A stretch of DNA of 53,974 nt, from the NCBI RefSeq assembly GCF_003057885.1, contig NZ_QAGK01000017.1, forward strand, positions 1 to 53,974, given 5' to 3'. Positions 1 to 53,974 of this stretch are shown one piece after another (positions within the stretch are counted from its first letter, which is position 1; each line of letters begins with the position of its first letter). The translations under genes and the position numbers were made by a program. Below the pieces are notes generated by a model. That model was not told the origin of the DNA. It worked only from the letters and a program-made list of their open reading frames with translations, and searched no databases. The stretch comes from Oceaniglobus ichthyenteri. Lineage in GTDB: Bacteria; Pseudomonadota; Alphaproteobacteria; Rhodobacterales; Rhodobacteraceae.

Positions 1-457
1 TCAGCACATAATCATCGCCATCGCGTGTGGCGGTCATGGTGGAATTGGCCACATCTGACCCGGAATTGGGTTCGGTCAGGGCAAAGGCCGATATCGCCTG
101 ACCCCGGCGCACCGCTGGCAACCATTCCTGTTGCTGTGCGGGCGTGCCAAACAGCGAAATCGCGCCGGTGCCAAGACCCTGCATCGCAAAGGCGAAATCG
201 GCCAAGCCATCGTGGCGCGCCAATGTTTCGCGGATCAGGCACAGGGCGCGCACATCCAACCGGCCCTGTGACCCCGGTTCGATTGTGGCGTGGTTCAACC
301 ACCCCGCAGCACCCAGTTGCGCCACCAGATCACGGCAGGCCTGATCGGTGTCGGTGTGATCAACGCGCAAATCGCTGGCAAAGCCTTCCAGTGCATCCGC
401 CAGGGCGCGGTGGCGGTCCTCAAAAAATGGCCAGCTCAGGAAGGTTTTGTCGGCCAT
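1..457 (-). CDS. Acyl-CoA dehydrogenase, 5' part (cut by window edge)
   Basis: These are the first 152 codons of the gene that is complete at 52012-53157; the rest lies across the circular join. The ATG at 457-455 overlaps the TGA of the enoyl-CoA hydratase gene (TGATG), so the two are translationally coupled. A TTG one codon upstream is possible but less likely. The visible part holds the N-terminal helical domain and the FAD-contacting TEPNSGSD motif (about residues 128-135). See the full copy for function. It is not a pseudogene; the truncation comes from the window boundary. Confidence 0.9.
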   Translation of the reverse strand, partial: MADKTFLSWPFFEDRHRALADALEGFASDLRVDHTDTDQACRDLVAQLGAAGWLNHATIEPGSQGRLDVRALCLIRETLARHDGLADFAFAMQGLGTGAISLFGTPAQQQEWLPAVRRGQAISAFALTEPNSGSDVANSTMTATRDGDDYVL

Positions 458-1263
458 CAATCGCCCTCGAACACTGGTTTTTCCTTGGCGACAAAGGCGT
501 TATAGGCGCGTTCGAAATCGCGGGTCTGCATGCAGATCGCCTGAGTCTGGGCCTCGGCCTCGATCGCCTGTTCGATCGACATTGACCATTCCTGCGCCAG
601 CATGGTTTTGGTCATCATATGGGCAAAATTCGGCCCCGCGGCGATGCGCGTGGCCATATCCCGCGCGGTTTGCTCCAAATCATTGGCACCCACGACGCGG
701 TTGTAAAACCCCCAGGCCGCGCCCTCATCCGCCGACATTGACCGCCCCGTATACAGCAATTCGGCGGCGCGCCCTTGGCCGATCAGGCGGGGCAGGATCG
801 CACAGGCGCCCATATCGCACCCGGCCAGACCAACGCGGGTGAACAGAAACGCGCATTTTGCATCCTGGCTGGCAATGCGCAGGTCTGACGCCATGGCAAT
901 AATCGCCCCCGCCCCGGCGCACACCCCATCGACGGCGGCAATCACCGGTTTGCCGCAATTGATCATCGCCTTGACCAAATCGCCGGTCATGCGGGTGAAA
1001 TTCAGCATTTCCTTCATGCTCATCCGGGTCAGCGGGCCGATGATATCATGCACATCCCCGCCCGAGCTGAAATTGCCGCCGTTCGAGGCGAAAATCACCA
1101 CATCCACATCGTCGGCATAAGCCAGATCACGAAACCAATCGCGCAATTCCGCATAACTTTCAAAGGTCAGCGGGTTTTTACGGTCGGGCCGGTCCAGCGC
1201 GATTGTGGCGATACGATCGGCAATGGTGCATTTGAAATGGGTCACATCGGTGCGGGTATTCAT
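457..1263 (-). CDS. Enoyl-CoA hydratase/isomerase family protein (anthraniloyl-CoA operon)
   Basis: A 268-residue crotonase-fold protein. The oxyanion-hole segments are visible: FSSGGD (65-70) and GVCAGAGA (113-120). Where typical hydratases carry the second catalytic Glu, this protein has GCDMG (148-152), with Asp150 as the only nearby acid. The position of the first Glu is occupied by a VGL stretch. It may therefore hydrate, isomerise or hydrolyse a ring-type CoA ester rather than a simple 2-enoyl-CoA. It sits between the MarR gene (ATGA overlap at 1260-1263) and the acyl-CoA dehydrogenase (TGATG overlap), in the operon that begins with the anthraniloyl-CoA monooxygenase. The family is certain; the exact reaction is inferred. 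Confidence 0.85.
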
Positions 1264-1727
1264 GGCGTCAAACTCTTTTCCATACGGTCAAAACGGGCGG
1301 CCAGGGTGGCGGCCTCGTCGGATTGAAAATTGCCCAGCATCTGGTCGATCCAGGATTCGTGCGCGGCGGCCTGGCGCGCGAATTCCTCGCGCCCACGCTG
1401 GGTCAGCCGCACAAGGGTGGCGCGCCGATCTCCGGGTACGGCGACGCGCATGATCAACCCATCATCGGCCAATCGGTCAACAATGCCGGTGACATTGCCG
1501 TTGGACACGCGCAGCACGCCGGAAAGCTGGCTCATCTTCAACCCCGCGTCATGGTGCGACAGGGCCGCCATCACATCGAACCGGGGCAGGGTGGTGGCAA
1601 ATTCCCGGCGCAGATTGTCGCGCAGGTGGGTTTCCACCCGGCGGCTGGCCTTGAGCATTCGCAACCACAGGCGCAGGCGGTGTTTTGATCCGGGGTCGGG
1701 CGTGGGTTTTGGGCGCGTTTGGGTCAT
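1260..1727 (-). CDS. MarR-family transcriptional regulator
   Basis: A 155-residue winged-helix protein. The MarR core is visible: a helix-turn-helix around [23 protein letters not shown], followed by a wing with [11 protein letters not shown]. The start is the ATG at 1727-1725, which overlaps the SDR stop as ATGA; an in-frame extension upstream lies inside the SDR gene and has no protein character. It is embedded in the anthraniloyl-CoA operon. MarR proteins in aromatic-CoA clusters usually repress their own operon and release DNA on binding the aryl-CoA, so anthraniloyl-CoA or a downstream CoA ester is the likely effector. Its operator may be the TTTCAAGC palindrome found at both operon promoters. 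Confidence 0.88.
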
Positions 1728-2467
1728 GTTTCGCCCCCCGACAGGGTCAGGGTGTGGCCATTGACCGACCGCGCGCCATCGCTGCACAGCCACAGGGCGG
1801 CGCTTGCCACCTCGTCGGTCTGGATGAACCGGCGTTGGGGGTTGCCCTTGGTCAGGGAATTGGCGGCGTCTTGTCGGCTCATCCCGGTTTTTTCCACGAT
1901 ATTGTCGATGGATCGGTGCAACATCGGGGTTTCGATAAAGCCGGGGCAGATCGCGTTCACGGTGATGCCGGTCGCGGCCAGTTCCAGCGCCAGGGCGCGG
2001 GTCAGCCCGATAACCCCGTGTTTGGCGGCGCAATACCCGGCGGCATAGGCGTATCCCTTAAGCCCGGCGGTTGAGGCGATGGCGATCATCCGCCCCGTGC
2101 CTGCGGTTTTCATATCGCTCAGGGCCGCCTGCCAGACGTTGAACACCCCGGTGACATTCACATCATTCATCGCGGATAAATCGGCGGCGGTCATTTTGGC
2201 GAATGGCACTGATTTGGCCGCACCCGCATTGGCAATCACCACCGTGATCGGCCCCTGTTCGGTGCGCGCGGCGTCAAATGCGGCGCGCACGGCATCGCCG
2301 TCGGTGACATCGCAGATCTGATAGGGCAGGTTTTGCGCCGCCAGGGATTGTTCGCTGCGGCCCATGATCGTGACCCGTGCGCCCGCCCTGGCAAAGGCAT
2401 GGGCGGTTTGTGCCCCCACCCCGGTGCCGCCGCCGGTGATCACCACATGGGTTTGGGGCTGTATCAT
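1724..2467 (-). CDS. Short-chain dehydrogenase/reductase (SDR), probable 3-hydroxyacyl-CoA dehydrogenase
   Basis: A 247-residue classical SDR with the cofactor motif TGGGTGVG (11-18), the NAG motif (80-82) and the catalytic Ser132, Tyr145 and Lys149 (YCAAK). It ends with the usual GHTLTLSGG segment. It probably oxidises or reduces a hydroxyl/oxo group on the ring-derived CoA ester after the monooxygenase, or serves as the hydroxyacyl-CoA dehydrogenase of the following beta-oxidation-like steps. It overlaps the monooxygenase stop at its 5' end and the MarR start (ATGA) at its 3' end, so it is co-translated with both. The substrate is inferred from context only. Confidence 0.88.
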
Positions 2468-4755
2468 ACCCGGCTTGCCTCGGCCTCGCGGTCGGCCAGA
2501 CGCCAGGCCTGATCGCGCCCGGCATCATAGGGCAGGGGCCAGATTTCGTGCCGGTCGCCGATTTTCGTGGCCTCGTGCAATGTCCAATAGGGATCGGCCA
2601 GATGTGGGCGGGCCAGACACACCAGATCGGCGCGCCCCGCCATCAGGATCGAATTCACATGATCCGCCTCGTAAATATTGCCCACCGCCATGGTTTTCAG
2701 CCCCGCCTCGTTGCGGATGCGGTCACTGAACGGGGTTTGGAACATGCGGCCATAAACCGGTTTGGCAAGGGTCGAGGTTTGGCCCGCCGACACGTCGATA
2801 ATATCAGCCCCGGCGTCGGCGAACATTTTGGCGATGGTCACGGCGTCATCTGCGGTGACACCATCATCGGCCCAATCGGTGGCCGAAATCCGCACCGACA
2901 TGGGTTTGGTTTCGGGCCAGACGGCGCGCATGGCGGTAAATACCTCAAGCGGAAAGCGCATTCTGTTTTCTAAGGAACCGCCGTATTCATCAGTGCGGAT
3001 GTTGGACAGGGGCGAAATGAAGGATGAAATCAGATAGCCATGGGCGGCGTGCAGTTCGATCATGTCAAATCCGGCGCGTTCGGCCATTTCGGCGGCGGCG
3101 ACAAAATCGGCCCTGACCCGGTCCATATCATCGCGATCCATCGCTTTGGGCATGGCATTGCCATCGGCCCAGGGAATGGCCGAGGCCGAAATCAGCGGCC
3201 AGTTGTCGGCGATCAGGGGTTGATCCATCCCTTCCCATCCGATGCGGGTTGACCCCTTGCGCCCGGCATGGCCGATCTGACAACAGGTTTTGGCAGTGGT
3301 TTCACCGTGGATAAATGTATTCAGCCGCGCCCAGGCGGTTTCATGTTCGGGCGCATAGAGGCCCGGACAGCCCGGCGTGATCCGCCCATCGGCCGATACA
3401 CATGTCATTTCGGTATAGACCAGACCGGCGCCGCCCTTGGCCCGTTCGCAGTAATGGATCAGGTGCCAATCGGTGGGGGTGCCATCCACCGCCTTGTATT
3501 GCGCCATGGGGGAAACGACGATGCGGTTTTTCAACGCCATATCGCGCAACTGAAACGGCGCGAACATCGGCGCGCGCACCGGCCCGTTGGCCCCGGCGCC
3601 CGCCTGCTCCATGAACCAGCGTTCGGCAGAGGCCAGCCATTCAGAATCACGTTCGCGCAGGTTTTCATGGCTGATCCGTTGTGACCGGGTCAGCATGGAA
3701 TAATTCAACTGCACCGGGTCCAGATCAAGATAGCGTTCCACATCCTCAAACCACTCAACCGAATTGCGCGCCGCCGATTGAAGGCGCAAAACCTCAAGGC
3801 GGCGCTTGTCCTCATAGTTGGCAAATGCGGTGTCCAGATCGACGCCTGACAATACCTCATCGGCCAAGGCAATCGCGCTTTCCAGCGCCAGTTTCGTGCC
3901 CGATCCGATGGAAAAATGCGCCGTGGCCGAAGCATCGCCCAAAAGAACCACGTTCTTATGGCTCCACTTTTTGCACAGCACGCGCGGGAACCTGATCCAG
4001 GCCGAGCCGCGAATGTGTTTGGCATTGGTCATCAGGGCGTGACCATCCAGATGATCCTTGAACACCTCTTCGCAGATGGCGATGGTTTCTTCCTGGCTCA
4101 TCTCGCCAAAACCATAGGCATCGAATGTTTTCTGGCTGCATTCGACAATGAATGTCGCGGTGTCGTCATCGAATTGATAGGCATGAACCCAAAGCCAGCC
4201 CTTATCGGTTTCCTCGAATATAAAGGTAAAGGCATCGTCGAATTTCTGATGGGTGCCCAGCCAGATGAATTGGCATTTGCGGGTGTCGATATCGGGTTCG
4301 AACGTGTCCTGAAATTCCATCCGGGTTTTTGAATTCAACCCGTCACTGGCCACCACCAGATCGTAATCATCCATATAATCGCTGGCGGCGCCGACTTCGG
4401 ATTCAAACCGCAGATCAACGCCCAGTTCGCGCGCCCGGCCTTGCAAGATCAACAGCAGTTTCTGCCGCCCGATGCCGCAAAACCCATGGCCGCGCGACAC
4501 CAGTTTTTCGCCTTTGTAATGCAGGGCGATATCATCCCAATAGGCGAAATTGGCGCGAATTTCCTTGGCGCTGACCGGATCGTTGACCGCCAGATTATCC
4601 AGCGTTTCATCCGACAGAACCACGCCCCACCCAAAGGTATCGTCGGGTTTGTTGCGTTCAAACACTACCACCTCGGCGTCTGGAGACCGAAGTTTTGCAG
4701 AAATCGCGAAATAGAGGCCGGCAGGCCCCCCGCCGAGACATGCGATGCGCATCAT
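2464..4755 (-). CDS. abmA: Bifunctional anthraniloyl-CoA (2-aminobenzoyl-CoA) monooxygenase/reductase
   Basis: A 763-residue fusion. The N-terminal half (about 1-400) is a flavoprotein monooxygenase: dinucleotide-binding GGGPAG starts at residue 8, and [11 protein letters not shown] is the second FAD motif. The C-terminal half (about 405-735) is an Old Yellow Enzyme module with [20 protein letters not shown] and [12 protein letters not shown]. This architecture is that of Azoarcus 2-aminobenzoyl-CoA monooxygenase/reductase, which hydroxylates and then reduces the ring to a non-aromatic 2-amino-5-oxo-cyclohexene carboxyl-CoA. Homologues are often labelled salicylyl-CoA 5-hydroxylase. The CoA ligase in this operon and kynureninase nearby favour anthraniloyl-CoA. 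The start at 4755 has AAGG upstream and gives the family N-terminus; a longer in-frame start at 4815 would lie in the operator region. It is the first gene of its operon. Confidence 0.9.
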
Positions 4756-4808
4756 ATTGCCTTGTGATCGGGTCTGTTCGTGAAAAAGGCTAGGGAACAA
4801 CAAGATTC

Positions 4809-4839
4809 GTTTCAAGTATAAATATTTTGAGCTTGAAAC
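4809..4839. promoter_or_regulatory. Operator-like inverted repeat upstream of the anthraniloyl-CoA operon
   Basis: GTTTCAAG (4809-4816) and CTTGAAAC (4832-4839) are perfect inverted 8-mers. The right half is also a 15-bp imperfect palindrome (4825-4839) that closely resembles the site at 5854-5869. On the minus strand a good -10 box, TATACT (complement of 4815-4820), lies inside the left arm, so a bound protein would cover the promoter of the leftward operon. The binding protein is not known; the plasmid-borne MarR and AraC regulators are the obvious candidates. Confidence 0.6.
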
Positions 4840-4848
4840 ATTTAACGC

Positions 4849-5814
4849 TCAGTGGCGTTGGCTGGGCAAATGCCCGAACCGCGCCTTGTAGGCTTGGGAA
4901 AACCGGCCCAGATGGGAAAACCCGCTGGAAAACGCCACATCCGTCACCGAAGGCGGCGCGGTGCGTTGGGCCAGCTGATACCGGGCCGCATCCAGCCGGG
5001 CATCGCGCACCATGTCCATCGGGCTTTTGCCATAGTGGTGTTGAAACCCCTTTTGCAAACTGCGCGCGTTGATCGCGGCGGCGGTTGCAATATCATTCAG
5101 GCGGATCGGATTGCACAGGTTGGCATGAATGTAATCCACCGCGCGGCGCAGGGCGGCGGGCACCGCACCCCGGTCGATCCGGTTCAGCATGTGGGTGATA
5201 TTGCTGGGCTGATGCAGGATCAGGGCGGTGGCCAGATCCCTTTCGGCCCACAGATCGCGCGCGCCTTGTACGGTGGTAAACAACGCCCCCGCCCCGGCCA
5301 GTTGGGTGGCGCGCAGGATCAGACGTTTCAACCCCGCGCCGCCCGGTCGGGTCAGATCGATCTGCGGCTCAAACCGGATCGGCCCCGGCGCGCCATGGCC
5401 GATCAGTTCGGCGGCAGTGGTTTCAACGAAACCCTTGTCGATCTGCAACAACAGTTTTCGGCAATCGCCCTGCCATGACATCCGGGTGTCGCGGTCAGGA
5501 TTGAGCAGCGTGGCGGTGTCGGCATCGGCGGCAATATCGCTGCCCCGGTGGCGCACCCGCGCCTGACCGCTGATGGGCATCTGCAACAGATAAAACCCGC
5601 CCAATTGCCCCGGATCAATCGTCACATCGGCCCCATAATGCAGATAATTGATCGACATATGCCGCCCGGCCACATGATTGTGACGCACCATCAATGGCCC
5701 GCGTGCGGGCATGTGCAACCGGTGATCGCAAAACCTTTGGGTGACGCAAAACCGGGCCTCATCCAGATCGGATGTGCGCAACACTGGGAAAGAGGCCAGA
5801 AATTCGGTGTGCAT
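4849..5814 (-). CDS. AraC-family transcriptional regulator
   Basis: A 321-residue protein with an N-terminal AraC-type ligand-binding/cupin-like domain and a C-terminal double helix-turn-helix of about 100 residues, ending in the typical VAFSSGFSHLGRFSQAYKARFG segment. The ATG at 5814 is chosen; a TTG at 5847 would only add an unlikely 11-residue tail. It lies between the two aromatic operons, on the same strand as the monooxygenase operon and divergent from the cupin/kynurenine operon. AraC regulators of this type often activate aromatic catabolism. Anthranilate, kynurenine or a derivative is a reasonable effector, but nothing in the sequence fixes it. Confidence 0.88.
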   Translation of the reverse strand: MHTEFLASFPVLRTSDLDEARFCVTQRFCDHRLHMPARGPLMVRHNHVAGRHMSINYLHYGADVTIDPGQLGGFYLLQMPISGQARVRHRGSDIAADADTATLLNPDRDTRMSWQGDCRKLLLQIDKGFVETTAAELIGHGAPGPIRFEPQIDLTRPGGAGLKRLILRATQLAGAGALFTTVQGARDLWAERDLATALILHQPSNITHMLNRIDRGAVPAALRRAVDYIHANLCNPIRLNDIATAAAINARSLQKGFQHHYGKSPMDMVRDARLDAARYQLAQRTAPPSVTDVAFSSGFSHLGRFSQAYKARFGHLPSQRH

Positions 5815-5853
5815 GGGGTCTTTTACACCGGAACCGGCAAATCCCAAAAATTT

Positions 5854-5869
5854 ATTTCAAGCCTGAAAC
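5854..5869. promoter_or_regulatory. Palindromic operator candidate in front of the kynurenine operon
   Basis: ATTTCAAGCCTGAAAC contains TTTCA and TGAAA arms around AGCC. It lies in the 134-bp divergent region between the AraC gene and the first cupin gene. A rightward -10 box GATAAT (5888-5893) would place its -35 region within or at the edge of this palindrome, so occupancy would fit repression. A related sequence occurs at 4825-4839 before the other operon. Confidence 0.55.
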
Positions 5870-5948
5870 AGTTTGAGTCGCAATCTGGATAATCGCCCTG
5901 ACCGGTCTGGCGCAGAGTAGCCCACACATCAACAAGGAGGAAAACCGG

Positions 5949-6389
5949 ATGGACAAGGGGATAACACCTGCCGCCGAGGGATTGAACAACGCCAGCTGGA
6001 ATGTGGTCGGCCAAACCTATGTGCCGAAACTGCACAGCACCAATGCGTTTGTCTGGAGCGCCGATATTCCGGCCGATACATTCGTACCGCCCCATATTCA
6101 CCCCACCCAGGATGAATGGATCATCGTCATCGACGGCAACCTTGAGATCGAGTTTTCGGGCGATCTGCACAAGGCGGGGCCGGGGGATGTGGTGCAAATG
6201 CCGATGGGGGTGGCGCACGGCATTTTCAACCGGTCCGGTGCCCATGCCAAGGCGATGTTCGGCGTGGCCCCGGCGCGCAAGCTGTATGATCTGTTCACCG
6301 TGCTGGACGGTGTCACCGATCCGGCGGAACTGACCCGCCTGTCGGCCCTGCACGAGGTTGATTTTCTGCCCCCGCCGGAGGGTGCATGA
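5949..6389 (+). CDS. Cupin-domain protein (paralogue of the 51.5-kb cupin)
   Basis: A 146-residue single-domain cupin. Metal-ligand residues are in place: His49, His51 and Glu56 in PPHIHPTQDEW, and His90 in GVAHGIF. A strong AAGGAGG sits before the ATG. It resembles the cupin at 51546-51995 along its length (shared KGIT, GQ-Y-PK, HIHPTQDE, DLF and FLPP segments), so the two operons each carry one paralogue. It is the first gene of the kynurenine operon and its stop overlaps the monooxygenase start (ATGA). It could be an oxygenase, isomerase or hydrolase acting on a pathway intermediate. It is shorter than 3-hydroxyanthranilate dioxygenase and I do not assign that activity. Confidence 0.8.
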   Translation: MDKGITPAAEGLNNASWNVVGQTYVPKLHSTNAFVWSADIPADTFVPPHIHPTQDEWIIVIDGNLEIEFSGDLHKAGPGDVVQMPMGVAHGIFNRSGAHAKAMFGVAPARKLYDLFTVLDGVTDPAELTRLSALHEVDFLPPPEGA

Positions 6390-7873
6390 TGGCGACCCCA
6401 AAGCGCAAGAAGGTTGCAGTGATCGGCGGCGGCATCAGCGGGCTGGCCGCCGCCAAGGCATTTGATCAACAGGGCCACCGGGTGTGCGGGTTTGAACGCA
6501 GCGCCGATTTTGGCGGCGTCTGGGAATTGTCGCGCAGTTACCCCGATGTGCAAACCCAATCGCCCAAGGATCTGTATTGTTACACCGATCACCCGATGCC
6601 CGACGATTACCCCGAATGGCCCAAGGGCCCACAGGTGCATGCCTATCTGCATTCCTACGCGGCAAAGCATGATCTGGCGCGGCTGTTCAAGCTGAACACC
6701 ACGGTCAAGACCATGCAACAGGCCAAGGGCGGCGGTTGGACCCTGACGTTGAACCAGGGCGGGGCCGATTGGGACGAACATTTCGATTTCGTCACTGTTT
6801 GCACCGGGCAGTTTTCCGAGAAAAACATCATTTCTCATCCGGGCCAGGAGGCATTCATCGCCCGTGGCGGGCAGGTGATGCATTCGTCGGAATACACCGA
6901 TCCGTCGATCTGCAAGGGCAAGGATGTGGTGGTTCTGGGCGGGTCGAAATCGGCCACCGATATTGCGGTCAACGCCGTGAACAGCGGCGCGCGGTCGGTG
7001 CGGATGGTGTACAAGAAAAACGTCTGGCGCCTGCCGTATTTCGTGGGCGGGATCAATTTCAAACGTCTGCTGTACATGCGCGCGCAGGAATTGCAGTTCA
7101 ACACCTGGGGCAAAACGCCGGTGCAACGGGCCGTGGCGGCGGTGATGAAACCGCTGGTCTGGGCCAATTTTCGCGGTCTTGAAACCCTGATCAAACTTCA
7201 GCTTGGTTTGAAAAAGCACAATATGGTGCCCACCACCCCGATTGAAAAAGAGGTGTCGTGTTCGGTGCCTTTGGTCACGCCGGGCCTGTTTGAACATCTG
7301 AACGCGGGCAAGATCAAACCGGTGATCGGCACGTTTGAGAAATACACCGATGACGGGCTGAAACTGTCGACAGGGGAAACCGTGCCCTGCGATCTGGCGA
7401 TCCTGGCGGTGGGGTGGAAACTGGGCGTGCCGTATCTGCCGCAGACGTATCAGGACAAGTTGATCGAGGAGGATGGCCAATACCGGGTGTATCGGTTGGC
7501 GGTGAATCCCGATTTGCCCGATCTCGGCTTTGTCGGTTTCAACTCCAGCTTTTGCACGGTGTTGTCGGCGGAAATGGTGGCCAACTGGCTGGTGCGGTTT
7601 GCCGATGGGCAATTGGCCGATCAACCCGATGCCGCACAGATGAACGCAAATATCGACATGATGCTGAACTGGAAACGAAATGAACGCCCGGCGGCGCAAA
7701 TCTATGGCGGGTTGTGTTCGGCGCCGTTTCATTTCAAACATTTCGATGAACTGCTGGCCGATATGGGGGCCACAAAACACAAACGCGGGCCGGTCGGTGA
7801 ATATTTCAGCTATCCCGATTACCGGGCCTATGGTGAATATCTGGCCTCGACGCCGCACTACCGGGTGGGATGA
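6386..7873 (+). CDS. Flavin-containing monooxygenase (FMO family)
   Basis: A 495-residue protein with an FAD-binding GGGISG (14-19), an FMO-type fingerprint RGGQVMHSSEY (160-170) and a second, NADP-type motif GGSKSAT (185-191). This is the layout of class B flavin monooxygenases that N- or S-oxygenate, or perform Baeyer-Villiger reactions. It is not a kynurenine 3-monooxygenase, which is a different flavoprotein class. It starts at the ATGATG overlapping the cupin stop and is followed after 3 bp by the hydrolase. Tight coupling to formamidase, tryptophan dioxygenase and kynureninase implies a substrate in indole/kynurenine chemistry, but no canonical step of that route needs it. Confidence 0.85.
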   Translation: MMATPKRKKVAVIGGGISGLAAAKAFDQQGHRVCGFERSADFGGVWELSRSYPDVQTQSPKDLYCYTDHPMPDDYPEWPKGPQVHAYLHSYAAKHDLARLFKLNTTVKTMQQAKGGGWTLTLNQGGADWDEHFDFVTVCTGQFSEKNIISHPGQEAFIARGGQVMHSSEYTDPSICKGKDVVVLGGSKSATDIAVNAVNSGARSVRMVYKKNVWRLPYFVGGINFKRLLYMRAQELQFNTWGKTPVQRAVAAVMKPLVWANFRGLETLIKLQLGLKKHNMVPTTPIEKEVSCSVPLVTPGLFEHLNAGKIKPVIGTFEKYTDDGLKLSTGETVPCDLAILAVGWKLGVPYLPQTYQDKLIEEDGQYRVYRLAVNPDLPDLGFVGFNSSFCTVLSAEMVANWLVRFADGQLADQPDAAQMNANIDMMLNWKRNERPAAQIYGGLCSAPFHFKHFDELLADMGATKHKRGPVGEYFSYPDYRAYGEYLASTPHYRVG

Positions 7874-7876
7874 GCG

Positions 7877-8677
7877 ATGAAAGATTGGGACGATGCCTTT
7901 GCGAATATGGCGCATATTCCGGGTGCTGATGCACTGCCCGGCATATGGGCCAGTGATGCCGCCGCCTATCGCGACAGCGGCGTGGCGGTTGACGAACACC
8001 GATACGGCGATCAGCCGCGCGAGACGTTTGATATGGTCTGGCCGGATGGCGCGCCCAAGGGGTTGGCGGTGTTCGTGCATGGCGGGTTCTGGATCAGGAT
8101 GGACAAATCCCATTGGACCCATTTTGCCCAAGGCGCGCGCGCCAATGGCTGGGCCGTGTGCATGGTGCAATACACGTTGGCCCCCACCGCGCGGATTGGC
8201 CAGATGACCGCGCAGGTGGGCCGCGCCATCACAATGGCGGCGGGGCTGGTTGATGGGCCGATCCGCCTTTCGGGGCATTCGGCGGGGGGCCATCTGGTCA
8301 GCCGGATGATGTGCGATGACAGCCCGCTGTCGGGCGATGTGTTGGACCGGGTGGAACACACCCTTTCAATCAGCGGGCTGCATGATTTGCGGCCCCTGAT
8401 GCGCACGAAAATGAACGCCGATCTGCGCCTTGATGAACCCGAGGCGCGGGTGGAAAGCGCCGCCTTGCACCGCCCCGATCCGCGCGCCAATCTTACCGCC
8501 TGGGTGGGCGGGGGCGAACGGCCCGAGTTTATTCGCCAGGCAAAGCTTTTGGCGCTGATCTGGGAAGGGTTGGATGTGCCGGTGTCCTGCACGATCGACG
8601 GCACCCATGATCATTTCTCGGTGCTTGAGGATCTGCGCGACCCAAACGGCGCAATCACCCGGGCCTTTGCGCCCTAG
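7877..8677 (+). CDS. Alpha/beta hydrolase, probable arylformamidase (kynurenine formamidase)
   Basis: A 266-residue alpha/beta hydrolase. The oxyanion motif HGGFW (68-72) and nucleophile elbow GHSAGG (133-138, Ser135) are those of the HGGxW arylformamidases of eukaryotic type; His246 near the C-terminus is the likely catalytic base. It would convert N-formylkynurenine to kynurenine and formate, exactly the step between the next gene (tryptophan 2,3-dioxygenase) and kynureninase. It is unrelated to the bacterial metal-dependent KynB fold, so kynB is not used. The ATG is 3 bp after the monooxygenase stop. Confidence 0.82.
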
Positions 8678-8695
8678 ATTGCGTTTTCCCGGCGC

Positions 8696-8722
8696 GCGGC
8701 GTTATGTAATGTCAAACGCCGC
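8696..8722 (+). promoter_or_regulatory. Intercistronic hairpin before tryptophan dioxygenase
   Basis: GCGGCGTT (8696-8703) and AACGCCGC (8715-8722) form a perfect 8-bp stem with an 11-nt loop, 4 nt before the GGAG ribosome-binding site of kynA. There is no T-run, so it looks like an mRNA-stability or translation-modulating element rather than a terminator. A possible earlier ATG for kynA (8709) lies in the loop. Confidence 0.5.
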
Positions 8723-8738
8723 AACCGGAGATCACACC

Positions 8739-9569
8739 ATGGCAGGGTACAACCCCGAAACCGAAGGCGCGAAAATGTCGTTCGCCACGGATATGTCTTA
8801 TATCGACTATCTGTCGCTTGATCCGATACTGGGCGCGCAAAACTGCCAATCGGACGCCCATGATGAAATGCTGTTCATCATTCAACACCAGACATCGGAA
8901 CTGTGGATGCGCCTGTGCCTGCATGAGTTGGCCACGGCTCGCGGCGCGCTGATCCGGCGCGAATTTCAGCCCAGTTTCAAAATGCTCACCCGGGTGTCGC
9001 GGATTTTTGAACAGTTGAACAATGCCTGGGATGTGCTGCGCACCATGACGCCCAGTGAATACACCCAGTTTCGTGGCGATCTGGGCGCGTCGTCGGGGTT
9101 TCAATCGCATCAGTACCGGTTGATTGAATTCATCCTGGGCAATCGCAATCCGGCAATGATGAAGGTGCATGAACACCGCCCCGAACTGCATCACATGCTG
9201 GGTCAGGAAATGCGCACCAAATCCCTGTATCACGTGGTTCTGGAGTGTCTGGCCGAACGGATGGAAACATCCTTTCCGCCCGAGGCATATCGCATGGATG
9301 CCCCCCACGCCGCCTGTGATGCGGTCACGGCGGCCTGGGCCAAGGTATATAATGATCCAAAAACCTATTGGACCCTGTATGAGCTGGCCGAAAAGCTGGT
9401 GGATCTGGAAGATTACTTTCGCCGCTGGCGGTTCAACCATGTCACCACGGTAGAGCGGATCATCGGATTCAAACGCGGCACCGGTGGCACGGCGGGCGTG
9501 TCCTATCTGCGCCGGATGCTTGAAGTTGAACTTTTTCCCGAACTCTGGAACGTACGAGGCGTATTGTGA
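8739..9569 (+). CDS. kynA: Tryptophan 2,3-dioxygenase
   Basis: A 276-residue haem dioxygenase that opens the indole ring of L-tryptophan to N-formylkynurenine. The substrate-pocket QHQTSELW (His50), the proximal haem His234 in [13 protein letters not shown] and the GTGG loop (247-250) are all present, and the length fits the bacterial family. I start it at 8739 because GGAG lies 8 nt upstream; the in-frame ATG at 8709 has no ribosome-binding site and falls in a hairpin loop. Its stop overlaps the kynureninase GTG (GTGA). Confidence 0.95.
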
Positions 9570-10756
9570 AAACCCTTCCCAAGAAACACGCGTTTTCCCT
9601 GCCTGAGGGCATGATTTACCTTGATGGCAACTCGCTTGGCCCGCTGCCCAAGGGCGTGGCCGAACGGGTGCAACAGATGATGCAGGATGAATGGGGCGCG
9701 CATCTGATCAAGGGCTGGAATGTCGATGACTGGATGGGCCAGCCGGTGCGCGTGGGCAATATGATTGCCCGGCTGATCGGCGCGCCCGAGGGATCGGTGA
9801 CCATGGGCGATACCCTGTCGATCAAGGTGTATCAGGCCCTGTCGGCGGCGTTGAAAATGCGCCCTGACCGGCGCGTGATCCTGTCGGACAGCGGCAATTT
9901 TCCATCGGATCTGTATATGGCCGAAGGTCTGATCAACCAGCTTGATCAGGGGTATGAGTTGCGCATTGTCGCGCCCGAAGATGTGGCCGGGGCCATGGGC
10001 GATGACATTGCCGTGGCGATGATTACCCAGGTCGATTATCGCACCGGACGGATGCACGACATGGCCGGTATCACCAAGGCGGCCCAAGATGCGGGTGCGG
10101 TTATGCTGTGGGATCTGGCGCACAGTGCGGGGGCGGTGCCGGTTGATCTGGCCGGATGCGGCGCCGAATTTGCCGTGGGGTGCAGTTATAAATACCTCAA
10201 CGGCGGGCCGGGTGCGCCCGGTTTCATCTATGCCCGCCCCGATATTGTAGGCGATATTCAGCCCGCCCTTGCCGGATGGCTGGGCCATGATGCGCCGTTC
10301 GCGTTTGAACGCGGTTATCGCCCCGCGCCCGATATCGAACGGATGCGTGTTGGCACCCCGCCGGTCATTCAGATGACCGCATTGGAAGAGGCGCTGAAGG
10401 TGTGGGAGGGCGTGGATATGGCCGATTTACGCGCCGCCTCAATTACCCTGTGTGATCTGTTTATCGAACTGGTCGAATCGCGCTGCCCGCAATTAACGCT
10501 GGCCAGCCCGCGTGACGGCGCGACGCGCGGCAGTCAGGTCTCGTTTGCCTTTGAACATGGCTATCCGGTGATACAGGCGTTGATTGCCCGCGATGTGATC
10601 GGCGATTTCCGCGCCCCTGACATCATGCGCTTTGGCTTTACCCCGCTTTATATCGACGAAACCGATGTGCGCGGCGCGGTCGATATTTTGGCCGATATTC
10701 TGGACAACCGGCTGTGGGATGCCCCCGAATACCACAAAAAAGGTCGGGTGACATAA
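9566..10756 (+). CDS. kynU: Kynureninase
   Basis: A 396-residue PLP enzyme that cleaves kynurenine to anthranilate and alanine. Diagnostic segments are YLDGNSLGP (18-26), the cofactor Asp in WDLAHSAG (182-189) and the Schiff-base Lys209 in [10 protein letters not shown]. The start is GTG at 9566, overlapping the dioxygenase TGA. No kynurenine 3-monooxygenase or 3-hydroxyanthranilate pathway is present on the plasmid, so the product is expected to be anthranilate, which feeds the CoA ligase and monooxygenase in the leftward operon. Confidence 0.95.
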
Positions 10757-10761
10757 TCGCA

Positions 10762-12237
10762 ATGACCGCCGACAGGATCATCGGCATTGATGTTGGCACC
10801 ACATCGGTCAAGGCCGCCGTTCTGGGGTTGAACGGGCAGGTCCACGCGCGGTTTTCCACCGGCTATGACACCGCGCGCAGCGGCGCCAACCGGGTGGAAC
10901 AAAACCCCGACGACTGGATTCGCCTGATCCGCGCCGCCCTGGATGACTTTGCGGATCAGCCGGTTGCGGCGATTGGCCTGTGCAGTCAGGTCAACACCCA
11001 TGTGTTTGTCGATGCGGCGGGCAATGCCCTGTGCCCGGCGATTTCGTGGCAAGACGGGCGCGCGGGCCCCGAGGCGGCGGAATTGGATGCGCAGATCAGC
11101 GCGGCGCAAAAAACCGCATGGTGGGGCGCGCCGATGCCGATTGATGCCAGCCACGCGATTGCGCGCATGGCCTGGATGGCCAAACACCGCCCCGATATCT
11201 GGGAGAAAACCCGTTGGGTGATGTTGCCCAAGGATTACTGCCTGTTGAAACTGACCGGCGTGGCCGCAACCGACCCGGTGTCAAACATCGGGCTGGTCGA
11301 TAAGGATCTGCGCTATATCGATGATGTGCTGGCCCTTGTTCCCGGTGCCGCCGATCGTCTGGCCCCCCTGGTGGGCATCACCGATGTGGCCGGGCAGGTG
11401 GGCGATGGGCCGCTTGCGGGCTGCGCGGTGGTGGCGGGCACGATGGATGCCTGGGCCGGGCTGGTTGGCACCGGCGCGGCGCAGGATCGTTCAACGATCT
11501 ATCTGAGTGGGACGAGCGAGATTTTGGGCATATCCTCGGCCACGGTCACGCCCACGCCCGGCGTTATCGTGTTTCCGGTGGCGCAATCGATCCGGCTGCA
11601 TGCCGCACCCACCCAGAATGGCGGCGATGCGGTGGCGTGGTTTTCACAACTGACCGGGCTGTCGATGGCGGCCATCGAACACCATGTCGCCACCACCCCG
11701 CGCAGCGGCGCAACGCCGCTGTTCCTGCCCCAGCTTGATGGCGAACGCGCGCCGTTGTGGGATGCCGATTTGCGCGGCGCGTTTCTGGGCGTGGGGCGAC
11801 AGACCGGGATGGGTGATTTTGCCCGCGCGGTGTATGAGGGCGTGGCGTTTTCCGCCCGTCATGCGCTGGCGCCTTTGCAAACCTCGGCGGATGTGGCCGA
11901 TGGTGTGATTTCGTGCGGTGGCGGCGGGTTTCGCGCCCCCACCTGGGCACAGATCCGCGCCGATGTGTTGGGCCGCCCCCTGCGCACCCTTGCGGCGGGC
12001 GAACCGGGGGTTTTGGGCGCGGCCATGCTGGCGGCCATCGGCACCGGGGCGTTTGCCGGGTTTCACCAGGCGGCCGCCTTGGCGCGGTACGAACGGCACT
12101 ATCACCCGGACGGCGAAAAAACCGCGCTGTATGACCGGGTGTTTGCCATATACAAAGACGCAATCGCCGCCCATGGCGATATTTCAAAACGGTTAACGCG
12201 GGCCGTGCAGGATACCGAAATTCCGGGAGGATACTGA
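10762..12237 (+). CDS. FGGY-family carbohydrate kinase (xylulokinase-like)
   Basis: A 491-residue two-domain sugar kinase. The N-terminal phosphate-binding GIDVGTTSVKAAVLG and the C-terminal CGGGGFRAPTWAQIRADVLG are the FGGY signatures. It starts 5 bp after kynureninase and its TGA is directly followed by the ATG of the substrate-binding protein, so it is co-transcribed with both. Together with the ABC transporter it should phosphorylate an imported pentose, polyol or similar sugar. Specificity within FGGY cannot be read from sequence. Its place behind kynureninase is odd; either two unrelated modules are fused, or the imported compound carries both a sugar and an indole/anthranilate part. 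Confidence 0.85.
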   Translation: MTADRIIGIDVGTTSVKAAVLGLNGQVHARFSTGYDTARSGANRVEQNPDDWIRLIRAALDDFADQPVAAIGLCSQVNTHVFVDAAGNALCPAISWQDGRAGPEAAELDAQISAAQKTAWWGAPMPIDASHAIARMAWMAKHRPDIWEKTRWVMLPKDYCLLKLTGVAATDPVSNIGLVDKDLRYIDDVLALVPGAADRLAPLVGITDVAGQVGDGPLAGCAVVAGTMDAWAGLVGTGAAQDRSTIYLSGTSEILGISSATVTPTPGVIVFPVAQSIRLHAAPTQNGGDAVAWFSQLTGLSMAAIEHHVATTPRSGATPLFLPQLDGERAPLWDADLRGAFLGVGRQTGMGDFARAVYEGVAFSARHALAPLQTSADVADGVISCGGGGFRAPTWAQIRADVLGRPLRTLAAGEPGVLGAAMLAAIGTGAFAGFHQAAALARYERHYHPDGEKTALYDRVFAIYKDAIAAHGDISKRLTRAVQDTEIPGGY

Positions 12238-13149
12238 ATGAAAAACACATTGAAACTGGCCGTTTCGGCCCTTGCCCTGACCGCCTCGGCCGCCTGGGCG
12301 GAAACGGTGGCGGTGATCACCCCCTATCTGGCACAGCCCGGCACCCAGGCCGCGATTGAGGGGTTTCAGGCATCGGCCAGCGAAAAGGGCTGGGATGTCA
12401 ACGTGATCGACACCGCGGGCGATGTTGCCGCCGTGATCAGCCGGATCGAGGACGCGGTAACGCAAAACGTCGATGCCATCGTTATTGCCGTTGATCCCGC
12501 GCAGGTGGCCATTGGCCTCTTGGCGGCCCAAGATGCTGGAATTCCGGTGGTCGGTCTGGATGCCGGGTCTGATCCGCTGTTGGCGGCCAATGTCACATCG
12601 AACGGCTATGCCATGGCGGCGGAAACATCGGTGTATCTGGCCAACCGGATCAACGGTGAGGGCAATGTGGTGATGTTTGTGTTCGATGCCTTTCCGCCGG
12701 TGCAAATTCGCGGTGTCGTGGCCGATGCGGTGTTTGGCAATTTCCCCGATATCGATGTGATTGACCGGGTAACGCCCGATGTGTCCGACGGCGGCATTGC
12801 CGACAGCCGCGCCAAGATGGAGGCGATTTTGGCCGCCAACCCCGACCCCGGTTCCATCGCCGCCGTCTGGGCCGCCTGGGATCAACCGGCCCTGGGCGCG
12901 TTACAGGCGATCGAGGATGCAGGGCGCGCCAACGAGGGCATCGTGATTGTCGGCATGGATGCCAACCCCCAGGCCCGCGATGCCATCGCGGCGGGTGGCA
13001 ATTTCGAAGCGTCAATGGCCCAGGATTTCGCCGCCATGGGCGCACAGGCCGCCGATGTGGTGGCCCATGTGGCGGGCGGGGGCACACAACTGGCCAAGGT
13101 CGTGTATGTGCCAACCCGTCTGATCACCGCCACCAACGCCGCCGAGTAA
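12238..13149 (+). CDS. Sugar ABC transporter, periplasmic substrate-binding protein
   Basis: A 303-residue protein with a Sec signal peptide (cleavage after AWA, residue 21) and a ribose/galactose-type type I periplasmic-binding fold (Peripla_BP_4 style). Features include GFQASASEKGW near the N-terminus, DAIVIAVDP, and VWAAWDQPALGALQAIEDAGR in the C-terminal lobe. The ATG abuts the kinase stop. It would capture the solute for the ATPase and permease that follow. The ligand is unknown. Confidence 0.85.
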   Translation: MKNTLKLAVSALALTASAAWAETVAVITPYLAQPGTQAAIEGFQASASEKGWDVNVIDTAGDVAAVISRIEDAVTQNVDAIVIAVDPAQVAIGLLAAQDAGIPVVGLDAGSDPLLAANVTSNGYAMAAETSVYLANRINGEGNVVMFVFDAFPPVQIRGVVADAVFGNFPDIDVIDRVTPDVSDGGIADSRAKMEAILAANPDPGSIAAVWAAWDQPALGALQAIEDAGRANEGIVIVGMDANPQARDAIAAGGNFEASMAQDFAAMGAQAADVVAHVAGGGTQLAKVVYVPTRLITATNAAE

Positions 13150-13170
13150 CCGGCAGATCAAAAGACACCC

Positions 13171-14676
13171 ATGCACAGCCTGACGTTTTCAAACATGTCC
13201 AAGGCCTATGGCGGTGTGCCTGCCTTGGCCGATGTGACACTGCACCTGGCCGGGGGGCGGGTGCATGCCCTGATGGGGGAAAACGGCGCGGGTAAATCGA
13301 CGCTGATCAAATTGATTGCCGGGGTGGTGCGCGCCGACAGTTTGACGGTGATCAAGGATGGTCAAACCCTGCCCCTGACCAATGCACAGGATGCGCAAGA
13401 TGCGGGGTTTCGGTTTATCCATCAGGAATTGAACATCGTGCCACAGGTATCGGTGGCCGAAAATATCCTGTTGGGCCGGGCATTGCCGCGCCGGTTTGGC
13501 GTGGCCGTTGATTGGGCCGATCTGCGCGCACAGGCCCGCGCGGCGCTGAAATTTCTGGGCGCAACCCATATTGACGTGCGCGCGCTGGCCGGGGATCTGC
13601 CCGCAGGCGACAAGATGATGATGAAAATCGCCGCCGCCCTTGTTGCCGCCCAAGGCACGCCTGCCGATTTATATGTGTTCGATGAACCCACCGCCGCCCT
13701 GACCGGCGAAGAATCCGACATGCTGTTCGCGGTGATTGAGCGTTTGCGCGCCGGGGGGGCGGCGGTTTTGTATGTCTCGCACCGCATGGATGAGGTGTTG
13801 CGCATTTGCGATGATGTCACCGTTTTGCGCGATGGTGCGCGGGTCAGCACCAAACCCGTGGCCGACACGTCAAAGGCCGAAATCATTCAGGCGATGACCG
13901 GGCGCGATGTAAAAGACGCCTATCCCCCGCGCAGCAGCGCCATGGGCGATACCATCGCGCGGGTGGAAAACGTGCAAACCCGCGATTTGCACGATCTGAC
14001 CTTTGATATCAAAGCGGGCGAGGTGTTGGGCGTGTCGGGCCTGGCCGAGGCAGGGCAAAGCCGCCTGTTGCGCCTGTTCATGGGGCTGAACCGAGTGCAA
14101 TCGGGGCGCGCGGAATTTGATGGCGCGCCGCTGCCCAATTCTCCGGCGCAGGCATGGGCGCGCGGCGTCGCCTATATCCCGCGCGAACGGCGGGCCGATT
14201 CCCTGTGCCTGAATATGGCGATACGATCCAACATCGTGCTGCCGCATCTGGGCCGCTATGGCCTCCGCGCGCAAAAACGCCGTGAACGGCGCGATGCGGT
14301 GGATATGGGCCAAAAGGTGCGGCTGAAATCAAACGGGCCCGAACAACCCGTTGGCCAGCTTTCGGGGGGCAATCAGCAAAAGGTGGTGTTTGCCCGTGCG
14401 CTGTTGGGCAATCCAAAACTGTTGCTGCTGGATGAGCCGACGCGCGGTGTCGATGTGGGCGCGAAATACGATATCTACCTGCTGGTGCGCGAACTCAGCG
14501 CGCAGGGCTGCGCCGTGATCCTGACCTCAACCGATCTGCCTGAAATTCTGGGCATGTGCGACCGGGTGCTGGTATTGCAGGACGGACGGCAGGCGCATCT
14601 TTTGGATCGCGCCGCCCTGTCGGGCAGTGGCGATCTTTTGACCCGGTTTTACAGTGCCGAACAGGGCGGACAGTGA
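13171..14676 (+). CDS. Sugar ABC transporter ATP-binding protein (double ATPase)
   Basis: A 501-residue RbsA/XylG-type protein with two ABC cassettes. The first has Walker A GENGAGKST (36-44) and Walker B VFDEPTAAL, but its signature is the unusual LPAGDKM. The second has a degenerate Walker A (GLAEAGQSR), a canonical LSGGNQQKV and LLLLDEPTRGVDVG. One good and one degenerate site is normal for this family. It energises uptake through the permease encoded next; the spacing to that gene is 1 bp. Confidence 0.9.
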   Translation: MHSLTFSNMSKAYGGVPALADVTLHLAGGRVHALMGENGAGKSTLIKLIAGVVRADSLTVIKDGQTLPLTNAQDAQDAGFRFIHQELNIVPQVSVAENILLGRALPRRFGVAVDWADLRAQARAALKFLGATHIDVRALAGDLPAGDKMMMKIAAALVAAQGTPADLYVFDEPTAALTGEESDMLFAVIERLRAGGAAVLYVSHRMDEVLRICDDVTVLRDGARVSTKPVADTSKAEIIQAMTGRDVKDAYPPRSSAMGDTIARVENVQTRDLHDLTFDIKAGEVLGVSGLAEAGQSRLLRLFMGLNRVQSGRAEFDGAPLPNSPAQAWARGVAYIPRERRADSLCLNMAIRSNIVLPHLGRYGLRAQKRRERRDAVDMGQKVRLKSNGPEQPVGQLSGGNQQKVVFARALLGNPKLLLLDEPTRGVDVGAKYDIYLLVRELSAQGCAVILTSTDLPEILGMCDRVLVLQDGRQAHLLDRAALSGSGDLLTRFYSAEQGGQ

Positions 14677-14677
14677 C

Positions 14678-15625
14678 ATGATGAATACCTTTCGCCAATC
14701 CGGCACATTGTTGGGCTTTGCCCTGATCGTTGTGTTTTTTGCGGTGCAATTGCCCGATACGTTCCTGACCGCGCGCAATCTGATCAACATCAGCCAACAG
14801 TTATCAATGCTGGCCGTGGTGGCGGCCACCATGACCATCGTGATGGTGATGAACGATTTTGATTTGTCGGTCGGTTCCATGGCTTCGCTGTCGGGGATTG
14901 TTGCGGCAATGGTGTTTGCCGCCGGATATCCGGTTCCGGTGGGGTTGGCGGCAGGGCTGTTGGTGGGGGTCGCGGGCGGGCTGTTTAACGGATTTCTGGT
15001 GTCGGTCGTGGGAATTTTGCCGTTCGTCGCCACCTTGGGCACACTGACCGTGTATTCGGGGGCGGCGTTTTACATTTCCAACGGCAAAACCATCTTTGGG
15101 CGCGATATCCCGGCGGGGTTTTCCGGCTTTGCCCGCGGCGGAGTGGACATTGGCGATGTGAAAATACCGTTTCTGACGATCACGGCGGGCTTGGTGATTT
15201 TTGCCTGTTGGTTCATTTTGGAACACACCACATTTGGCCGCCGCCTCTATGCCATTGGTGGCAACAAAGAGGCGGCGCATCTGGCGGGCCTCAAGGTGGT
15301 GCGCCTGCGCCTGATTGCCTTTGGGCTGACCGGGCTGGGGGCGGCGGGGGCCGGGTTGATGTATGCCGCGCGCGTTGCCTCGGCCAATCCGACCCAGGGG
15401 TCTGGCCTGATGCTCGATGCCATTGCCGCCGTGTTTCTGGGCATGACGATGAGCCGCCGGGGCGCGCCGCGGGTGATGTACACGCTGGTGGGCGTGCTGA
15501 TCCTGGGGGTGCTCGACAATGGGTTGACGCAAATGCGCGTTGACAGTTACGTGCGCGAAATGCTGGTCGGGCTGATCGTGATTTCGGCGGTGGCCATCGC
15601 ATCGCTATCACAGCGCGGGCGATAA
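14678..15625 (+). CDS. Sugar ABC transporter permease (RbsC-like)
   Basis: A 315-residue, very hydrophobic protein of the ribose-type permease family (BPD_transp_2). Conserved segments include NLINISQQLSMLAVVA, DLSVGSMASLSG and the cytoplasmic-loop GGNKEAAHLAGL. I count about eight to ten membrane segments. Two ATG codons in tandem (14678 and 14681) follow the ATPase stop. It closes the rightward operon that began with the cupin; no clear rho-independent terminator follows. Confidence 0.88.
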   Translation: MMNTFRQSGTLLGFALIVVFFAVQLPDTFLTARNLINISQQLSMLAVVAATMTIVMVMNDFDLSVGSMASLSGIVAAMVFAAGYPVPVGLAAGLLVGVAGGLFNGFLVSVVGILPFVATLGTLTVYSGAAFYISNGKTIFGRDIPAGFSGFARGGVDIGDVKIPFLTITAGLVIFACWFILEHTTFGRRLYAIGGNKEAAHLAGLKVVRLRLIAFGLTGLGAAGAGLMYAARVASANPTQGSGLMLDAIAAVFLGMTMSRRGAPRVMYTLVGVLILGVLDNGLTQMRVDSYVREMLVGLIVISAVAIASLSQRGR

Positions 15626-15716
15626 AGGATTGGTTAACATAATCATCCTTATAAATCGGTCCGCACGCATGCTTGACAATCGCGTTTTGTAAGGCAAACT
15701 GTGGTAAACACCCGGT

Positions 15717-15731
15717 CGATTGCGGTAATCG
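15717..15731. promoter_or_regulatory. Possible LysR-type operator
   Basis: CGATT-GCGGT-AATCG is a perfect 5-5-5 inverted repeat 28 bp before the LysR gene. LysR proteins often bind such short palindromes near their own promoter. The rest of the 134-bp gap after the permease gene shows only an AT-rich patch and a TTGACA (about 15673), with no convincing -10 box. Confidence 0.3.
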
Positions 15732-15759
15732 AAAGTTTTCCTGACAACAAGCGGGCGCC

Positions 15760-16665
15760 ATGTCGATCCGAATGCTTCGAACCCTGATCGCCGTCGAAGA
15801 GCGCGGCACGTTCAGTGCGGCGGGCGATGCCGTGTTCGTGACCCATGCCGCCGTCAGCCAACAGATGAAGGCGCTTGAACAGACCTGGGGCATTGCCCTG
15901 TTTGATCGCACGCACCGCACCCCGAAACTGACTCCGGTGGGGCGCGCCATTGTCACCCGCGCCCGCGAAATCGTGGCCGCCTATGACAATCTGCTGCCTT
16001 CGGTTCTGGGCGATGACGGGCTGCGCGGCACCTTGACCCTGGGCAGTGTGCCAACCGGGCTAAGCAGCCTTGTTCCCTTTGCCATCACCCTGATCAAGGC
16101 GCGGTTTCCCGATTTGCATATCGCGGTGGTGCCGGGGCAAACCAAGGAACTGCTGATCGATCTTGAGCGCGGGATCCTTGACGCGGCGGTGGTCACAAAA
16201 CCCCATGTCATCCGCGAAAACATGCGATGGGCCAAGATCAGTGATGAACCGATGGAGCTTTTGACCTCGCTCAATGTCACGTCAGACGATCCGTACCAGA
16301 TTTTGGCGACCCATCCCTATATCCGCTTTACCCGCAAGGCGCTGGTTAGTGAATTCATTGAAAAATGGCTGCAATCGAAAGGGATTGTGGTGAATGACAC
16401 GATGGAGCTGGAAAACCTTGAAATCATTTCAAGCATGGTCCATGCCGATCTGGGGGTGTCGATTGCGCCCCGGCGCAGTGTCGCGCCGCCCAATCCCCTG
16501 CCCCTGCGCCATATTTCCTTGGGCGATGATGCGCCGGTGCGGCAATTGGGGCTGATGTCGTTGGCCAACACGGTCAGATTGAGAGTGCTTCAGGAAATGG
16601 AAACCGAATTGCTGAATGCGGTCAGGGTTGGCCGGTTTGATCCCTTTCCCCGGGCAGAAAGTTGA
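15760..16665 (+). CDS. LysR-family transcriptional regulator
   Basis: A 301-residue protein with an N-terminal winged helix-turn-helix (MSIRMLRTLIAVEERGTFSAAG, then AVSQQMKALEQTWG) and a two-lobed effector domain beginning around GTLTLGSVPTG. Only 4 bp separate its stop from the TauE/SafE gene, so the two are probably one transcript and the regulator likely controls that exporter. The effector is unknown, possibly an organic or sulfonated acid, by analogy with other TauE/SafE neighbours. Confidence 0.88.
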   Translation: MSIRMLRTLIAVEERGTFSAAGDAVFVTHAAVSQQMKALEQTWGIALFDRTHRTPKLTPVGRAIVTRAREIVAAYDNLLPSVLGDDGLRGTLTLGSVPTGLSSLVPFAITLIKARFPDLHIAVVPGQTKELLIDLERGILDAAVVTKPHVIRENMRWAKISDEPMELLTSLNVTSDDPYQILATHPYIRFTRKALVSEFIEKWLQSKGIVVNDTMELENLEIISSMVHADLGVSIAPRRSVAPPNPLPLRHISLGDDAPVRQLGLMSLANTVRLRVLQEMETELLNAVRVGRFDPFPRAES

Positions 16666-16669
16666 ACAG

Positions 16670-17416
16670 ATGACAGTCGAATTTATCGTGATCCTGCTTC
16701 TTGGGGCGGCAGCGGGCGGGTTCATGAACGGGCTGGCCGGGTTTGGCACGGCGTTGTTTGCCATGGGGTTCTGGTTACAGATCATGCCCCCGACACAGGC
16801 GGTGTCGGTTGTTGTGGTGGTGTCGGCCCTGACCGGGTTGCAGGGGGTTTGGCTGGTGCGCGGATCAATCACCGACCATCCGCGCCGGTTGGCGCGGTTT
16901 CTGTTGCCGGCGCTGTTGGGCATCCCGTTGGGCGTTGCGGCGTTGTCGTATCTGCGGGCCGATACCCTGAAACTGATCATCGCCGGATTTCTGATTTTAT
17001 ATGGCGGGTTTTTCACCCTGCGCGCCGCCCTGCCGAAAATGGAGCGTCCGACGCCGGTGATCGACGTTTTGATCGGGTTTGCCGGTGGGATATTGGGCGG
17101 TGCCACGTCGTTGTCCGGTGTGCTTCCGACCATGTGGTGTGCCATGCGCCCCTGGCCCAAATCCGAAACCCGCGCCGTGTTGCAACCGTTCAACGTGGCG
17201 GTTTTGGCGGTGATCACCGGTGCCCTGGCGGTCAAGGGTAATTATACGGCGCAAACCCTGACCTATCTGGCCACGGTCCTGCCGGTAACGGTGATCTTTG
17301 CACAGCTTGGCATTGTCGTGTTCAAACGGCTGAGCGATGATCAGTTTCGCCGTTTGCTGATTGCGCTGATGCTGCTGTCGGGGCTGATTCTGATGGCGCG
17401 CGAGGTGGTGTGGTAA
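16670..17416 (+). CDS. TauE/SafE-family anion transporter
   Basis: A 248-residue membrane protein with the family's opening GAAAGGFMNGLAGFGTALFAMG and an internal repeat (GFAGGILGGATSLSGVLPTMW). About seven to eight membrane segments are expected. This family exports sulfite, sulfoacetate and other organic anions. The start is the ATG at 16670, just after the LysR stop; an upstream in-frame ATG lies inside LysR. It converges on the fumarase beta gene with a 7-bp gap. Confidence 0.85.
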   Translation: MTVEFIVILLLGAAAGGFMNGLAGFGTALFAMGFWLQIMPPTQAVSVVVVVSALTGLQGVWLVRGSITDHPRRLARFLLPALLGIPLGVAALSYLRADTLKLIIAGFLILYGGFFTLRAALPKMERPTPVIDVLIGFAGGILGGATSLSGVLPTMWCAMRPWPKSETRAVLQPFNVAVLAVITGALAVKGNYTAQTLTYLATVLPVTVIFAQLGIVVFKRLSDDQFRRLLIALMLLSGLILMAREVVW

Positions 17417-17423
17417 ACCGGGC

Positions 17424-18089
17424 TTAAATCACCTCGTCCTTGCGATCATCGGTTTCGCCATACCGTTTCAGGGTGGCGGGGCGGGTGCCCTCATATACGC
17501 GGTGCAGGTTTTCAGCGATCTTGGCGTTTTCCCGTTCGAACAGGCAATCGCCGTTCTTGTCCGAGGCCACGATGAACGGCCCCATGTTATTGCACTTCAA
17601 CACCCACATCGCCTGGGCCAGGCCCAGTTCTTCGTTCCAATGCACCGCTTCGACGTTTTCAACCCCGCGCCCCAGCAATGCGCCGGTGCCATAGCCCACG
17701 GTTGACAGATAAATCGCGCCATTGGGCACAAAGAACGATTTGTAATCCTTCGATGTCATGCCGCCTTTGCCGATAATCAGCTTGGCGCCTGTTTTTTCCA
17801 TCCATTCCGGCAGCCATTTGGCAAACCGGAACGATGCGGTGGCCGTCACCGCGCCCATTTCAAACGAACCGTCGCTGTTGATCCGGGCGGCGGGCGAGCA
17901 ATGGAAATTGGCGGCAGAATCGCGGGGCAATTCCATCGGGATGTTGGCTTTGTCCTCAAGCGCGCGTTTGTAAACGCCTTCGCGCGCTGTGTACATCAGC
18001 CCGTCAAGATACACGATATCGCCCAGGCGCAGATCGTTCAGCGCCTCTTGGGTCGGGGTGGTGCTGAGGCGGATTTTACGCGGGCTCAT
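17424..18089 (-). CDS. Class I fumarate hydratase / L(+)-tartrate dehydratase, beta subunit
   Basis: A 221-residue protein corresponding to the C-terminal (beta) domain of class I Fe-S hydro-lyases. Characteristic segments are DIVYLDG, REGVYKRA, FHCSPAAR, GAVTATASFR and IGKGGMTSKDY. It pairs with the alpha subunit encoded immediately upstream (ATGA overlap at 18086-18089). The longer in-frame extension upstream is inside the alpha gene and is not used. It could be a fumarase or a tartrate dehydratase; cotranscription with a succinate dehydrogenase/fumarate reductase-like complex favours fumarate/malate interconversion. Confidence 0.88.
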   Translation of the reverse strand: MSPRKIRLSTTPTQEALNDLRLGDIVYLDGLMYTAREGVYKRALEDKANIPMELPRDSAANFHCSPAARINSDGSFEMGAVTATASFRFAKWLPEWMEKTGAKLIIGKGGMTSKDYKSFFVPNGAIYLSTVGYGTGALLGRGVENVEAVHWNEELGLAQAMWVLKCNNMGPFIVASDKNGDCLFERENAKIAENLHRVYEGTRPATLKRYGETDDRKDEVI

Positions 18090-19045
18090 TGTGCGGCCTC
18101 CAATGCGGGGGCGTCCCATTCGACGGTTTCGCGGCGTTGATAATCGGTGAACCAATCGGGATCGGTGCGGTATTCCACCCGCCCATCGCCATAAACCCGC
18201 GCCACCGCGCGGCGCGATGACAGGCAAAAGGCATGAACCGACATTTGCATGCCCCCGGTGTGGCAATAGCCCACTTCGATATTGCAATCGACGACCATGG
18301 ATTTACCGACAAACCCCATCGCCCCCATGCCGATGGAATTGCCGATTTCCTTGAATTCCCGCTCTAACGCGGCGATTTTCGGGTCGGAATTTTCGCTGCC
18401 CACGGTGCGCAGACAGGCGGCGCGTTTGCCCAGAACCATACAGGTGTCTTTGCACCCGCCAAGGCCGATGCCGATGATCGCGGGCTGACAGGCCAGACCG
18501 CGTTTGCCAAAGGCCACCAGACTGTCGAGGTAAAACCGTTTGATCCCCTCGATCCCGTCAGACGGAAACAGCATCCGGTAATCGGTGCCGAACAACCCGC
18601 CCTTGTGCACGGTGATCAGATCGATCCATTCGCCGCCCGGCTCATACCCATATTCGATTTCGGGCGCGCCGATGCCGACGTTGTTGTTGTGATCGGTGCG
18701 CCACAGGGGGTGCACCCGATTGGGGCGCAGGGGCACGCCATTGGTGGCCTGTGCCGTGGCCCGGCGCAGCGCCGCCTCAAGCGCGATTGGCCCGCCTTCG
18801 ATCTGGGTTTCATTGCCCATCTTGACGTACCAGCGCGGCGTGCCGGTATCGCCGCACATGGCGCGGCGGTCTTCCTTGGCGGCCTCGTAATTTTCCAACA
18901 TCGCCTGAAGAACAAAGGACGACAGATCGCCGTCTTCCACGGCGGCGGCGGCCTCTAACCCATCCAGATAATCCTGAGGAATTTCGATCGCTGCCTTGTC
19001 CATCAGCGTTTGCGCGGTTTGTTCGATGATCTTGATCGGAATCAT
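18086..19045 (-). CDS. Class I fumarate hydratase / L(+)-tartrate dehydratase, alpha subunit
   Basis: A 319-residue Fe-S subunit. CGDTGTP (Cys64) is the hallmark of the family; Cys186 before GIGLGG and a Cys in GYCHTGG (261) are the other likely [4Fe-4S] ligands. With the beta subunit it forms a complete oxygen-sensitive hydratase of the two-subunit type. Its ATG overlaps the stop of the flavoprotein gene (ATGA). Tartrate dehydratase alpha subunits look similar, so substrate assignment rests on the neighbours. Confidence 0.88.
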   Translation of the reverse strand: MIPIKIIEQTAQTLMDKAAIEIPQDYLDGLEAAAAVEDGDLSSFVLQAMLENYEAAKEDRRAMCGDTGTPRWYVKMGNETQIEGGPIALEAALRRATAQATNGVPLRPNRVHPLWRTDHNNNVGIGAPEIEYGYEPGGEWIDLITVHKGGLFGTDYRMLFPSDGIEGIKRFYLDSLVAFGKRGLACQPAIIGIGLGGCKDTCMVLGKRAACLRTVGSENSDPKIAALEREFKEIGNSIGMGAMGFVGKSMVVDCNIEVGYCHTGGMQMSVHAFCLSSRRAVARVYGDGRVEYRTDPDWFTDYQRRETVEWDAPALEAAQ

Positions 19046-20796
19046 TCTGCGGCCTCCACCAATGATACGGGTTCGCCTTCGGGCAATATGGTTTCGCCCG
19101 GGCGTACGATTGTGAATTGAACGTCTTCGCGGCTGACCTCAAGCGTGCCGCCGGTCTGTTTGGCCACGGTGAAATAGCTGCTTTCCATTGATCCGCTTTC
19201 GGGAAAATCCTCGCGGAAATGCGCGCCGCGTGAATTTTCGCGCGCCAGACCGGCCTTGGTGATCACCTCGGACACTTCGCACAAAGACGCCAGATTCAGC
19301 CAGTCATGCCAGGTCAGGTTAAAGGCCAGATTGTCGCCCGCCACGCCGGTGGCCAGAAGTTCGGCCTGCACATCGGCAATGCGGGTCAGGCCGCGTTCCA
19401 TCCCGGTTTCGGTGCGCATGACGCCCACATCTTCCCACATCGCCTCTTGCAATTTATCGCGCAGGGGTTGGATGGGGGCAATTTTATTGGATAGCGGGCG
19501 CAGGGCGCGGGCGATTTCGGCCTGCAACACATTTTCATCCGGGTCACGCAGCGCGCCCATGTTGCGAATATCCATGCCCATCACATCACCGGCGACACCG
19601 CCATAGACGGTGGAATTGGCCACGCCATTGCCGCCCAACCGGTTTGATCCGTGCGCGCCGCCCGCATCTTCGCCCGCGACATACAGACCCTCAATCGCGG
19701 TGCGCGTATCGGGGTCAACCACGACGCCGCCCATGAAATAATGCGCCGTTGGCACCACTTCGACCTTGCCGGCGGCCAGATCGAAACCGCTGTCGGCACA
19801 GCGTTTGACCATGCCGGGAAATTTGGCGCGCACATTATCGGGGCCAAGGTGCGACATTGAAATGTAAACGCCGCCATTGTCGGATGTGTTCGATTTGCGC
19901 ATTTCCGCGAATATGCCGCGGCTGACCACATCGCGGGTGGCGCGCTCCCCCTTAGCGTCATAATCGAACATGAACCGGTTTTCCGCCCCGTTCAACAATT
20001 GCCCGCCCGCGCCGCGCAACCCTTCTTCTAACACTGTGCCGGTCATCTTGGTGTGATCGCCCGCCAACAGCCCGGTGGGGTGGAATTGCACCATTTCCAT
20101 ATCGCGCAACGGCAACCCAAGGCGCAGCGCCATCGCCAGACCATCCATTGTCTTGTCGCCGCTTGGGGTGTGGTATTTATACATGGTCGGCCCGCCACCG
20201 GTGCCCATCATCACGGTCTTGGCGCGCACAAACCGGAATTTGCCGGTGCGCATGTCAATCATCAACACCCCGGCCAGGGCGGTGCCGTCTTTTGTCGGGA
20301 TCAATCCGATGGCGCGATGCTCTTGCAGCTTTTCAACCGGGCGCGACAGAACCTGTTCCATCAACCGGTTGATGATTTCGATCCCGGTCAGATCGCCCTT
20401 GTGCACCGTGCGGTCGGCGGTTTGCCCGGCAAATGCCTTTTGATGCAACGTGCCATCACTATTGCGATCAAAGAAACAGCCGATTTCGTTTTCCAGCTCG
20501 CGAATGCGCACCACCGCCTGTTCGCACAGCTTCCAGGCCATATCCTGATTGGGCAGCCATTTGCCGCCATTGATCGTATCCATGAAATGCCGCTCAACCG
20601 TGTCGCCCCCGCCAAGCGCCACGTTATAGCCACCCTGCACCATCCGGGTGCAGCCGCATTTCCCGATCAGACCCTTGACCGCGATGGTGATTTTGGTGCC
20701 GGCCGGGGCACTTTGTTGCGCGTGCAGGGCGGCAAACATGCCCGCCCCACCAGTGCCCAGGATCAGGATATCGGTGTCATGTCTTTCGATTTGCAT
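19042..20796 (-). CDS. sdhA: Succinate dehydrogenase/fumarate reductase-type flavoprotein subunit
   Basis: A 584-residue flavoprotein with the FAD motif GTGGAG (14-19). Active-site segments QFHPTG, LRGAGG, HYFMGG and HGSNRLGGN are conserved, so dicarboxylate binding looks intact. At the position of the His that carries covalent FAD in SdhA/FrdA (SHTVAAQGG) it has GCTRMVQGG, i.e. Cys49. In E. coli FrdA, loss of this His gives non-covalent FAD and hurts succinate oxidation more than fumarate reduction, so this enzyme may work as a fumarate-type reductase or act on another acid. It is the fourth gene of a six-gene operon. Confidence 0.88.
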   Translation of the reverse strand: MQIERHDTDILILGTGGAGMFAALHAQQSAPAGTKITIAVKGLIGKCGCTRMVQGGYNVALGGGDTVERHFMDTINGGKWLPNQDMAWKLCEQAVVRIRELENEIGCFFDRNSDGTLHQKAFAGQTADRTVHKGDLTGIEIINRLMEQVLSRPVEKLQEHRAIGLIPTKDGTALAGVLMIDMRTGKFRFVRAKTVMMGTGGGPTMYKYHTPSGDKTMDGLAMALRLGLPLRDMEMVQFHPTGLLAGDHTKMTGTVLEEGLRGAGGQLLNGAENRFMFDYDAKGERATRDVVSRGIFAEMRKSNTSDNGGVYISMSHLGPDNVRAKFPGMVKRCADSGFDLAAGKVEVVPTAHYFMGGVVVDPDTRTAIEGLYVAGEDAGGAHGSNRLGGNGVANSTVYGGVAGDVMGMDIRNMGALRDPDENVLQAEIARALRPLSNKIAPIQPLRDKLQEAMWEDVGVMRTETGMERGLTRIADVQAELLATGVAGDNLAFNLTWHDWLNLASLCEVSEVITKAGLARENSRGAHFREDFPESGSMESSYFTVAKQTGGTLEVSREDVQFTIVRPGETILPEGEPVSLVEAAE

Positions 20797-21137
20797 CAGA
20801 TCGCCCTCAAAAGGAAAACGCCGGCCAACAGCGTCGAAAGGCCCACAGCGCCCGCCGCCGCGGTTTTCTGGCCCGATGTCCATGGCAGCCATTCCAGCGC
20901 CATCAACCGCAATCCGCCAAACATGTGCACCGCCAGCAAAAACACCAAACCAAATTCGGCCAGTTTGACAATGCCCATATCGGCCCAGTTCAAAAACCCA
21001 TCCAGGCTTTCGGGTTTGTTCAACGCATAGGACAGCACCCAAAAATGCGCCGGTAAAAACAGCGCCAGCGCCACGCCCGAAACACGGTGCAGCAAAAACG
21101 CCAGCCAAAGGGTGTGGGTTCGGTATCCGCGGATCAT
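20796..21137 (-). CDS. Small membrane anchor of the SDH/FRD-type complex
   Basis: A 113-residue protein with three predicted membrane helices. The N-terminal HRVSGVALALFLPAHFWVLSY carries an SdhC-like HRxSG motif, and a His in LLAVHMFGGLR fits an axial haem b ligand. It overlaps the flavoprotein start by 1 bp and the other anchor by 4 bp (ATGA). The ATG at 21137 is chosen because upstream codons are antisense-like sequence inside the neighbouring anchor gene. Together the two anchors would bind quinone and haem. Confidence 0.8.
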   Translation of the reverse strand: MIRGYRTHTLWLAFLLHRVSGVALALFLPAHFWVLSYALNKPESLDGFLNWADMGIVKLAEFGLVFLLAVHMFGGLRLMALEWLPWTSGQKTAAAGAVGLSTLLAGVFLLRAI

Positions 21138-21466
21138 GTTGCCGTTACCCCGTACACTGCCTGCATTCCCAGGATCAAAAGCACCGCCAGAATCGCCCAG
21201 GCGATGCCATTCAACAGCCCGCCGCGCAGGCCCGCCCATTCGGATAAAACCGTGCGCAGGCCAATCGCTGCATGCACCGAAACCGCCACGACAAAGGTGG
21301 CATAAAACAGCATCCACAACACGCTGCCTTGGGTGCGGCCCAGAATTTCGGCCGCCGACAACCCGCCCTGAATGGCGTAAATCATCACCGCGATATGCAT
21401 CAGAACCAGCGGCGCCATGATCAGTGCCGAAATCCGCTGTGCCATATAAAGTTTCAGGGTCATCAT
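21134..21466 (-). CDS. Second small membrane anchor of the SDH/FRD-type complex
   Basis: A 110-residue protein with three hydrophobic segments. It begins MMTLKLYMAQRISALIMAPLVLMHIAVMIYA (written here as its first region, residues 1-31), with an RIS motif and a His (LMHI) of the SdhC/SdhD kind, and a later AAIGLRTVL segment. Tandem ATGs at 21466/21463 overlap the iron-sulfur subunit stop. It partners with the 113-residue anchor encoded next. Whether it is SdhC- or SdhD-equivalent cannot be decided. Confidence 0.78.
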   Translation of the reverse strand: MMTLKLYMAQRISALIMAPLVLMHIAVMIYAIQGGLSAAEILGRTQGSVLWMLFYATFVVAVSVHAAIGLRTVLSEWAGLRGGLLNGIAWAILAVLLILGMQAVYGVTAT

Positions 21467-22167
21467 TTGCGCCTTTTGAAAAAGTTGCGCGCGGTTTCGC
21501 GTTTCAGCCCGGCAATCGCCGCCATCGGGTTCAACTCGTTCGGGCAATGCACGGTGCAACTGCCCTGACTGTGGCAATTGTGGCATCCGCCCACGCCCGA
21601 CACGGCATCAAGGATCGCCAGTTTATTGGCATCCTTGCTGTCGTTATACACGCTCCACGCCCGTTGCAGCGCGGCAGGGCCCAGATAATCGGGGTTGCCC
21701 GCCACCGTATCACAGGCAGCATAACAAACCGAACAGTTGATACATTCGATCCCGGCGTTTGCCTCAACCCGGTCTTCGCTGGTCGGGCTGATCGGTTCAA
21801 TCGGGTCATGGCGGGTTTGGGTGGGGTGGTGAAACCCCTCGGCGGCGACCCATTTTTCAAAAAACGGGTCCATGTCGGTTGCCAGATCCTTGATCACCGG
21901 CAGGTTGCGCAGGGGGGCAATTTCCATTTTGCCATCCACCAGAACCTTGTTCACATGGGTGCGGCAGGTCCAGCGCGGCGTGCCATTGACCATCATCGCG
22001 CAAGACCCGCACATGCCCACCCGGCAGGCATAACGATAGCTCAGCGTCGGATCGGCATATTGCTGAATCCAGGCCACCACATCCAGAACGGTCTGATTAT
22101 CCTCGACCTTGACGGAATAGGATTGAAACGATCCCGTCGCGCCCCCGCGCCAGACAGATACAGACAT
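21463..22167 (-). CDS. sdhB: Succinate dehydrogenase/fumarate reductase-type iron-sulfur subunit
   Basis: A 234-residue protein with all cluster ligands: [2Fe-2S] Cys48, 53, 56 and 68; [4Fe-4S] Cys142, 145, 148 and 152; and a third cluster from Cys198, 204 and 208 in the CHNCHSQGSCTVHCP region. It carries electrons from the flavoprotein to the membrane anchors. It is the first gene of the operon sdhB-anchor-anchor-sdhA-fumarase alpha-fumarase beta. An alternative TTG start at 22185 has a better ribosome-binding site (GGGGGAG) and would add six residues; the ATG at 22167 is the conservative choice. Confidence 0.88.
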   Translation of the reverse strand: MSVSVWRGGATGSFQSYSVKVEDNQTVLDVVAWIQQYADPTLSYRYACRVGMCGSCAMMVNGTPRWTCRTHVNKVLVDGKMEIAPLRNLPVIKDLATDMDPFFEKWVAAEGFHHPTQTRHDPIEPISPTSEDRVEANAGIECINCSVCYAACDTVAGNPDYLGPAALQRAWSVYNDSKDANKLAILDAVSGVGGCHNCHSQGSCTVHCPNELNPMAAIAGLKRETARNFFKRRK

Positions 22168-22221
22168 CTGCTGCTTATCTTCCAAAGCGCAACTCCCCCG
22201 GTTAGCGATCAGTCGGGTTTG

Positions 22222-22249
22222 GGTATAGATGATTGTTTTTCTAACACAA
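22222..22249 (-). promoter_or_regulatory. Candidate promoter of the SDH/fumarase operon
   Basis: On the minus strand TTGTGT (complement of 22244-22249) and TATACC (complement of 22222-22227) are separated by 16 nt, a fair sigma-70 match about 40-60 bp before sdhB. The 172-bp divergent region is AT-rich and must also hold the promoter of the rightward GST gene. Confidence 0.4.
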
Positions 22250-22357
22250 AGGAATAAAATCTTACCCATACCGTAACAAATATTTACACAACTGACGCCT
22301 TTTCAAACGCTGCCCTGTCGTTATGGTAAAATCCGAAACTCTGGCAAAGGACTGCGC

Positions 22358-22972
22358 ATGTTTACACTTTATTACGCCAAAGGCACGGCGGCCCTGCCCG
22401 TTCATATCGCATTGCAAGAGGCCGGCGCCGATTACGATCTGCGCCTGATCGAATTTTCCAACCAGGATCAACTCAAACCCGAGTTTCTGAAGATCAACCC
22501 GAAAGGGCGGGTGCCGGCCCTGGTGACGGATCAGGGTATCCTGACCGAAACGCCCGCCATTCTGGCCTTTATCGCGCAAAGCTTTGGCGCCGCGAACCTG
22601 ATTCCGTCAACGCCGTACGGGTTTGCAAAGGCACAGGAATTCAACGCCTATCTGGCCGCAACGGTGCATGTGGCCCATGCCCACAAGATGCGCGGCACAC
22701 GCTGGTCGGATGATGCGGGCTGTGTTGCCTCAATGCAGGCGAAAGTGGCACAAAACATGGCCGATTGCGCGGATTTCATTGAAAACAACTGCCTTGAGGG
22801 GCCGTGGGTGATGGGCGCGCAATATACCATTTGCGATCCGTATCTGTTTTTGATCGCGCGCTGGCTCAGGGGGGACGGGGTGGATGACACCGCATTTCCC
22901 CGCATTCTGGCCCACCGCGCCCGGATGGAGGCCCGCCCCGCCGTACAGGACGTGTTGAAACACCATGTCTGA
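22358..22972 (+). CDS. Glutathione S-transferase family protein
   Basis: A 204-residue GST with an N-terminal thioredoxin-like domain (FTLYYAKGTAALPVHIALQEAG, then KINPKGRVPALVTDQG and the ETPAI glutathione-binding turn) and a helical C-terminal domain. AAAGG precedes the ATG. It overlaps the nitroreductase gene by 8 bp. It may act in detoxification of an electrophile or as an isomerase; nothing in the context identifies a substrate. Confidence 0.88.
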   Translation: MFTLYYAKGTAALPVHIALQEAGADYDLRLIEFSNQDQLKPEFLKINPKGRVPALVTDQGILTETPAILAFIAQSFGAANLIPSTPYGFAKAQEFNAYLAATVHVAHAHKMRGTRWSDDAGCVASMQAKVAQNMADCADFIENNCLEGPWVMGAQYTICDPYLFLIARWLRGDGVDDTAFPRILAHRARMEARPAVQDVLKHHV

Positions 22973-23795
22973 CCGGCTCAATGCCGCCCTGCGCGCGCGG
23001 TTCACCGATGCCCCCGATACGCCCGCAGATCTGGCCGGTAATGACGCGGTGCACACGATGGCCGCGCGCGGATCGTGCCGGGCGTTTCGCCCTGATCCGG
23101 TGCCGATGCCGGTGATCGAAACGCTGTGTGCGGTGGCGTTATCGGCACCGTCAAAAAGTGATCTGCAACAGCGCGACATCGTGATTGTTCAGGATCCGGC
23201 CCTGAAGGCGCAGATCGTGGCGCTGTTGTCGGCCCAGACATGGATTGCCGATGCGCCGCACCTGTTGGTGTTTTGCGCCAACAACCGCCGACAGCGGCAG
23301 GTGCACGAATTTCAAGGTTTGCCTTTTGCCAACGATCATCTGGATGCGTTTTTCAACGCCAGTGTCGATGCGGGCATCGCCCTGGGCAGTTTCGTGAATG
23401 CGGCCGAGGCGGCGGGCCTTGGATGTTGCCCGATCAGCACCATTCGCAACCATGCCGGGCAGGTCAGCGATCTGTTGCGCCTGCCCGATCATGTGTTTCC
23501 GGTGGCCGCCCTTGCCCTGGGCCATCCGGTCCGCGCGCCACGGATCAGCCCGCGCTTGCCCCTGCGCGCGACGGTGCATCATGACACGTTCAGCGATGAC
23601 ACCTTGGCCGAAGATTTGGCCCACTATGATGCCCACCGCGCCACGGTGCAGCCCTATCGCACACAGCGCAGCGCGGAAAGATACGGCACCAGCCCCGCCT
23701 ATACCTGGTCAATGGACAAGGCCCGGCAGTACAGCCTGCCGGAACGCGCCGATTTCGCCGCCTTCATCAAGGCCAAGGGGTTCAACCTGGATTAA
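22965..23795 (+). CDS. Nitroreductase-family FMN oxidoreductase
   Basis: A 276-residue flavoprotein. RGSCRAFRPDPVPMPVIETL and the LSAPSKSDLQQRDIVIV segment form the FMN-phosphate site, and AAEAAGLGCCPIS is the dimer-interface motif, as in the NfsA/Frp-like branch. It is translationally coupled to the GST. Its TAA at 23793-23795 is interleaved with the stop of the convergent thiamine-diphosphate gene. Physiological substrate unknown. Confidence 0.85.
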   Translation: MSDRLNAALRARFTDAPDTPADLAGNDAVHTMAARGSCRAFRPDPVPMPVIETLCAVALSAPSKSDLQQRDIVIVQDPALKAQIVALLSAQTWIADAPHLLVFCANNRRQRQVHEFQGLPFANDHLDAFFNASVDAGIALGSFVNAAEAAGLGCCPISTIRNHAGQVSDLLRLPDHVFPVAALALGHPVRAPRISPRLPLRATVHHDTFSDDTLAEDLAHYDAHRATVQPYRTQRSAERYGTSPAYTWSMDKARQYSLPERADFAAFIKAKGFNLD

Positions 23796-25390
23796 TGGGC
23801 GGCCCCGCTGGGGGCGGCCAACCCTTCGATCTGGACATTGACACAGGCGGGCTTGCCGCTGTTCACCGCGCGCTCCAGCGCGGCGTCCAGATCGGCCAGA
23901 TCGGTGACATATTCACCGTGCGCGCCCAATCCCCGCGCCGCCAGATCATAGCGCGCGCCGCTTAATTCGCACCCGATCAACCGATCCGGGCCATATTCGC
24001 GCATTTGTATCAGATGTTCGGCGTTCCAACGCCCGTCATTGCCGATGATCACCACATAGGGGCGGTGGGCCCGCACCGCGGTTTCAAATTCGGCAAAGTG
24101 AAACCCGACCGTGCCATCGCCCATCATCGCAAACACCGTGGCGTCAGGCAGCGCGCATTTCGCCCCCAGACCATAGCATAATCCGCCGCCAATCGCGCCG
24201 GAAATGCCGTTGATCACCCGGTGATTGGCGTGGGTTGCGGCCTGTGCCCATTGGCCAAATTCACCCCCATCGCAAATCATCACCGAGGTTTCGGCCTTTT
24301 CAACCTGCCGCTGCACGGCGGCGCACAGTTGCGCGGGGGTGATTTTGCCCGATGGTACGGTGTCATCGGCGCTGAAACTGCGCGCGCCGGTCAGGGTTGC
24401 AACCTCGTCTTGCCAGGCGTCCCCGCCCCCCTGCCCCGCATCAATCAGGGCCGCGATACTGTCGCGCGGATCGGCGGCGAAACAGGCGGTTAAGCGGGTG
24501 CCAAGATTGCGGTGGGCGCGGTCACGTTCGGCGGCGTCTGCCTGCACCACGATCCAGGTGCAATCGGGATCAACCAGATTGGCGGCCCCGAACCCCAGGG
24601 TGAAATCAACGGATTTGCCCAGGATCACCACCAGATCGCACCGCGCGAACGCCTTGGCAATATCGCCCAACATCGGGTCTTTGAACCCTCGCGGGCTTTC
24701 CATTGCGATCACCGGCGCGCCAAGGGCGGTTTGCAGATCGGCCAGATCGGGCGCGCGGGTGGCGTTCATTGCCGGGCCGCAAATCACCAGCGGGCGATTG
24801 GCCTGTGCAATCGCGCGGGCGATGGTTTTGGCCTCGGCCCCGGCCAATGGCATCGGTTCCTTGCCAAGGGCGGTCGGAATTATGCCGCCGGTTGCATCCG
24901 CCTCGACCAAATCGAAAGGCAGGGCCATGTGAACCGGCCCCGGTTGCCCCGACAAAGCGGTGCGCAGGGCGCGCGCCGTGTCGATGCCAAAATCCGCCGC
25001 GCGGATCGGGCGAAACGAAAGTTTCGTGACCGGTGCTGTCATCGGCACCTGATCCAGCTCCTGAAACGCGCCCCGGCCATCCTGGCCAATCGGGGAATCG
25101 CCGGTCAGCAAAAGCACCGGGGTTTGCGAGGCCGAACAGGTGAACAGCGCGCCCAGGGCATTGGCGGCCCCTGCCCCGGCAGTCACCATCGCCACCCCGA
25201 CCGTGCCGGTCAGTTGCGCGTAAGCCTCGGCCATGAACACGGCGGCGGCCTCGTGGCGGGTGTGGATGATTTCGATTCCGGCATCGAAACAGGCATCGTA
25301 AATCGGCATGATCTGATTGCCCGACAGTGAAAATATACGCTCAACGCCCGCGGCCGCCAGCGTTTGAACCAAAAGATCCGCGCCTCGCAT
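23792..25390 (-). CDS. Thiamine-diphosphate-dependent enzyme (acetolactate synthase-like family)
   Basis: A 532-residue protein with three domains: pyrimidine-binding with Glu47 in RHEAAA (the residue that activates the cofactor), a central domain, and a C-terminal diphosphate-binding domain with GDGTVGFHFAEFETA followed by the N of IIGNDGRWN. The family includes acetolactate synthase, benzoylformate and oxalyl-CoA decarboxylases. The presence of Glu argues against glyoxylate carboligase, which has Val there. The ATG at 25390 is preferred because of an upstream G-rich ribosome-binding site; an ATG at 25423 has none. Substrate unknown. Confidence 0.8.
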   Translation of the reverse strand: MRGADLLVQTLAAAGVERIFSLSGNQIMPIYDACFDAGIEIIHTRHEAAAVFMAEAYAQLTGTVGVAMVTAGAGAANALGALFTCSASQTPVLLLTGDSPIGQDGRGAFQELDQVPMTAPVTKLSFRPIRAADFGIDTARALRTALSGQPGPVHMALPFDLVEADATGGIIPTALGKEPMPLAGAEAKTIARAIAQANRPLVICGPAMNATRAPDLADLQTALGAPVIAMESPRGFKDPMLGDIAKAFARCDLVVILGKSVDFTLGFGAANLVDPDCTWIVVQADAAERDRAHRNLGTRLTACFAADPRDSIAALIDAGQGGGDAWQDEVATLTGARSFSADDTVPSGKITPAQLCAAVQRQVEKAETSVMICDGGEFGQWAQAATHANHRVINGISGAIGGGLCYGLGAKCALPDATVFAMMGDGTVGFHFAEFETAVRAHRPYVVIIGNDGRWNAEHLIQMREYGPDRLIGCELSGARYDLAARGLGAHGEYVTDLADLDAALERAVNSGKPACVNVQIEGLAAPSGAAH

Positions 25391-25465
25391 GATGTCTGTC
25401 CCCCCAGATGAATTTTGCGCCATCTGACTGTATATCGCCGCTGCCGTCCAGTGTTCGCCAACGCA

Positions 25466-25493
25466 AAAGGCCCGGCAATCCTGCCGGGCCTTT
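25466..25493 (-). terminator. Strong rho-independent-type terminator hairpin
   Basis: AAAGGCCCGGCA (25466-25477) and TGCCGGGCCTTT (25482-25493) form a perfect 12-bp stem with a 4-nt loop. Read on the minus strand it lies about 25 bp beyond the permease stop and ends in TTTT, so it should end the leftward urate operon before the thiamine-diphosphate gene. It is the clearest terminator on the plasmid. Confidence 0.85.
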
Positions 25494-25518
25494 CCCTGTC
25501 ATCTCCTGGCGCTCTGCC

Positions 25519-26961
25519 TCAGCGGTCTTTTTCCAACGAGCCAAGCCCGTGGCCCGCCATGCCGCCTGACACTTCCTCGGTCGATTCCCCGCTCAGTTCT
25601 TCGGGCAGGATCAGGTTCAGAACGATGGCAATCAGCGCCGCAGGCAACAGGCCCGATGTGGCCAGAATGCGCAGGGTTTCGGGCAGATATTGCACCGCCT
25701 TGGGATCAAGTTGCAGACCCAGACCCACCGACAGGGCAATGGCAAAGATCACCATGTTGCGCCGGTTCCAATTCACATCCGACAGCATCGAAATGCCCGC
25801 CGCCACAACCATGCCGAACATCACGATCACACCGCCGCCCAACACCTCGATCGGGACGGTGTTGATCACCGCGCCCACTTTCGGGATCAAACCACAGATG
25901 ATCAGGAAGATCGCGCCGATGGTCACCACATGGCGGCTCATCACGCCGGTCATGGCGATCAGCCCGACGTTTTGCGAAAACGATGTGTTGGGAAATCCGC
26001 CAAACACACCCGCCACCGCCGAACCGAGCCCGTCGGCATAGGTCGCGCCGGTGATTTCGGCCTCGGTGGCCTCGCGCCCTGCCCCGCCTTTGGTGATGCC
26101 TGAAACATCGCCTACGGTTTCAACCGCCGACACGAATGCCATCAGACAAAACCCGACAACGGCGGCAATGCTGATTTCAAAGCCGTATTTGAACGGCATC
26201 GGAAAGGATACCGGCGCGGCGCGGTTCCAGCTGTTGGCGATGCCTTCGAATGTGACCATCCCCATGCCCAAGGCATAGACATAGCCAACCAGAATCCCGA
26301 TCACCACGGCAGAAACCGCCAACATGCCCCTGGCATAAAATTTCAGCCCAAGGGTGACAAACACCACCACCAAGGCGGCAGACCAGTTCAACAGGCTGCC
26401 GTATTCGGGCAAATCGCGCGCTTTGGCCGGAACACCGCCTGCGGCATATTCGATACCCACCTTGACCAGCGCCAGACCGATCATCGTCACCACCAGGCCG
26501 GTGACCAAAGGTGGCAGGGCAAACCGGATCTTGCCGATGAACGTGGCGATAAAGGTGTGAAACAACCCGCCGATCACGACCCCGCCAAACAGCGCCGGAA
26601 GCGCCTCAACCCCCTTGCCCGCGACGAGGGGAATCATGATCGGGATAAAGGCAAAACTGGTGCCTTGCACGATCGGCAGGCGCGCGCCGACCGGGCCGAA
26701 CCCGATGGTTTGAAACAGGGTGGCGACCCCGGCAAACAGCATCGACATCTGAATCAGATAGGTCATATCGGGAAAGCCCTGCGCCCCCGCATCCGAGCCA
26801 AACCCGAACCCCGCCGCTCCGGCGATGATGATCGCCGGTGTCACGTTGGACACGAACATCGCCAGAACGTGCTGAATCCCCAAAGGTATCGCGCGGTGCA
26901 GCGCCGGGGTGTAATTGGGATCGCGCAGCTGTTCTGGCGTCCCGATGGATGTATCGGCCAA
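25519..26961 (-). CDS. NCS2-family purine (urate/xanthine) permease
   Basis: A 480-residue transporter with about 12-14 membrane segments. Family signatures are GIQHVLAMFVSNVTPA near the N-terminus, SAVETVGDVSGITKGG in the middle and the substrate-site motif QNVGLIAMTGV. NCS2 members carry xanthine, urate or uracil; the urate-degradation genes around it favour urate or xanthine. The start is TTG at 26961, supported by GGAGG 8 nt upstream. It is the last gene of puuE-uraD, allA, permease and is followed by a strong terminator. Confidence 0.9.
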   Translation of the reverse strand: MADTSIGTPEQLRDPNYTPALHRAIPLGIQHVLAMFVSNVTPAIIIAGAAGFGFGSDAGAQGFPDMTYLIQMSMLFAGVATLFQTIGFGPVGARLPIVQGTSFAFIPIMIPLVAGKGVEALPALFGGVVIGGLFHTFIATFIGKIRFALPPLVTGLVVTMIGLALVKVGIEYAAGGVPAKARDLPEYGSLLNWSAALVVVFVTLGLKFYARGMLAVSAVVIGILVGYVYALGMGMVTFEGIANSWNRAAPVSFPMPFKYGFEISIAAVVGFCLMAFVSAVETVGDVSGITKGGAGREATEAEITGATYADGLGSAVAGVFGGFPNTSFSQNVGLIAMTGVMSRHVVTIGAIFLIICGLIPKVGAVINTVPIEVLGGGVIVMFGMVVAAGISMLSDVNWNRRNMVIFAIALSVGLGLQLDPKAVQYLPETLRILATSGLLPAALIAIVLNLILPEELSGESTEEVSGGMAGHGLGSLEKDR

Positions 26962-27009
26962 AGTTAGTTCCTCCCTGAAAATTGAAATCCCGGTCTTTTT
27001 GCCGGTGTG

Positions 27010-27501
27010 TTAAACTGTGCCTTCGATCGTGAATGGTGTGTCGAACCAATGCTCTTGCAGATTCGGCCCCTCTCCGATCCGATCTACAACTGCGAATAAT
27101 CCGGGGGCGTGCAGCGGCGTCAAAACCCCGTGCCAGATGTTGCGATGAAAATTCACCCCCTGCCCCGGCGTGGTGATAAACACCTGCGGCGCACCCGGGC
27201 GGCCCGCGTCATCGGGCGCGACCACCACCAGAAACGGGTGAAAACTCATCGGTAAAAACGCCTGACTGCCATCGGGGTGACGTTCCATCATATCCAGGGT
27301 GATGGGAAATGTGCGCGGCTCGGCCTGAAACAGGCTGATCCCGGTGCGCCCATCGCCCACATCAATGGTGGCGCGGTCGTGAAACCGGCCACACAGCCCC
27401 TGATTGATGATCTTGTCCGGCGCGCCTGATACCTCAAGCACATCGCCAAAGGCGGCGAAGGCGGCGGCGGTCAGCGGGGTGGGGTGCAACACCATGTTCA
27501 T
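27010..27501 (-). CDS. allA: Ureidoglycolate lyase
   Basis: A 163-residue AllA-family cupin-like enzyme that splits ureidoglycolate into glyoxylate and urea. Typical segments are FAAFGDVLE, ISLFQAEPR, MERHPDGSQAFLPM and the near-C-terminal WHGVLTPL. The ATG at 27501 overlaps the PuuE-UraD stop (ATGA). It is the terminal step of the urate route here; its substrate would come from AllE (31.7 kb) by way of ureidoglycine deamination. Confidence 0.92.
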   Translation of the reverse strand: MNMVLHPTPLTAAAFAAFGDVLEVSGAPDKIINQGLCGRFHDRATIDVGDGRTGISLFQAEPRTFPITLDMMERHPDGSQAFLPMSFHPFLVVVAPDDAGRPGAPQVFITTPGQGVNFHRNIWHGVLTPLHAPGLFAVVDRIGEGPNLQEHWFDTPFTIEGTV

Positions 27502-28910
27502 GCGCCCAGCTTTTCGATCAGACGCAGCTCGGCAATGCGCTCCACCTGTTTGCAGGCTTGGGCAAATTCGGTGTCTGTGTCGTTTTCAATCCGGCGGTGA
27601 AACGCCTCGGTGATCGATGCCTTGGTGTTGTCGCGCACCGCGATGATAAAGGGAAAGCCGTGTTTTTCCACATAGGCGGCGTTGAGCGATTGAAACATCG
27701 CGCGTTCTTCATCGGTCAGCGCGTCCAAACCCGCCCCGGCCTGTTCTGCCGTGCTTTCGGCGGTCAGTTGTCTGGCCGCGGCCAGTTTGCCCGCCAGATC
27801 GGGGTGGGCATTCAGCACCGCCAGACGCTGTTCGGGGCTGGCACGGCGAAACACCCGGGTCAGCGCGCTGTGCACGCCTTTTGCGCAATCGTGGGTCTGG
27901 CCCAACTCACCGTCAAACGCGGCCTCGGCGATCCACGGGCTGTGTTCAAAAATGCTGCCAAATTCGGCCACGAATGTATCGCGGTCCATATCCGATGGGC
28001 GGGTGCGGCGCTGATGAGGGTGGGTCTTGGCCCAATGCTGTGCAATTTCAAGCCGGGTGGCGAACCACACACCCTCGTGGGATTGGAAATATTCGATTGC
28101 CCGGCGCAAGGCGGCGGTGCGTCCGGGCCGCCCGGCCAACCGGCAATGTAGCCCGATCGACAGCATCTTGGGCGCGCCATCGCTGCCTTCTGCGTACAGC
28201 GTGTCAAAACTGTCTTTCAGGTAATCCTCAAACTGCCCGCCAGTGGTGAACCCGGCCTGAATCGCAAAGCGCATATCGTTGCAATCCATCGTATAAGGCA
28301 CGATCAGTTGATCACGCCCGCCAATTTCCAGCCAATAAGGCAGATCATCGGCATAACTGTCGGCGACATAGGCGAATTGCCCGGTTTCGGCGGCCAGACG
28401 CACGGTGTTGTTGGAACAGCGCCCGGTGTACCAACCGCGCGGCGCCTCGCCCACCACCTCGGTGTGGAGCCGGATCGCCTCGGCGATCTGGGCGCGCTCT
28501 TCGTCCTCGGGCATGTCCTTGTGTTCGACCCATTTCAACCCGTGGCTGGCCATTTCCCACCCGGCCGATTTCATCGCCGCCACCTGTTCAGGGGCGCGGG
28601 CCAAGGCCGAGGCCACACCGTATACCGTGACCGGCAGATCGCCCAACAAACGGTGCAACCGCCAGAACCCGGCGCGCGACCCGTATTCATAGATCGATTC
28701 CATGTTCCAGTGGCGTTGCCCGGCCCAAGGCGCGGCACCGGTGATTTCCGACAAAAACGCCTCGGATGCCGGATCGCCGTGCAGGATATTATTCTCGCCG
28801 CCTTCTTCGTAATTCAGCACGATCTGCACGGCGATCTTTGCGCCACCGGGCCACTGGGCCGCGGGGGGCGTTGCGCCATATCCGGTCATATCACGGGGGT
28901 AACGGGGCAA
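27498..28910 (-). CDS. puuE: Fused allantoinase (PuuE) and OHCU decarboxylase (UraD)
   Basis: A 470-residue fusion. Residues 1-305 are a polysaccharide-deacetylase-like allantoinase (RYPRDMTGYG at the N-terminus, NYEEGGE, GWYTGRCSNNT). Residues about 308-470 are 2-oxo-4-hydroxy-4-carboxy-5-ureidoimidazoline decarboxylase with HPDLAG (His369) and the KHGFPFIIAVRD segment. The order of catalysis is UraD (OHCU to allantoin), then PuuE (allantoin to allantoate), so the fusion joins consecutive steps. The TTG at 28910 is the start: GGAG lies 6 nt upstream and it restores the family N-terminus, whereas the ATG at 28889 would remove it. Confidence 0.92.
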   Translation of the reverse strand: MPRYPRDMTGYGATPPAAQWPGGAKIAVQIVLNYEEGGENNILHGDPASEAFLSEITGAAPWAGQRHWNMESIYEYGSRAGFWRLHRLLGDLPVTVYGVASALARAPEQVAAMKSAGWEMASHGLKWVEHKDMPEDEERAQIAEAIRLHTEVVGEAPRGWYTGRCSNNTVRLAAETGQFAYVADSYADDLPYWLEIGGRDQLIVPYTMDCNDMRFAIQAGFTTGGQFEDYLKDSFDTLYAEGSDGAPKMLSIGLHCRLAGRPGRTAALRRAIEYFQSHEGVWFATRLEIAQHWAKTHPHQRRTRPSDMDRDTFVAEFGSIFEHSPWIAEAAFDGELGQTHDCAKGVHSALTRVFRRASPEQRLAVLNAHPDLAGKLAAARQLTAESTAEQAGAGLDALTDEERAMFQSLNAAYVEKHGFPFIIAVRDNTKASITEAFHRRIENDTDTEFAQACKQVERIAELRLIEKLGA

Positions 28911-28946
28911 GGCTGGCTCCTTTTTTCGGTTGTCTGTTGATAATCC

Positions 28947-28965
28947 AAAACAATCGGATTGTTTT
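28947..28965. promoter_or_regulatory. Perfect 19-bp palindrome between puuE and uraH
   Basis: AAAACAATC-G-GATTGTTTT is a perfect 9-1-9 inverted repeat in the 148-bp gap between the divergent puuE-uraD and HIU hydrolase genes. It is well placed to control both. The LysR regulator encoded nearby (29397-30320) is one candidate binder; the AATCC/GGATT pair around it would also suit a LysR-type site. Confidence 0.6.
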
Positions 28966-29058
28966 TCAAAAAATATGCGAAGGACTGTCTTGCCGACGCT
29001 GATTTGCGCCCATCCTATCGCAAGGGATATAGAGAGGACATACACAAGGAGAGGCGCG

Positions 29059-29412
29059 ATGACTGGATACCTGACCACCCATGTTCTTGACACGGCGCGC
29101 GGCTGCCCGGCGGCGGGCCTGAAGATTGAGCTGTTTCGGATCGACGGCGCGGCGCGCGATCTGTTGAAAACCCTGACAACCAATGCCGACGGGCGCACCG
29201 ACGTGCAAATCCTGCCCGCCGATGAATTTGAAACCGGCACCTATGAATTGGTGTTTCATGCCGGGGCCTATCTGGATGCCAACGGCACGCCGCCCGAATC
29301 CCCCCGGTTTCTGGATCTGATTCCGCTGCGGTTTGGCATGTCGGAACAGGATCATTACCATGTGCCGCTGTTGCTGTCGCCGTTTGGATATTCAACCTAT
29401 CGCGGCAGTTGA
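29059..29412 (+). CDS. uraH: 5-hydroxyisourate hydrolase
   Basis: A 117-residue transthyretin-like enzyme that hydrolyses 5-hydroxyisourate to OHCU. The N-terminal LTTHVLDTARGCPA and the C-terminal YRGS tetrapeptide are the signatures separating it from true transthyretin. AAGGAG lies before the ATG. It is divergent from the puuE-uraD operon and converges on the LysR gene with a 16-bp overlap of coding ends. Confidence 0.95.
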   Translation: MTGYLTTHVLDTARGCPAAGLKIELFRIDGAARDLLKTLTTNADGRTDVQILPADEFETGTYELVFHAGAYLDANGTPPESPRFLDLIPLRFGMSEQDHYHVPLLLSPFGYSTYRGS

Positions 29413-30320
29413 TCCAACCCGCGCACGGCGTCTGAAATCCGCTCGATCACATAATCCATGAACAGCCGCGCCTTGGGATCCTGGCGTTTGCGGTGGGTGA
29501 ACAGACAGGCCATTTGCACCGGCTCGGGCGGGGTGGCGGCGGCCACCACAACCAACCGCCCGGCGGCCAGATGATCGGCCACGGCGAAAACCGGTTTCAA
29601 CACGATGCCTTCCCCGGCCAAGGCCCAGTCGGTCAACACATCGCCATCGTCGGATTCATAGCGCCCGGTCACGGCAAACCGTTTCGTCCCCTCCGGCGTG
29701 ATCAGCGGCCATTGAAATTCGGTCGATCCGGGAAAGCGCAGGTTCAGACATTCGTGATTGTCGGCGATCAATGCCGCCCCATCCGCCGGATTGCCCCGCG
29801 CCGCAATATAGGATGGCGCCGCGCACAGCACCCGCGGCACATCGGCGATCTTGCGAATCCGTAATGTGCTGTCTTCCGGCTGACCCAGGAAAAACGCCAG
29901 ATCCAACCCCTCGGAGGTCAGATCGACCTTGCGATCGGTCAGGCGCAGACGCAGTTGCACATCGGGATAGGCGGCCATGAACCCCGGCACGGCGGGCGCG
30001 ATCAACCGTCGCCCCACGCCCAAAGGGGCCGCCACATGCAACGATCCGCGCGGATTTTCGGTGATGTTCACCACCTGCGCCTCGGCATTGTCCACCGCCT
30101 CGAGAATTTCACAGGCGCCTTTGTAAAACGCCTTGCCCTGTTCGGTGGGTGTTAAACTGCGGGTGGTGCGCTGAAACAGACGCACACTGAGATGTTCCTC
30201 AAGCTGGGAAATCCGCGACGAGGTCACAGCAGGCGAAATCCGCAAATCGCGCCCGGCGGCAGACATGCTGCCCAGATCGTAAACACGAACGAATGTGCGG
30301 ATATTGTCGAGGTAAGACAT
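29397..30320 (-). CDS. LysR-family transcriptional regulator of urate genes
   Basis: A 307-residue protein: N-terminal helix-turn-helix (FVRVYDLGSMSAAGRDL, then SSRISQLEEHL) and an effector-binding domain beginning near GSLHVAAPLGVG. It is divergent from puuD across 103 bp and its 3' end overlaps uraH, so control of the urate pathway is likely. The ATG at 30320 is chosen; upstream in-frame sequence runs into the puuD promoter. Confidence 0.88.
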   Translation of the reverse strand: MSYLDNIRTFVRVYDLGSMSAAGRDLRISPAVTSSRISQLEEHLSVRLFQRTTRSLTPTEQGKAFYKGACEILEAVDNAEAQVVNITENPRGSLHVAAPLGVGRRLIAPAVPGFMAAYPDVQLRLRLTDRKVDLTSEGLDLAFFLGQPEDSTLRIRKIADVPRVLCAAPSYIAARGNPADGAALIADNHECLNLRFPGSTEFQWPLITPEGTKRFAVTGRYESDDGDVLTDWALAGEGIVLKPVFAVADHLAAGRLVVVAAATPPEPVQMACLFTHRKRQDPKARLFMDYVIERISDAVRGLDQLPR

Positions 30321-30423
30321 TATTTTGATTTTTTTGATGCTGCTTGGTCCGATGACGGGATAGCAGGATAATACGCCGTCGCCTAGGCTGCTGCGAATTG
30401 TAGGACCAAAGAGGGAGAGAGCC
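30321..30423. promoter_or_regulatory. Divergent lysR-puuD intergenic region
   Basis: This 103-bp gap holds the promoters of the LysR gene and puuD. TTGGTCC (30344-30350) and GGACCAA (30403-30409) are distant inverted 7-mers, and GCCTAGGC (30381-30388) is a short palindrome between them. GGGAGAG before puuD is its ribosome-binding site. None of these repeats can be assigned to a regulator from sequence alone. Confidence 0.35.
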
Positions 30424-31656
30424 ATGTATGATCTGGCCATTATCTGGGATTGGATCGCGTTTGCCGTGCGCTGGTTGCACGTTATTACCGCGATGGCGTG
30501 GATCGGGGCGTCTTTTTTCTTTATCGCGCTGGATCTGGGCCTGCGCAAAGCGCCCAACATGCCCGCCGGGGCCCATGGCGAAGAATGGCAGGTGCATGGC
30601 GGCGGGTTTTACCACATCCAGAAATATCTGGTGGCCCCGGAAAACATGCCCGAACACCTGATCTGGCACAAATGGCAAAGCTATATCACCTGGGTGTCGG
30701 GTGCGGCGTTGTTGATGATTGTCTATTGGGTGGGGGGCGAACTGTTCCTGCTTGACCCGACCAAGGCCGATCTGGCGCTGTGGCAGGGGATTTTGATTTC
30801 CGGCGGATCGCTGACCATTGGCTGGCTGGCCTATGATGCGATGTGCAAATCGAAACTGGGTGAACAGCCTACTTTGCTCATGCTGTTGCTGTTCGCGATC
30901 CTCGTGATCATGGCCTGGGGGTATAACGAAATTTTCACCGGCCGCGCCGCGCTGTTGCATCTGGGGGCGTTCACCGCCACGATCATGACCGGCAATGTAT
31001 TTTTTCAGATCATGCCGAACCAACGCATTGTTGTGGCCGATCTGATTGCCGGACGCACGCCCGATGCCAAATACGGCAAGATCGCCAAATTGCGCAGTAC
31101 CCATAACAATTACCTGACCCTGCCGGTGGTGTTCTTGATGCTGGCCAATCATTATCCGCTGGCCTTTGGCACCGAATATGCCTGGATCATTGCCAGCCTG
31201 GTGTTTTTGACCGGCGTGACGATCCGGCATTATTTCAACACCATGCATGCCACCGGTGCCGGCCCGAATTGGACCTGGGCGGTAACCGTGATGCTGTTTA
31301 TCGTGATCGCGTGGTTGTCGACCTATTCCGGCACCGAAACCCTGGAACAGGCCGAGGCGCGCGAACTCACCGCCTATGAACAACACTATGCCAGCGCCGA
31401 TGGGTTTGAGGCGGCCTATGATACGGTGCGCGGCAATTGTTCGATGTGCCATGCGCGCGAACCGTTCTGGGATGGTATCCGCTGGGCCCCCAAGGGCGTG
31501 ATGCTGGAAACCCAAGGCGACGTGGCCCGCCATGCGCGCCAGATCTATCTTCAGGCCGGGGTCAGCCATGCCATGCCGCCCCCCAATGCGATTGAAATGG
31601 AGGGCGAGGCCCGCGCCGCCATCGTGGCATGGTACAAGGCGGCGCAGATCGATTAA
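30424..31656 (+). CDS. puuD: Membrane-bound urate hydroxylase (cytochrome-c urate oxidase)
   Basis: A 410-residue protein: about eight membrane helices (residues 1-300) followed by a periplasmic cytochrome c domain with the haem site CSMCH (339-343) and a probable axial Met near AMPPPN. PuuD oxidises urate to 5-hydroxyisourate and passes electrons to the respiratory chain rather than making hydrogen peroxide as uricase does. The product feeds uraH. It converges on allE with a 7-bp gap. Confidence 0.95.
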   Translation: MYDLAIIWDWIAFAVRWLHVITAMAWIGASFFFIALDLGLRKAPNMPAGAHGEEWQVHGGGFYHIQKYLVAPENMPEHLIWHKWQSYITWVSGAALLMIVYWVGGELFLLDPTKADLALWQGILISGGSLTIGWLAYDAMCKSKLGEQPTLLMLLLFAILVIMAWGYNEIFTGRAALLHLGAFTATIMTGNVFFQIMPNQRIVVADLIAGRTPDAKYGKIAKLRSTHNNYLTLPVVFLMLANHYPLAFGTEYAWIIASLVFLTGVTIRHYFNTMHATGAGPNWTWAVTVMLFIVIAWLSTYSGTETLEQAEARELTAYEQHYASADGFEAAYDTVRGNCSMCHAREPFWDGIRWAPKGVMLETQGDVARHARQIYLQAGVSHAMPPPNAIEMEGEARAAIVAWYKAAQID

Positions 31657-31663
31657 GCCGGGA

Positions 31664-32485
31664 TCACAGGCTGAGGGGCATATGCCGGTTGACGTCTTTA
31701 TAGAGCAGATACCGGAACGGCCCCGGCCCCCCGGCATAACACGCCTGCGGGCAAAACGCGCGCAGCCACATGAAATCGCCTGCCTCAACTTCGACCCAGT
31801 CGGTGTTCAGACGGTACACGCCTTTGCCCTCTAACACATACAGCCCGTGTTCCATGACATGGGTTTCCAGAAACGGGATCACCCCGCCCGGCTGCAGGGT
31901 CACGATCGTCACATGCATGTCATGGCGCAGATCGCCGGGATCGACAAACCGTGTCGTGGCCCAGGCGCCGTTGGTGTCGGGCATGACCGTTGGTGCGATA
32001 TCCTGTTCATTGGCGATCACCACATCGGGCGCGTCCAATCCATCAACCCGTTGATATGCCTTGCGCACCCAATGAAACCGCAGTGTTTCATCGCCTTTGT
32101 TGTGCAAGGTCCAATCGGCACCGGCGGGCAGATAGGCATATCCGCCGGGGGCCAGAACATGGGTGTCACCGTTGACGGCCAACGTCGCGCTGCCGCCAAC
32201 CACAAACAACACCCCTTGCGCCGCCATGTCGGTTTCGGGCCGGTCCGACCCGCCGCCGGGCGCGACCTCCATTATATATTGCGAAAAGGTTTCGGCAAAT
32301 CCGCTGAGCGGGCGGGCAATGACCCACAGGCGGGTGTTTTCCCAGAATGGCAGAAAACTGGTGGTGATGTCGCGCATCGTGCCTTTCGGGATCACCGCAT
32401 AGGCCGGGTTAAACATGGCGCGATCTGTCAATAATTGCTGTTGGCCGGGGTGGCCGCCCATGGGGGCATAATATTTTTCTGTCAT
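31664..32485 (-). CDS. allE: (S)-ureidoglycine aminohydrolase
   Basis: A 273-residue bicupin enzyme releasing ammonia from (S)-ureidoglycine to give ureidoglycolate. Family segments are YAVIPKGTMRD, FSQYIMEVAPGGGSD, LPAGADWTLHN and the second-cupin metal site ETHVMEHGLYVLEGKG. AAGGATG precedes the ATG. It needs ureidoglycine from allantoate amidohydrolase, a gene I do not find on this plasmid, and supplies AllA. Confidence 0.93.
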   Translation of the reverse strand: MTEKYYAPMGGHPGQQQLLTDRAMFNPAYAVIPKGTMRDITTSFLPFWENTRLWVIARPLSGFAETFSQYIMEVAPGGGSDRPETDMAAQGVLFVVGGSATLAVNGDTHVLAPGGYAYLPAGADWTLHNKGDETLRFHWVRKAYQRVDGLDAPDVVIANEQDIAPTVMPDTNGAWATTRFVDPGDLRHDMHVTIVTLQPGGVIPFLETHVMEHGLYVLEGKGVYRLNTDWVEVEAGDFMWLRAFCPQACYAGGPGPFRYLLYKDVNRHMPLSL

Positions 32486-32717
32486 AAAACATCCTTACAG
32501 GTGCGGTAGGTGCAGGCCAAGTATGGGCGGGCCATCCGGTGCAAACCACCTGCATCTATACGACAACACCTATTGAAAGGATTTGAAAATCTTGACGAAA
32601 ATCCAAAAACAGCGCCCCGACACCGTTCGCGCGCGCAAGGAACACGCCATGTCGATCAATAACATCTTTGTAAAATGCAAATTTGCCGTTAGCGTCTTTC
32701 AACAGGGAGGAACAAAA
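32486..32717. promoter_or_regulatory. Divergent allE-phnD intergenic region
   Basis: This 232-bp gap between divergent genes is AT-richer than its surroundings and holds the promoters of both. A 10-bp palindrome GCAAATTTGC lies near 32678. TTGACG (about 32592) could be a -35 box but lacks a good partner. An in-frame TTG/ATG extension of phnD runs through the region but has no signal-peptide logic, so I read it as non-coding. Confidence 0.4.
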
Positions 32718-33692
32718 ATGAAAACACTGAATACACTGATGTCCGGAGCGGCACTTGCGCTGATCATGGCGGTGGCCGGTCCCGCCGCCGCGCAGGATTG
32801 TGAACGCGGCGATCTGGATGAGCGGTTTTGCGATGTCGATGGCGATATGCTGGCGGATTCGCCAACCGATGAATCGCAACTTGTGGACCCCAGCACCCTG
32901 GTCTTTGCCTATACCCCGGTCGAGGATCCGGCGGTGTACAAAACCGCATGGGCCGATTTTCTGACCTATCTGGAAGAAAAAACCGGTAAATCGGTCGCCT
33001 TTTTCCCGGTACAGAACAACGCCGCCCAGATCGAGGCGATGCGCTCGGGTCGGCTTCATATTGCCGGGTTCAATACCGGGTCAAACCCCTTGGCCGTGAA
33101 TTGCGCCGGGTTCAAACCCTTTGCCATCATGGCGGCCGAGGATGGTACGTTCGGGTATGAGATGGAAATCATCACCCATCCCGGATCAGGCATCGAAACC
33201 CCCGCCGATATCAAAGGCAAAAAACTGGCCTTTACCGCGCCAACATCCAATTCAGGCTTCAAAGCCCCCAGCGCGATCCTGAAGGCCGATTACGATCTTG
33301 AACCCGATCGTGATTTTGAACCGGTGTTTTCGGGCAAGCACGACAATTCGATCCTGGGCGTCGCAAACAAGGATTATCCCGCCGCCGCGGTCGCAAATAC
33401 GGTGATCACACGGATGATCGCCCGCGATGTGATCAAGGAAGATCAGGTAAAGATGATTTACCGCTCGCAAACCTTTCCCACCACGGGATACGGCACCGCG
33501 CATAATCTGAAACCTGAATTGCGTGAAACCATCCGCGATGCCTTCTTCAGCTTTGACTGGAGCGGCACCAGCCTGGAAGAGGAATTTGGCAAAGGCGGTG
33601 AAACGCAGTTCATTCCGATTGATTACAAGGGTTTCTGGGAAGTCATCCGCAAAATTGATTCGGCAAACGGCGTCAGCTACGCCTGCCAGTAA
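32718..33692 (+). CDS. phnD: Phosphonate-type ABC transporter, substrate-binding protein
   Basis: A 324-residue periplasmic protein with a Sec signal peptide (cleavage after AAA, about residue 25) and the PhnD fold: LVFAYTPVEDPAVYKTAWADF, then MRSGRLHIAGFNTG and IKGKKLAFTAPTSNSGF. AGGGAGG precedes the ATG. The mature N-terminus is a Cys/Asp-rich extension (two Cys in the first 14 residues), which may form a disulfide. It delivers phosphonate, phosphite or a phosphate ester to PhnCE; the ligand is not decidable. Confidence 0.9.
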   Translation: MKTLNTLMSGAALALIMAVAGPAAAQDCERGDLDERFCDVDGDMLADSPTDESQLVDPSTLVFAYTPVEDPAVYKTAWADFLTYLEEKTGKSVAFFPVQNNAAQIEAMRSGRLHIAGFNTGSNPLAVNCAGFKPFAIMAAEDGTFGYEMEIITHPGSGIETPADIKGKKLAFTAPTSNSGFKAPSAILKADYDLEPDRDFEPVFSGKHDNSILGVANKDYPAAAVANTVITRMIARDVIKEDQVKMIYRSQTFPTTGYGTAHNLKPELRETIRDAFFSFDWSGTSLEEEFGKGGETQFIPIDYKGFWEVIRKIDSANGVSYACQ

Positions 33693-33713
33693 GATATCTT
33701 TTCAAGGTATCGT

Positions 33714-33740
33714 TGGGGCGGTTCGGTTCGGACCGCCCCA
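33714..33740 (+). promoter_or_regulatory. Intercistronic hairpin phnD-phnC
   Basis: TGGGGCGGT and ACCGCCCCA form a perfect 9-bp stem with a 9-nt loop between phnD and phnC, without a T-run. Such hairpins after binding-protein genes usually protect the upstream mRNA and leave the ATPase and permease messages less abundant. Confidence 0.65.
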
Positions 33741-33788
33741 CACATATGAATCAACGAAAAAGTCATAAAAACAAAACGGGGGCATGGT

Positions 33789-34580
33789 ATGCTGCGGCTC
33801 GACAAGCTGGTAAAGACATACAAGACCGGGGATCAGGCGCTGAAGGCGGTTGAATTGGAAATTCCCGAAGGCCAGGTTGTGGCGCTGATCGGCCCGTCGG
33901 GGGCCGGAAAATCAACCCTGATCCGCTGTATCAACCGGTTGGTCGAACCGACCTCGGGCAAGGTGTATCTGGGCACTGTGGAACTGACCGGGCTGTCCTC
34001 GGGGGCGTTGCGGCGGGAACGCCGCCGCATGGGGATGATTTTTCAGGAATACGCCCTGGTCGAACGCCTGTCGGTGATGGAAAACGTTCTGTCGGGGCGG
34101 TTGGGTTATGTCGGGTTCTGGCGGTCATTCCTGCGGCGATATCCGCAATCGGATGTGGACGAGGCATTTCGGCTGCTTGATCGGGTCGGGCTGGCCCATA
34201 TGGCCGACAAACGCGCCGATGAACTGTCGGGCGGGCAACGCCAGCGGGTCGGCATTTGCCGCGCGCTGATCCAGAATCCGGCGCTGTTGCTGGTGGATGA
34301 GCCCACCGCATCGCTTGATCCCAAAACCAGCCGCCAGATCATGCGCCTGATTTGCGAGCTGTGCAAGGAACGCGGATTGGCGGCCATCATCAACATTCAC
34401 GATGTCGCCTTGGCGCAGATGTTTGTGCAACGGGTGATCGGCCTGCGTCTGGGTGCGGTCGAATTTGATGGCCCCCCCGAGGGTCTGACACCCGAGGTTC
34501 TGACCACGATCTATGGCGAGGAAGATTGGGAAGCCACCATCGAAGCGGTGGAAGACGATGAAGACGAGGCCGCAGAATGA
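33789..34580 (+). CDS. phnC: Phosphonate ABC transporter ATP-binding protein
   Basis: A 263-residue single ATPase with Walker [10 protein letters not shown] (35-43), signature LSGGQ (146-150) and Walker [14 protein letters not shown] (from 167). The C-terminus ends in an acidic tail ([10 protein letters not shown]). It energises the two PhnE permeases that follow; the stop overlaps the first permease ATG (ATGA). It matches PhnC in length and motifs. Confidence 0.93.
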
Positions 34581-35395
34581 GCGATACGTTCGATGTTCAG
34601 GCCCGATTGGGCAAACCGTGGAAAAAACCCCCGTTTGTGCGGCGCGCCTGGCTGCGCTGGACCCTGATTGTGGGTTTTGTCGCCTATCTGGTTGCCGCCT
34701 ACCTGACGATAGATATCAACTGGACCCGGGTTTATGAAGGGTTGGAACGTGGCAAACAGTTCGTTCTGGCCTTTACCAGCCCCGATTTCACCACCCGGTC
34801 TGGCGATATTTATGCCGGCATGGTGGAAAGCATCGTGATGACCGTGACATCCTCGGTGGTGGGCATCGCCATTTCCATTCCCATCGCATTGGGCGCGGCG
34901 CGCAATATCGCGCCTTTGCCGATCTATCTGATCTGTCGCGCCATCATTGCCGTATCCCGCGCCTTGCAGGAAATCATCGTGGCGATTTTGCTGGTGGCGA
35001 TTTTCGGCTTTGGCCCTTTGGCCGGGTTTCTGACGCTCAGCTTTGCAACCATCGGATTTCTGGCAAAACTTCTGGCCGAAGACATCGAAAGCATGGACAA
35101 GGTACAGGCCGAGGCGATCCGGGCATCGGGCGCAAAATGGCTGCAATGGGTCAATTACGGCATTCAGCCCCAGGTGATGCCGCGCCTGATTGGCCTGTCG
35201 ATTTACCGGTTCGATATCAATTTCCGCGAAAGCGCGATTTTGGGTCTGGTTGGCGCGGGGGGCATCGGCGCCACCCTGAACACCGCTTTTGACCGCTATG
35301 AATACGACACGGCGGCGGCGATCCTGTTGATCATCATCGTGATTGTCATGGCATTGGAATACCTGTCAGGCATCATTCGCGCGAGGGTTCAATAA
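34577..35395 (+). CDS. phnE: Phosphonate ABC transporter permease, first PhnE
   Basis: A 272-residue permease with about six membrane helices and the cytoplasmic coupling motif [18 protein letters not shown]. PhnE-family segments [18 protein letters not shown] and [17 protein letters not shown] are clear. It overlaps phnC by 4 bp, and the last base of its stop is the first base of the second permease's ATG. The two permeases are related but not identical and probably form a heterodimer. Confidence 0.92.
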
Positions 35396-36210
35396 TGCCG
35401 GTAACAGATCACAACGGCACGAAACTGTGGCAGCGGCGCACAGCCCGCGAAAGCCTGTCCCATTGGGTGATGTGGCTGATCGGCGTGGCGATCTTTGCCT
35501 ATTGCTGGCAACGGATTTCCGAAACCACCACCTGGTTCTTTGTCTGGGATGCCCCGCGCATCGCGGGCGATCTCTGGGCCCGGGCCACCCCGCCGAAATG
35601 GGACTATATCGCGCAATTGGGCAAACCCATCTGGGACACTCTGAACATCGCCACCCTTGGCACGCTTATCGCGCTGGTTCTGGCGATTCCGGTGGCGTTT
35701 CTGGCGGCGCGCAACACCACGCCGTCAAAACTGTTCATCCGGCCGATTGCCTTGCTGATCATCGTGTCGACCCGGTCGATCAATTCATTGATCTGGGCGC
35801 TGTTGCTGATTGCGATCATCGGGCCGGGGGTGTTTGCCGGGGTGATTGCCATTGCCATCCGGTCGGTCGGATTTTGCGCCAAACTTCTGTATGAGGCGAT
35901 CGAGGAAATCGATGACACCCAGGTTGAGGCGATCACCGCCACCGGCGCGTCGCGCTGGCAGGTCATGGCCTATGGCATCGTGCCGCAAATCCTGCCCGCC
36001 TTTGCCGGAATCGCGGTATTCAGGTGGGATATCAACATTCGTGAAAGTACGGTGTTGGGACTGGTCGGCGCGGGCGGTATCGGGCTACAACTGTCGGCAT
36101 CGTTGAATGTGCTGGCCTGGCCGCAGGTGTCACTGATCCTGCTGGTGATTCTGGTGGCGGTTGTGGTGTCAGAATGGGTTTCGGCAAAAGTAAGAGGCGC
36201 GATCATTTGA
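35395..36210 (+). CDS. phnE: Phosphonate ABC transporter permease, second PhnE
   Basis: A 271-residue permease, paralogous to the preceding gene, with EAITATGASRWQVMAYGI as coupling motif and [17 protein letters not shown] near the C-terminus. Its ATG shares one base with the previous stop. Tandem PhnE genes are common in alphaproteobacterial phosphonate or phosphate-ester transporters. Confidence 0.92.
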   Translation: MPVTDHNGTKLWQRRTARESLSHWVMWLIGVAIFAYCWQRISETTTWFFVWDAPRIAGDLWARATPPKWDYIAQLGKPIWDTLNIATLGTLIALVLAIPVAFLAARNTTPSKLFIRPIALLIIVSTRSINSLIWALLLIAIIGPGVFAGVIAIAIRSVGFCAKLLYEAIEEIDDTQVEAITATGASRWQVMAYGIVPQILPAFAGIAVFRWDINIRESTVLGLVGAGGIGLQLSASLNVLAWPQVSLILLVILVAVVVSEWVSAKVRGAII

Positions 36211-36212
36211 AT

Positions 36213-37100
36213 ATGGAACTGGCCTTTGCGGCCTATGAAAACGTGCGGGCCCGGCTTCCGGGTCCGGCACGCGATGCGGCCTGTATCGCCCTGCCCGATC
36301 TGGATGCGCTGGCCGATGATATGGATACCTTTCTTTTGGATGCGTTCGGGGTGCTGAACATCGGGGAAACCGCGATTGCCGGGGTGCCTGAACGGGTGGC
36401 GCGGCTGCAACAGGCGGGCAAACGGGTGATTGTGGTGTCCAACGCCGCCGGATACCCCCATGCCGATCTGATGGCGAAATATGCGCGTCTCGGCTATGAT
36501 TTTGCCCCCGAAGACGTGATCACCAGCCGCAAGACGATCTTGCATGGTCTGGCACAGGAACCGGCGCGCCACTGGGGGTTGATGGCCAATGCCGCCTTGG
36601 GGCGGGGCGATCTGGAATCCCTTGATGTGGCCTATCTGGCCGATGATCCCGCCGATTATGACCGCGCCGAGGCGTTTTTGCTGCTGGGCAGCGCGGTATG
36701 GACACCGCCGCGTCAGGCGATGCTGATCGATGCCTTGCGCCGCAATCCGCGCCCTGTCTATGTGGGCAACCCCGATATCGTGGCCCCCCGCGAAGACGGG
36801 TTTTCAACCGAACCGGGCCGTTTTGCCCATGATCTGGCCGATGCCACGGGCGTGGAGCCGAAATTTTTTGGCAAACCCTTTGGCAATATCTTCGATCTGG
36901 CCTTTGCCCGGATCGGCGCGGTCGACAAATCGCGCACGGTGATGGTGGGCGACAGCCTGCACACCGATATTCTGGGCGGTCAGGCGGCAGGGCTGAAAAC
37001 CGCGCTGATCGCGGGATTCGGGTTTTTCGCCGGGCACGATGTGCAAGATCCCATCGCCACCTCGGGGATTCGGCCCGATTACATTCTGGCGCGCCCCTGA
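36213..37100 (+). CDS. HAD-superfamily class IIA hydrolase
   Basis: A 295-residue HAD phosphatase-like protein of the NagD/class IIA type (TIGR01459-like). The nucleophile region reads LLDAFGVLNIG, so the second Asp of DxD is replaced by Phe, as in other D-x-W/F-G-V members. The later motifs VVSNAAG, KPFGNIFDLAF and VMVGDSLHTDILGG are intact. It starts 3 bp after phnE; a TTG at 36207 is an alternative start. Context suggests it dephosphorylates an imported organophosphate or a phosphonate product. Confidence 0.8.
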   Translation: MELAFAAYENVRARLPGPARDAACIALPDLDALADDMDTFLLDAFGVLNIGETAIAGVPERVARLQQAGKRVIVVSNAAGYPHADLMAKYARLGYDFAPEDVITSRKTILHGLAQEPARHWGLMANAALGRGDLESLDVAYLADDPADYDRAEAFLLLGSAVWTPPRQAMLIDALRRNPRPVYVGNPDIVAPREDGFSTEPGRFAHDLADATGVEPKFFGKPFGNIFDLAFARIGAVDKSRTVMVGDSLHTDILGGQAAGLKTALIAGFGFFAGHDVQDPIATSGIRPDYILARP

Positions 37101-37109
37101 TCGGGGCGC
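37091..37109 (+). terminator. Hairpin at the end of the phn-HAD operon
   Basis: GCGCCCC (37091-37097) and GGGGCGC (37103-37109) make a perfect 7-bp stem with a 5-nt loop that includes the HAD stop codon. No T-run follows, so it may be a weak or factor-assisted terminator, or a 3' stabiliser. Confidence 0.45.
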
Positions 37110-37230
37110 ACCCACCGCCGCATTTGCGCCGCGACAGGCACTGTTGCGGCCCAAAATGCGCCCCATCCCCCGTTTCAGTGCCGTTTTTGCGCCCCCTGCC
37201 CCGTGGCGCTGGGGGTGTGTCACTATTCTC

Positions 37231-37261
37231 TTGCCGGAATCGCAAAACTGTTGCACATAAA
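37231..37261 (+). promoter_or_regulatory. Possible repABC promoter
   Basis: TTGCCG (37231-37236) and CATAAA (around 37256-37261) are spaced 18-19 nt, a weak sigma-70-like pair just upstream of a translated leader and repA. The rest of the 273-bp gap after the HAD gene (37110-37230) is GC-rich with repeated GCGCCCC blocks and no reading frame I trust. Confidence 0.3.
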
Positions 37262-37272
37262 TACGGAGGCAA

Positions 37273-37323
37273 ATGAATAAAACGGCATTCACCGTAACAA
37301 TGGCACGGCCAACGGGGAACTGA
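37273..37323 (+). CDS. Short leader peptide upstream of repA (16 aa)
   Basis: MNKTAFTVTMARPTGN, preceded by ACGGAGG at ideal spacing. This ribosome-binding site is far better than that of repA itself, which starts 50 bp later. A small CCGGG/CCCGG hairpin lies between this peptide's stop and repA. It may be a leader that couples ribosome traffic to repA expression, or simply the first translated frame of the mRNA. There is no similarity I recognise. Confidence 0.45.
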   Translation: MNKTAFTVTMARPTGN

Positions 37324-37373
37324 CCGATCGGCGGACACCCGGGCGCACCCGGCACAAAACAGGCTCTAACCCC

Positions 37374-38552
37374 ATGTCAGAGACTTCTTCCCGGATCGAC
37401 GCCCTGGTTGGCGATCACGCGCAACGGTTATCCGAGCGGCTTCAGGCGCACCGCGCCCAGTTGTTTCCCCCCGATGCCAAACGCGCGTTGCGCAAATTCA
37501 CATCGGGCGAAGTGGCCGATCTGTTGGGGGTCAAAGATGCCTATTTGCGCAAGCTTAGTCTCGATGGCAAAGGCCCGTCGCCCGAAACCCGGGCCGGGGG
37601 GCGGCGGTTTTACAGCCCCGAAGACATTCAGGCCCTGCGCACCTATCTTGAGGCGGGGGCCAAGGTGCCCGGCACCTATCTGCCCGGCCGCAAACCCGGC
37701 GATAAATTACAGGTGATCACCGTCATCAATTTCAAGGGTGGGTCAGGCAAAACCACCACAGCGGCGCATCTGGCGCAGAAACTGGCGCTCGATGGCTATC
37801 GGGTTCTGGCGATTGATCTTGATCCACAGGCGTCGCTTTCGGCGCTGCATGGGTTTCAGCCCGAATTCGATCTGCTGGATGGCGGCACCCTGTATGATGC
37901 CATCCGCTATGATGATCCGGTGCCTTTGGCACAGGTCATTCAGAAAACATATTTCACCAATCTTGATATCGTGCCGGGCAATCTGGACCTGATGGAGTTC
38001 GAACACGACACGCCCCGCGCGCTTGCCAACCGCGATGGCACCCTGTTTTTCACCCGCGTCGGCGAAGCGTTGGGCAGTGTCGAATCCGAATATGATGTGG
38101 TGGTCATTGATTGCCCGCCCCAACTTGGGTTTTTGACCATGTCGGCCCTTTCGGCGGCAACGGCGGTGTTGGTCACGGTGCATCCGCAGATGTTGGATGT
38201 GATGTCGATGTGCCAATTCCTGCTGATGACATCAAATCTTCTGGGTGTGGTCGGTGAGGCGGGCGGCGATATGTCCTATGACTGGTTGCGTTATGTTATA
38301 ACGCGGTATGAACCGGGCGACGGCCCACAAAACCAGATGGTCAGCTTCATGCGATCGATGTTTGGCGATCATGTGCTGAACCACACCGCCCTGAAATCCA
38401 CCGCCATATCCGACGCGGGAATCACCAAGCAAACCCTGTATGAGGTTGAGAAATCGCAATTCACCCGTGCGACCTATGAACGGGCTGTTGAGAGTTTGAA
38501 TGCAGTAAATGGTGAGATCGCGGATTTGGTGCAAAAGGCATGGGGGCGTTAA
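37374..38552 (+). CDS. repA: Plasmid partitioning protein RepA (ParA family)
   Basis: A 392-residue partition ATPase. An N-terminal MerR-like DNA-binding region (FTSGEVADLLGVKDAYLRKL, then GGRRFYSPEDI) precedes the Walker-type ATPase with deviant Walker A KGGSGKTT (121-128) and DLDPQASLSALHG. RepA moves plasmid copies apart with RepB bound to parS and represses its own operon. The ATG at 37374 has little ribosome-binding sequence. repB follows 3 bp after the stop. Confidence 0.95.
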   Translation: MSETSSRIDALVGDHAQRLSERLQAHRAQLFPPDAKRALRKFTSGEVADLLGVKDAYLRKLSLDGKGPSPETRAGGRRFYSPEDIQALRTYLEAGAKVPGTYLPGRKPGDKLQVITVINFKGGSGKTTTAAHLAQKLALDGYRVLAIDLDPQASLSALHGFQPEFDLLDGGTLYDAIRYDDPVPLAQVIQKTYFTNLDIVPGNLDLMEFEHDTPRALANRDGTLFFTRVGEALGSVESEYDVVVIDCPPQLGFLTMSALSAATAVLVTVHPQMLDVMSMCQFLLMTSNLLGVVGEAGGDMSYDWLRYVITRYEPGDGPQNQMVSFMRSMFGDHVLNHTALKSTAISDAGITKQTLYEVEKSQFTRATYERAVESLNAVNGEIADLVQKAWGR

Positions 38553-38555
38553 CCG

Positions 38556-39530
38556 ATGGCACGCAAGGATTTACTCAAAGGGCTGATGGCCCCTGCCCCG
38601 TCCAAAACCGGGCCCGAAACCGACCCCGAACCAGAGCAGCGTGTGGATGTGGCGCGCCCCCGGTATAGCGGCGGCGCCATCGGCGCGGTCAGCCAATCGA
38701 TTGCCGAACTCAAAAGCCGGTCGGTCAGTGATATCGATAGTGCGCTGATTGACGATGGCGGGTTGATCGACCGGATCGATCTGGAAGATCCCGATCATGC
38801 GTCCCTGCGCGATTCAATCAAAACCCACGGTCAACAGGTGCCAATCCTTGTGCGCCCCCATCCCCAATCGCCGGGGCGGTTTCAGATCGTTTATGGCCGC
38901 CGCCGTCTGGCCGCGCTGCGCGATCTATCCCTGCCCGCGCGCGCCTTGGTGCGTGATCTGGATGATCAGGCGGTGGTCATGGCCCAAGGGCAGGAAAACT
39001 CGGCGCGCAAGGATCTGACCTTTATCGAAAAGGTCAATTTTGCCCGGCAAATGCGCGCGGCGGGTTATCCGCGCACCGCGATTTGCGACGCACTTACCCT
39101 GGATAAAACGGTGATTTCGCGGATGCTGACGATTGCCGACAAAATCCCCATCGACGTGATCGAACTGATCGGATCGGCCCCGGCGGTGGGCCGGGATCGG
39201 TGGGGCGCGCTGGCCAAACGGTTTGACGCAGGCACCACCGATCTGGCCACGGCGCGCGATCTGGTCGCCGCCCTGCCCCCATCGGCCACGTCGGACATGC
39301 GGTTTGATACGGTTCTGGCCGGACAGCGCACAGTCGCCAAAACGCCCGCCCCGCCCCGCGAAACCCTGAACACCGCAGAAGGTAAACCCATCGCCCGGAT
39401 CACCCGAAAATCCGGCGCGCTGACCCTGACCCTGCCGCGAAAAGACAGCGGCGGGTTTGAGGATTGGTTGGCCGAGCATCTTATCGACATTCACCGCGAT
39501 TGGGCCAAGGCCCGCGGTGAGGAAACGTAA
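38556..39530 (+). CDS. repB: Plasmid partitioning protein RepB (ParB family)
   Basis: A 324-residue ParB/Spo0J-like CTP- and DNA-binding protein. The ParB core shows IKTHGQQVPILVRPHP, YGRRRLAAL and GQENSARKDLTFIEKVNFA, followed by a helix-turn-helix around LDKTVISRMLTIADKIP. It should bind the two 16-bp parS palindromes that flank repC and load RepA onto them. Length and order fit repABC. Confidence 0.95.
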   Translation: MARKDLLKGLMAPAPSKTGPETDPEPEQRVDVARPRYSGGAIGAVSQSIAELKSRSVSDIDSALIDDGGLIDRIDLEDPDHASLRDSIKTHGQQVPILVRPHPQSPGRFQIVYGRRRLAALRDLSLPARALVRDLDDQAVVMAQGQENSARKDLTFIEKVNFARQMRAAGYPRTAICDALTLDKTVISRMLTIADKIPIDVIELIGSAPAVGRDRWGALAKRFDAGTTDLATARDLVAALPPSATSDMRFDTVLAGQRTVAKTPAPPRETLNTAEGKPIARITRKSGALTLTLPRKDSGGFEDWLAEHLIDIHRDWAKARGEET

Positions 39531-39569
39531 ACAAAACCCTAACAGGAGGCACGATTCGACAGAACCAAA

Positions 39570-39622
39570 GCAAAAGGCCCCCCAAGATACATCCCGAGAG
39601 GCCCTTTTTCGATAACTGAACA
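39570..39622 (-). ncRNA. Candidate repABC antisense RNA (ctRNA, incompatibility factor)
   Basis: Minus-strand promoter elements TTGACA (complement of 39651-39656) and TATTTT (complement of 39629-39634) are 16 nt apart. A transcript from about 39622 would run about 50 nt into a terminator stem AAAAGG/CCTTTT with an inner CCTC/GGGG pairing, ending in TTTTG near 39572. This is the position, length and layout of the counter-transcribed RNA of repABC plasmids, which pairs with the repB-repC mRNA and lowers RepC synthesis. On the plus strand the same stem precedes a T-run, matching the attenuator form. Confidence 0.75.
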
Positions 39623-39641
39623 CCATCGAAAATAGCCATTC

Positions 39642-39657
39642 GTTGACAGCTGTCAAC
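39642..39657. promoter_or_regulatory. parS partition site 1
   Basis: GTTGACAGCTGTCAAC is a perfect 16-bp palindrome matching the repABC parS consensus GTTNNNNGCNNNNAAC. It lies between repB and repC. Its right arm supplies the -35 box of the antisense RNA promoter, so RepB binding should affect that promoter. Confidence 0.88.
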
Positions 39658-39701
39658 ACCGTCTTGTGGGCGAAAGCAAAAGTTTTGCCGCGTGACAGCA
39701 A

Positions 39702-40778
39702 ATGAAACACATTTCAACGATGTCCATCGGGCAGCGATCCCAGATGGTTTGCCCAAAGCCAGACGCCATCGGCCATGATAAATGGCAGTTGTTTGAACAG
39801 GTCTGCATCGCGCGCAAACACCACGGGGTCAGCGACCGCGACCTCAGCGTTCTTCACGCTTTGTTAACGTTTCATCCCAACCGATATCTGCAGGATGACA
39901 CCCAGATGACGGTGTTTCCCTCAAACAAAACCCTCAGCACCCGCGCCCATGGCATGGCCGAAAGCACCCTGCGCCGGCATCTGGCGGCACTGGTGCGGGC
40001 GGGATTGATCGAACGTCAAAACAGCCCCAATGGCAAACGCTATGCCAAACGCGGCGCGGGCGGTGTGATCCGCCATGCCTATGGGTTCAACCTCGGGCCT
40101 CTGGTTCAGCGGGCCGTTGACATCGCCCAAGCGGCACAGATGACGCAGGAACACGAACAGCACCTGCGCGATCTGCGCGATGAGATCCTGATCCTGCGTT
40201 GGGAGATTGAACAATCCGCACAGGCCGCCAACAATCATGACCTGGTGGCGCAAATGACCGGAATCAAACGTGTCCTGCGCCGCAAACTGGACGGCGCTAC
40301 CTTGGCGCAAATGCACGGCACTTTGCGCGAAATCCACGGGGCAGTCATACAATCCGAACCCCCCGAAACAGAAAAAACAAGCGCCACAAACGCCCAAAAT
40401 GAGCGGCACAATCAGAGTTCAGATAAGGATATATCTGAAGAAAAGACCGAAACCCCAAGCCTGAGCCAAATCACAACCGCCGTTCCCGATTTGAAAACGT
40501 ATTTTGGCAATGAAATATCGACTTGGGATCGGTTGTTCCAAGCGTCGGGAACGCTGAGTGCGATGATCGGGGTTACAAAACAAACCTGGGCCGAGGCGAT
40601 ACATGTGATGGGGCCGAAACAGGCGGCAATCGCGGTGGTTTGCATTCTTCAACGTGGGGCCGAAATCAAAAGCCCCGGTGCCTATCTGCGGCGATTGGTG
40701 CAAAAGGCCAGTCTGGGTGATTTTACAGTCGGACCAATGGTGAATGCCCTGTTAAATCAGCGCACGGTAAATAGTTGA
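39702..40778 (+). CDS. repC: Replication initiator RepC
   Basis: A 358-residue initiator of the repABC type. The N-terminal winged-helix half is clear (LSVLHALLTFHPN, FPSNKTLSTRAHGMAESTLRRHLAALVRAGLI). A hydrophilic linker (about residues 215-255) and a C-terminal domain (GPKQAAIAVVCILQRG, SPGAYLRRL) follow. It is somewhat shorter than the usual 400 residues. RepC acts in cis and is dose-limiting; the origin normally lies inside its own gene. Its TGA sits within the second parS. Confidence 0.95.
   Translation: MKHISTMSIGQRSQMVCPKPDAIGHDKWQLFEQVCIARKHHGVSDRDLSVLHALLTFHPNRYLQDDTQMTVFPSNKTLSTRAHGMAESTLRRHLAALVRAGLIERQNSPNGKRYAKRGAGGVIRHAYGFNLGPLVQRAVDIAQAAQMTQEHEQHLRDLRDEILILRWEIEQSAQAANNHDLVAQMTGIKRVLRRKLDGATLAQMHGTLREIHGAVIQSEPPETEKTSATNAQNERHNQSSDKDISEEKTETPSLSQITTAVPDLKTYFGNEISTWDRLFQASGTLSAMIGVTKQTWAEAIHVMGPKQAAIAVVCILQRGAEIKSPGAYLRRLVQKASLGDFTVGPMVNALLNQRTVNS
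40418..40439. other. Candidate oriV element: inverted repeat in the AT-rich part of repC
   Basis: TTCAGATA (40418-40425) and TATCTGAA (40432-40439) are perfect inverted 8-mers around AGGATA, inside a locally AT-rich stretch (about 40360-40520) that codes for the RepC linker. In studied repABC plasmids oriV maps to such an AT-rich segment of repC. Assignment is by analogy. Confidence 0.5.
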
Positions 40779-40789
40779 CAGCTGTCAAC
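40774..40789. promoter_or_regulatory. parS partition site 2
   Basis: A second copy of GTTGACAGCTGTCAAC, identical to the site at 39642. It overlaps the repC stop codon (TGA at 40776-40778). I found no third copy by eye. The remaining 63 bp to the next gene show nothing notable. Confidence 0.88.
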
Positions 40790-40852
40790 CTTTCACCGTG
40801 CGGTGCAAAGAATGGCGGACAGGGGTGTGATACGCGCCCTGCCCTGCATCCG

Positions 40853-41818
40853 CTAGAAATCAACCTCGATCGCCACGCCATTGGCTATGGCCGTGTCCAC
40901 GACAGCGGCGGCAACGGCAAGATCCTGCAACCCGACGCCTGTGCCATCGAACAGGGTGATTTCATCGTCAGAGCTGCGGCCGGGGTGGGTGCCGTTGATC
41001 ACTGCGCCCAATTGGTTCACATCGGATTCGGCGATCAGACCCTGGGCGACAGCGTGCTGCGCCTCGCCAATGGAAACCGCTTGCGCGACTTCGTCGGTAA
41101 ATACCGTGGCGCGGGCCAACAGGGCGGCTTCGACCTCTTGTTTGCCTTTGGTGTCGGTGCCCATACAGGCGATATGGGTGCCCGGTGCCACATGATCGGC
41201 CATCAACGACGGCGAAAACGCCGAGGTGATTGAGATGATGACATCGGCGCGCTGCATCGCGTCAAGGTTCACCGCCTCAAACGGCAGGCCTGCCTCGGTT
41301 GCGACCTTTTCGATGTTGGGCAACATATCCGGGTGGTAATTCCAACCGATCACCTTTTCGAATTGGCGCTGTTCCAATGCGGCGCGCAGTTGGAATGTGG
41401 CCTGATGGCCCGCGCCGATCATGCCGATGACTTTGGCATCCTTGCGCGCCAGATGTTTGATTGACACCGACGATGCAGCCGCCGTGCGCAGGGCGGTCAA
41501 CAGATTGCCGCCGACCATGGCTTTTACCCGACCGGTATCGGGGTCAAACAAAAACACGGTGGATTGGTGATTGATGATGCCCTGTTTGGCCAGGTTGTTG
41601 GGCCAATATCCCCCCGCCTTTAACCCCAGGGTCAGACCACTGCGATCAAATCCGCCCTTGAACCCGTACAGTGCATCTTCGTGACCAATCGCCTCGCGCA
41701 CTACGGGAAAGTTATAGGCATCACCGGCGGCCATGGCGGCAAACACCTTTTCCACAGCATCAAAAGATGCGGCGCGGGTGACTAGATCGGCAATCTCGCG
41801 TTCGGGAACAATGAACAT
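40853..41818 (-). CDS. Ornithine cyclodeaminase/mu-crystallin family; iminosuccinate reductase (BhcD)-like
   Basis: A 321-residue NAD(P)-binding enzyme with a Rossmann segment IGMIGAGHQATFQLRAAL and the family's HQSTVFLFDPDTGRVKAMVGGNLLTALRTAA. The stretch AAGDAYNFPVVREAIGHEDALYGFK resembles BhcD, the iminosuccinate reductase of the beta-hydroxyaspartate cycle, more than ornithine cyclodeaminase; this is from memory of the family, not a search. AAGGAG precedes the ATG. It is divergent from an IclR regulator, as in bhc loci, but BhcA, BhcB and BhcC are not on this plasmid. Alternatives are another imine reductase or alanine dehydrogenase-like enzyme. Confidence 0.75.
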   Translation of the reverse strand: MFIVPEREIADLVTRAASFDAVEKVFAAMAAGDAYNFPVVREAIGHEDALYGFKGGFDRSGLTLGLKAGGYWPNNLAKQGIINHQSTVFLFDPDTGRVKAMVGGNLLTALRTAAASSVSIKHLARKDAKVIGMIGAGHQATFQLRAALEQRQFEKVIGWNYHPDMLPNIEKVATEAGLPFEAVNLDAMQRADVIISITSAFSPSLMADHVAPGTHIACMGTDTKGKQEVEAALLARATVFTDEVAQAVSIGEAQHAVAQGLIAESDVNQLGAVINGTHPGRSSDDEITLFDGTGVGLQDLAVAAAVVDTAIANGVAIEVDF

Positions 41819-41946
41819 TGTAGGCTCCTTGAAAATCAATGGTTTGCGCGATCATAGGCGAAAGGGCAGGGCGGGGGAAATTTTTTGAAACCGGGGGCAT
41901 GGGCAGCAGGGCGCGTGAAAATGGCGTATTGTCAGGGGGTTGCATT

Positions 41947-41961
41947 TTTCATACGGTGAAA
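41947..41961. promoter_or_regulatory. Candidate IclR operator
   Basis: TTTCA-TACGG-TGAAA is a perfect 5-5-5 inverted repeat, flanked by a further CAT/ATG pair, in the 171-bp divergent region between the reductase and IclR genes and 28 bp before the IclR ATG. IclR-family regulators commonly bind such sites and repress themselves. Confidence 0.5.
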
Positions 41962-41989
41962 TGATTTTTCTATTTGGGGGGGCTGCACG

Positions 41990-42829
41990 ATGAGCATTGA
42001 TGACACAGGCACACGGCGCGCCCGGGGGCGGCCGCGCGGATGGGATGACAAGACCGCGCAAAATACGATCAAATCCCTGGATCGTGCGATGGAAGTGTTC
42101 GAGTTTCTGAGCAAGGAACAAGGCAAGGCATTATCGACCATTGCCCAGCAAATGGGGCAATCCCCGGCCACGGTGTACCGGATTTTGATCACGCTTGAGG
42201 GGCGCGGATTGGTTGAATTCGATCCTGTCGAACAGGTGTGGCACATCGGGGCGCGGGCCTATGTGATCGGCGCGCGGTTCTTGCGCCGCACCAGTTTGGT
42301 TGAGAGGGCGCGCCCGGTGTTGCGCCGGTTGATGGAGGACACCGGCGAAACCGCCAATCTGGGCATCGCGCGTGACAATCTGGTGCTGTTTGTCAGTCAG
42401 GTGGAAACCCATGCCACGATCCGCGCGTTTTTTCCGCCCGGCACATTGTCACCGATGCATGGATCGGGAATTGGCAAGGCGTTGTTGGCGGAAATGGACG
42501 CGGCACAATTGGCGCGCACCCTGTCGGCGCACCCGCTCACGGCATTCACAAGACACACGATCACCGATCCCGACCGTTTGCGCGCCGATCTGGCCGCAGC
42601 GCGGGCGCGGGGATTTGCCATTGATGGCGAGGAGAAAAACATCGGGATGCGATGCATCGCCGCGCCGGTGTTTGATGTGAACCGTGAGGCGGTGGCGGGC
42701 ATATCGGTATCGGGCCCGACCAGCCGGGTTGGCGTGGATCAGATTGATCGGTTGGGCGCGCATGTGATTGCGGCGGCGCGTGCGCTGACCCATGCGATTG
42801 GCGGCACAGAGGCGGGGCAGGGGGGTTAG
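41990..42829 (+). CDS. IclR-family transcriptional regulator
   Basis: A 279-residue protein: a basic N-terminal arm (RRARGRPRGWDD), winged helix-turn-helix (KSLDRAMEVFEFLSK, STIAQQMGQSPATVYRIL) and the IclR effector domain with GSGIGKALLAEM and GMRCIAAPVFD. It is divergent from the BhcD-like reductase and probably regulates it, with a glyoxylate- or dicarboxylate-like effector if the BhcR parallel holds. Its TAG is interleaved with the stop of the convergent kinase gene. Confidence 0.88.
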   Translation: MSIDDTGTRRARGRPRGWDDKTAQNTIKSLDRAMEVFEFLSKEQGKALSTIAQQMGQSPATVYRILITLEGRGLVEFDPVEQVWHIGARAYVIGARFLRRTSLVERARPVLRRLMEDTGETANLGIARDNLVLFVSQVETHATIRAFFPPGTLSPMHGSGIGKALLAEMDAAQLARTLSAHPLTAFTRHTITDPDRLRADLAAARARGFAIDGEEKNIGMRCIAAPVFDVNREAVAGISVSGPTSRVGVDQIDRLGAHVIAAARALTHAIGGTEAGQGG

Positions 42830-43692
42830 CCGCCCAGCAATGCGTTGACCTGATCGGCGGTGGGCATGGCACCGGCATGGGCCACCTTTAACGCGGCGGC
42901 GGCATTGGCGTGGCACACGGCGGTGATTTCACGATGCCCCGCACCAAGCGCAAGGGCAAACGCCCCGTGCCACACATCGCCCGCGCCCAGGGTGTTGACC
43001 GGGGTGGCGGGAAATGTTGCCACCTCATGCAAGGCCGAGCCGTCATGGCACAACACCGGCGCGCTGCCCCGTGTAACCGCCACCCAAAGCCCCAAACTGC
43101 GCGCCACCTCCGCCAAGGTATCGGCATCACAGGCACCGGCGAAATCGGTCAATCCCTGTTCGGAAAATACGATATGGCTGGCCGCATCCACCGCATCCTG
43201 TGCCACGCGGACCGGGCTTTCGCCATCCAGAATCGCGGGTTTGCCCGCCGCCTGCGCCGCGCGCAAAATATCGGCGCCGCCACCGGGCCAGCGGGTATCG
43301 ACCAGCGCGGCATCAAAACTGAACGGCAGATCGAAGGTATCGGGAAACAGCGCATCATCGCGGTGATTGATCACCGTGCGTTCGCCATCGGCCCCGACAA
43401 TCACCGCCGAACGGGCCGTGCCGACACCCGCAATCGTGTGCAGATGATCGGTGCCGATGCCCCGGTCTTTCAGGGCGGTGTGCACGAAATCGGCCAAAGC
43501 ATCCTCGCCCACCGCGCCCGCCACGCTGGCCTGTCCGCCAAGGGCGGCAATCGCCGAGGCGGCAAAGAACGCCCCGCCCCCCGGTGCCATATCGGTGGCA
43601 CTGGCGCGGTTTTTCGTGCCCTCAACGGGAAAAGCATCGGTGTGAAAGGTGAAATCGACGGTAATCAGACCGCCGCACAGGATATGGGCCAT
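42826..43692 (-). CDS. PfkB-family carbohydrate kinase
   Basis: A 288-residue ribokinase-fold kinase. PfkB signature 1 is GGGAFFAASAIAALGG and signature 2 contains the catalytic NTLGAGDVWHGAF (GAGD 236-239, Asp239). It resembles the ketohexokinase/sulfofructose kinase branch, but the substrate is open. It lies divergent from the DapA-type lyase gene of the sugar-acid module and probably phosphorylates its intermediate. The ATG at 43692 follows AAAGG; longer in-frame starts add an unlikely N-terminus. Confidence 0.85.
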   Translation of the reverse strand: MAHILCGGLITVDFTFHTDAFPVEGTKNRASATDMAPGGGAFFAASAIAALGGQASVAGAVGEDALADFVHTALKDRGIGTDHLHTIAGVGTARSAVIVGADGERTVINHRDDALFPDTFDLPFSFDAALVDTRWPGGGADILRAAQAAGKPAILDGESPVRVAQDAVDAASHIVFSEQGLTDFAGACDADTLAEVARSLGLWVAVTRGSAPVLCHDGSALHEVATFPATPVNTLGAGDVWHGAFALALGAGHREITAVCHANAAAALKVAHAGAMPTADQVNALLGG

Positions 43693-43729
43693 GGGGTGCC
43701 TTTGCTCTATCATCTGATGACTGTGTGAC

Positions 43730-43765
43730 ATGTTAGCTTGACAGTCAATGATCAGTCCGTAACAT
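43730..43765. promoter_or_regulatory. Candidate GntR operator region
   Basis: ATGTTA (43730-43735) and TAACAT (43760-43765) are inverted, and between them TTGACAGTCAA (43738-43748) is an 11-bp palindrome. All lie in the 99-bp gap between the divergent kinase and lyase genes. The GntR regulator encoded downstream is the natural candidate to bind here. Confidence 0.4.
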
Positions 43766-43791
43766 CAGGGAAAGTACAACTTGGGGGTGAG

Positions 43792-44658
43792 ATGTCCAAA
43801 ATCGGTATTTCGGTGGCGTTGCTGACGCCGTTCACGCAGGATGGCGGCATTGATACCGCGCTTTTGGCCAGCCATGCGCGCCATGTGGTCGACCAGGGCG
43901 CGCGCGGTGTCACCGTGTTCGGCACCACCGGCGAGGGGGCTTCGATCGCGCTGAATGAACGGCCCGCCGCGTATCGCGCGATTCTTGATAACGGGATTGC
44001 GCCGGATCGGGTGTTTTCCGGCCTGTGCGCCACATCCTTGGGCGATACATTGGCGCAGATCGATCAGGCGCTGGAATTTGGCATTGAAACGTTTTTGTTG
44101 CTGCCGCCCTATTATTTCCCCGCGCCCGGCGATGCGGGATTGCGCGCCTGGCATGAAACCCTGTTCGCACAGGCCGATCCGCGGGCGAAATTCATCCTTT
44201 ATCACATTCCTCAAATCACCGCCGTGCCTTTGTCGGTTGATCTGGTTCGCGGGCTGCGGGCCGATTATCCCGACCGGGTGATCGCGATCAAGGACAGTTC
44301 GGGGCAATGGGCCAATACCGAACAATTGCTGGCGGGTGGCGATATTGCGGTGCTGGTCGGGGATGAGCGGTTTTTGCACCGCGCGATTCCGCTGGGTGCG
44401 GCGGGGTCGATCTGTGGCATGGCCAATTTGCATCCTGCGCGTCTGGCCGCGCTGTTTGACACGGCGGTTGAGGATGAGGCGCTGTCGCGTCAGGTGGATG
44501 CGGTTGTGTCCGGCCCGGTCATTCCGGCGCTGAAAGCGTTGATGGTGCGCGATACGGGCAATGCGGCCTGGGCCAATATCCGCCCGCCTTTGGCCCCGTT
44601 GGACGATGCGGCGCGCGATGCCGTGCTGGCCCAAAGTGCAAAGCCCGCCGGTGTCTAA
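43792..44658 (+). CDS. DapA-family (dihydrodipicolinate synthase/N-acetylneuraminate lyase) aldolase
   Basis: A 288-residue class I aldolase of the DHDPS/NAL superfamily. VALLTPF at the N-terminus, FGTTGEGAS (43-51), Tyr137 in FILYHIPQ and the Schiff-base Lys167 in VIAIKDSSG are present. The family cleaves 2-keto-3-deoxy sugar acids, sialic acid or related keto acids. The TRAP transporter and NagB nearby suggest an aldolase in sugar-acid or amino-sugar catabolism rather than lysine biosynthesis. The ATG at 43792 follows GGGGGTGAG. Confidence 0.85.
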   Translation: MSKIGISVALLTPFTQDGGIDTALLASHARHVVDQGARGVTVFGTTGEGASIALNERPAAYRAILDNGIAPDRVFSGLCATSLGDTLAQIDQALEFGIETFLLLPPYYFPAPGDAGLRAWHETLFAQADPRAKFILYHIPQITAVPLSVDLVRGLRADYPDRVIAIKDSSGQWANTEQLLAGGDIAVLVGDERFLHRAIPLGAAGSICGMANLHPARLAALFDTAVEDEALSRQVDAVVSGPVIPALKALMVRDTGNAAWANIRPPLAPLDDAARDAVLAQSAKPAGV

Positions 44659-45307
44659 CACCGCCGATGCCCGCGCGCGTGATCACGCCTATTCCAGCTT
44701 TACCCAAAAGCTGTTGGCGAAGGATATCGCGCCGGGCCAGATCGTGTCACAGCGCGAATTGGTGGAACTGACCGGTATGCCTTTGGGCGCGATCCGCGAA
44801 ATGATTCCCCGGCTTGAGGCGGACGGGCTGATTCAAACCGTGCCCCAGCGCGGCCTTCAGGTGCTGAGCATTGATCTTGATCTGGTGCGCAACGCGTTTC
44901 AGTTGCGCCGCATCATCGAGGGCGAGGCGATTGCCGTGTTCTGTGCCCAGGCCAGTGACGATGAAATCGCCCGTATCACCATCGAACACGAAGACATGCG
45001 CGCCCAGGCGATTGCCGGGCTGACGCCCGAATTGTTGGACCGCGCGCAACAGATGGACTGGGCGTTTCACGACCGGGTGGTGGATGCCATGGGCAACCGG
45101 ATCATTTCGGATATCCACCGGGTCAACACCATGAAAATACGGCTGATTCGCAATTCTGACACGCGGATACTGCCGGAATTGGCGGTGTCGGTTCTGGATG
45201 AACATCTGGCGGTGATCCGGGCCCTTTCGGCGCGTGATTGTGCCGGGGCCGTGGCCGCGATACACACCCATATCAACAGTGCAAAGCGCCGCGCGCTTGG
45301 CCTGTAA
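44651..45307 (+). CDS. GntR-family (FadR/FCD type) transcriptional regulator
   Basis: A 218-residue protein: winged helix-turn-helix (GQIVSQRELVELTGMPLGAIREMIPRLEADGLI) then an all-helical FCD ligand domain with AFQLRRIIEGEA and the metal-binding type DWAFHDRV and HLAVIRAL segments. It starts at GTG 44651, overlapping the lyase stop by 8 bp. It likely controls this module in response to the sugar acid. Confidence 0.85.
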   Translation: MSNTADARARDHAYSSFTQKLLAKDIAPGQIVSQRELVELTGMPLGAIREMIPRLEADGLIQTVPQRGLQVLSIDLDLVRNAFQLRRIIEGEAIAVFCAQASDDEIARITIEHEDMRAQAIAGLTPELLDRAQQMDWAFHDRVVDAMGNRIISDIHRVNTMKIRLIRNSDTRILPELAVSVLDEHLAVIRALSARDCAGAVAAIHTHINSAKRRALGL

Positions 45308-45376
45308 ACAGAATTTTCGCAGATGGAACCTGCGGGAAAAGCGGTTAACCTGCCGCATCTCAGAGGAGGAGACACG

Positions 45377-46372
45377 ATGAAGATGAACTTTACCCGCCGC
45401 ACCCTGATGGCGCTGAGCGTGGCCGCCCTGGCCAGCCCGGCCTTTGCGCAAGACACGGTGACATTGCGCATGTCGACCCCGGCATCGGAAACCGATCAAC
45501 GCTCGGTCGCCCTGGCCGAGGTGTTCGCCCCCGCCGTGGCCGGTTTTGCCACCTATCAGCCCCATTATAACGGCTCGCTGATCGCGCAAAACTCCGAGCT
45601 TGAGGCGATTGCATCGGGCGATTTGGAAATGTCCATCGCATCGGCACAAGAGCTGGCACAGTTTTTCCCCGAATTTTCGATTTTCGCCACCGGGTATGTG
45701 CATCAGGATGCCGAACATCAGGTCGCGGTGTTCAACGATGCATTGATGGACCCGTTCAAGAAAACCGTCGAGGATGAGTTGGGCGTGAAACTGTTGGCCG
45801 TGATGTATCTGGGCCGGCGTCATGTGAACCTGCGCCAGACCAAGGACGATCTGACCGTGATGACACCCGATGATCTGGCCGGTGTCAATCTGCGCATGCC
45901 CGGCACCGACGCCTGGCAATTCCTGGGCAAGGCCCTGGGTGCGAACCCCACGCCGATGGCCTTTACCGAAATCTATACTGCCCTGCAAACCGGCAGTGTC
46001 GATGGCCAGGACAACCCATTGCCCACCGTGGTGGATGCCAAGTTTTACGAGGTCACCAATCAAATCGTGCTGACATCGCATCTCGTCGATCTGAACTATG
46101 TGGCGTTTTCCAAATCCGTCTGGGACGAGCTGAGCGAAGAGCAGCAAGCCACCGTGCAAAAGGCCGCCGAAGACGCCGCCGCAAGCGGGCGCGCCCAGCA
46201 ATTGGCGAAAGAAGAAGAACTGGTGTCGTTCCTGCAAGACCAGGGCATGGCCGTGTACGAACCCGACATGGCCGCCTTCCGCAATCATGTGCAGGAACAG
46301 TATGTCGGATCGGAATTTGCCGCATCATGGCCCGAGGGCGTGTTGGAGCAGATCAACGCCTTGGGCAACTGA
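45377..46372 (+). CDS. dctP: TRAP transporter, periplasmic solute-binding protein (DctP family)
   Basis: A 331-residue protein with a signal peptide (cleavage after AFA, about residue 24) and a DctP fold. The ligand-contact segment NLRMPGTDAWQFLGKALGANPTPM contains the conserved Arg that binds the carboxylate, followed by EIYTALQTGSVDGQDNPL. AGGAGGA precedes the ATG. It should bind an acidic sugar or carboxylic acid. It resembles SiaP-type proteins in these segments but sialic acid is not proven. Confidence 0.9.
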   Translation: MKMNFTRRTLMALSVAALASPAFAQDTVTLRMSTPASETDQRSVALAEVFAPAVAGFATYQPHYNGSLIAQNSELEAIASGDLEMSIASAQELAQFFPEFSIFATGYVHQDAEHQVAVFNDALMDPFKKTVEDELGVKLLAVMYLGRRHVNLRQTKDDLTVMTPDDLAGVNLRMPGTDAWQFLGKALGANPTPMAFTEIYTALQTGSVDGQDNPLPTVVDAKFYEVTNQIVLTSHLVDLNYVAFSKSVWDELSEEQQATVQKAAEDAAASGRAQQLAKEEELVSFLQDQGMAVYEPDMAAFRNHVQEQYVGSEFAASWPEGVLEQINALGN

Positions 46373-46385
46373 TCCTTTAGTCAAC

Positions 46386-46412
46386 GGGAAAGGCGGCGCG
46401 TCTGCCTTTCCC
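46386..46412 (+). promoter_or_regulatory. Intercistronic hairpin dctP-dctQ
   Basis: GGGAAAGGC (46386-46394) and GCCTTTCCC (46404-46412) form a perfect 9-bp stem with a 9-nt loop, between the binding-protein gene and dctQ. No T-run follows. Same layout as between phnD and phnC. Confidence 0.7.
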
Positions 46413-46433
46413 CCCAATGCCCGGAGCCGTCCG

Positions 46434-46976
46434 ATGACCCCCGTTGCCCTGTTGCGCACCCTGGCCCAGGCGGTTGCCGCGGCCATGATGGCGCTGATGT
46501 TTCTCACCTTTGTCCTGCAAATCGCGGTGCGTTATTCGGCACGGATTGACGGGCTTGCCGAAACCTTTCCGCTGTTTGACCCGTCGCAATATGGCTGGAC
46601 GCTGGAATTTTGCCTGTTGCTGTGGGTGTGGCTGGTGTTTTGGGGCAATGCGTTCATCGTGCGCGACCGCGATCATGTGACGTTTGATATTCTGTATCTG
46701 GCGGTGCCGCCGGGAACGCGGCGTTGGTTTGCGATCATTGGCGGGCTGGCCATTTGCATCGGGCTGTTTGTGTCGATCGGGCCGACATGGGAAAAGTTTC
46801 ACATCCTGCGCCTGAAAAAAACCGCCACCCTGTCGGCGCTGTTTGGCGGATGGATCAGGATGCGCGATATCTATTCGATCTACATCGTGTTTCTGGCGGT
46901 GGTTTCGGCGCGTTATGCCTATGGGGTGTATCGCGCGTTTCGCTATGGGGTCGACGAGCCGGAGCATGATCTATGA
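46434..46976 (+). CDS. dctQ: TRAP transporter small permease (DctQ family)
   Basis: A 180-residue protein with four membrane segments and the DctQ-type EFCLLLWVWLVFWGNAFIVRDRDHVTFDIL. It bridges the large permease and the binding protein. Its last codons overlap the dctM ATG by 4 bp. The start at 46434 is chosen because the upstream frame runs through the hairpin and dctP. Confidence 0.88.
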   Translation: MTPVALLRTLAQAVAAAMMALMFLTFVLQIAVRYSARIDGLAETFPLFDPSQYGWTLEFCLLLWVWLVFWGNAFIVRDRDHVTFDILYLAVPPGTRRWFAIIGGLAICIGLFVSIGPTWEKFHILRLKKTATLSALFGGWIRMRDIYSIYIVFLAVVSARYAYGVYRAFRYGVDEPEHDL

Positions 46977-48268
46977 GTCTTGAGTTACTGACCTGTCTGG
47001 TCACGCTGTTTGTGCTGGCCGGAATCGGCGCGCCGATTGCCTATGCCATTCTTATTTCATCCTTTGCCTATCTCACCATGACGGGGCAGGGGGTTGGCAT
47101 TGCCGGCAAGGTATTGATGGATGGGCTGTATAACAGTTTCATCCTGCTGGCCGTGCCTTTGTTCATCGTTGCCGCCAATGTGATGAATGCCGGTACGATT
47201 TCGGATCGGTTGCTGGGATTTTGCGTCGCCCTTGTAGGGCGGTTTCGCGGCGGTCTGGGCCATGTGAACGTTGTGGCATCGCTGATCTTTTCGGGGATGT
47301 CCGGTTCGGCCGTGGCCGATGCCGCCGGGATTGGCAAGATCATCATCCAGATGATGACGAAAAGCGGGCAGTATCCGCGCGGATATGCCGCCGCGATCAC
47401 CGCCGCATCGGCCACAATCGGGCCGATCATTCCGCCAAGCATTCCCATGGTTCTGTATGCTTTGGTGTCCAACACATCCATTGGATATCTGTTTTTGGGC
47501 GGTATCATTCCGGGCCTGATGATGGGCGCGGTGTTGATGGCGATGAACACAGTGCTGTCGCACCGGCGTGATTTCGCGCTGGAAACACCGGTGCCTTTGG
47601 TCGAACTGCCGCGCCGTACGGTTAATGCGTTCCCGGCGCTGTTGATGCCTGCGATCCTGCTTTATGGGATCTATGGCGGTGTCACCACCCCGACCGAGGC
47701 GGCGGCGGTTGCGGCGTTTTACGCGCTGTTGCTCTCGGCGCTGTTTTACCGCGCTCTCAGCTTCAAGGCGCTGTTTCACATTCTGGTCGACAGCGCGCGA
47801 TCTTCGGCCGCTGTGGGCCTTGTCATCGGTGGCGCGCTGATCCTGAATTATGTCGTCGCGTCCGAAAACATCCCAAGTCAGCTTGCCGCGCATTTGCTGG
47901 GGCTGGATGTGTCGCCAGTGGCGTTCATGCTGGGCGTGATGGTTTTGTTGCTGTTGCTGGGCTGTGTTCTGGATGCCACCACGATCATTCTGGTGATCAT
48001 CCCGTTGTTTTTGCCCGCCTGTCGTGAATTGGGCATTGATCTGGTGCATTTCGGGGTGGTGGCGGTGATCAACTGCATGATCGGGCTGATCACGCCGCCC
48101 TATGGGATATTGCTGTTTGTGATCAACGCGGTAACGCGGATTCCGCTGTCCGAGATCATTCGCGAAATCTGGCCGTTTCTGGTTGTGCTGTTGGTGGCGC
48201 TTTTGGTTCTGGCGCTGGTGCCGGGGATTGTTTTGTGGTTGCCGCGGGTGTTTGGCTATGCCGGTTAG
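46973..48268 (+). CDS. dctM: TRAP transporter large permease (DctM family)
   Basis: A 431-residue, 12-helix permease. Family segments are GAPIAYAILISSFAYL, GSAVADAAGIGKIIIQMM, GYAAAITAASATIGPIIPPSIPMVLYA and the C-terminal GLITPPYGILLFVINAVT. It drives sodium-coupled import with DctP and DctQ. Confidence 0.93.
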   Translation: MSLELLTCLVTLFVLAGIGAPIAYAILISSFAYLTMTGQGVGIAGKVLMDGLYNSFILLAVPLFIVAANVMNAGTISDRLLGFCVALVGRFRGGLGHVNVVASLIFSGMSGSAVADAAGIGKIIIQMMTKSGQYPRGYAAAITAASATIGPIIPPSIPMVLYALVSNTSIGYLFLGGIIPGLMMGAVLMAMNTVLSHRRDFALETPVPLVELPRRTVNAFPALLMPAILLYGIYGGVTTPTEAAAVAAFYALLLSALFYRALSFKALFHILVDSARSSAAVGLVIGGALILNYVVASENIPSQLAAHLLGLDVSPVAFMLGVMVLLLLLGCVLDATTIILVIIPLFLPACRELGIDLVHFGVVAVINCMIGLITPPYGILLFVINAVTRIPLSEIIREIWPFLVVLLVALLVLALVPGIVLWLPRVFGYAG

Positions 48269-48321
48269 GGCGGCCCGGTCCGATTTTGGCGCCTTAATCG
48301 CCAGCGGTAAAGGGTGATGCG

Positions 48322-49107
48322 ATGAAAGTGTTGATTTTGCCGGACGCCGCACAGGCGGTGGGCCGGGTGACGCGCGAAATCCGCGATCTGGTGGCACAGC
48401 GCCCGGATGCGCGGCTGGGCCTGGCCACGGGCGGCACGATGGAGCCTGTTTATGCCGCTCTGGTGGCCGGTGACGTGGATCTGTCACGGGTGACCACATT
48501 CAACCTGGATGAATATGTCGGGCTTGGCCCGGATCATCCGCAAAGTTACCGCGCCTATATGAACACCCGCCTGTTCGGGCCAAAAAACATGCCCGCCGCG
48601 CAGACCCATCTGCCACGGGGCGATGCCGATGATCCCGCCGCCGAGGCGGCCCGATACGAGGCGGCGATTTGCGAGGGCGGTATTGATCTGCAACTGTTGG
48701 GGCTGGGGGCGAACGGGCATATCGGGTTCAATGAACCGTCGTCCTCTCTGGGGTCGCTGACCCGGGTGAAAACCCTGACCAACAGCACCCGCGACGCCAA
48801 TGCGCGGTTCTTTGGCCCCGGCGAAGATGTGCCGCGTTACGCCATCACCATGGGCATCGCCACAATCATGCAGGCCCGCCATGTGGTGTTGCTGGCCACT
48901 GGCGCGGCCAAGGCCGATGCCGTGGCCGCGATGATCGAGGGGCCGATCACCGCGATCTGTCCGGCGTCGATCCTGCAGATGCACCCCCGCGCCACCATCG
49001 TTGTGGATGAGGCGGCAGCGGCCCGCCTGACCCTGCGCGATTATTACCAGACCGTGCACCCGGGCGGCGCGGAACCGCCGCCGATGGGCCGGTCTGTGCG
49101 CCCCTAG
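48322..49107 (+). CDS. nagB: Glucosamine-6-phosphate deaminase-like protein
   Basis: A 261-residue NagB-fold protein. LGLATGGTMEPVY binds phosphate, FNLDEYVGL carries the catalytic Asp63 and GANGHIGFNEP contains His133 and Glu138. It should isomerise and deaminate an amino-sugar 6-phosphate to a ketose phosphate and ammonia. It closes the TRAP operon and ends in a CTAG shared with the convergent RidA gene. NagA is not present on the plasmid, so the substrate may be non-acetylated or deacetylated elsewhere. Confidence 0.88.
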   Translation: MKVLILPDAAQAVGRVTREIRDLVAQRPDARLGLATGGTMEPVYAALVAGDVDLSRVTTFNLDEYVGLGPDHPQSYRAYMNTRLFGPKNMPAAQTHLPRGDADDPAAEAARYEAAICEGGIDLQLLGLGANGHIGFNEPSSSLGSLTRVKTLTNSTRDANARFFGPGEDVPRYAITMGIATIMQARHVVLLATGAAKADAVAAMIEGPITAICPASILQMHPRATIVVDEAAAARLTLRDYYQTVHPGGAEPPPMGRSVRP

Positions 49108-49508
49108 GCCGGTTTGCCCAGATAGGCGGTGGCCTCGATTTCCAACAGCGCCGCGTCTTCGATCAATCCGGCGACCACAACCATGGACATGGCCGGAAAA
49201 TGGCGGCCCAGCACCCGGCGATACACTTCGCCGACCTCGCGCTGGCGCGCCAGATATTCGGCCTTGTCGATCACGAACCAGGTCAGGCGCACGATGTCTT
49301 CGACCTGCCCGCCGGCCTTTTCAATCACATCGACGATGTTTTTCAGTGCCTGTTCCATCTGGCCGATGAAATCATGGGTTTCAAACACCTGCTGTGCGGT
49401 CCATCCGACCTGTCCGCCGATATACAGGGTGCCATCGGCGGTCAGCATTCCGTTGGCATAGCCACGGGCGGGGGTCCAATGGTCGGGTTGAATGGTTTGG
49501 GCGGTCAT
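49104..49508 (-). CDS. RidA/YjgF-family protein lacking the canonical arginine
   Basis: A 134-residue Rid protein, last gene of the anthraniloyl-CoA operon. The fold segments GTLYIGGQVGW, QALKNIVDVIEKAGG and LLEIEATAYL are clear. Canonical RidA enamine/imine deaminases have PARS at the active site; here it is PAMS (Met107), so the substrate-binding Arg is missing. Still, the monooxygenase product is a ring enamine, which a Rid-type protein could hydrolyse to release ammonia. It overlaps the thioesterase start by 4 bp. Confidence 0.85.
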   Translation of the reverse strand: MTAQTIQPDHWTPARGYANGMLTADGTLYIGGQVGWTAQQVFETHDFIGQMEQALKNIVDVIEKAGGQVEDIVRLTWFVIDKAEYLARQREVGEVYRRVLGRHFPAMSMVVVAGLIEDAALLEIEATAYLGKPA

Positions 49509-49906
49509 GGCGTACTCCGTAGATGAGAGGTAAAGGATTGGCGCAGGGTGTCGGGCCAGCGCACCGGGCGACCATCGGCATTGATATAGACAAGGGTGGC
49601 ATCGGTGGTGAACCGCGCCTCGCCCCCGGCGCGGGCGTTCAGTTGAATATCCAGACTGGCATTGCCCAGGCGCAAAACCTCAAGCGATATGATCAGGTGA
49701 TCGCCATGGCGGCTGGGGGCCTGAAAGCGGGTGCTGATCTGTGCCATCGGCACCGCGTTTTTGCCATGCAGGGATTCAAACGGATGATCGATGCTGTCAA
49801 AAAACGCCTCGACGCAGTCGTTCATCATTTCGAAATAGCGCGGGTAAAACACGATGCCCGCAGGATCGCAGTGTTTGAACAACACCTTTTGTGGAAATGA
49901 AAACAT
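49505..49906 (-). CDS. Acyl-CoA thioesterase, 4-hydroxybenzoyl-CoA thioesterase family
   Basis: A 133-residue hot-dog-fold protein. HCDPAGIVFYPRYFEMMND carries the catalytic Asp14 in the position typical of 4-hydroxybenzoyl-CoA thioesterases. It may release free acid from a dead-end or late CoA intermediate and recycle CoA in the anthraniloyl-CoA pathway. It lies between the CoA ligase (19-bp gap) and the RidA gene (ATGA overlap). Confidence 0.88.
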   Translation of the reverse strand: MFSFPQKVLFKHCDPAGIVFYPRYFEMMNDCVEAFFDSIDHPFESLHGKNAVPMAQISTRFQAPSRHGDHLIISLEVLRLGNASLDIQLNARAGGEARFTTDATLVYINADGRPVRWPDTLRQSFTSHLRSTP

Positions 49907-49925
49907 GGGTGTGGGCCTGTGCGTG

Positions 49926-51542
49926 TCAATCGGTCTTTTTCAACAGGAAGCGCTGAATCTTGCCGGTCTGGGTTTTTGGCAATGCGGTGCAGAATATGAT
50001 GCGCCGGGGGTATTTGAACGGCGCGATTGCCGCTTTTACGTGGTCTTGCAACGCTTTGATCATATCCGCGTCGGGGGTGCCAGAGGCCAGCACCACATGC
50101 GCCTCGACGATCATGCCACGTTCGGGGTCGGGCGCGCCGATCACGGCGCATTCGGCCACGGCGGGCGCGGACAACAGCGCCGCCTCAACCTCGGGTCCGG
50201 CGATGTTATACCCCGATGACACGATCATATCATCGTTGCGCGCGGCGAAATAACAATATCCGTCTTCGTCCATCCGAAAGGCATCGCCGGTGATGTTCCA
50301 CCCATCCAGCACATATTTTGCCTGTCGCTCATCGGCGAGATACCGGCACCCGGTGGGGCCGCGCACCGCCAGACGGCCAACAGTGCCGCGCGGCAGTTCA
50401 TTGCCATCGGGGCCGATGATCTTGGCCTGATAGCCGGTGACGGGGCGGCCGGTGCAGGACGGTTTGTGATCGTCAAACCGGTTGGTGATAAAAATATGCA
50501 GCATTTCGGTGGCGCCGATCCCATCCAGCATCGGTTTGCCGGTTTTCGCGATCCAGTCGTCATAGATCGGGCCGGGCAGGGTTTCGCCCGCCGACACCGC
50601 CGCGCGCAGGGATGACAGATCGGCCCCCGATTCCATCGCCGCCAGCATCGCGCGATAGGCGGTGGGCGCGGTGACACAGACGGTTGCCTTGTATTTTTCG
50701 ATGATCTTGATCATGTTCGGCGGTGACGCGGTTTCCAGCAATGTCGCCGTTGCACCAAAACGCAGCGGGAAAACCGCCAGCCCCCCCAGCCCGAAGGTAA
50801 ACGCCAAGGGCGGCGAGCCGACAAAGATATCGCCCGGCACCACATTCAGCACTTCGCGCGCATAGCCATCGGCGATGATCAACAGATCGCGGTGAAAATG
50901 CATCGTCGCCTTGGGCGATCCGGTGGTGCCCGACGTAAAGCCAAGCAGCGCCACATCATCGCGCCCGGTGTTCACCGCGTCAAATTGCACCGGTTTTTCC
51001 AATGCCAGCCGGTCAAGTTCGGCATCGTGGTTCGATGTGCCGTCAAACCCGACCACGGTTTTCAAGAACCGGCTGTTCTTGGCGCACAGGGTCATTTCAT
51101 CCATCAACCGCGTGTCGCACAGCGCATGCGAGATTTCGGCCTTGTCGACAATCGCCGACAATTCGCCCGCGCGCAGCATCGGCATGGTGTTGACCACCAC
51201 CGCCCCCGCCTTGGTCGCTGCCAGCCAGCAGGCCACCAAAGCGGGGTTGTTGGCCGAACGGATCATCACCCGGTTGCCCGGCTTGACCCCCAGATCCTGA
51301 ACCAGGGCGGCGGCCAGTTTGTTGGTCCAGTCGGCCAGTTCCTTGTAGGTGCGCCTGCGCCCATTGCCGATCAGCGCCGTGTGATCGCCAAACCCCTTGG
51401 CGACCATGGCATCGGTCAGTTCAACCGCCGCGTTCAACCGTTCGGGGTAATCGAACCCGTCAAGCAACAGATCAGGCCAGGTGTCGGGCGGCGGCAGGTT
51501 ATCGCGGGTGAATGTATCGGTATGGGCGGAGGGGCCAAGCAT
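49926..51542 (-). CDS. abmG: 2-aminobenzoate (anthranilate)-CoA ligase, benzoate-CoA ligase family
   Basis: A 538-residue adenylate-forming ligase with the AMP motif TSGTTGSPK (203-211), the YRT-like GIGATEM core and the C-terminal catalytic Lys528 in PKTQTGKIQRF. Family members activate benzoate and aminobenzoates. Being in one operon with the aminobenzoyl-CoA monooxygenase and close to kynureninase makes anthranilate the expected substrate (anthranilate + ATP + CoA to anthraniloyl-CoA). The start at 51542 follows the cupin stop by 3 bp. Salicylate is the main alternative. Confidence 0.87.
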   Translation of the reverse strand: MLGPSAHTDTFTRDNLPPPDTWPDLLLDGFDYPERLNAAVELTDAMVAKGFGDHTALIGNGRRRTYKELADWTNKLAAALVQDLGVKPGNRVMIRSANNPALVACWLAATKAGAVVVNTMPMLRAGELSAIVDKAEISHALCDTRLMDEMTLCAKNSRFLKTVVGFDGTSNHDAELDRLALEKPVQFDAVNTGRDDVALLGFTSGTTGSPKATMHFHRDLLIIADGYAREVLNVVPGDIFVGSPPLAFTFGLGGLAVFPLRFGATATLLETASPPNMIKIIEKYKATVCVTAPTAYRAMLAAMESGADLSSLRAAVSAGETLPGPIYDDWIAKTGKPMLDGIGATEMLHIFITNRFDDHKPSCTGRPVTGYQAKIIGPDGNELPRGTVGRLAVRGPTGCRYLADERQAKYVLDGWNITGDAFRMDEDGYCYFAARNDDMIVSSGYNIAGPEVEAALLSAPAVAECAVIGAPDPERGMIVEAHVVLASGTPDADMIKALQDHVKAAIAPFKYPRRIIFCTALPKTQTGKIQRFLLKKTD

Positions 51543-51545
51543 GGC

Positions 51546-51995
51546 TTACTCGTTCGCTTCTGGGGGAAGGAAATTCACGTCATGTTCGGCGGATACCTTG
51601 ACCACCTGTTCCACATCGCTGAGGTTGTCGAGCTGTACAAACAGATCCTTCAGCTTGCCCTTGGGCGATACCCAGAACAGCGCGCGGCAGGGTTTGTCGG
51701 ATTTGTTGAAATAGCCATGGGGGATGCCGCGCGGCATCCGCACCACATCGCCGGCATAGGCCTTGCTCCAGACGCCATCCAGTTTCAGATCCAATTCGCC
51801 CTCTTGCACCAGAATGAATTCATCCTGGGTGGGGTGGATATGCACCGGCACAAAATCGCCCGGCGCCGAGTTGGTTTCAAAGGCAAAGCTGCTGTCGCAT
51901 TCCACCTTTGGAAAATATTTCTGGCCCAGAATATTCCAGGTGGTGTCGCCGTATCCGGTGCCGTTTTTGGTGATGCCTTTTTCAAGCTCTTTCAT
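51546..51995 (-). CDS. Cupin-domain protein (paralogue of the 5.9-kb cupin)
   Basis: A 149-residue cupin with metal ligands His52, His54 and Glu59 (VHIHPTQDEF) and His93 (GIPHGYF). It shares much of its length with the cupin at 5949, so the anthraniloyl-CoA and kynurenine operons each have one copy. GGGAGG lies before the ATG at 51995; a longer frame to 52037 would overlap the dehydrogenase gene. Chemistry unknown: candidates are ring-opening oxygenation, isomerisation or hydrolysis of an enamine. Confidence 0.8.
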   Translation of the reverse strand: MKELEKGITKNGTGYGDTTWNILGQKYFPKVECDSSFAFETNSAPGDFVPVHIHPTQDEFILVQEGELDLKLDGVWSKAYAGDVVRMPRGIPHGYFNKSDKPCRALFWVSPKGKLKDLFVQLDNLSDVEQVVKVSAEHDVNFLPPEANE

Positions 51996-52011
51996 GATGG
52001 TTCCTCCCTTT

Positions 52012-53157
52012 TCATGATCCGATGGTTTGGCGGGCAATGATCACGCGCTGGACGTCTGATGCGCCCTCGTATATGCGCAAGGCCCTGATTTCGCGGTACA
52101 ACCGTTCCACGGTTTCACCGCTGCGCACCCCGTCACCGCCATGTAATTGCACGGCGCGGTCGATGATCTTTTGCGCGTGGTCGGTGGCAAACAGTTTCGC
52201 CATCGCCGCCTCGCGGGTGACACGCGGCGCGCCGGAATCCTTGGTCCAGGCGGCGCGGTAAACCAACAGCGCGCTGGCGTCGATGTCGACGGCCATATCG
52301 GCAATATGCCCCTGAACCATCTGCAAATCGAACAGGGGCGCGCCCTGTACATGGCGGGTGGTGACGCGTTTGATCGCCTCGTCCAATGCGCGGCGGGCAA
52401 AGCCAAGGGCCGCCGCCGCCACGGTTGAGCGGAACACATCCAGCACCGACATGGCAATCTTGAACCCCGCGCCGCTGTGCCCAATCATGGCGCTGGCGGG
52501 AATGCGGCAATCGCTGAATTTCAGGGTCGCCAAAGGGTGGGGCGCGATGACGTGCAAACGTTCGGCAATGGCAAGGCCCGGTGTATCGGCAGGCACGATA
52601 AAGGCCGACAATCCGCGCGCGCCCGGCGCATCGCCGGTGCGGGCAAACACCGTGTACAGATCGGCAATGCCGCCGTTCGAGATCCAGGTTTTTTCACCGT
52701 TCAGCACATAATCATCGCCATCGCGTGTGGCGGTCATGGTGGAATTGGCCACATCTGACCCGGAATTGGGTTCGGTCAGGGCAAAGGCCGATATCGCCTG
52801 ACCCCGGCGCACCGCTGGCAACCATTCCTGTTGCTGTGCGGGCGTGCCAAACAGCGAAATCGCGCCGGTGCCAAGACCCTGCATCGCAAAGGCGAAATCG
52901 GCCAAGCCATCGTGGCGCGCCAATGTTTCGCGGATCAGGCACAGGGCGCGCACATCCAACCGGCCCTGTGACCCCGGTTCGATTGTGGCGTGGTTCAACC
53001 ACCCCGCAGCACCCAGTTGCGCCACCAGATCACGGCAGGCCTGATCGGTGTCGGTGTGATCAACGCGCAAATCGCTGGCAAAGCCTTCCAGTGCATCCGC
53101 CAGGGCGCGGTGGCGGTCCTCAAAAAATGGCCAGCTCAGGAAGGTTTTGTCGGCCAT
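52012..53157 (-). CDS. Acyl-CoA dehydrogenase (complete copy)
   Basis: A 381-residue FAD enzyme: N-terminal helical domain, beta domain with [14 protein letters not shown] (126-139) and [10 protein letters not shown] (153-162), and a C-terminal helical domain with QLHGGDG (337-343) and YEGASDVQR (363-371), whose Glu364 is the usual catalytic base. It would desaturate a CoA ester late in the anthranilate pathway, for instance a pimeloyl- or ring-type intermediate; it also resembles glutaryl-CoA-like and cyclohexane-type dehydrogenases. ATG at 53157 overlaps the hydratase stop. Confidence 0.92.
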
Positions 53158-53963
53158 CAATCGCCCTCGAACACTGGTTTTTCCTTGGCGACAAAGGCGT
53201 TATAGGCGCGTTCGAAATCGCGGGTCTGCATGCAGATCGCCTGAGTCTGGGCCTCGGCCTCGATCGCCTGTTCGATCGACATTGACCATTCCTGCGCCAG
53301 CATGGTTTTGGTCATCATATGGGCAAAATTCGGCCCCGCGGCGATGCGCGTGGCCATATCCCGCGCGGTTTGCTCCAAATCATTGGCACCCACGACGCGG
53401 TTGTAAAACCCCCAGGCCGCGCCCTCATCCGCCGACATTGACCGCCCCGTATACAGCAATTCGGCGGCGCGCCCTTGGCCGATCAGGCGGGGCAGGATCG
53501 CACAGGCGCCCATATCGCACCCGGCCAGACCAACGCGGGTGAACAGAAACGCGCATTTTGCATCCTGGCTGGCAATGCGCAGGTCTGACGCCATGGCAAT
53601 AATCGCCCCCGCCCCGGCGCACACCCCATCGACGGCGGCAATCACCGGTTTGCCGCAATTGATCATCGCCTTGACCAAATCGCCGGTCATGCGGGTGAAA
53701 TTCAGCATTTCCTTCATGCTCATCCGGGTCAGCGGGCCGATGATATCATGCACATCCCCGCCCGAGCTGAAATTGCCGCCGTTCGAGGCGAAAATCACCA
53801 CATCCACATCGTCGGCATAAGCCAGATCACGAAACCAATCGCGCAATTCCGCATAACTTTCAAAGGTCAGCGGGTTTTTACGGTCGGGCCGGTCCAGCGC
53901 GATTGTGGCGATACGATCGGCAATGGTGCATTTGAAATGGGTCACATCGGTGCGGGTATTCAT
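53157..53963 (-). CDS. Enoyl-CoA hydratase family protein (same gene as 457-1263)
   Basis: Identical to the gene at 457-1263 and counted once on the circle. It is followed here by the full acyl-CoA dehydrogenase gene with a TGATG overlap. Confidence 0.85.
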
Positions 53964-53974
53964 GGCGTCAAACT
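53960..53974 (-). CDS. 3' end of the MarR regulator gene (cut by window edge)
   Basis: The last five codons, including the stop, of the gene that is complete at 1260-1727. The ATGA overlap with the hydratase start is repeated here. Confidence 0.85.

Follow-up and report, generated by a model that had tools for sequence, protein, structure and literature searches.

Which aromatic compounds does this locus of Oceaniglobus ichthyenteri degrade, and do the tryptophan genes and the oxygenases beside its CoA-dependent genes serve one route? Judging from gene content, we consider it reasonably probable (about 0.65) that the locus feeds nitrogen-containing aromatics into the aerobic 2-aminobenzoyl-CoA (abm) pathway, with a tryptophan-degrading core and a second arm built on a class B flavin monooxygenase (FMO). 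The window (the whole stretch of DNA analysed, 53,974 nucleotides) bears an exact repeat of 1,274 bp at both ends, so the contig represents a circle of 52,700 bp on which positions 49104-53963 and 457-5847 form an unbroken stretch. The enoyl-CoA hydratase gene found at either end is one and the same, as it falls within the overlap. The original prediction had described two operons on a plasmid. The plasmid is borne out by a RepA-like ParA-type ATPase, RepB and RepC encoded on the circular molecule, and two operons are indeed present; circularity makes the two blocks one divergent locus, and the reading of two operons lying apart at its two ends was rejected. In the abm operon, nine genes run from 4752 down through the hydratase to 49104, spaced -4 to 19 nt apart. 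Five genes make up the divergent operon (5949-10756); here the spacing is -4 to about 40 nt, and its upper value hinges on the uncertain start of the tryptophan dioxygenase. An AraC-type regulator gene sits between the two operons (Table 1). The genome contains one tryptophan dioxygenase match (E<=0.001) and one full-length 2-aminobenzoyl-CoA monooxygenase/reductase, both on the plasmid contig; two further matches to the latter are partial. A PHROGs scan of two unassigned ORFs gave no match, and enterobacterial plasmid matches to positions 1-24000 of the window, looked at in 25 rows spaced across 100 records, amounted to 48-51 bp of the ABC ATPase gene.

Table 1. Features of the divergent locus and of the plasmid backbone (window coordinates)
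Feature	Position	Strand	Basis
Enoyl-CoA hydratase	53157..53963 = 457..1263	-	NF006107 473.9 bits, cut-off 330
MarR-family regulator inside abm operon	1260..1727	-	PF01047 44.2 bits
SDR dehydrogenase (putative 3-hydroxyacyl-CoA dehydrogenase role)	1724..2467	-	PF00106 168.6 bits
2-Aminobenzoyl-CoA monooxygenase/reductase, FAD monooxygenase fused to Old Yellow Enzyme	2464..4752	-	PF00724 + PF01494, NF006101
Inverted repeat TTTCAAG-N15-CTTGAAA, candidate operator (putatively MarR)	4810..4838		upstream of monooxygenase
AraC-family regulator, divergent to cupin-FMO operon	4849..5814	-	PF14525 + PF12833
TTTCAAGC half-site (5855) + CG-N6-GGATA (5879)	5855..5891	+	upstream of cupin B
Cupin B, quercetinase-like dioxygenase candidate	5949..6389	+	PF07883 49 bits
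Class B flavin monooxygenase (FMO)	6386..7873	+	PF00743 137.7 bits, cut-off 22
Alpha/beta hydrolase, candidate formamidase, HGGFW + GHSAGG	7877..8677	+	NF058665 364.4 bits, cut-off 320
Tryptophan 2,3-dioxygenase; ATG at 8709 or 8739	8709..9569	+	PF03301, TIGR03036; ORF 8574-9569
Kynureninase	9566..10756	+	TIGR01814 286.1 bits, cut-off 246.4
repABC replication and partition genes	37374..40778	+	RepA-like ParA-type ATPase, RepB, RepC
Rid-family protein (enamine/imine deaminase type), last abm operon gene	49104..49508	-	PF01042 71.8 bits
4HBT acyl-CoA thioesterase	49505..49906	-	PF13279 37.2, PF03061 31.6 bits, both above cut-off
Aryl-CoA ligase, probably anthranilate-CoA ligase	49926..51542	-	PF00501 240 bits; best solved relative 4wv3
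Cupin A; true start probably within ORF near 51995	51546..52037	-	PF07883 64.3 bits
Acyl-CoA dehydrogenase	52012..53160	-	PF00441/02770/02771

For every enzyme of the predicted inventory there is an intact ORF whose domains fit; the list had omitted two cupins and the FMO. We infer the core steps from homology, that is, from domains and curated models. Tryptophan dioxygenase would generate N-formylkynurenine, from which the alpha/beta hydrolase would strip formate, and kynureninase would then release anthranilate and alanine. The ligase would convert anthranilate to 2-aminobenzoyl-CoA, and the fusion enzyme would hydroxylate and reduce its ring. A beta-oxidation-like ring opening with loss of ammonia would fall to the dehydrogenase, hydratase, SDR, thioesterase and Rid protein. 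The predicted route from tryptophan through kynurenine and anthranilate to 2-aminobenzoyl-CoA is well supported by homology, and by context as well. The dioxygenase reaches 233.6 bits with PF03301 (cut-off 34.9) and 371.1 with TIGR03036, under a cut-off of 390.7 that only 51 of the 91 family genomes with a tryptophan dioxygenase match pass; the kynureninase of the anthranilate branch passes its model. The monooxygenase/reductase, read from the ATG at 4752 (the mechanical ORF begins at 4815), combines both fused domains and scores 1293.8 bits with NF006101 (cut-off 1078). The product of the ligase gene is probably an anthranilate-CoA ligase: its best solved relative is 4wv3, "Anthranilate-CoA ligase", at 278 bits, compared with 238 for the best benzoate-CoA ligase, and it lies below the cut-offs of the NCBIfam models listed (the best 25 of 102), with 341.2 against 375.25 for the benzoate-CoA ligase subfamily. 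A catechol route was rejected, as the best match in the genome to the anthranilate 1,2-dioxygenase large subunit (one model, TIGR03228) scored 93.3 bits against a cut-off of 671.9.

NF006101 is named "salicylyl-CoA 5-hydroxylase", and 40 of the 60 plasmid records listed carry that name for the fusion enzyme, which would suit a CoA route for salicylate with the tryptophan genes as mere neighbours. The position of the ligase nearest to anthranilate-CoA ligase and the presence of a Rid protein in the abm operon argue against this, as does the occurrence of tryptophan dioxygenase in 63 of the 67 genomes with the fusion enzyme, where 29 would be expected. Salicylate as the main substrate is very improbable and was rejected on this genomic context; the database name probably masks a tryptophan-to-aminobenzoyl-CoA route. 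The 67 genomes were found among 198 of the family, and tryptophan dioxygenase was counted from 88 full-length rows in 87 of the 91 genomes with a match, leaving out the fragment-only genomes G021, G115, G131 and G146; counting G021, in which the fusion enzyme is present, gives 64/67. The coupling of the two gene sets had been called unusual, a claim that the comparison with other genomes does not support: the fusion enzyme and tryptophan dioxygenase lie within 10 kb of each other in 20 of the 67 genomes (this one included), and the combination is plasmid-borne in Ruegeria pomeroyi and Sagittula stellata. Roughly one in three of the relatives sampled shares the combination, and the route from tryptophan to aminobenzoyl-CoA is a recurrent accessory one in the family, often at one locus and sometimes on one plasmid.

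The AraC regulator, cupin B and the FMO form a conserved unit. Among 56 loci with a close FMO, a cupin lies within 1 kb in 55 and a divergent AraC gene is present in 51. The nearest NCBIfam model of the AraC protein is AndR (157 bits, below the cut-off of 350), the FMO carries an FMO-like domain, and the nearest solved chains of cupin B are quercetin 2,3-dioxygenases, a distant match over 57 positions. H49, H51, Q54, E56 and H90 of the cupin are invariant in 28 rows, and we take H49, H51, E56 and H90 to be metal ligands of the His/His/Glu/His type. Cupin A can be aligned with the FMO-linked cupins, and the candidate metal-ligand columns are invariant there too. Among the 55 close-FMO genomes searched, 54 encode the fusion enzyme (49/49 and 5/6), the only exception being a MAG (L118), against backgrounds of 67/198 in the family sample and 53/289 in the class sample. 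The searches covered 59 of the 60 FMO loci (all but L085) in two batches, 49 at E<=1e-150 and 10 at E<=1e-100. Within the samples themselves, it occurs in 8/8 close-FMO genomes of the family (Fisher P 1.3e-4; 3.8e-4 without this genome) and in 3/3 of the class (P 0.006; 0.03 without this genome), values that are optimistic since the sampled genomes share ancestry. A ninth family genome (G124), with an FMO of 34% identity and the fusion enzyme, was not counted as close; at distant FMOs (36-37%), the fusion enzyme is missing in 2 of 4 genomes. Two of 49 FMO genomes lack tryptophan dioxygenase and keep the fusion enzyme. Urate oxidase, taken as a co-occurrence control, is present in 188/198 genomes; being nearly universal, it is uninformative and unsuitable as an accessory-gene control for the tie between FMO and fusion enzyme.

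This association bears on whether the locus is an ordinary tryptophan catabolic island with the cupin-FMO unit as an unrelated passenger. The fusion gene lies within 10 kb in only 15 of the 56 close FMO loci and was not seen in the other 41, although 13 of these have less than 10 kb of sequence on a side, and Phaeobacter inhibens DSM 17395 carries the unit without abm or tryptophan genes in the 19.5 kb examined of its 262-kb plasmid pPGA1_262. A passenger would hardly be expected to meet the fusion enzyme in 54/55 genomes against 67/198 and 53/289, and we regard this explanation as quite unlikely. Co-occurrence with the fusion enzyme does not by itself fix the direction of the FMO arm, and a unit working downstream or sideways, removing or opening a shunt product such as a hydroxylated aminobenzoate that the thioesterase has set free, would depend on the fusion enzyme equally well. 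The cupin of the same family within the abm operon here and in two further loci (L051 and L059), and by annotation also in R. pomeroyi, fits such a function. The close FMO is missing in 59 of the 67 family genomes with the fusion enzyme, however, and a formamidase-related hydrolase that groups apart accompanies the FMO in 8 of the 56 close loci, which fits an N-formyl or N-acyl product instead; a shunt function thus appears unlikely.

In the preferred reading, the AraC regulator would control the FMO and cupin B, which would oxidise another substrate and hand anthranilate, or an N-formyl or N-acyl derivative of it, to the same ligase, with the hydrolase serving both arms. The predicted arylformamidase-like hydrolase bears a distant likeness to kynurenine formamidase 4e11 (E=4e-13), and the call is uncertain. 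The model it passes, NF058665, is named "hormone-sensitive lipase", it carries the motifs HGGFW and GHSAGG, and a cyclase-type arylformamidase (TIGR03035) gave no match in the genome. The FMO-linked hydrolases group apart from those beside tryptophan dioxygenase or the fusion gene, and the plasmid enzyme falls in a set of 12, of which 11 are FMO-adjacent.

We infer the direction and chemistry of the second arm: it may yield anthranilate, and its substrate might be a heterocycle of the indole or quinolone type. Some N-heteroaromatics of the indole and 4-quinolone types are bacterial signals. In the alkylquinolone degradation encoded by Rhodococcus aqdABC, and in routes from indole to anthranilate, a monooxygenase, a ring-opening dioxygenase and an amide hydrolase lead to anthranilate, and the protein families probably differ from those of the plasmid. 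By analogy, the FMO might hydroxylate the carbon next to a ring carbonyl or indole C3, the cupin dioxygenase might open the ring to N-formyl- or N-acyl-anthranilate, and the hydrolase might free anthranilate for consumption by the CoA pathway. That AraC, cupin B, FMO and hydrolase constitute a previously undescribed N-heteroaromatic degradation route in marine bacteria is a tentative and rather doubtful proposal. If true, the route would parallel aqdABC-type signal degradation with non-homologous proteins and be tied into tryptophan catabolism, and marine bacteria including Phaeobacter would possess a signal- or pollutant-degrading arm missed by annotation. The unit is a compact new lead whose possible role is narrowed by how closely it keeps company with the 2-aminobenzoyl-CoA enzyme.

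Candidate operators were compared at both promoters. Of 30 fusion genes, 12 (this one included) are preceded by a spaced TTCAAG...CTTGAA element, which occurs in 37 of 3094 background windows and upstream of 0 of 56 FMO units, and the half-site TTTCAAGC precedes only 13 of the 56; an operator shared by the abm operon and the FMO unit is therefore weakly supported. CG-N6-GGATA, a pattern derived from the same sequences in which it was counted, precedes 47 of the 56 close FMO loci (background 55/3094; shifted spacers 2/56 each).

Related arrangements occur in other bacteria. Phaeobacter inhibens DSM 17395, in work by Drueppel in 2014, reportedly degrades tryptophan via kynurenine and 2-aminobenzoate and then as in Azoarcus, with genes said to be scattered on the chromosome, whereas here they form one plasmid locus. 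Plasmid unnamed2 of Sagittula stellata E-37 (NZ_CP155731.1) shares the fusion enzyme, SDR, MarR, hydratase, dehydrogenase, ligase, tryptophan dioxygenase, kynureninase, thioesterase and RidA, with FMO, cupin and AraC genes directly adjoining, but its tryptophan genes lie inside the abm operon and no alpha/beta hydrolase is annotated in the stretch. On the megaplasmid of Ruegeria pomeroyi DSS-3 (NC_006569.1), tryptophan dioxygenase and an alpha/beta hydrolase likewise diverge from a cupin-containing abm operon, although neither kynureninase nor FMO is annotated in the 22.3-kb stretch. Sulfitobacter guttiformis pSG53 (NC_019362.1, 53,184 bp) is a repABC plasmid of similar size with an abm operon whose fusion enzyme is 84.4% identical; it differs in having no tryptophan genes in the 26.6 kb examined and a branched-chain-type ABC transporter in the operon. 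For a Cupriavidus genome, one report lists abm genes together with kyn genes (PMC8879955). According to another, the 2-aminobenzoyl-CoA pathway genes of Azoarcus evansii lie on a small plasmid, so that the plasmid location has a precedent (PMC4539516). The aerobic Azoarcus pathway, reportedly described by Schuhle in 2001, shares the CoA ligase, the monooxygenase/reductase, the beta-oxidation enzymes and the plasmid location with the present locus, a likeness of description rather than of sequence, whereas here the pathway is joined to tryptophan dioxygenase, kynureninase and the AraC-cupin-FMO unit.

The 1,274 bases at the two ends of the window are identical, forming an exact terminal direct repeat; therefore, the window closes into a 52,700-bp circle, i.e., a circular contig with overlapping ends, and constitutes one of the 38 contigs of the 3.90-Mb Oceaniglobus ichthyenteri genome. 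The original prediction regarded this DNA as a plasmid, which is correct because RepA, RepB and RepC are all encoded. All the ORFs that it named are intact with matching domains, and its separate regions form a single locus once the contig is closed. This locus comprises the abm operon, which includes the gene for the 2-aminobenzoyl-CoA monooxygenase/reductase (fusion enzyme), and a divergent operon containing a class B flavin monooxygenase (FMO).

Features of the closed contig, with positions in the window
Feature	Positions	Strand	Content
Terminal direct repeat	1-1274 and 52701-53974		
Hydratase	53157-53963 and 457-1263		the same gene
abm operon		minus	nine genes: fusion monooxygenase/reductase, SDR, MarR, hydratase, acyl-CoA dehydrogenase, cupin A, ligase, thioesterase, Rid
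AraC gene			between the two operons
Divergent operon			five genes: cupin B, FMO, hydrolase, Trp dioxygenase, kynureninase
Kinase and transporter genes	10714-15625		FGGY kinase immediately after kynureninase, then ribose-type ABC transporter
Fumarase-like region	17424-21108		two-part fumarase-like pair, FAD-binding fumarate-reductase-like protein
Urate-to-glyoxylate module	25519-32485		permease, ureidoglycolate lyase, deacetylase/OHCU-decarboxylase fusion, LysR, urate oxidase, double cupin
repABC	37374-40778		ParA-type RepA, RepB, RepC

The predicted route from Trp to central metabolism through CoA-bound intermediates is well supported by curated models and by the closest relative of the ligase; its steps would follow the order known for these enzyme families. 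The Azoarcus steps of the CoA pathway are those described in PMC4539516. The fusion enzyme scores 1293.8 bits against NCBIfam NF006101 (cut-off 1078), a model whose name, "salicylyl-CoA 5-hydroxylase", also appears in 40 of the 60 plasmid records listed for the enzyme. The closest solved structure to the ligase is the anthranilate-CoA ligase 4wv3 (278 bits, versus 238 for the best benzoate-CoA ligase), and the kynureninase scores over the cut-off of its model. The Trp dioxygenase exceeds its Pfam cut-off and reaches 371.1 bits with TIGR03036, below the cut-off of 390.7. Of the 91 family genomes with a Trp dioxygenase match, just 51 attain this cut-off. Profile searches of the O. ichthyenteri genome detected no cyclase-type formamidase, and nothing over the cut-off for anthranilate 1,2-dioxygenase.

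The more interesting object of the locus is the FMO-cupin-AraC unit, which the original prediction left out. A pattern-based scan with the FMO as a query, covering 84,980 species with a single genome each, yielded 60 loci, of which 56 are close (51-82% identity) and 4 are distant (36-37%). Among the close loci, a member of the cupin A/B family lies within 1 kb of the FMO in 55 and a divergent AraC gene is present in 51, and a hydrolase like that of the window is found in 8. The fusion enzyme is encoded within 10 kb in 15 of these 56 loci (13 of the other 41 have less than 10 kb of sequence on one side), Trp dioxygenase in 5, and kynureninase in 4. At the level of whole genomes, every one of 49 genomes carrying FMO loci contains the fusion enzyme, as do, among the remainder, 5 of the 6 with a close FMO and 2 of the 4 with a distant one; the match in the genome of L104 is a fragment, and these counts leave out the genome of L085. 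Trp dioxygenase is present in 47 of the 49; the two genomes devoid of it, from Kiloniella (L092) and Methylobacterium (L122), retain the fusion enzyme. By record title, the FMO loci are mostly alphaproteobacterial, with two from metagenome-assembled genomes of Granulosicoccaceae (L076) and Ectothiorhodospiraceae (L118), the latter being the one close-FMO genome lacking the fusion enzyme. A close FMO was accompanied by the fusion enzyme in 8 of 8 cases in the family sample of 198 genomes (Fisher P 1.3e-4; 3.8e-4 without the O. ichthyenteri genome) and in 3 of 3 in the class sample of 289 (P 0.006; 0.03), these P values being optimistic owing to shared ancestry and to the counting of that genome in both samples. 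The unit is unnamed in the titles and abstract openings retrieved by literature searches, which is weak evidence of novelty, as most subscription papers lie outside the searchable text. Of the 62 plasmid records that match the FMO at E<=1e-60, 57 belong to Phaeobacter; pPGA1_262 of Phaeobacter inhibens DSM 17395 carries the AraC-cupin-FMO unit, and the 19.5 kb examined there contains neither abm nor Trp genes.

Promoter patterns were counted on the very sequences from which they were derived, with 3094 G+C-matched windows of the same loci as background. The inverted repeat TTCAAG...CTTGAA occurs upstream of 12 of 30 fusion genes, including that of the window, and of 0 of 56 close FMO units (background 37/3094); its half-site TTTCAAGC occurs upstream of 17/30 and 13/56, respectively (136/3094). 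We infer that the fusion gene has a candidate MarR operator, which may also touch the promoter of the FMO in the window and in some relatives. CG-N6-GGATA precedes 47 of the 56 close FMO units but 0 of 30 fusion genes (background 55/3094; 2/56 FMO units with each shifted spacer), a candidate AraC site confined to the FMO unit.

In a midpoint-rooted tree of 24 related hydrolases, the copy of the window falls inside a set of 12. Eleven of these, the window copy among them, adjoin an FMO; the exception, the nearest relative of the window copy (L050), adjoins Trp dioxygenase. One family genome (G038) encodes two such hydrolases, one beside Trp dioxygenase and the other beside the FMO. Thus, the FMO arm plausibly makes a product that a formamidase-like enzyme can cleave. 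The cupins keep every candidate metal ligand, and their closest solved relatives are quercetin 2,3-dioxygenases. In a putative second arm, the FMO would hydroxylate an electron-rich ring carbon of a heterocycle, the cupin would then open the ring, and the formamidase-like hydrolase would perform the last step, converting indole- or 4-quinolone-type heterocycles into anthranilate. Such an arm would fit the dependence on the CoA pathway. Action of the FMO unit on shunt products of that pathway would fit the co-occurrence of the unit with the fusion enzyme equally well.

Urate oxidase is found in 188 of the 198 family genomes, yet the plasmid copy is the sole match (E<=1e-100) in the O. ichthyenteri genome. 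The FGGY kinase and ribose-type transporter genes may share a transcript with the Trp genes, though unrelated to them. Sulfitobacter sp. THAF37 is the most identical to the fumarase-like region among ten listed plasmid matches (81.9% over 18086-22267). In the abm operons of pSG53 (L130) and pW43B (L134), a branched-chain-type ABC transporter, a candidate anthranilate/Trp uptake system, lies between the ligase and RidA genes; it is absent from the abm operon of the window.

The coupling of the Trp and abm genes had been considered unusual, which is not borne out. In the family sample, which includes the O. ichthyenteri genome, 67 of 198 genomes encode the fusion enzyme and 87 a full-length Trp dioxygenase, both being present in 63 (29 expected). 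The two genes lie within 10 kb of each other in 20 of the 67, in the same orientation in 12 and in opposite orientations in 8, and the varying gene orders suggest more than one origin or rearrangement of the linkage. Phaeobacter inhibens reportedly degrades Trp via kynurenine and 2-aminobenzoate, in work attributed to Drueppel et al. in 2014. Relatives of the fusion enzyme (E<=1e-150) are encoded by 90 of 72,556 plasmid records. On the megaplasmid of Ruegeria pomeroyi DSS-3, Trp dioxygenase and a hydrolase are divergent from an abm operon. The abm operon on a Sagittula stellata plasmid includes Trp dioxygenase and kynureninase, with FMO, cupin and AraC genes alongside. Sulfitobacter guttiformis pSG53 resembles the present plasmid in size, repABC and abm operon, with no Trp genes in the stretch examined. 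Both abm and kyn genes are listed for Cupriavidus metallidurans in PMC8879955. Considering these family counts, plasmid precedents, and the Cupriavidus and Phaeobacter work, the coupling is therefore ordinary for the group.
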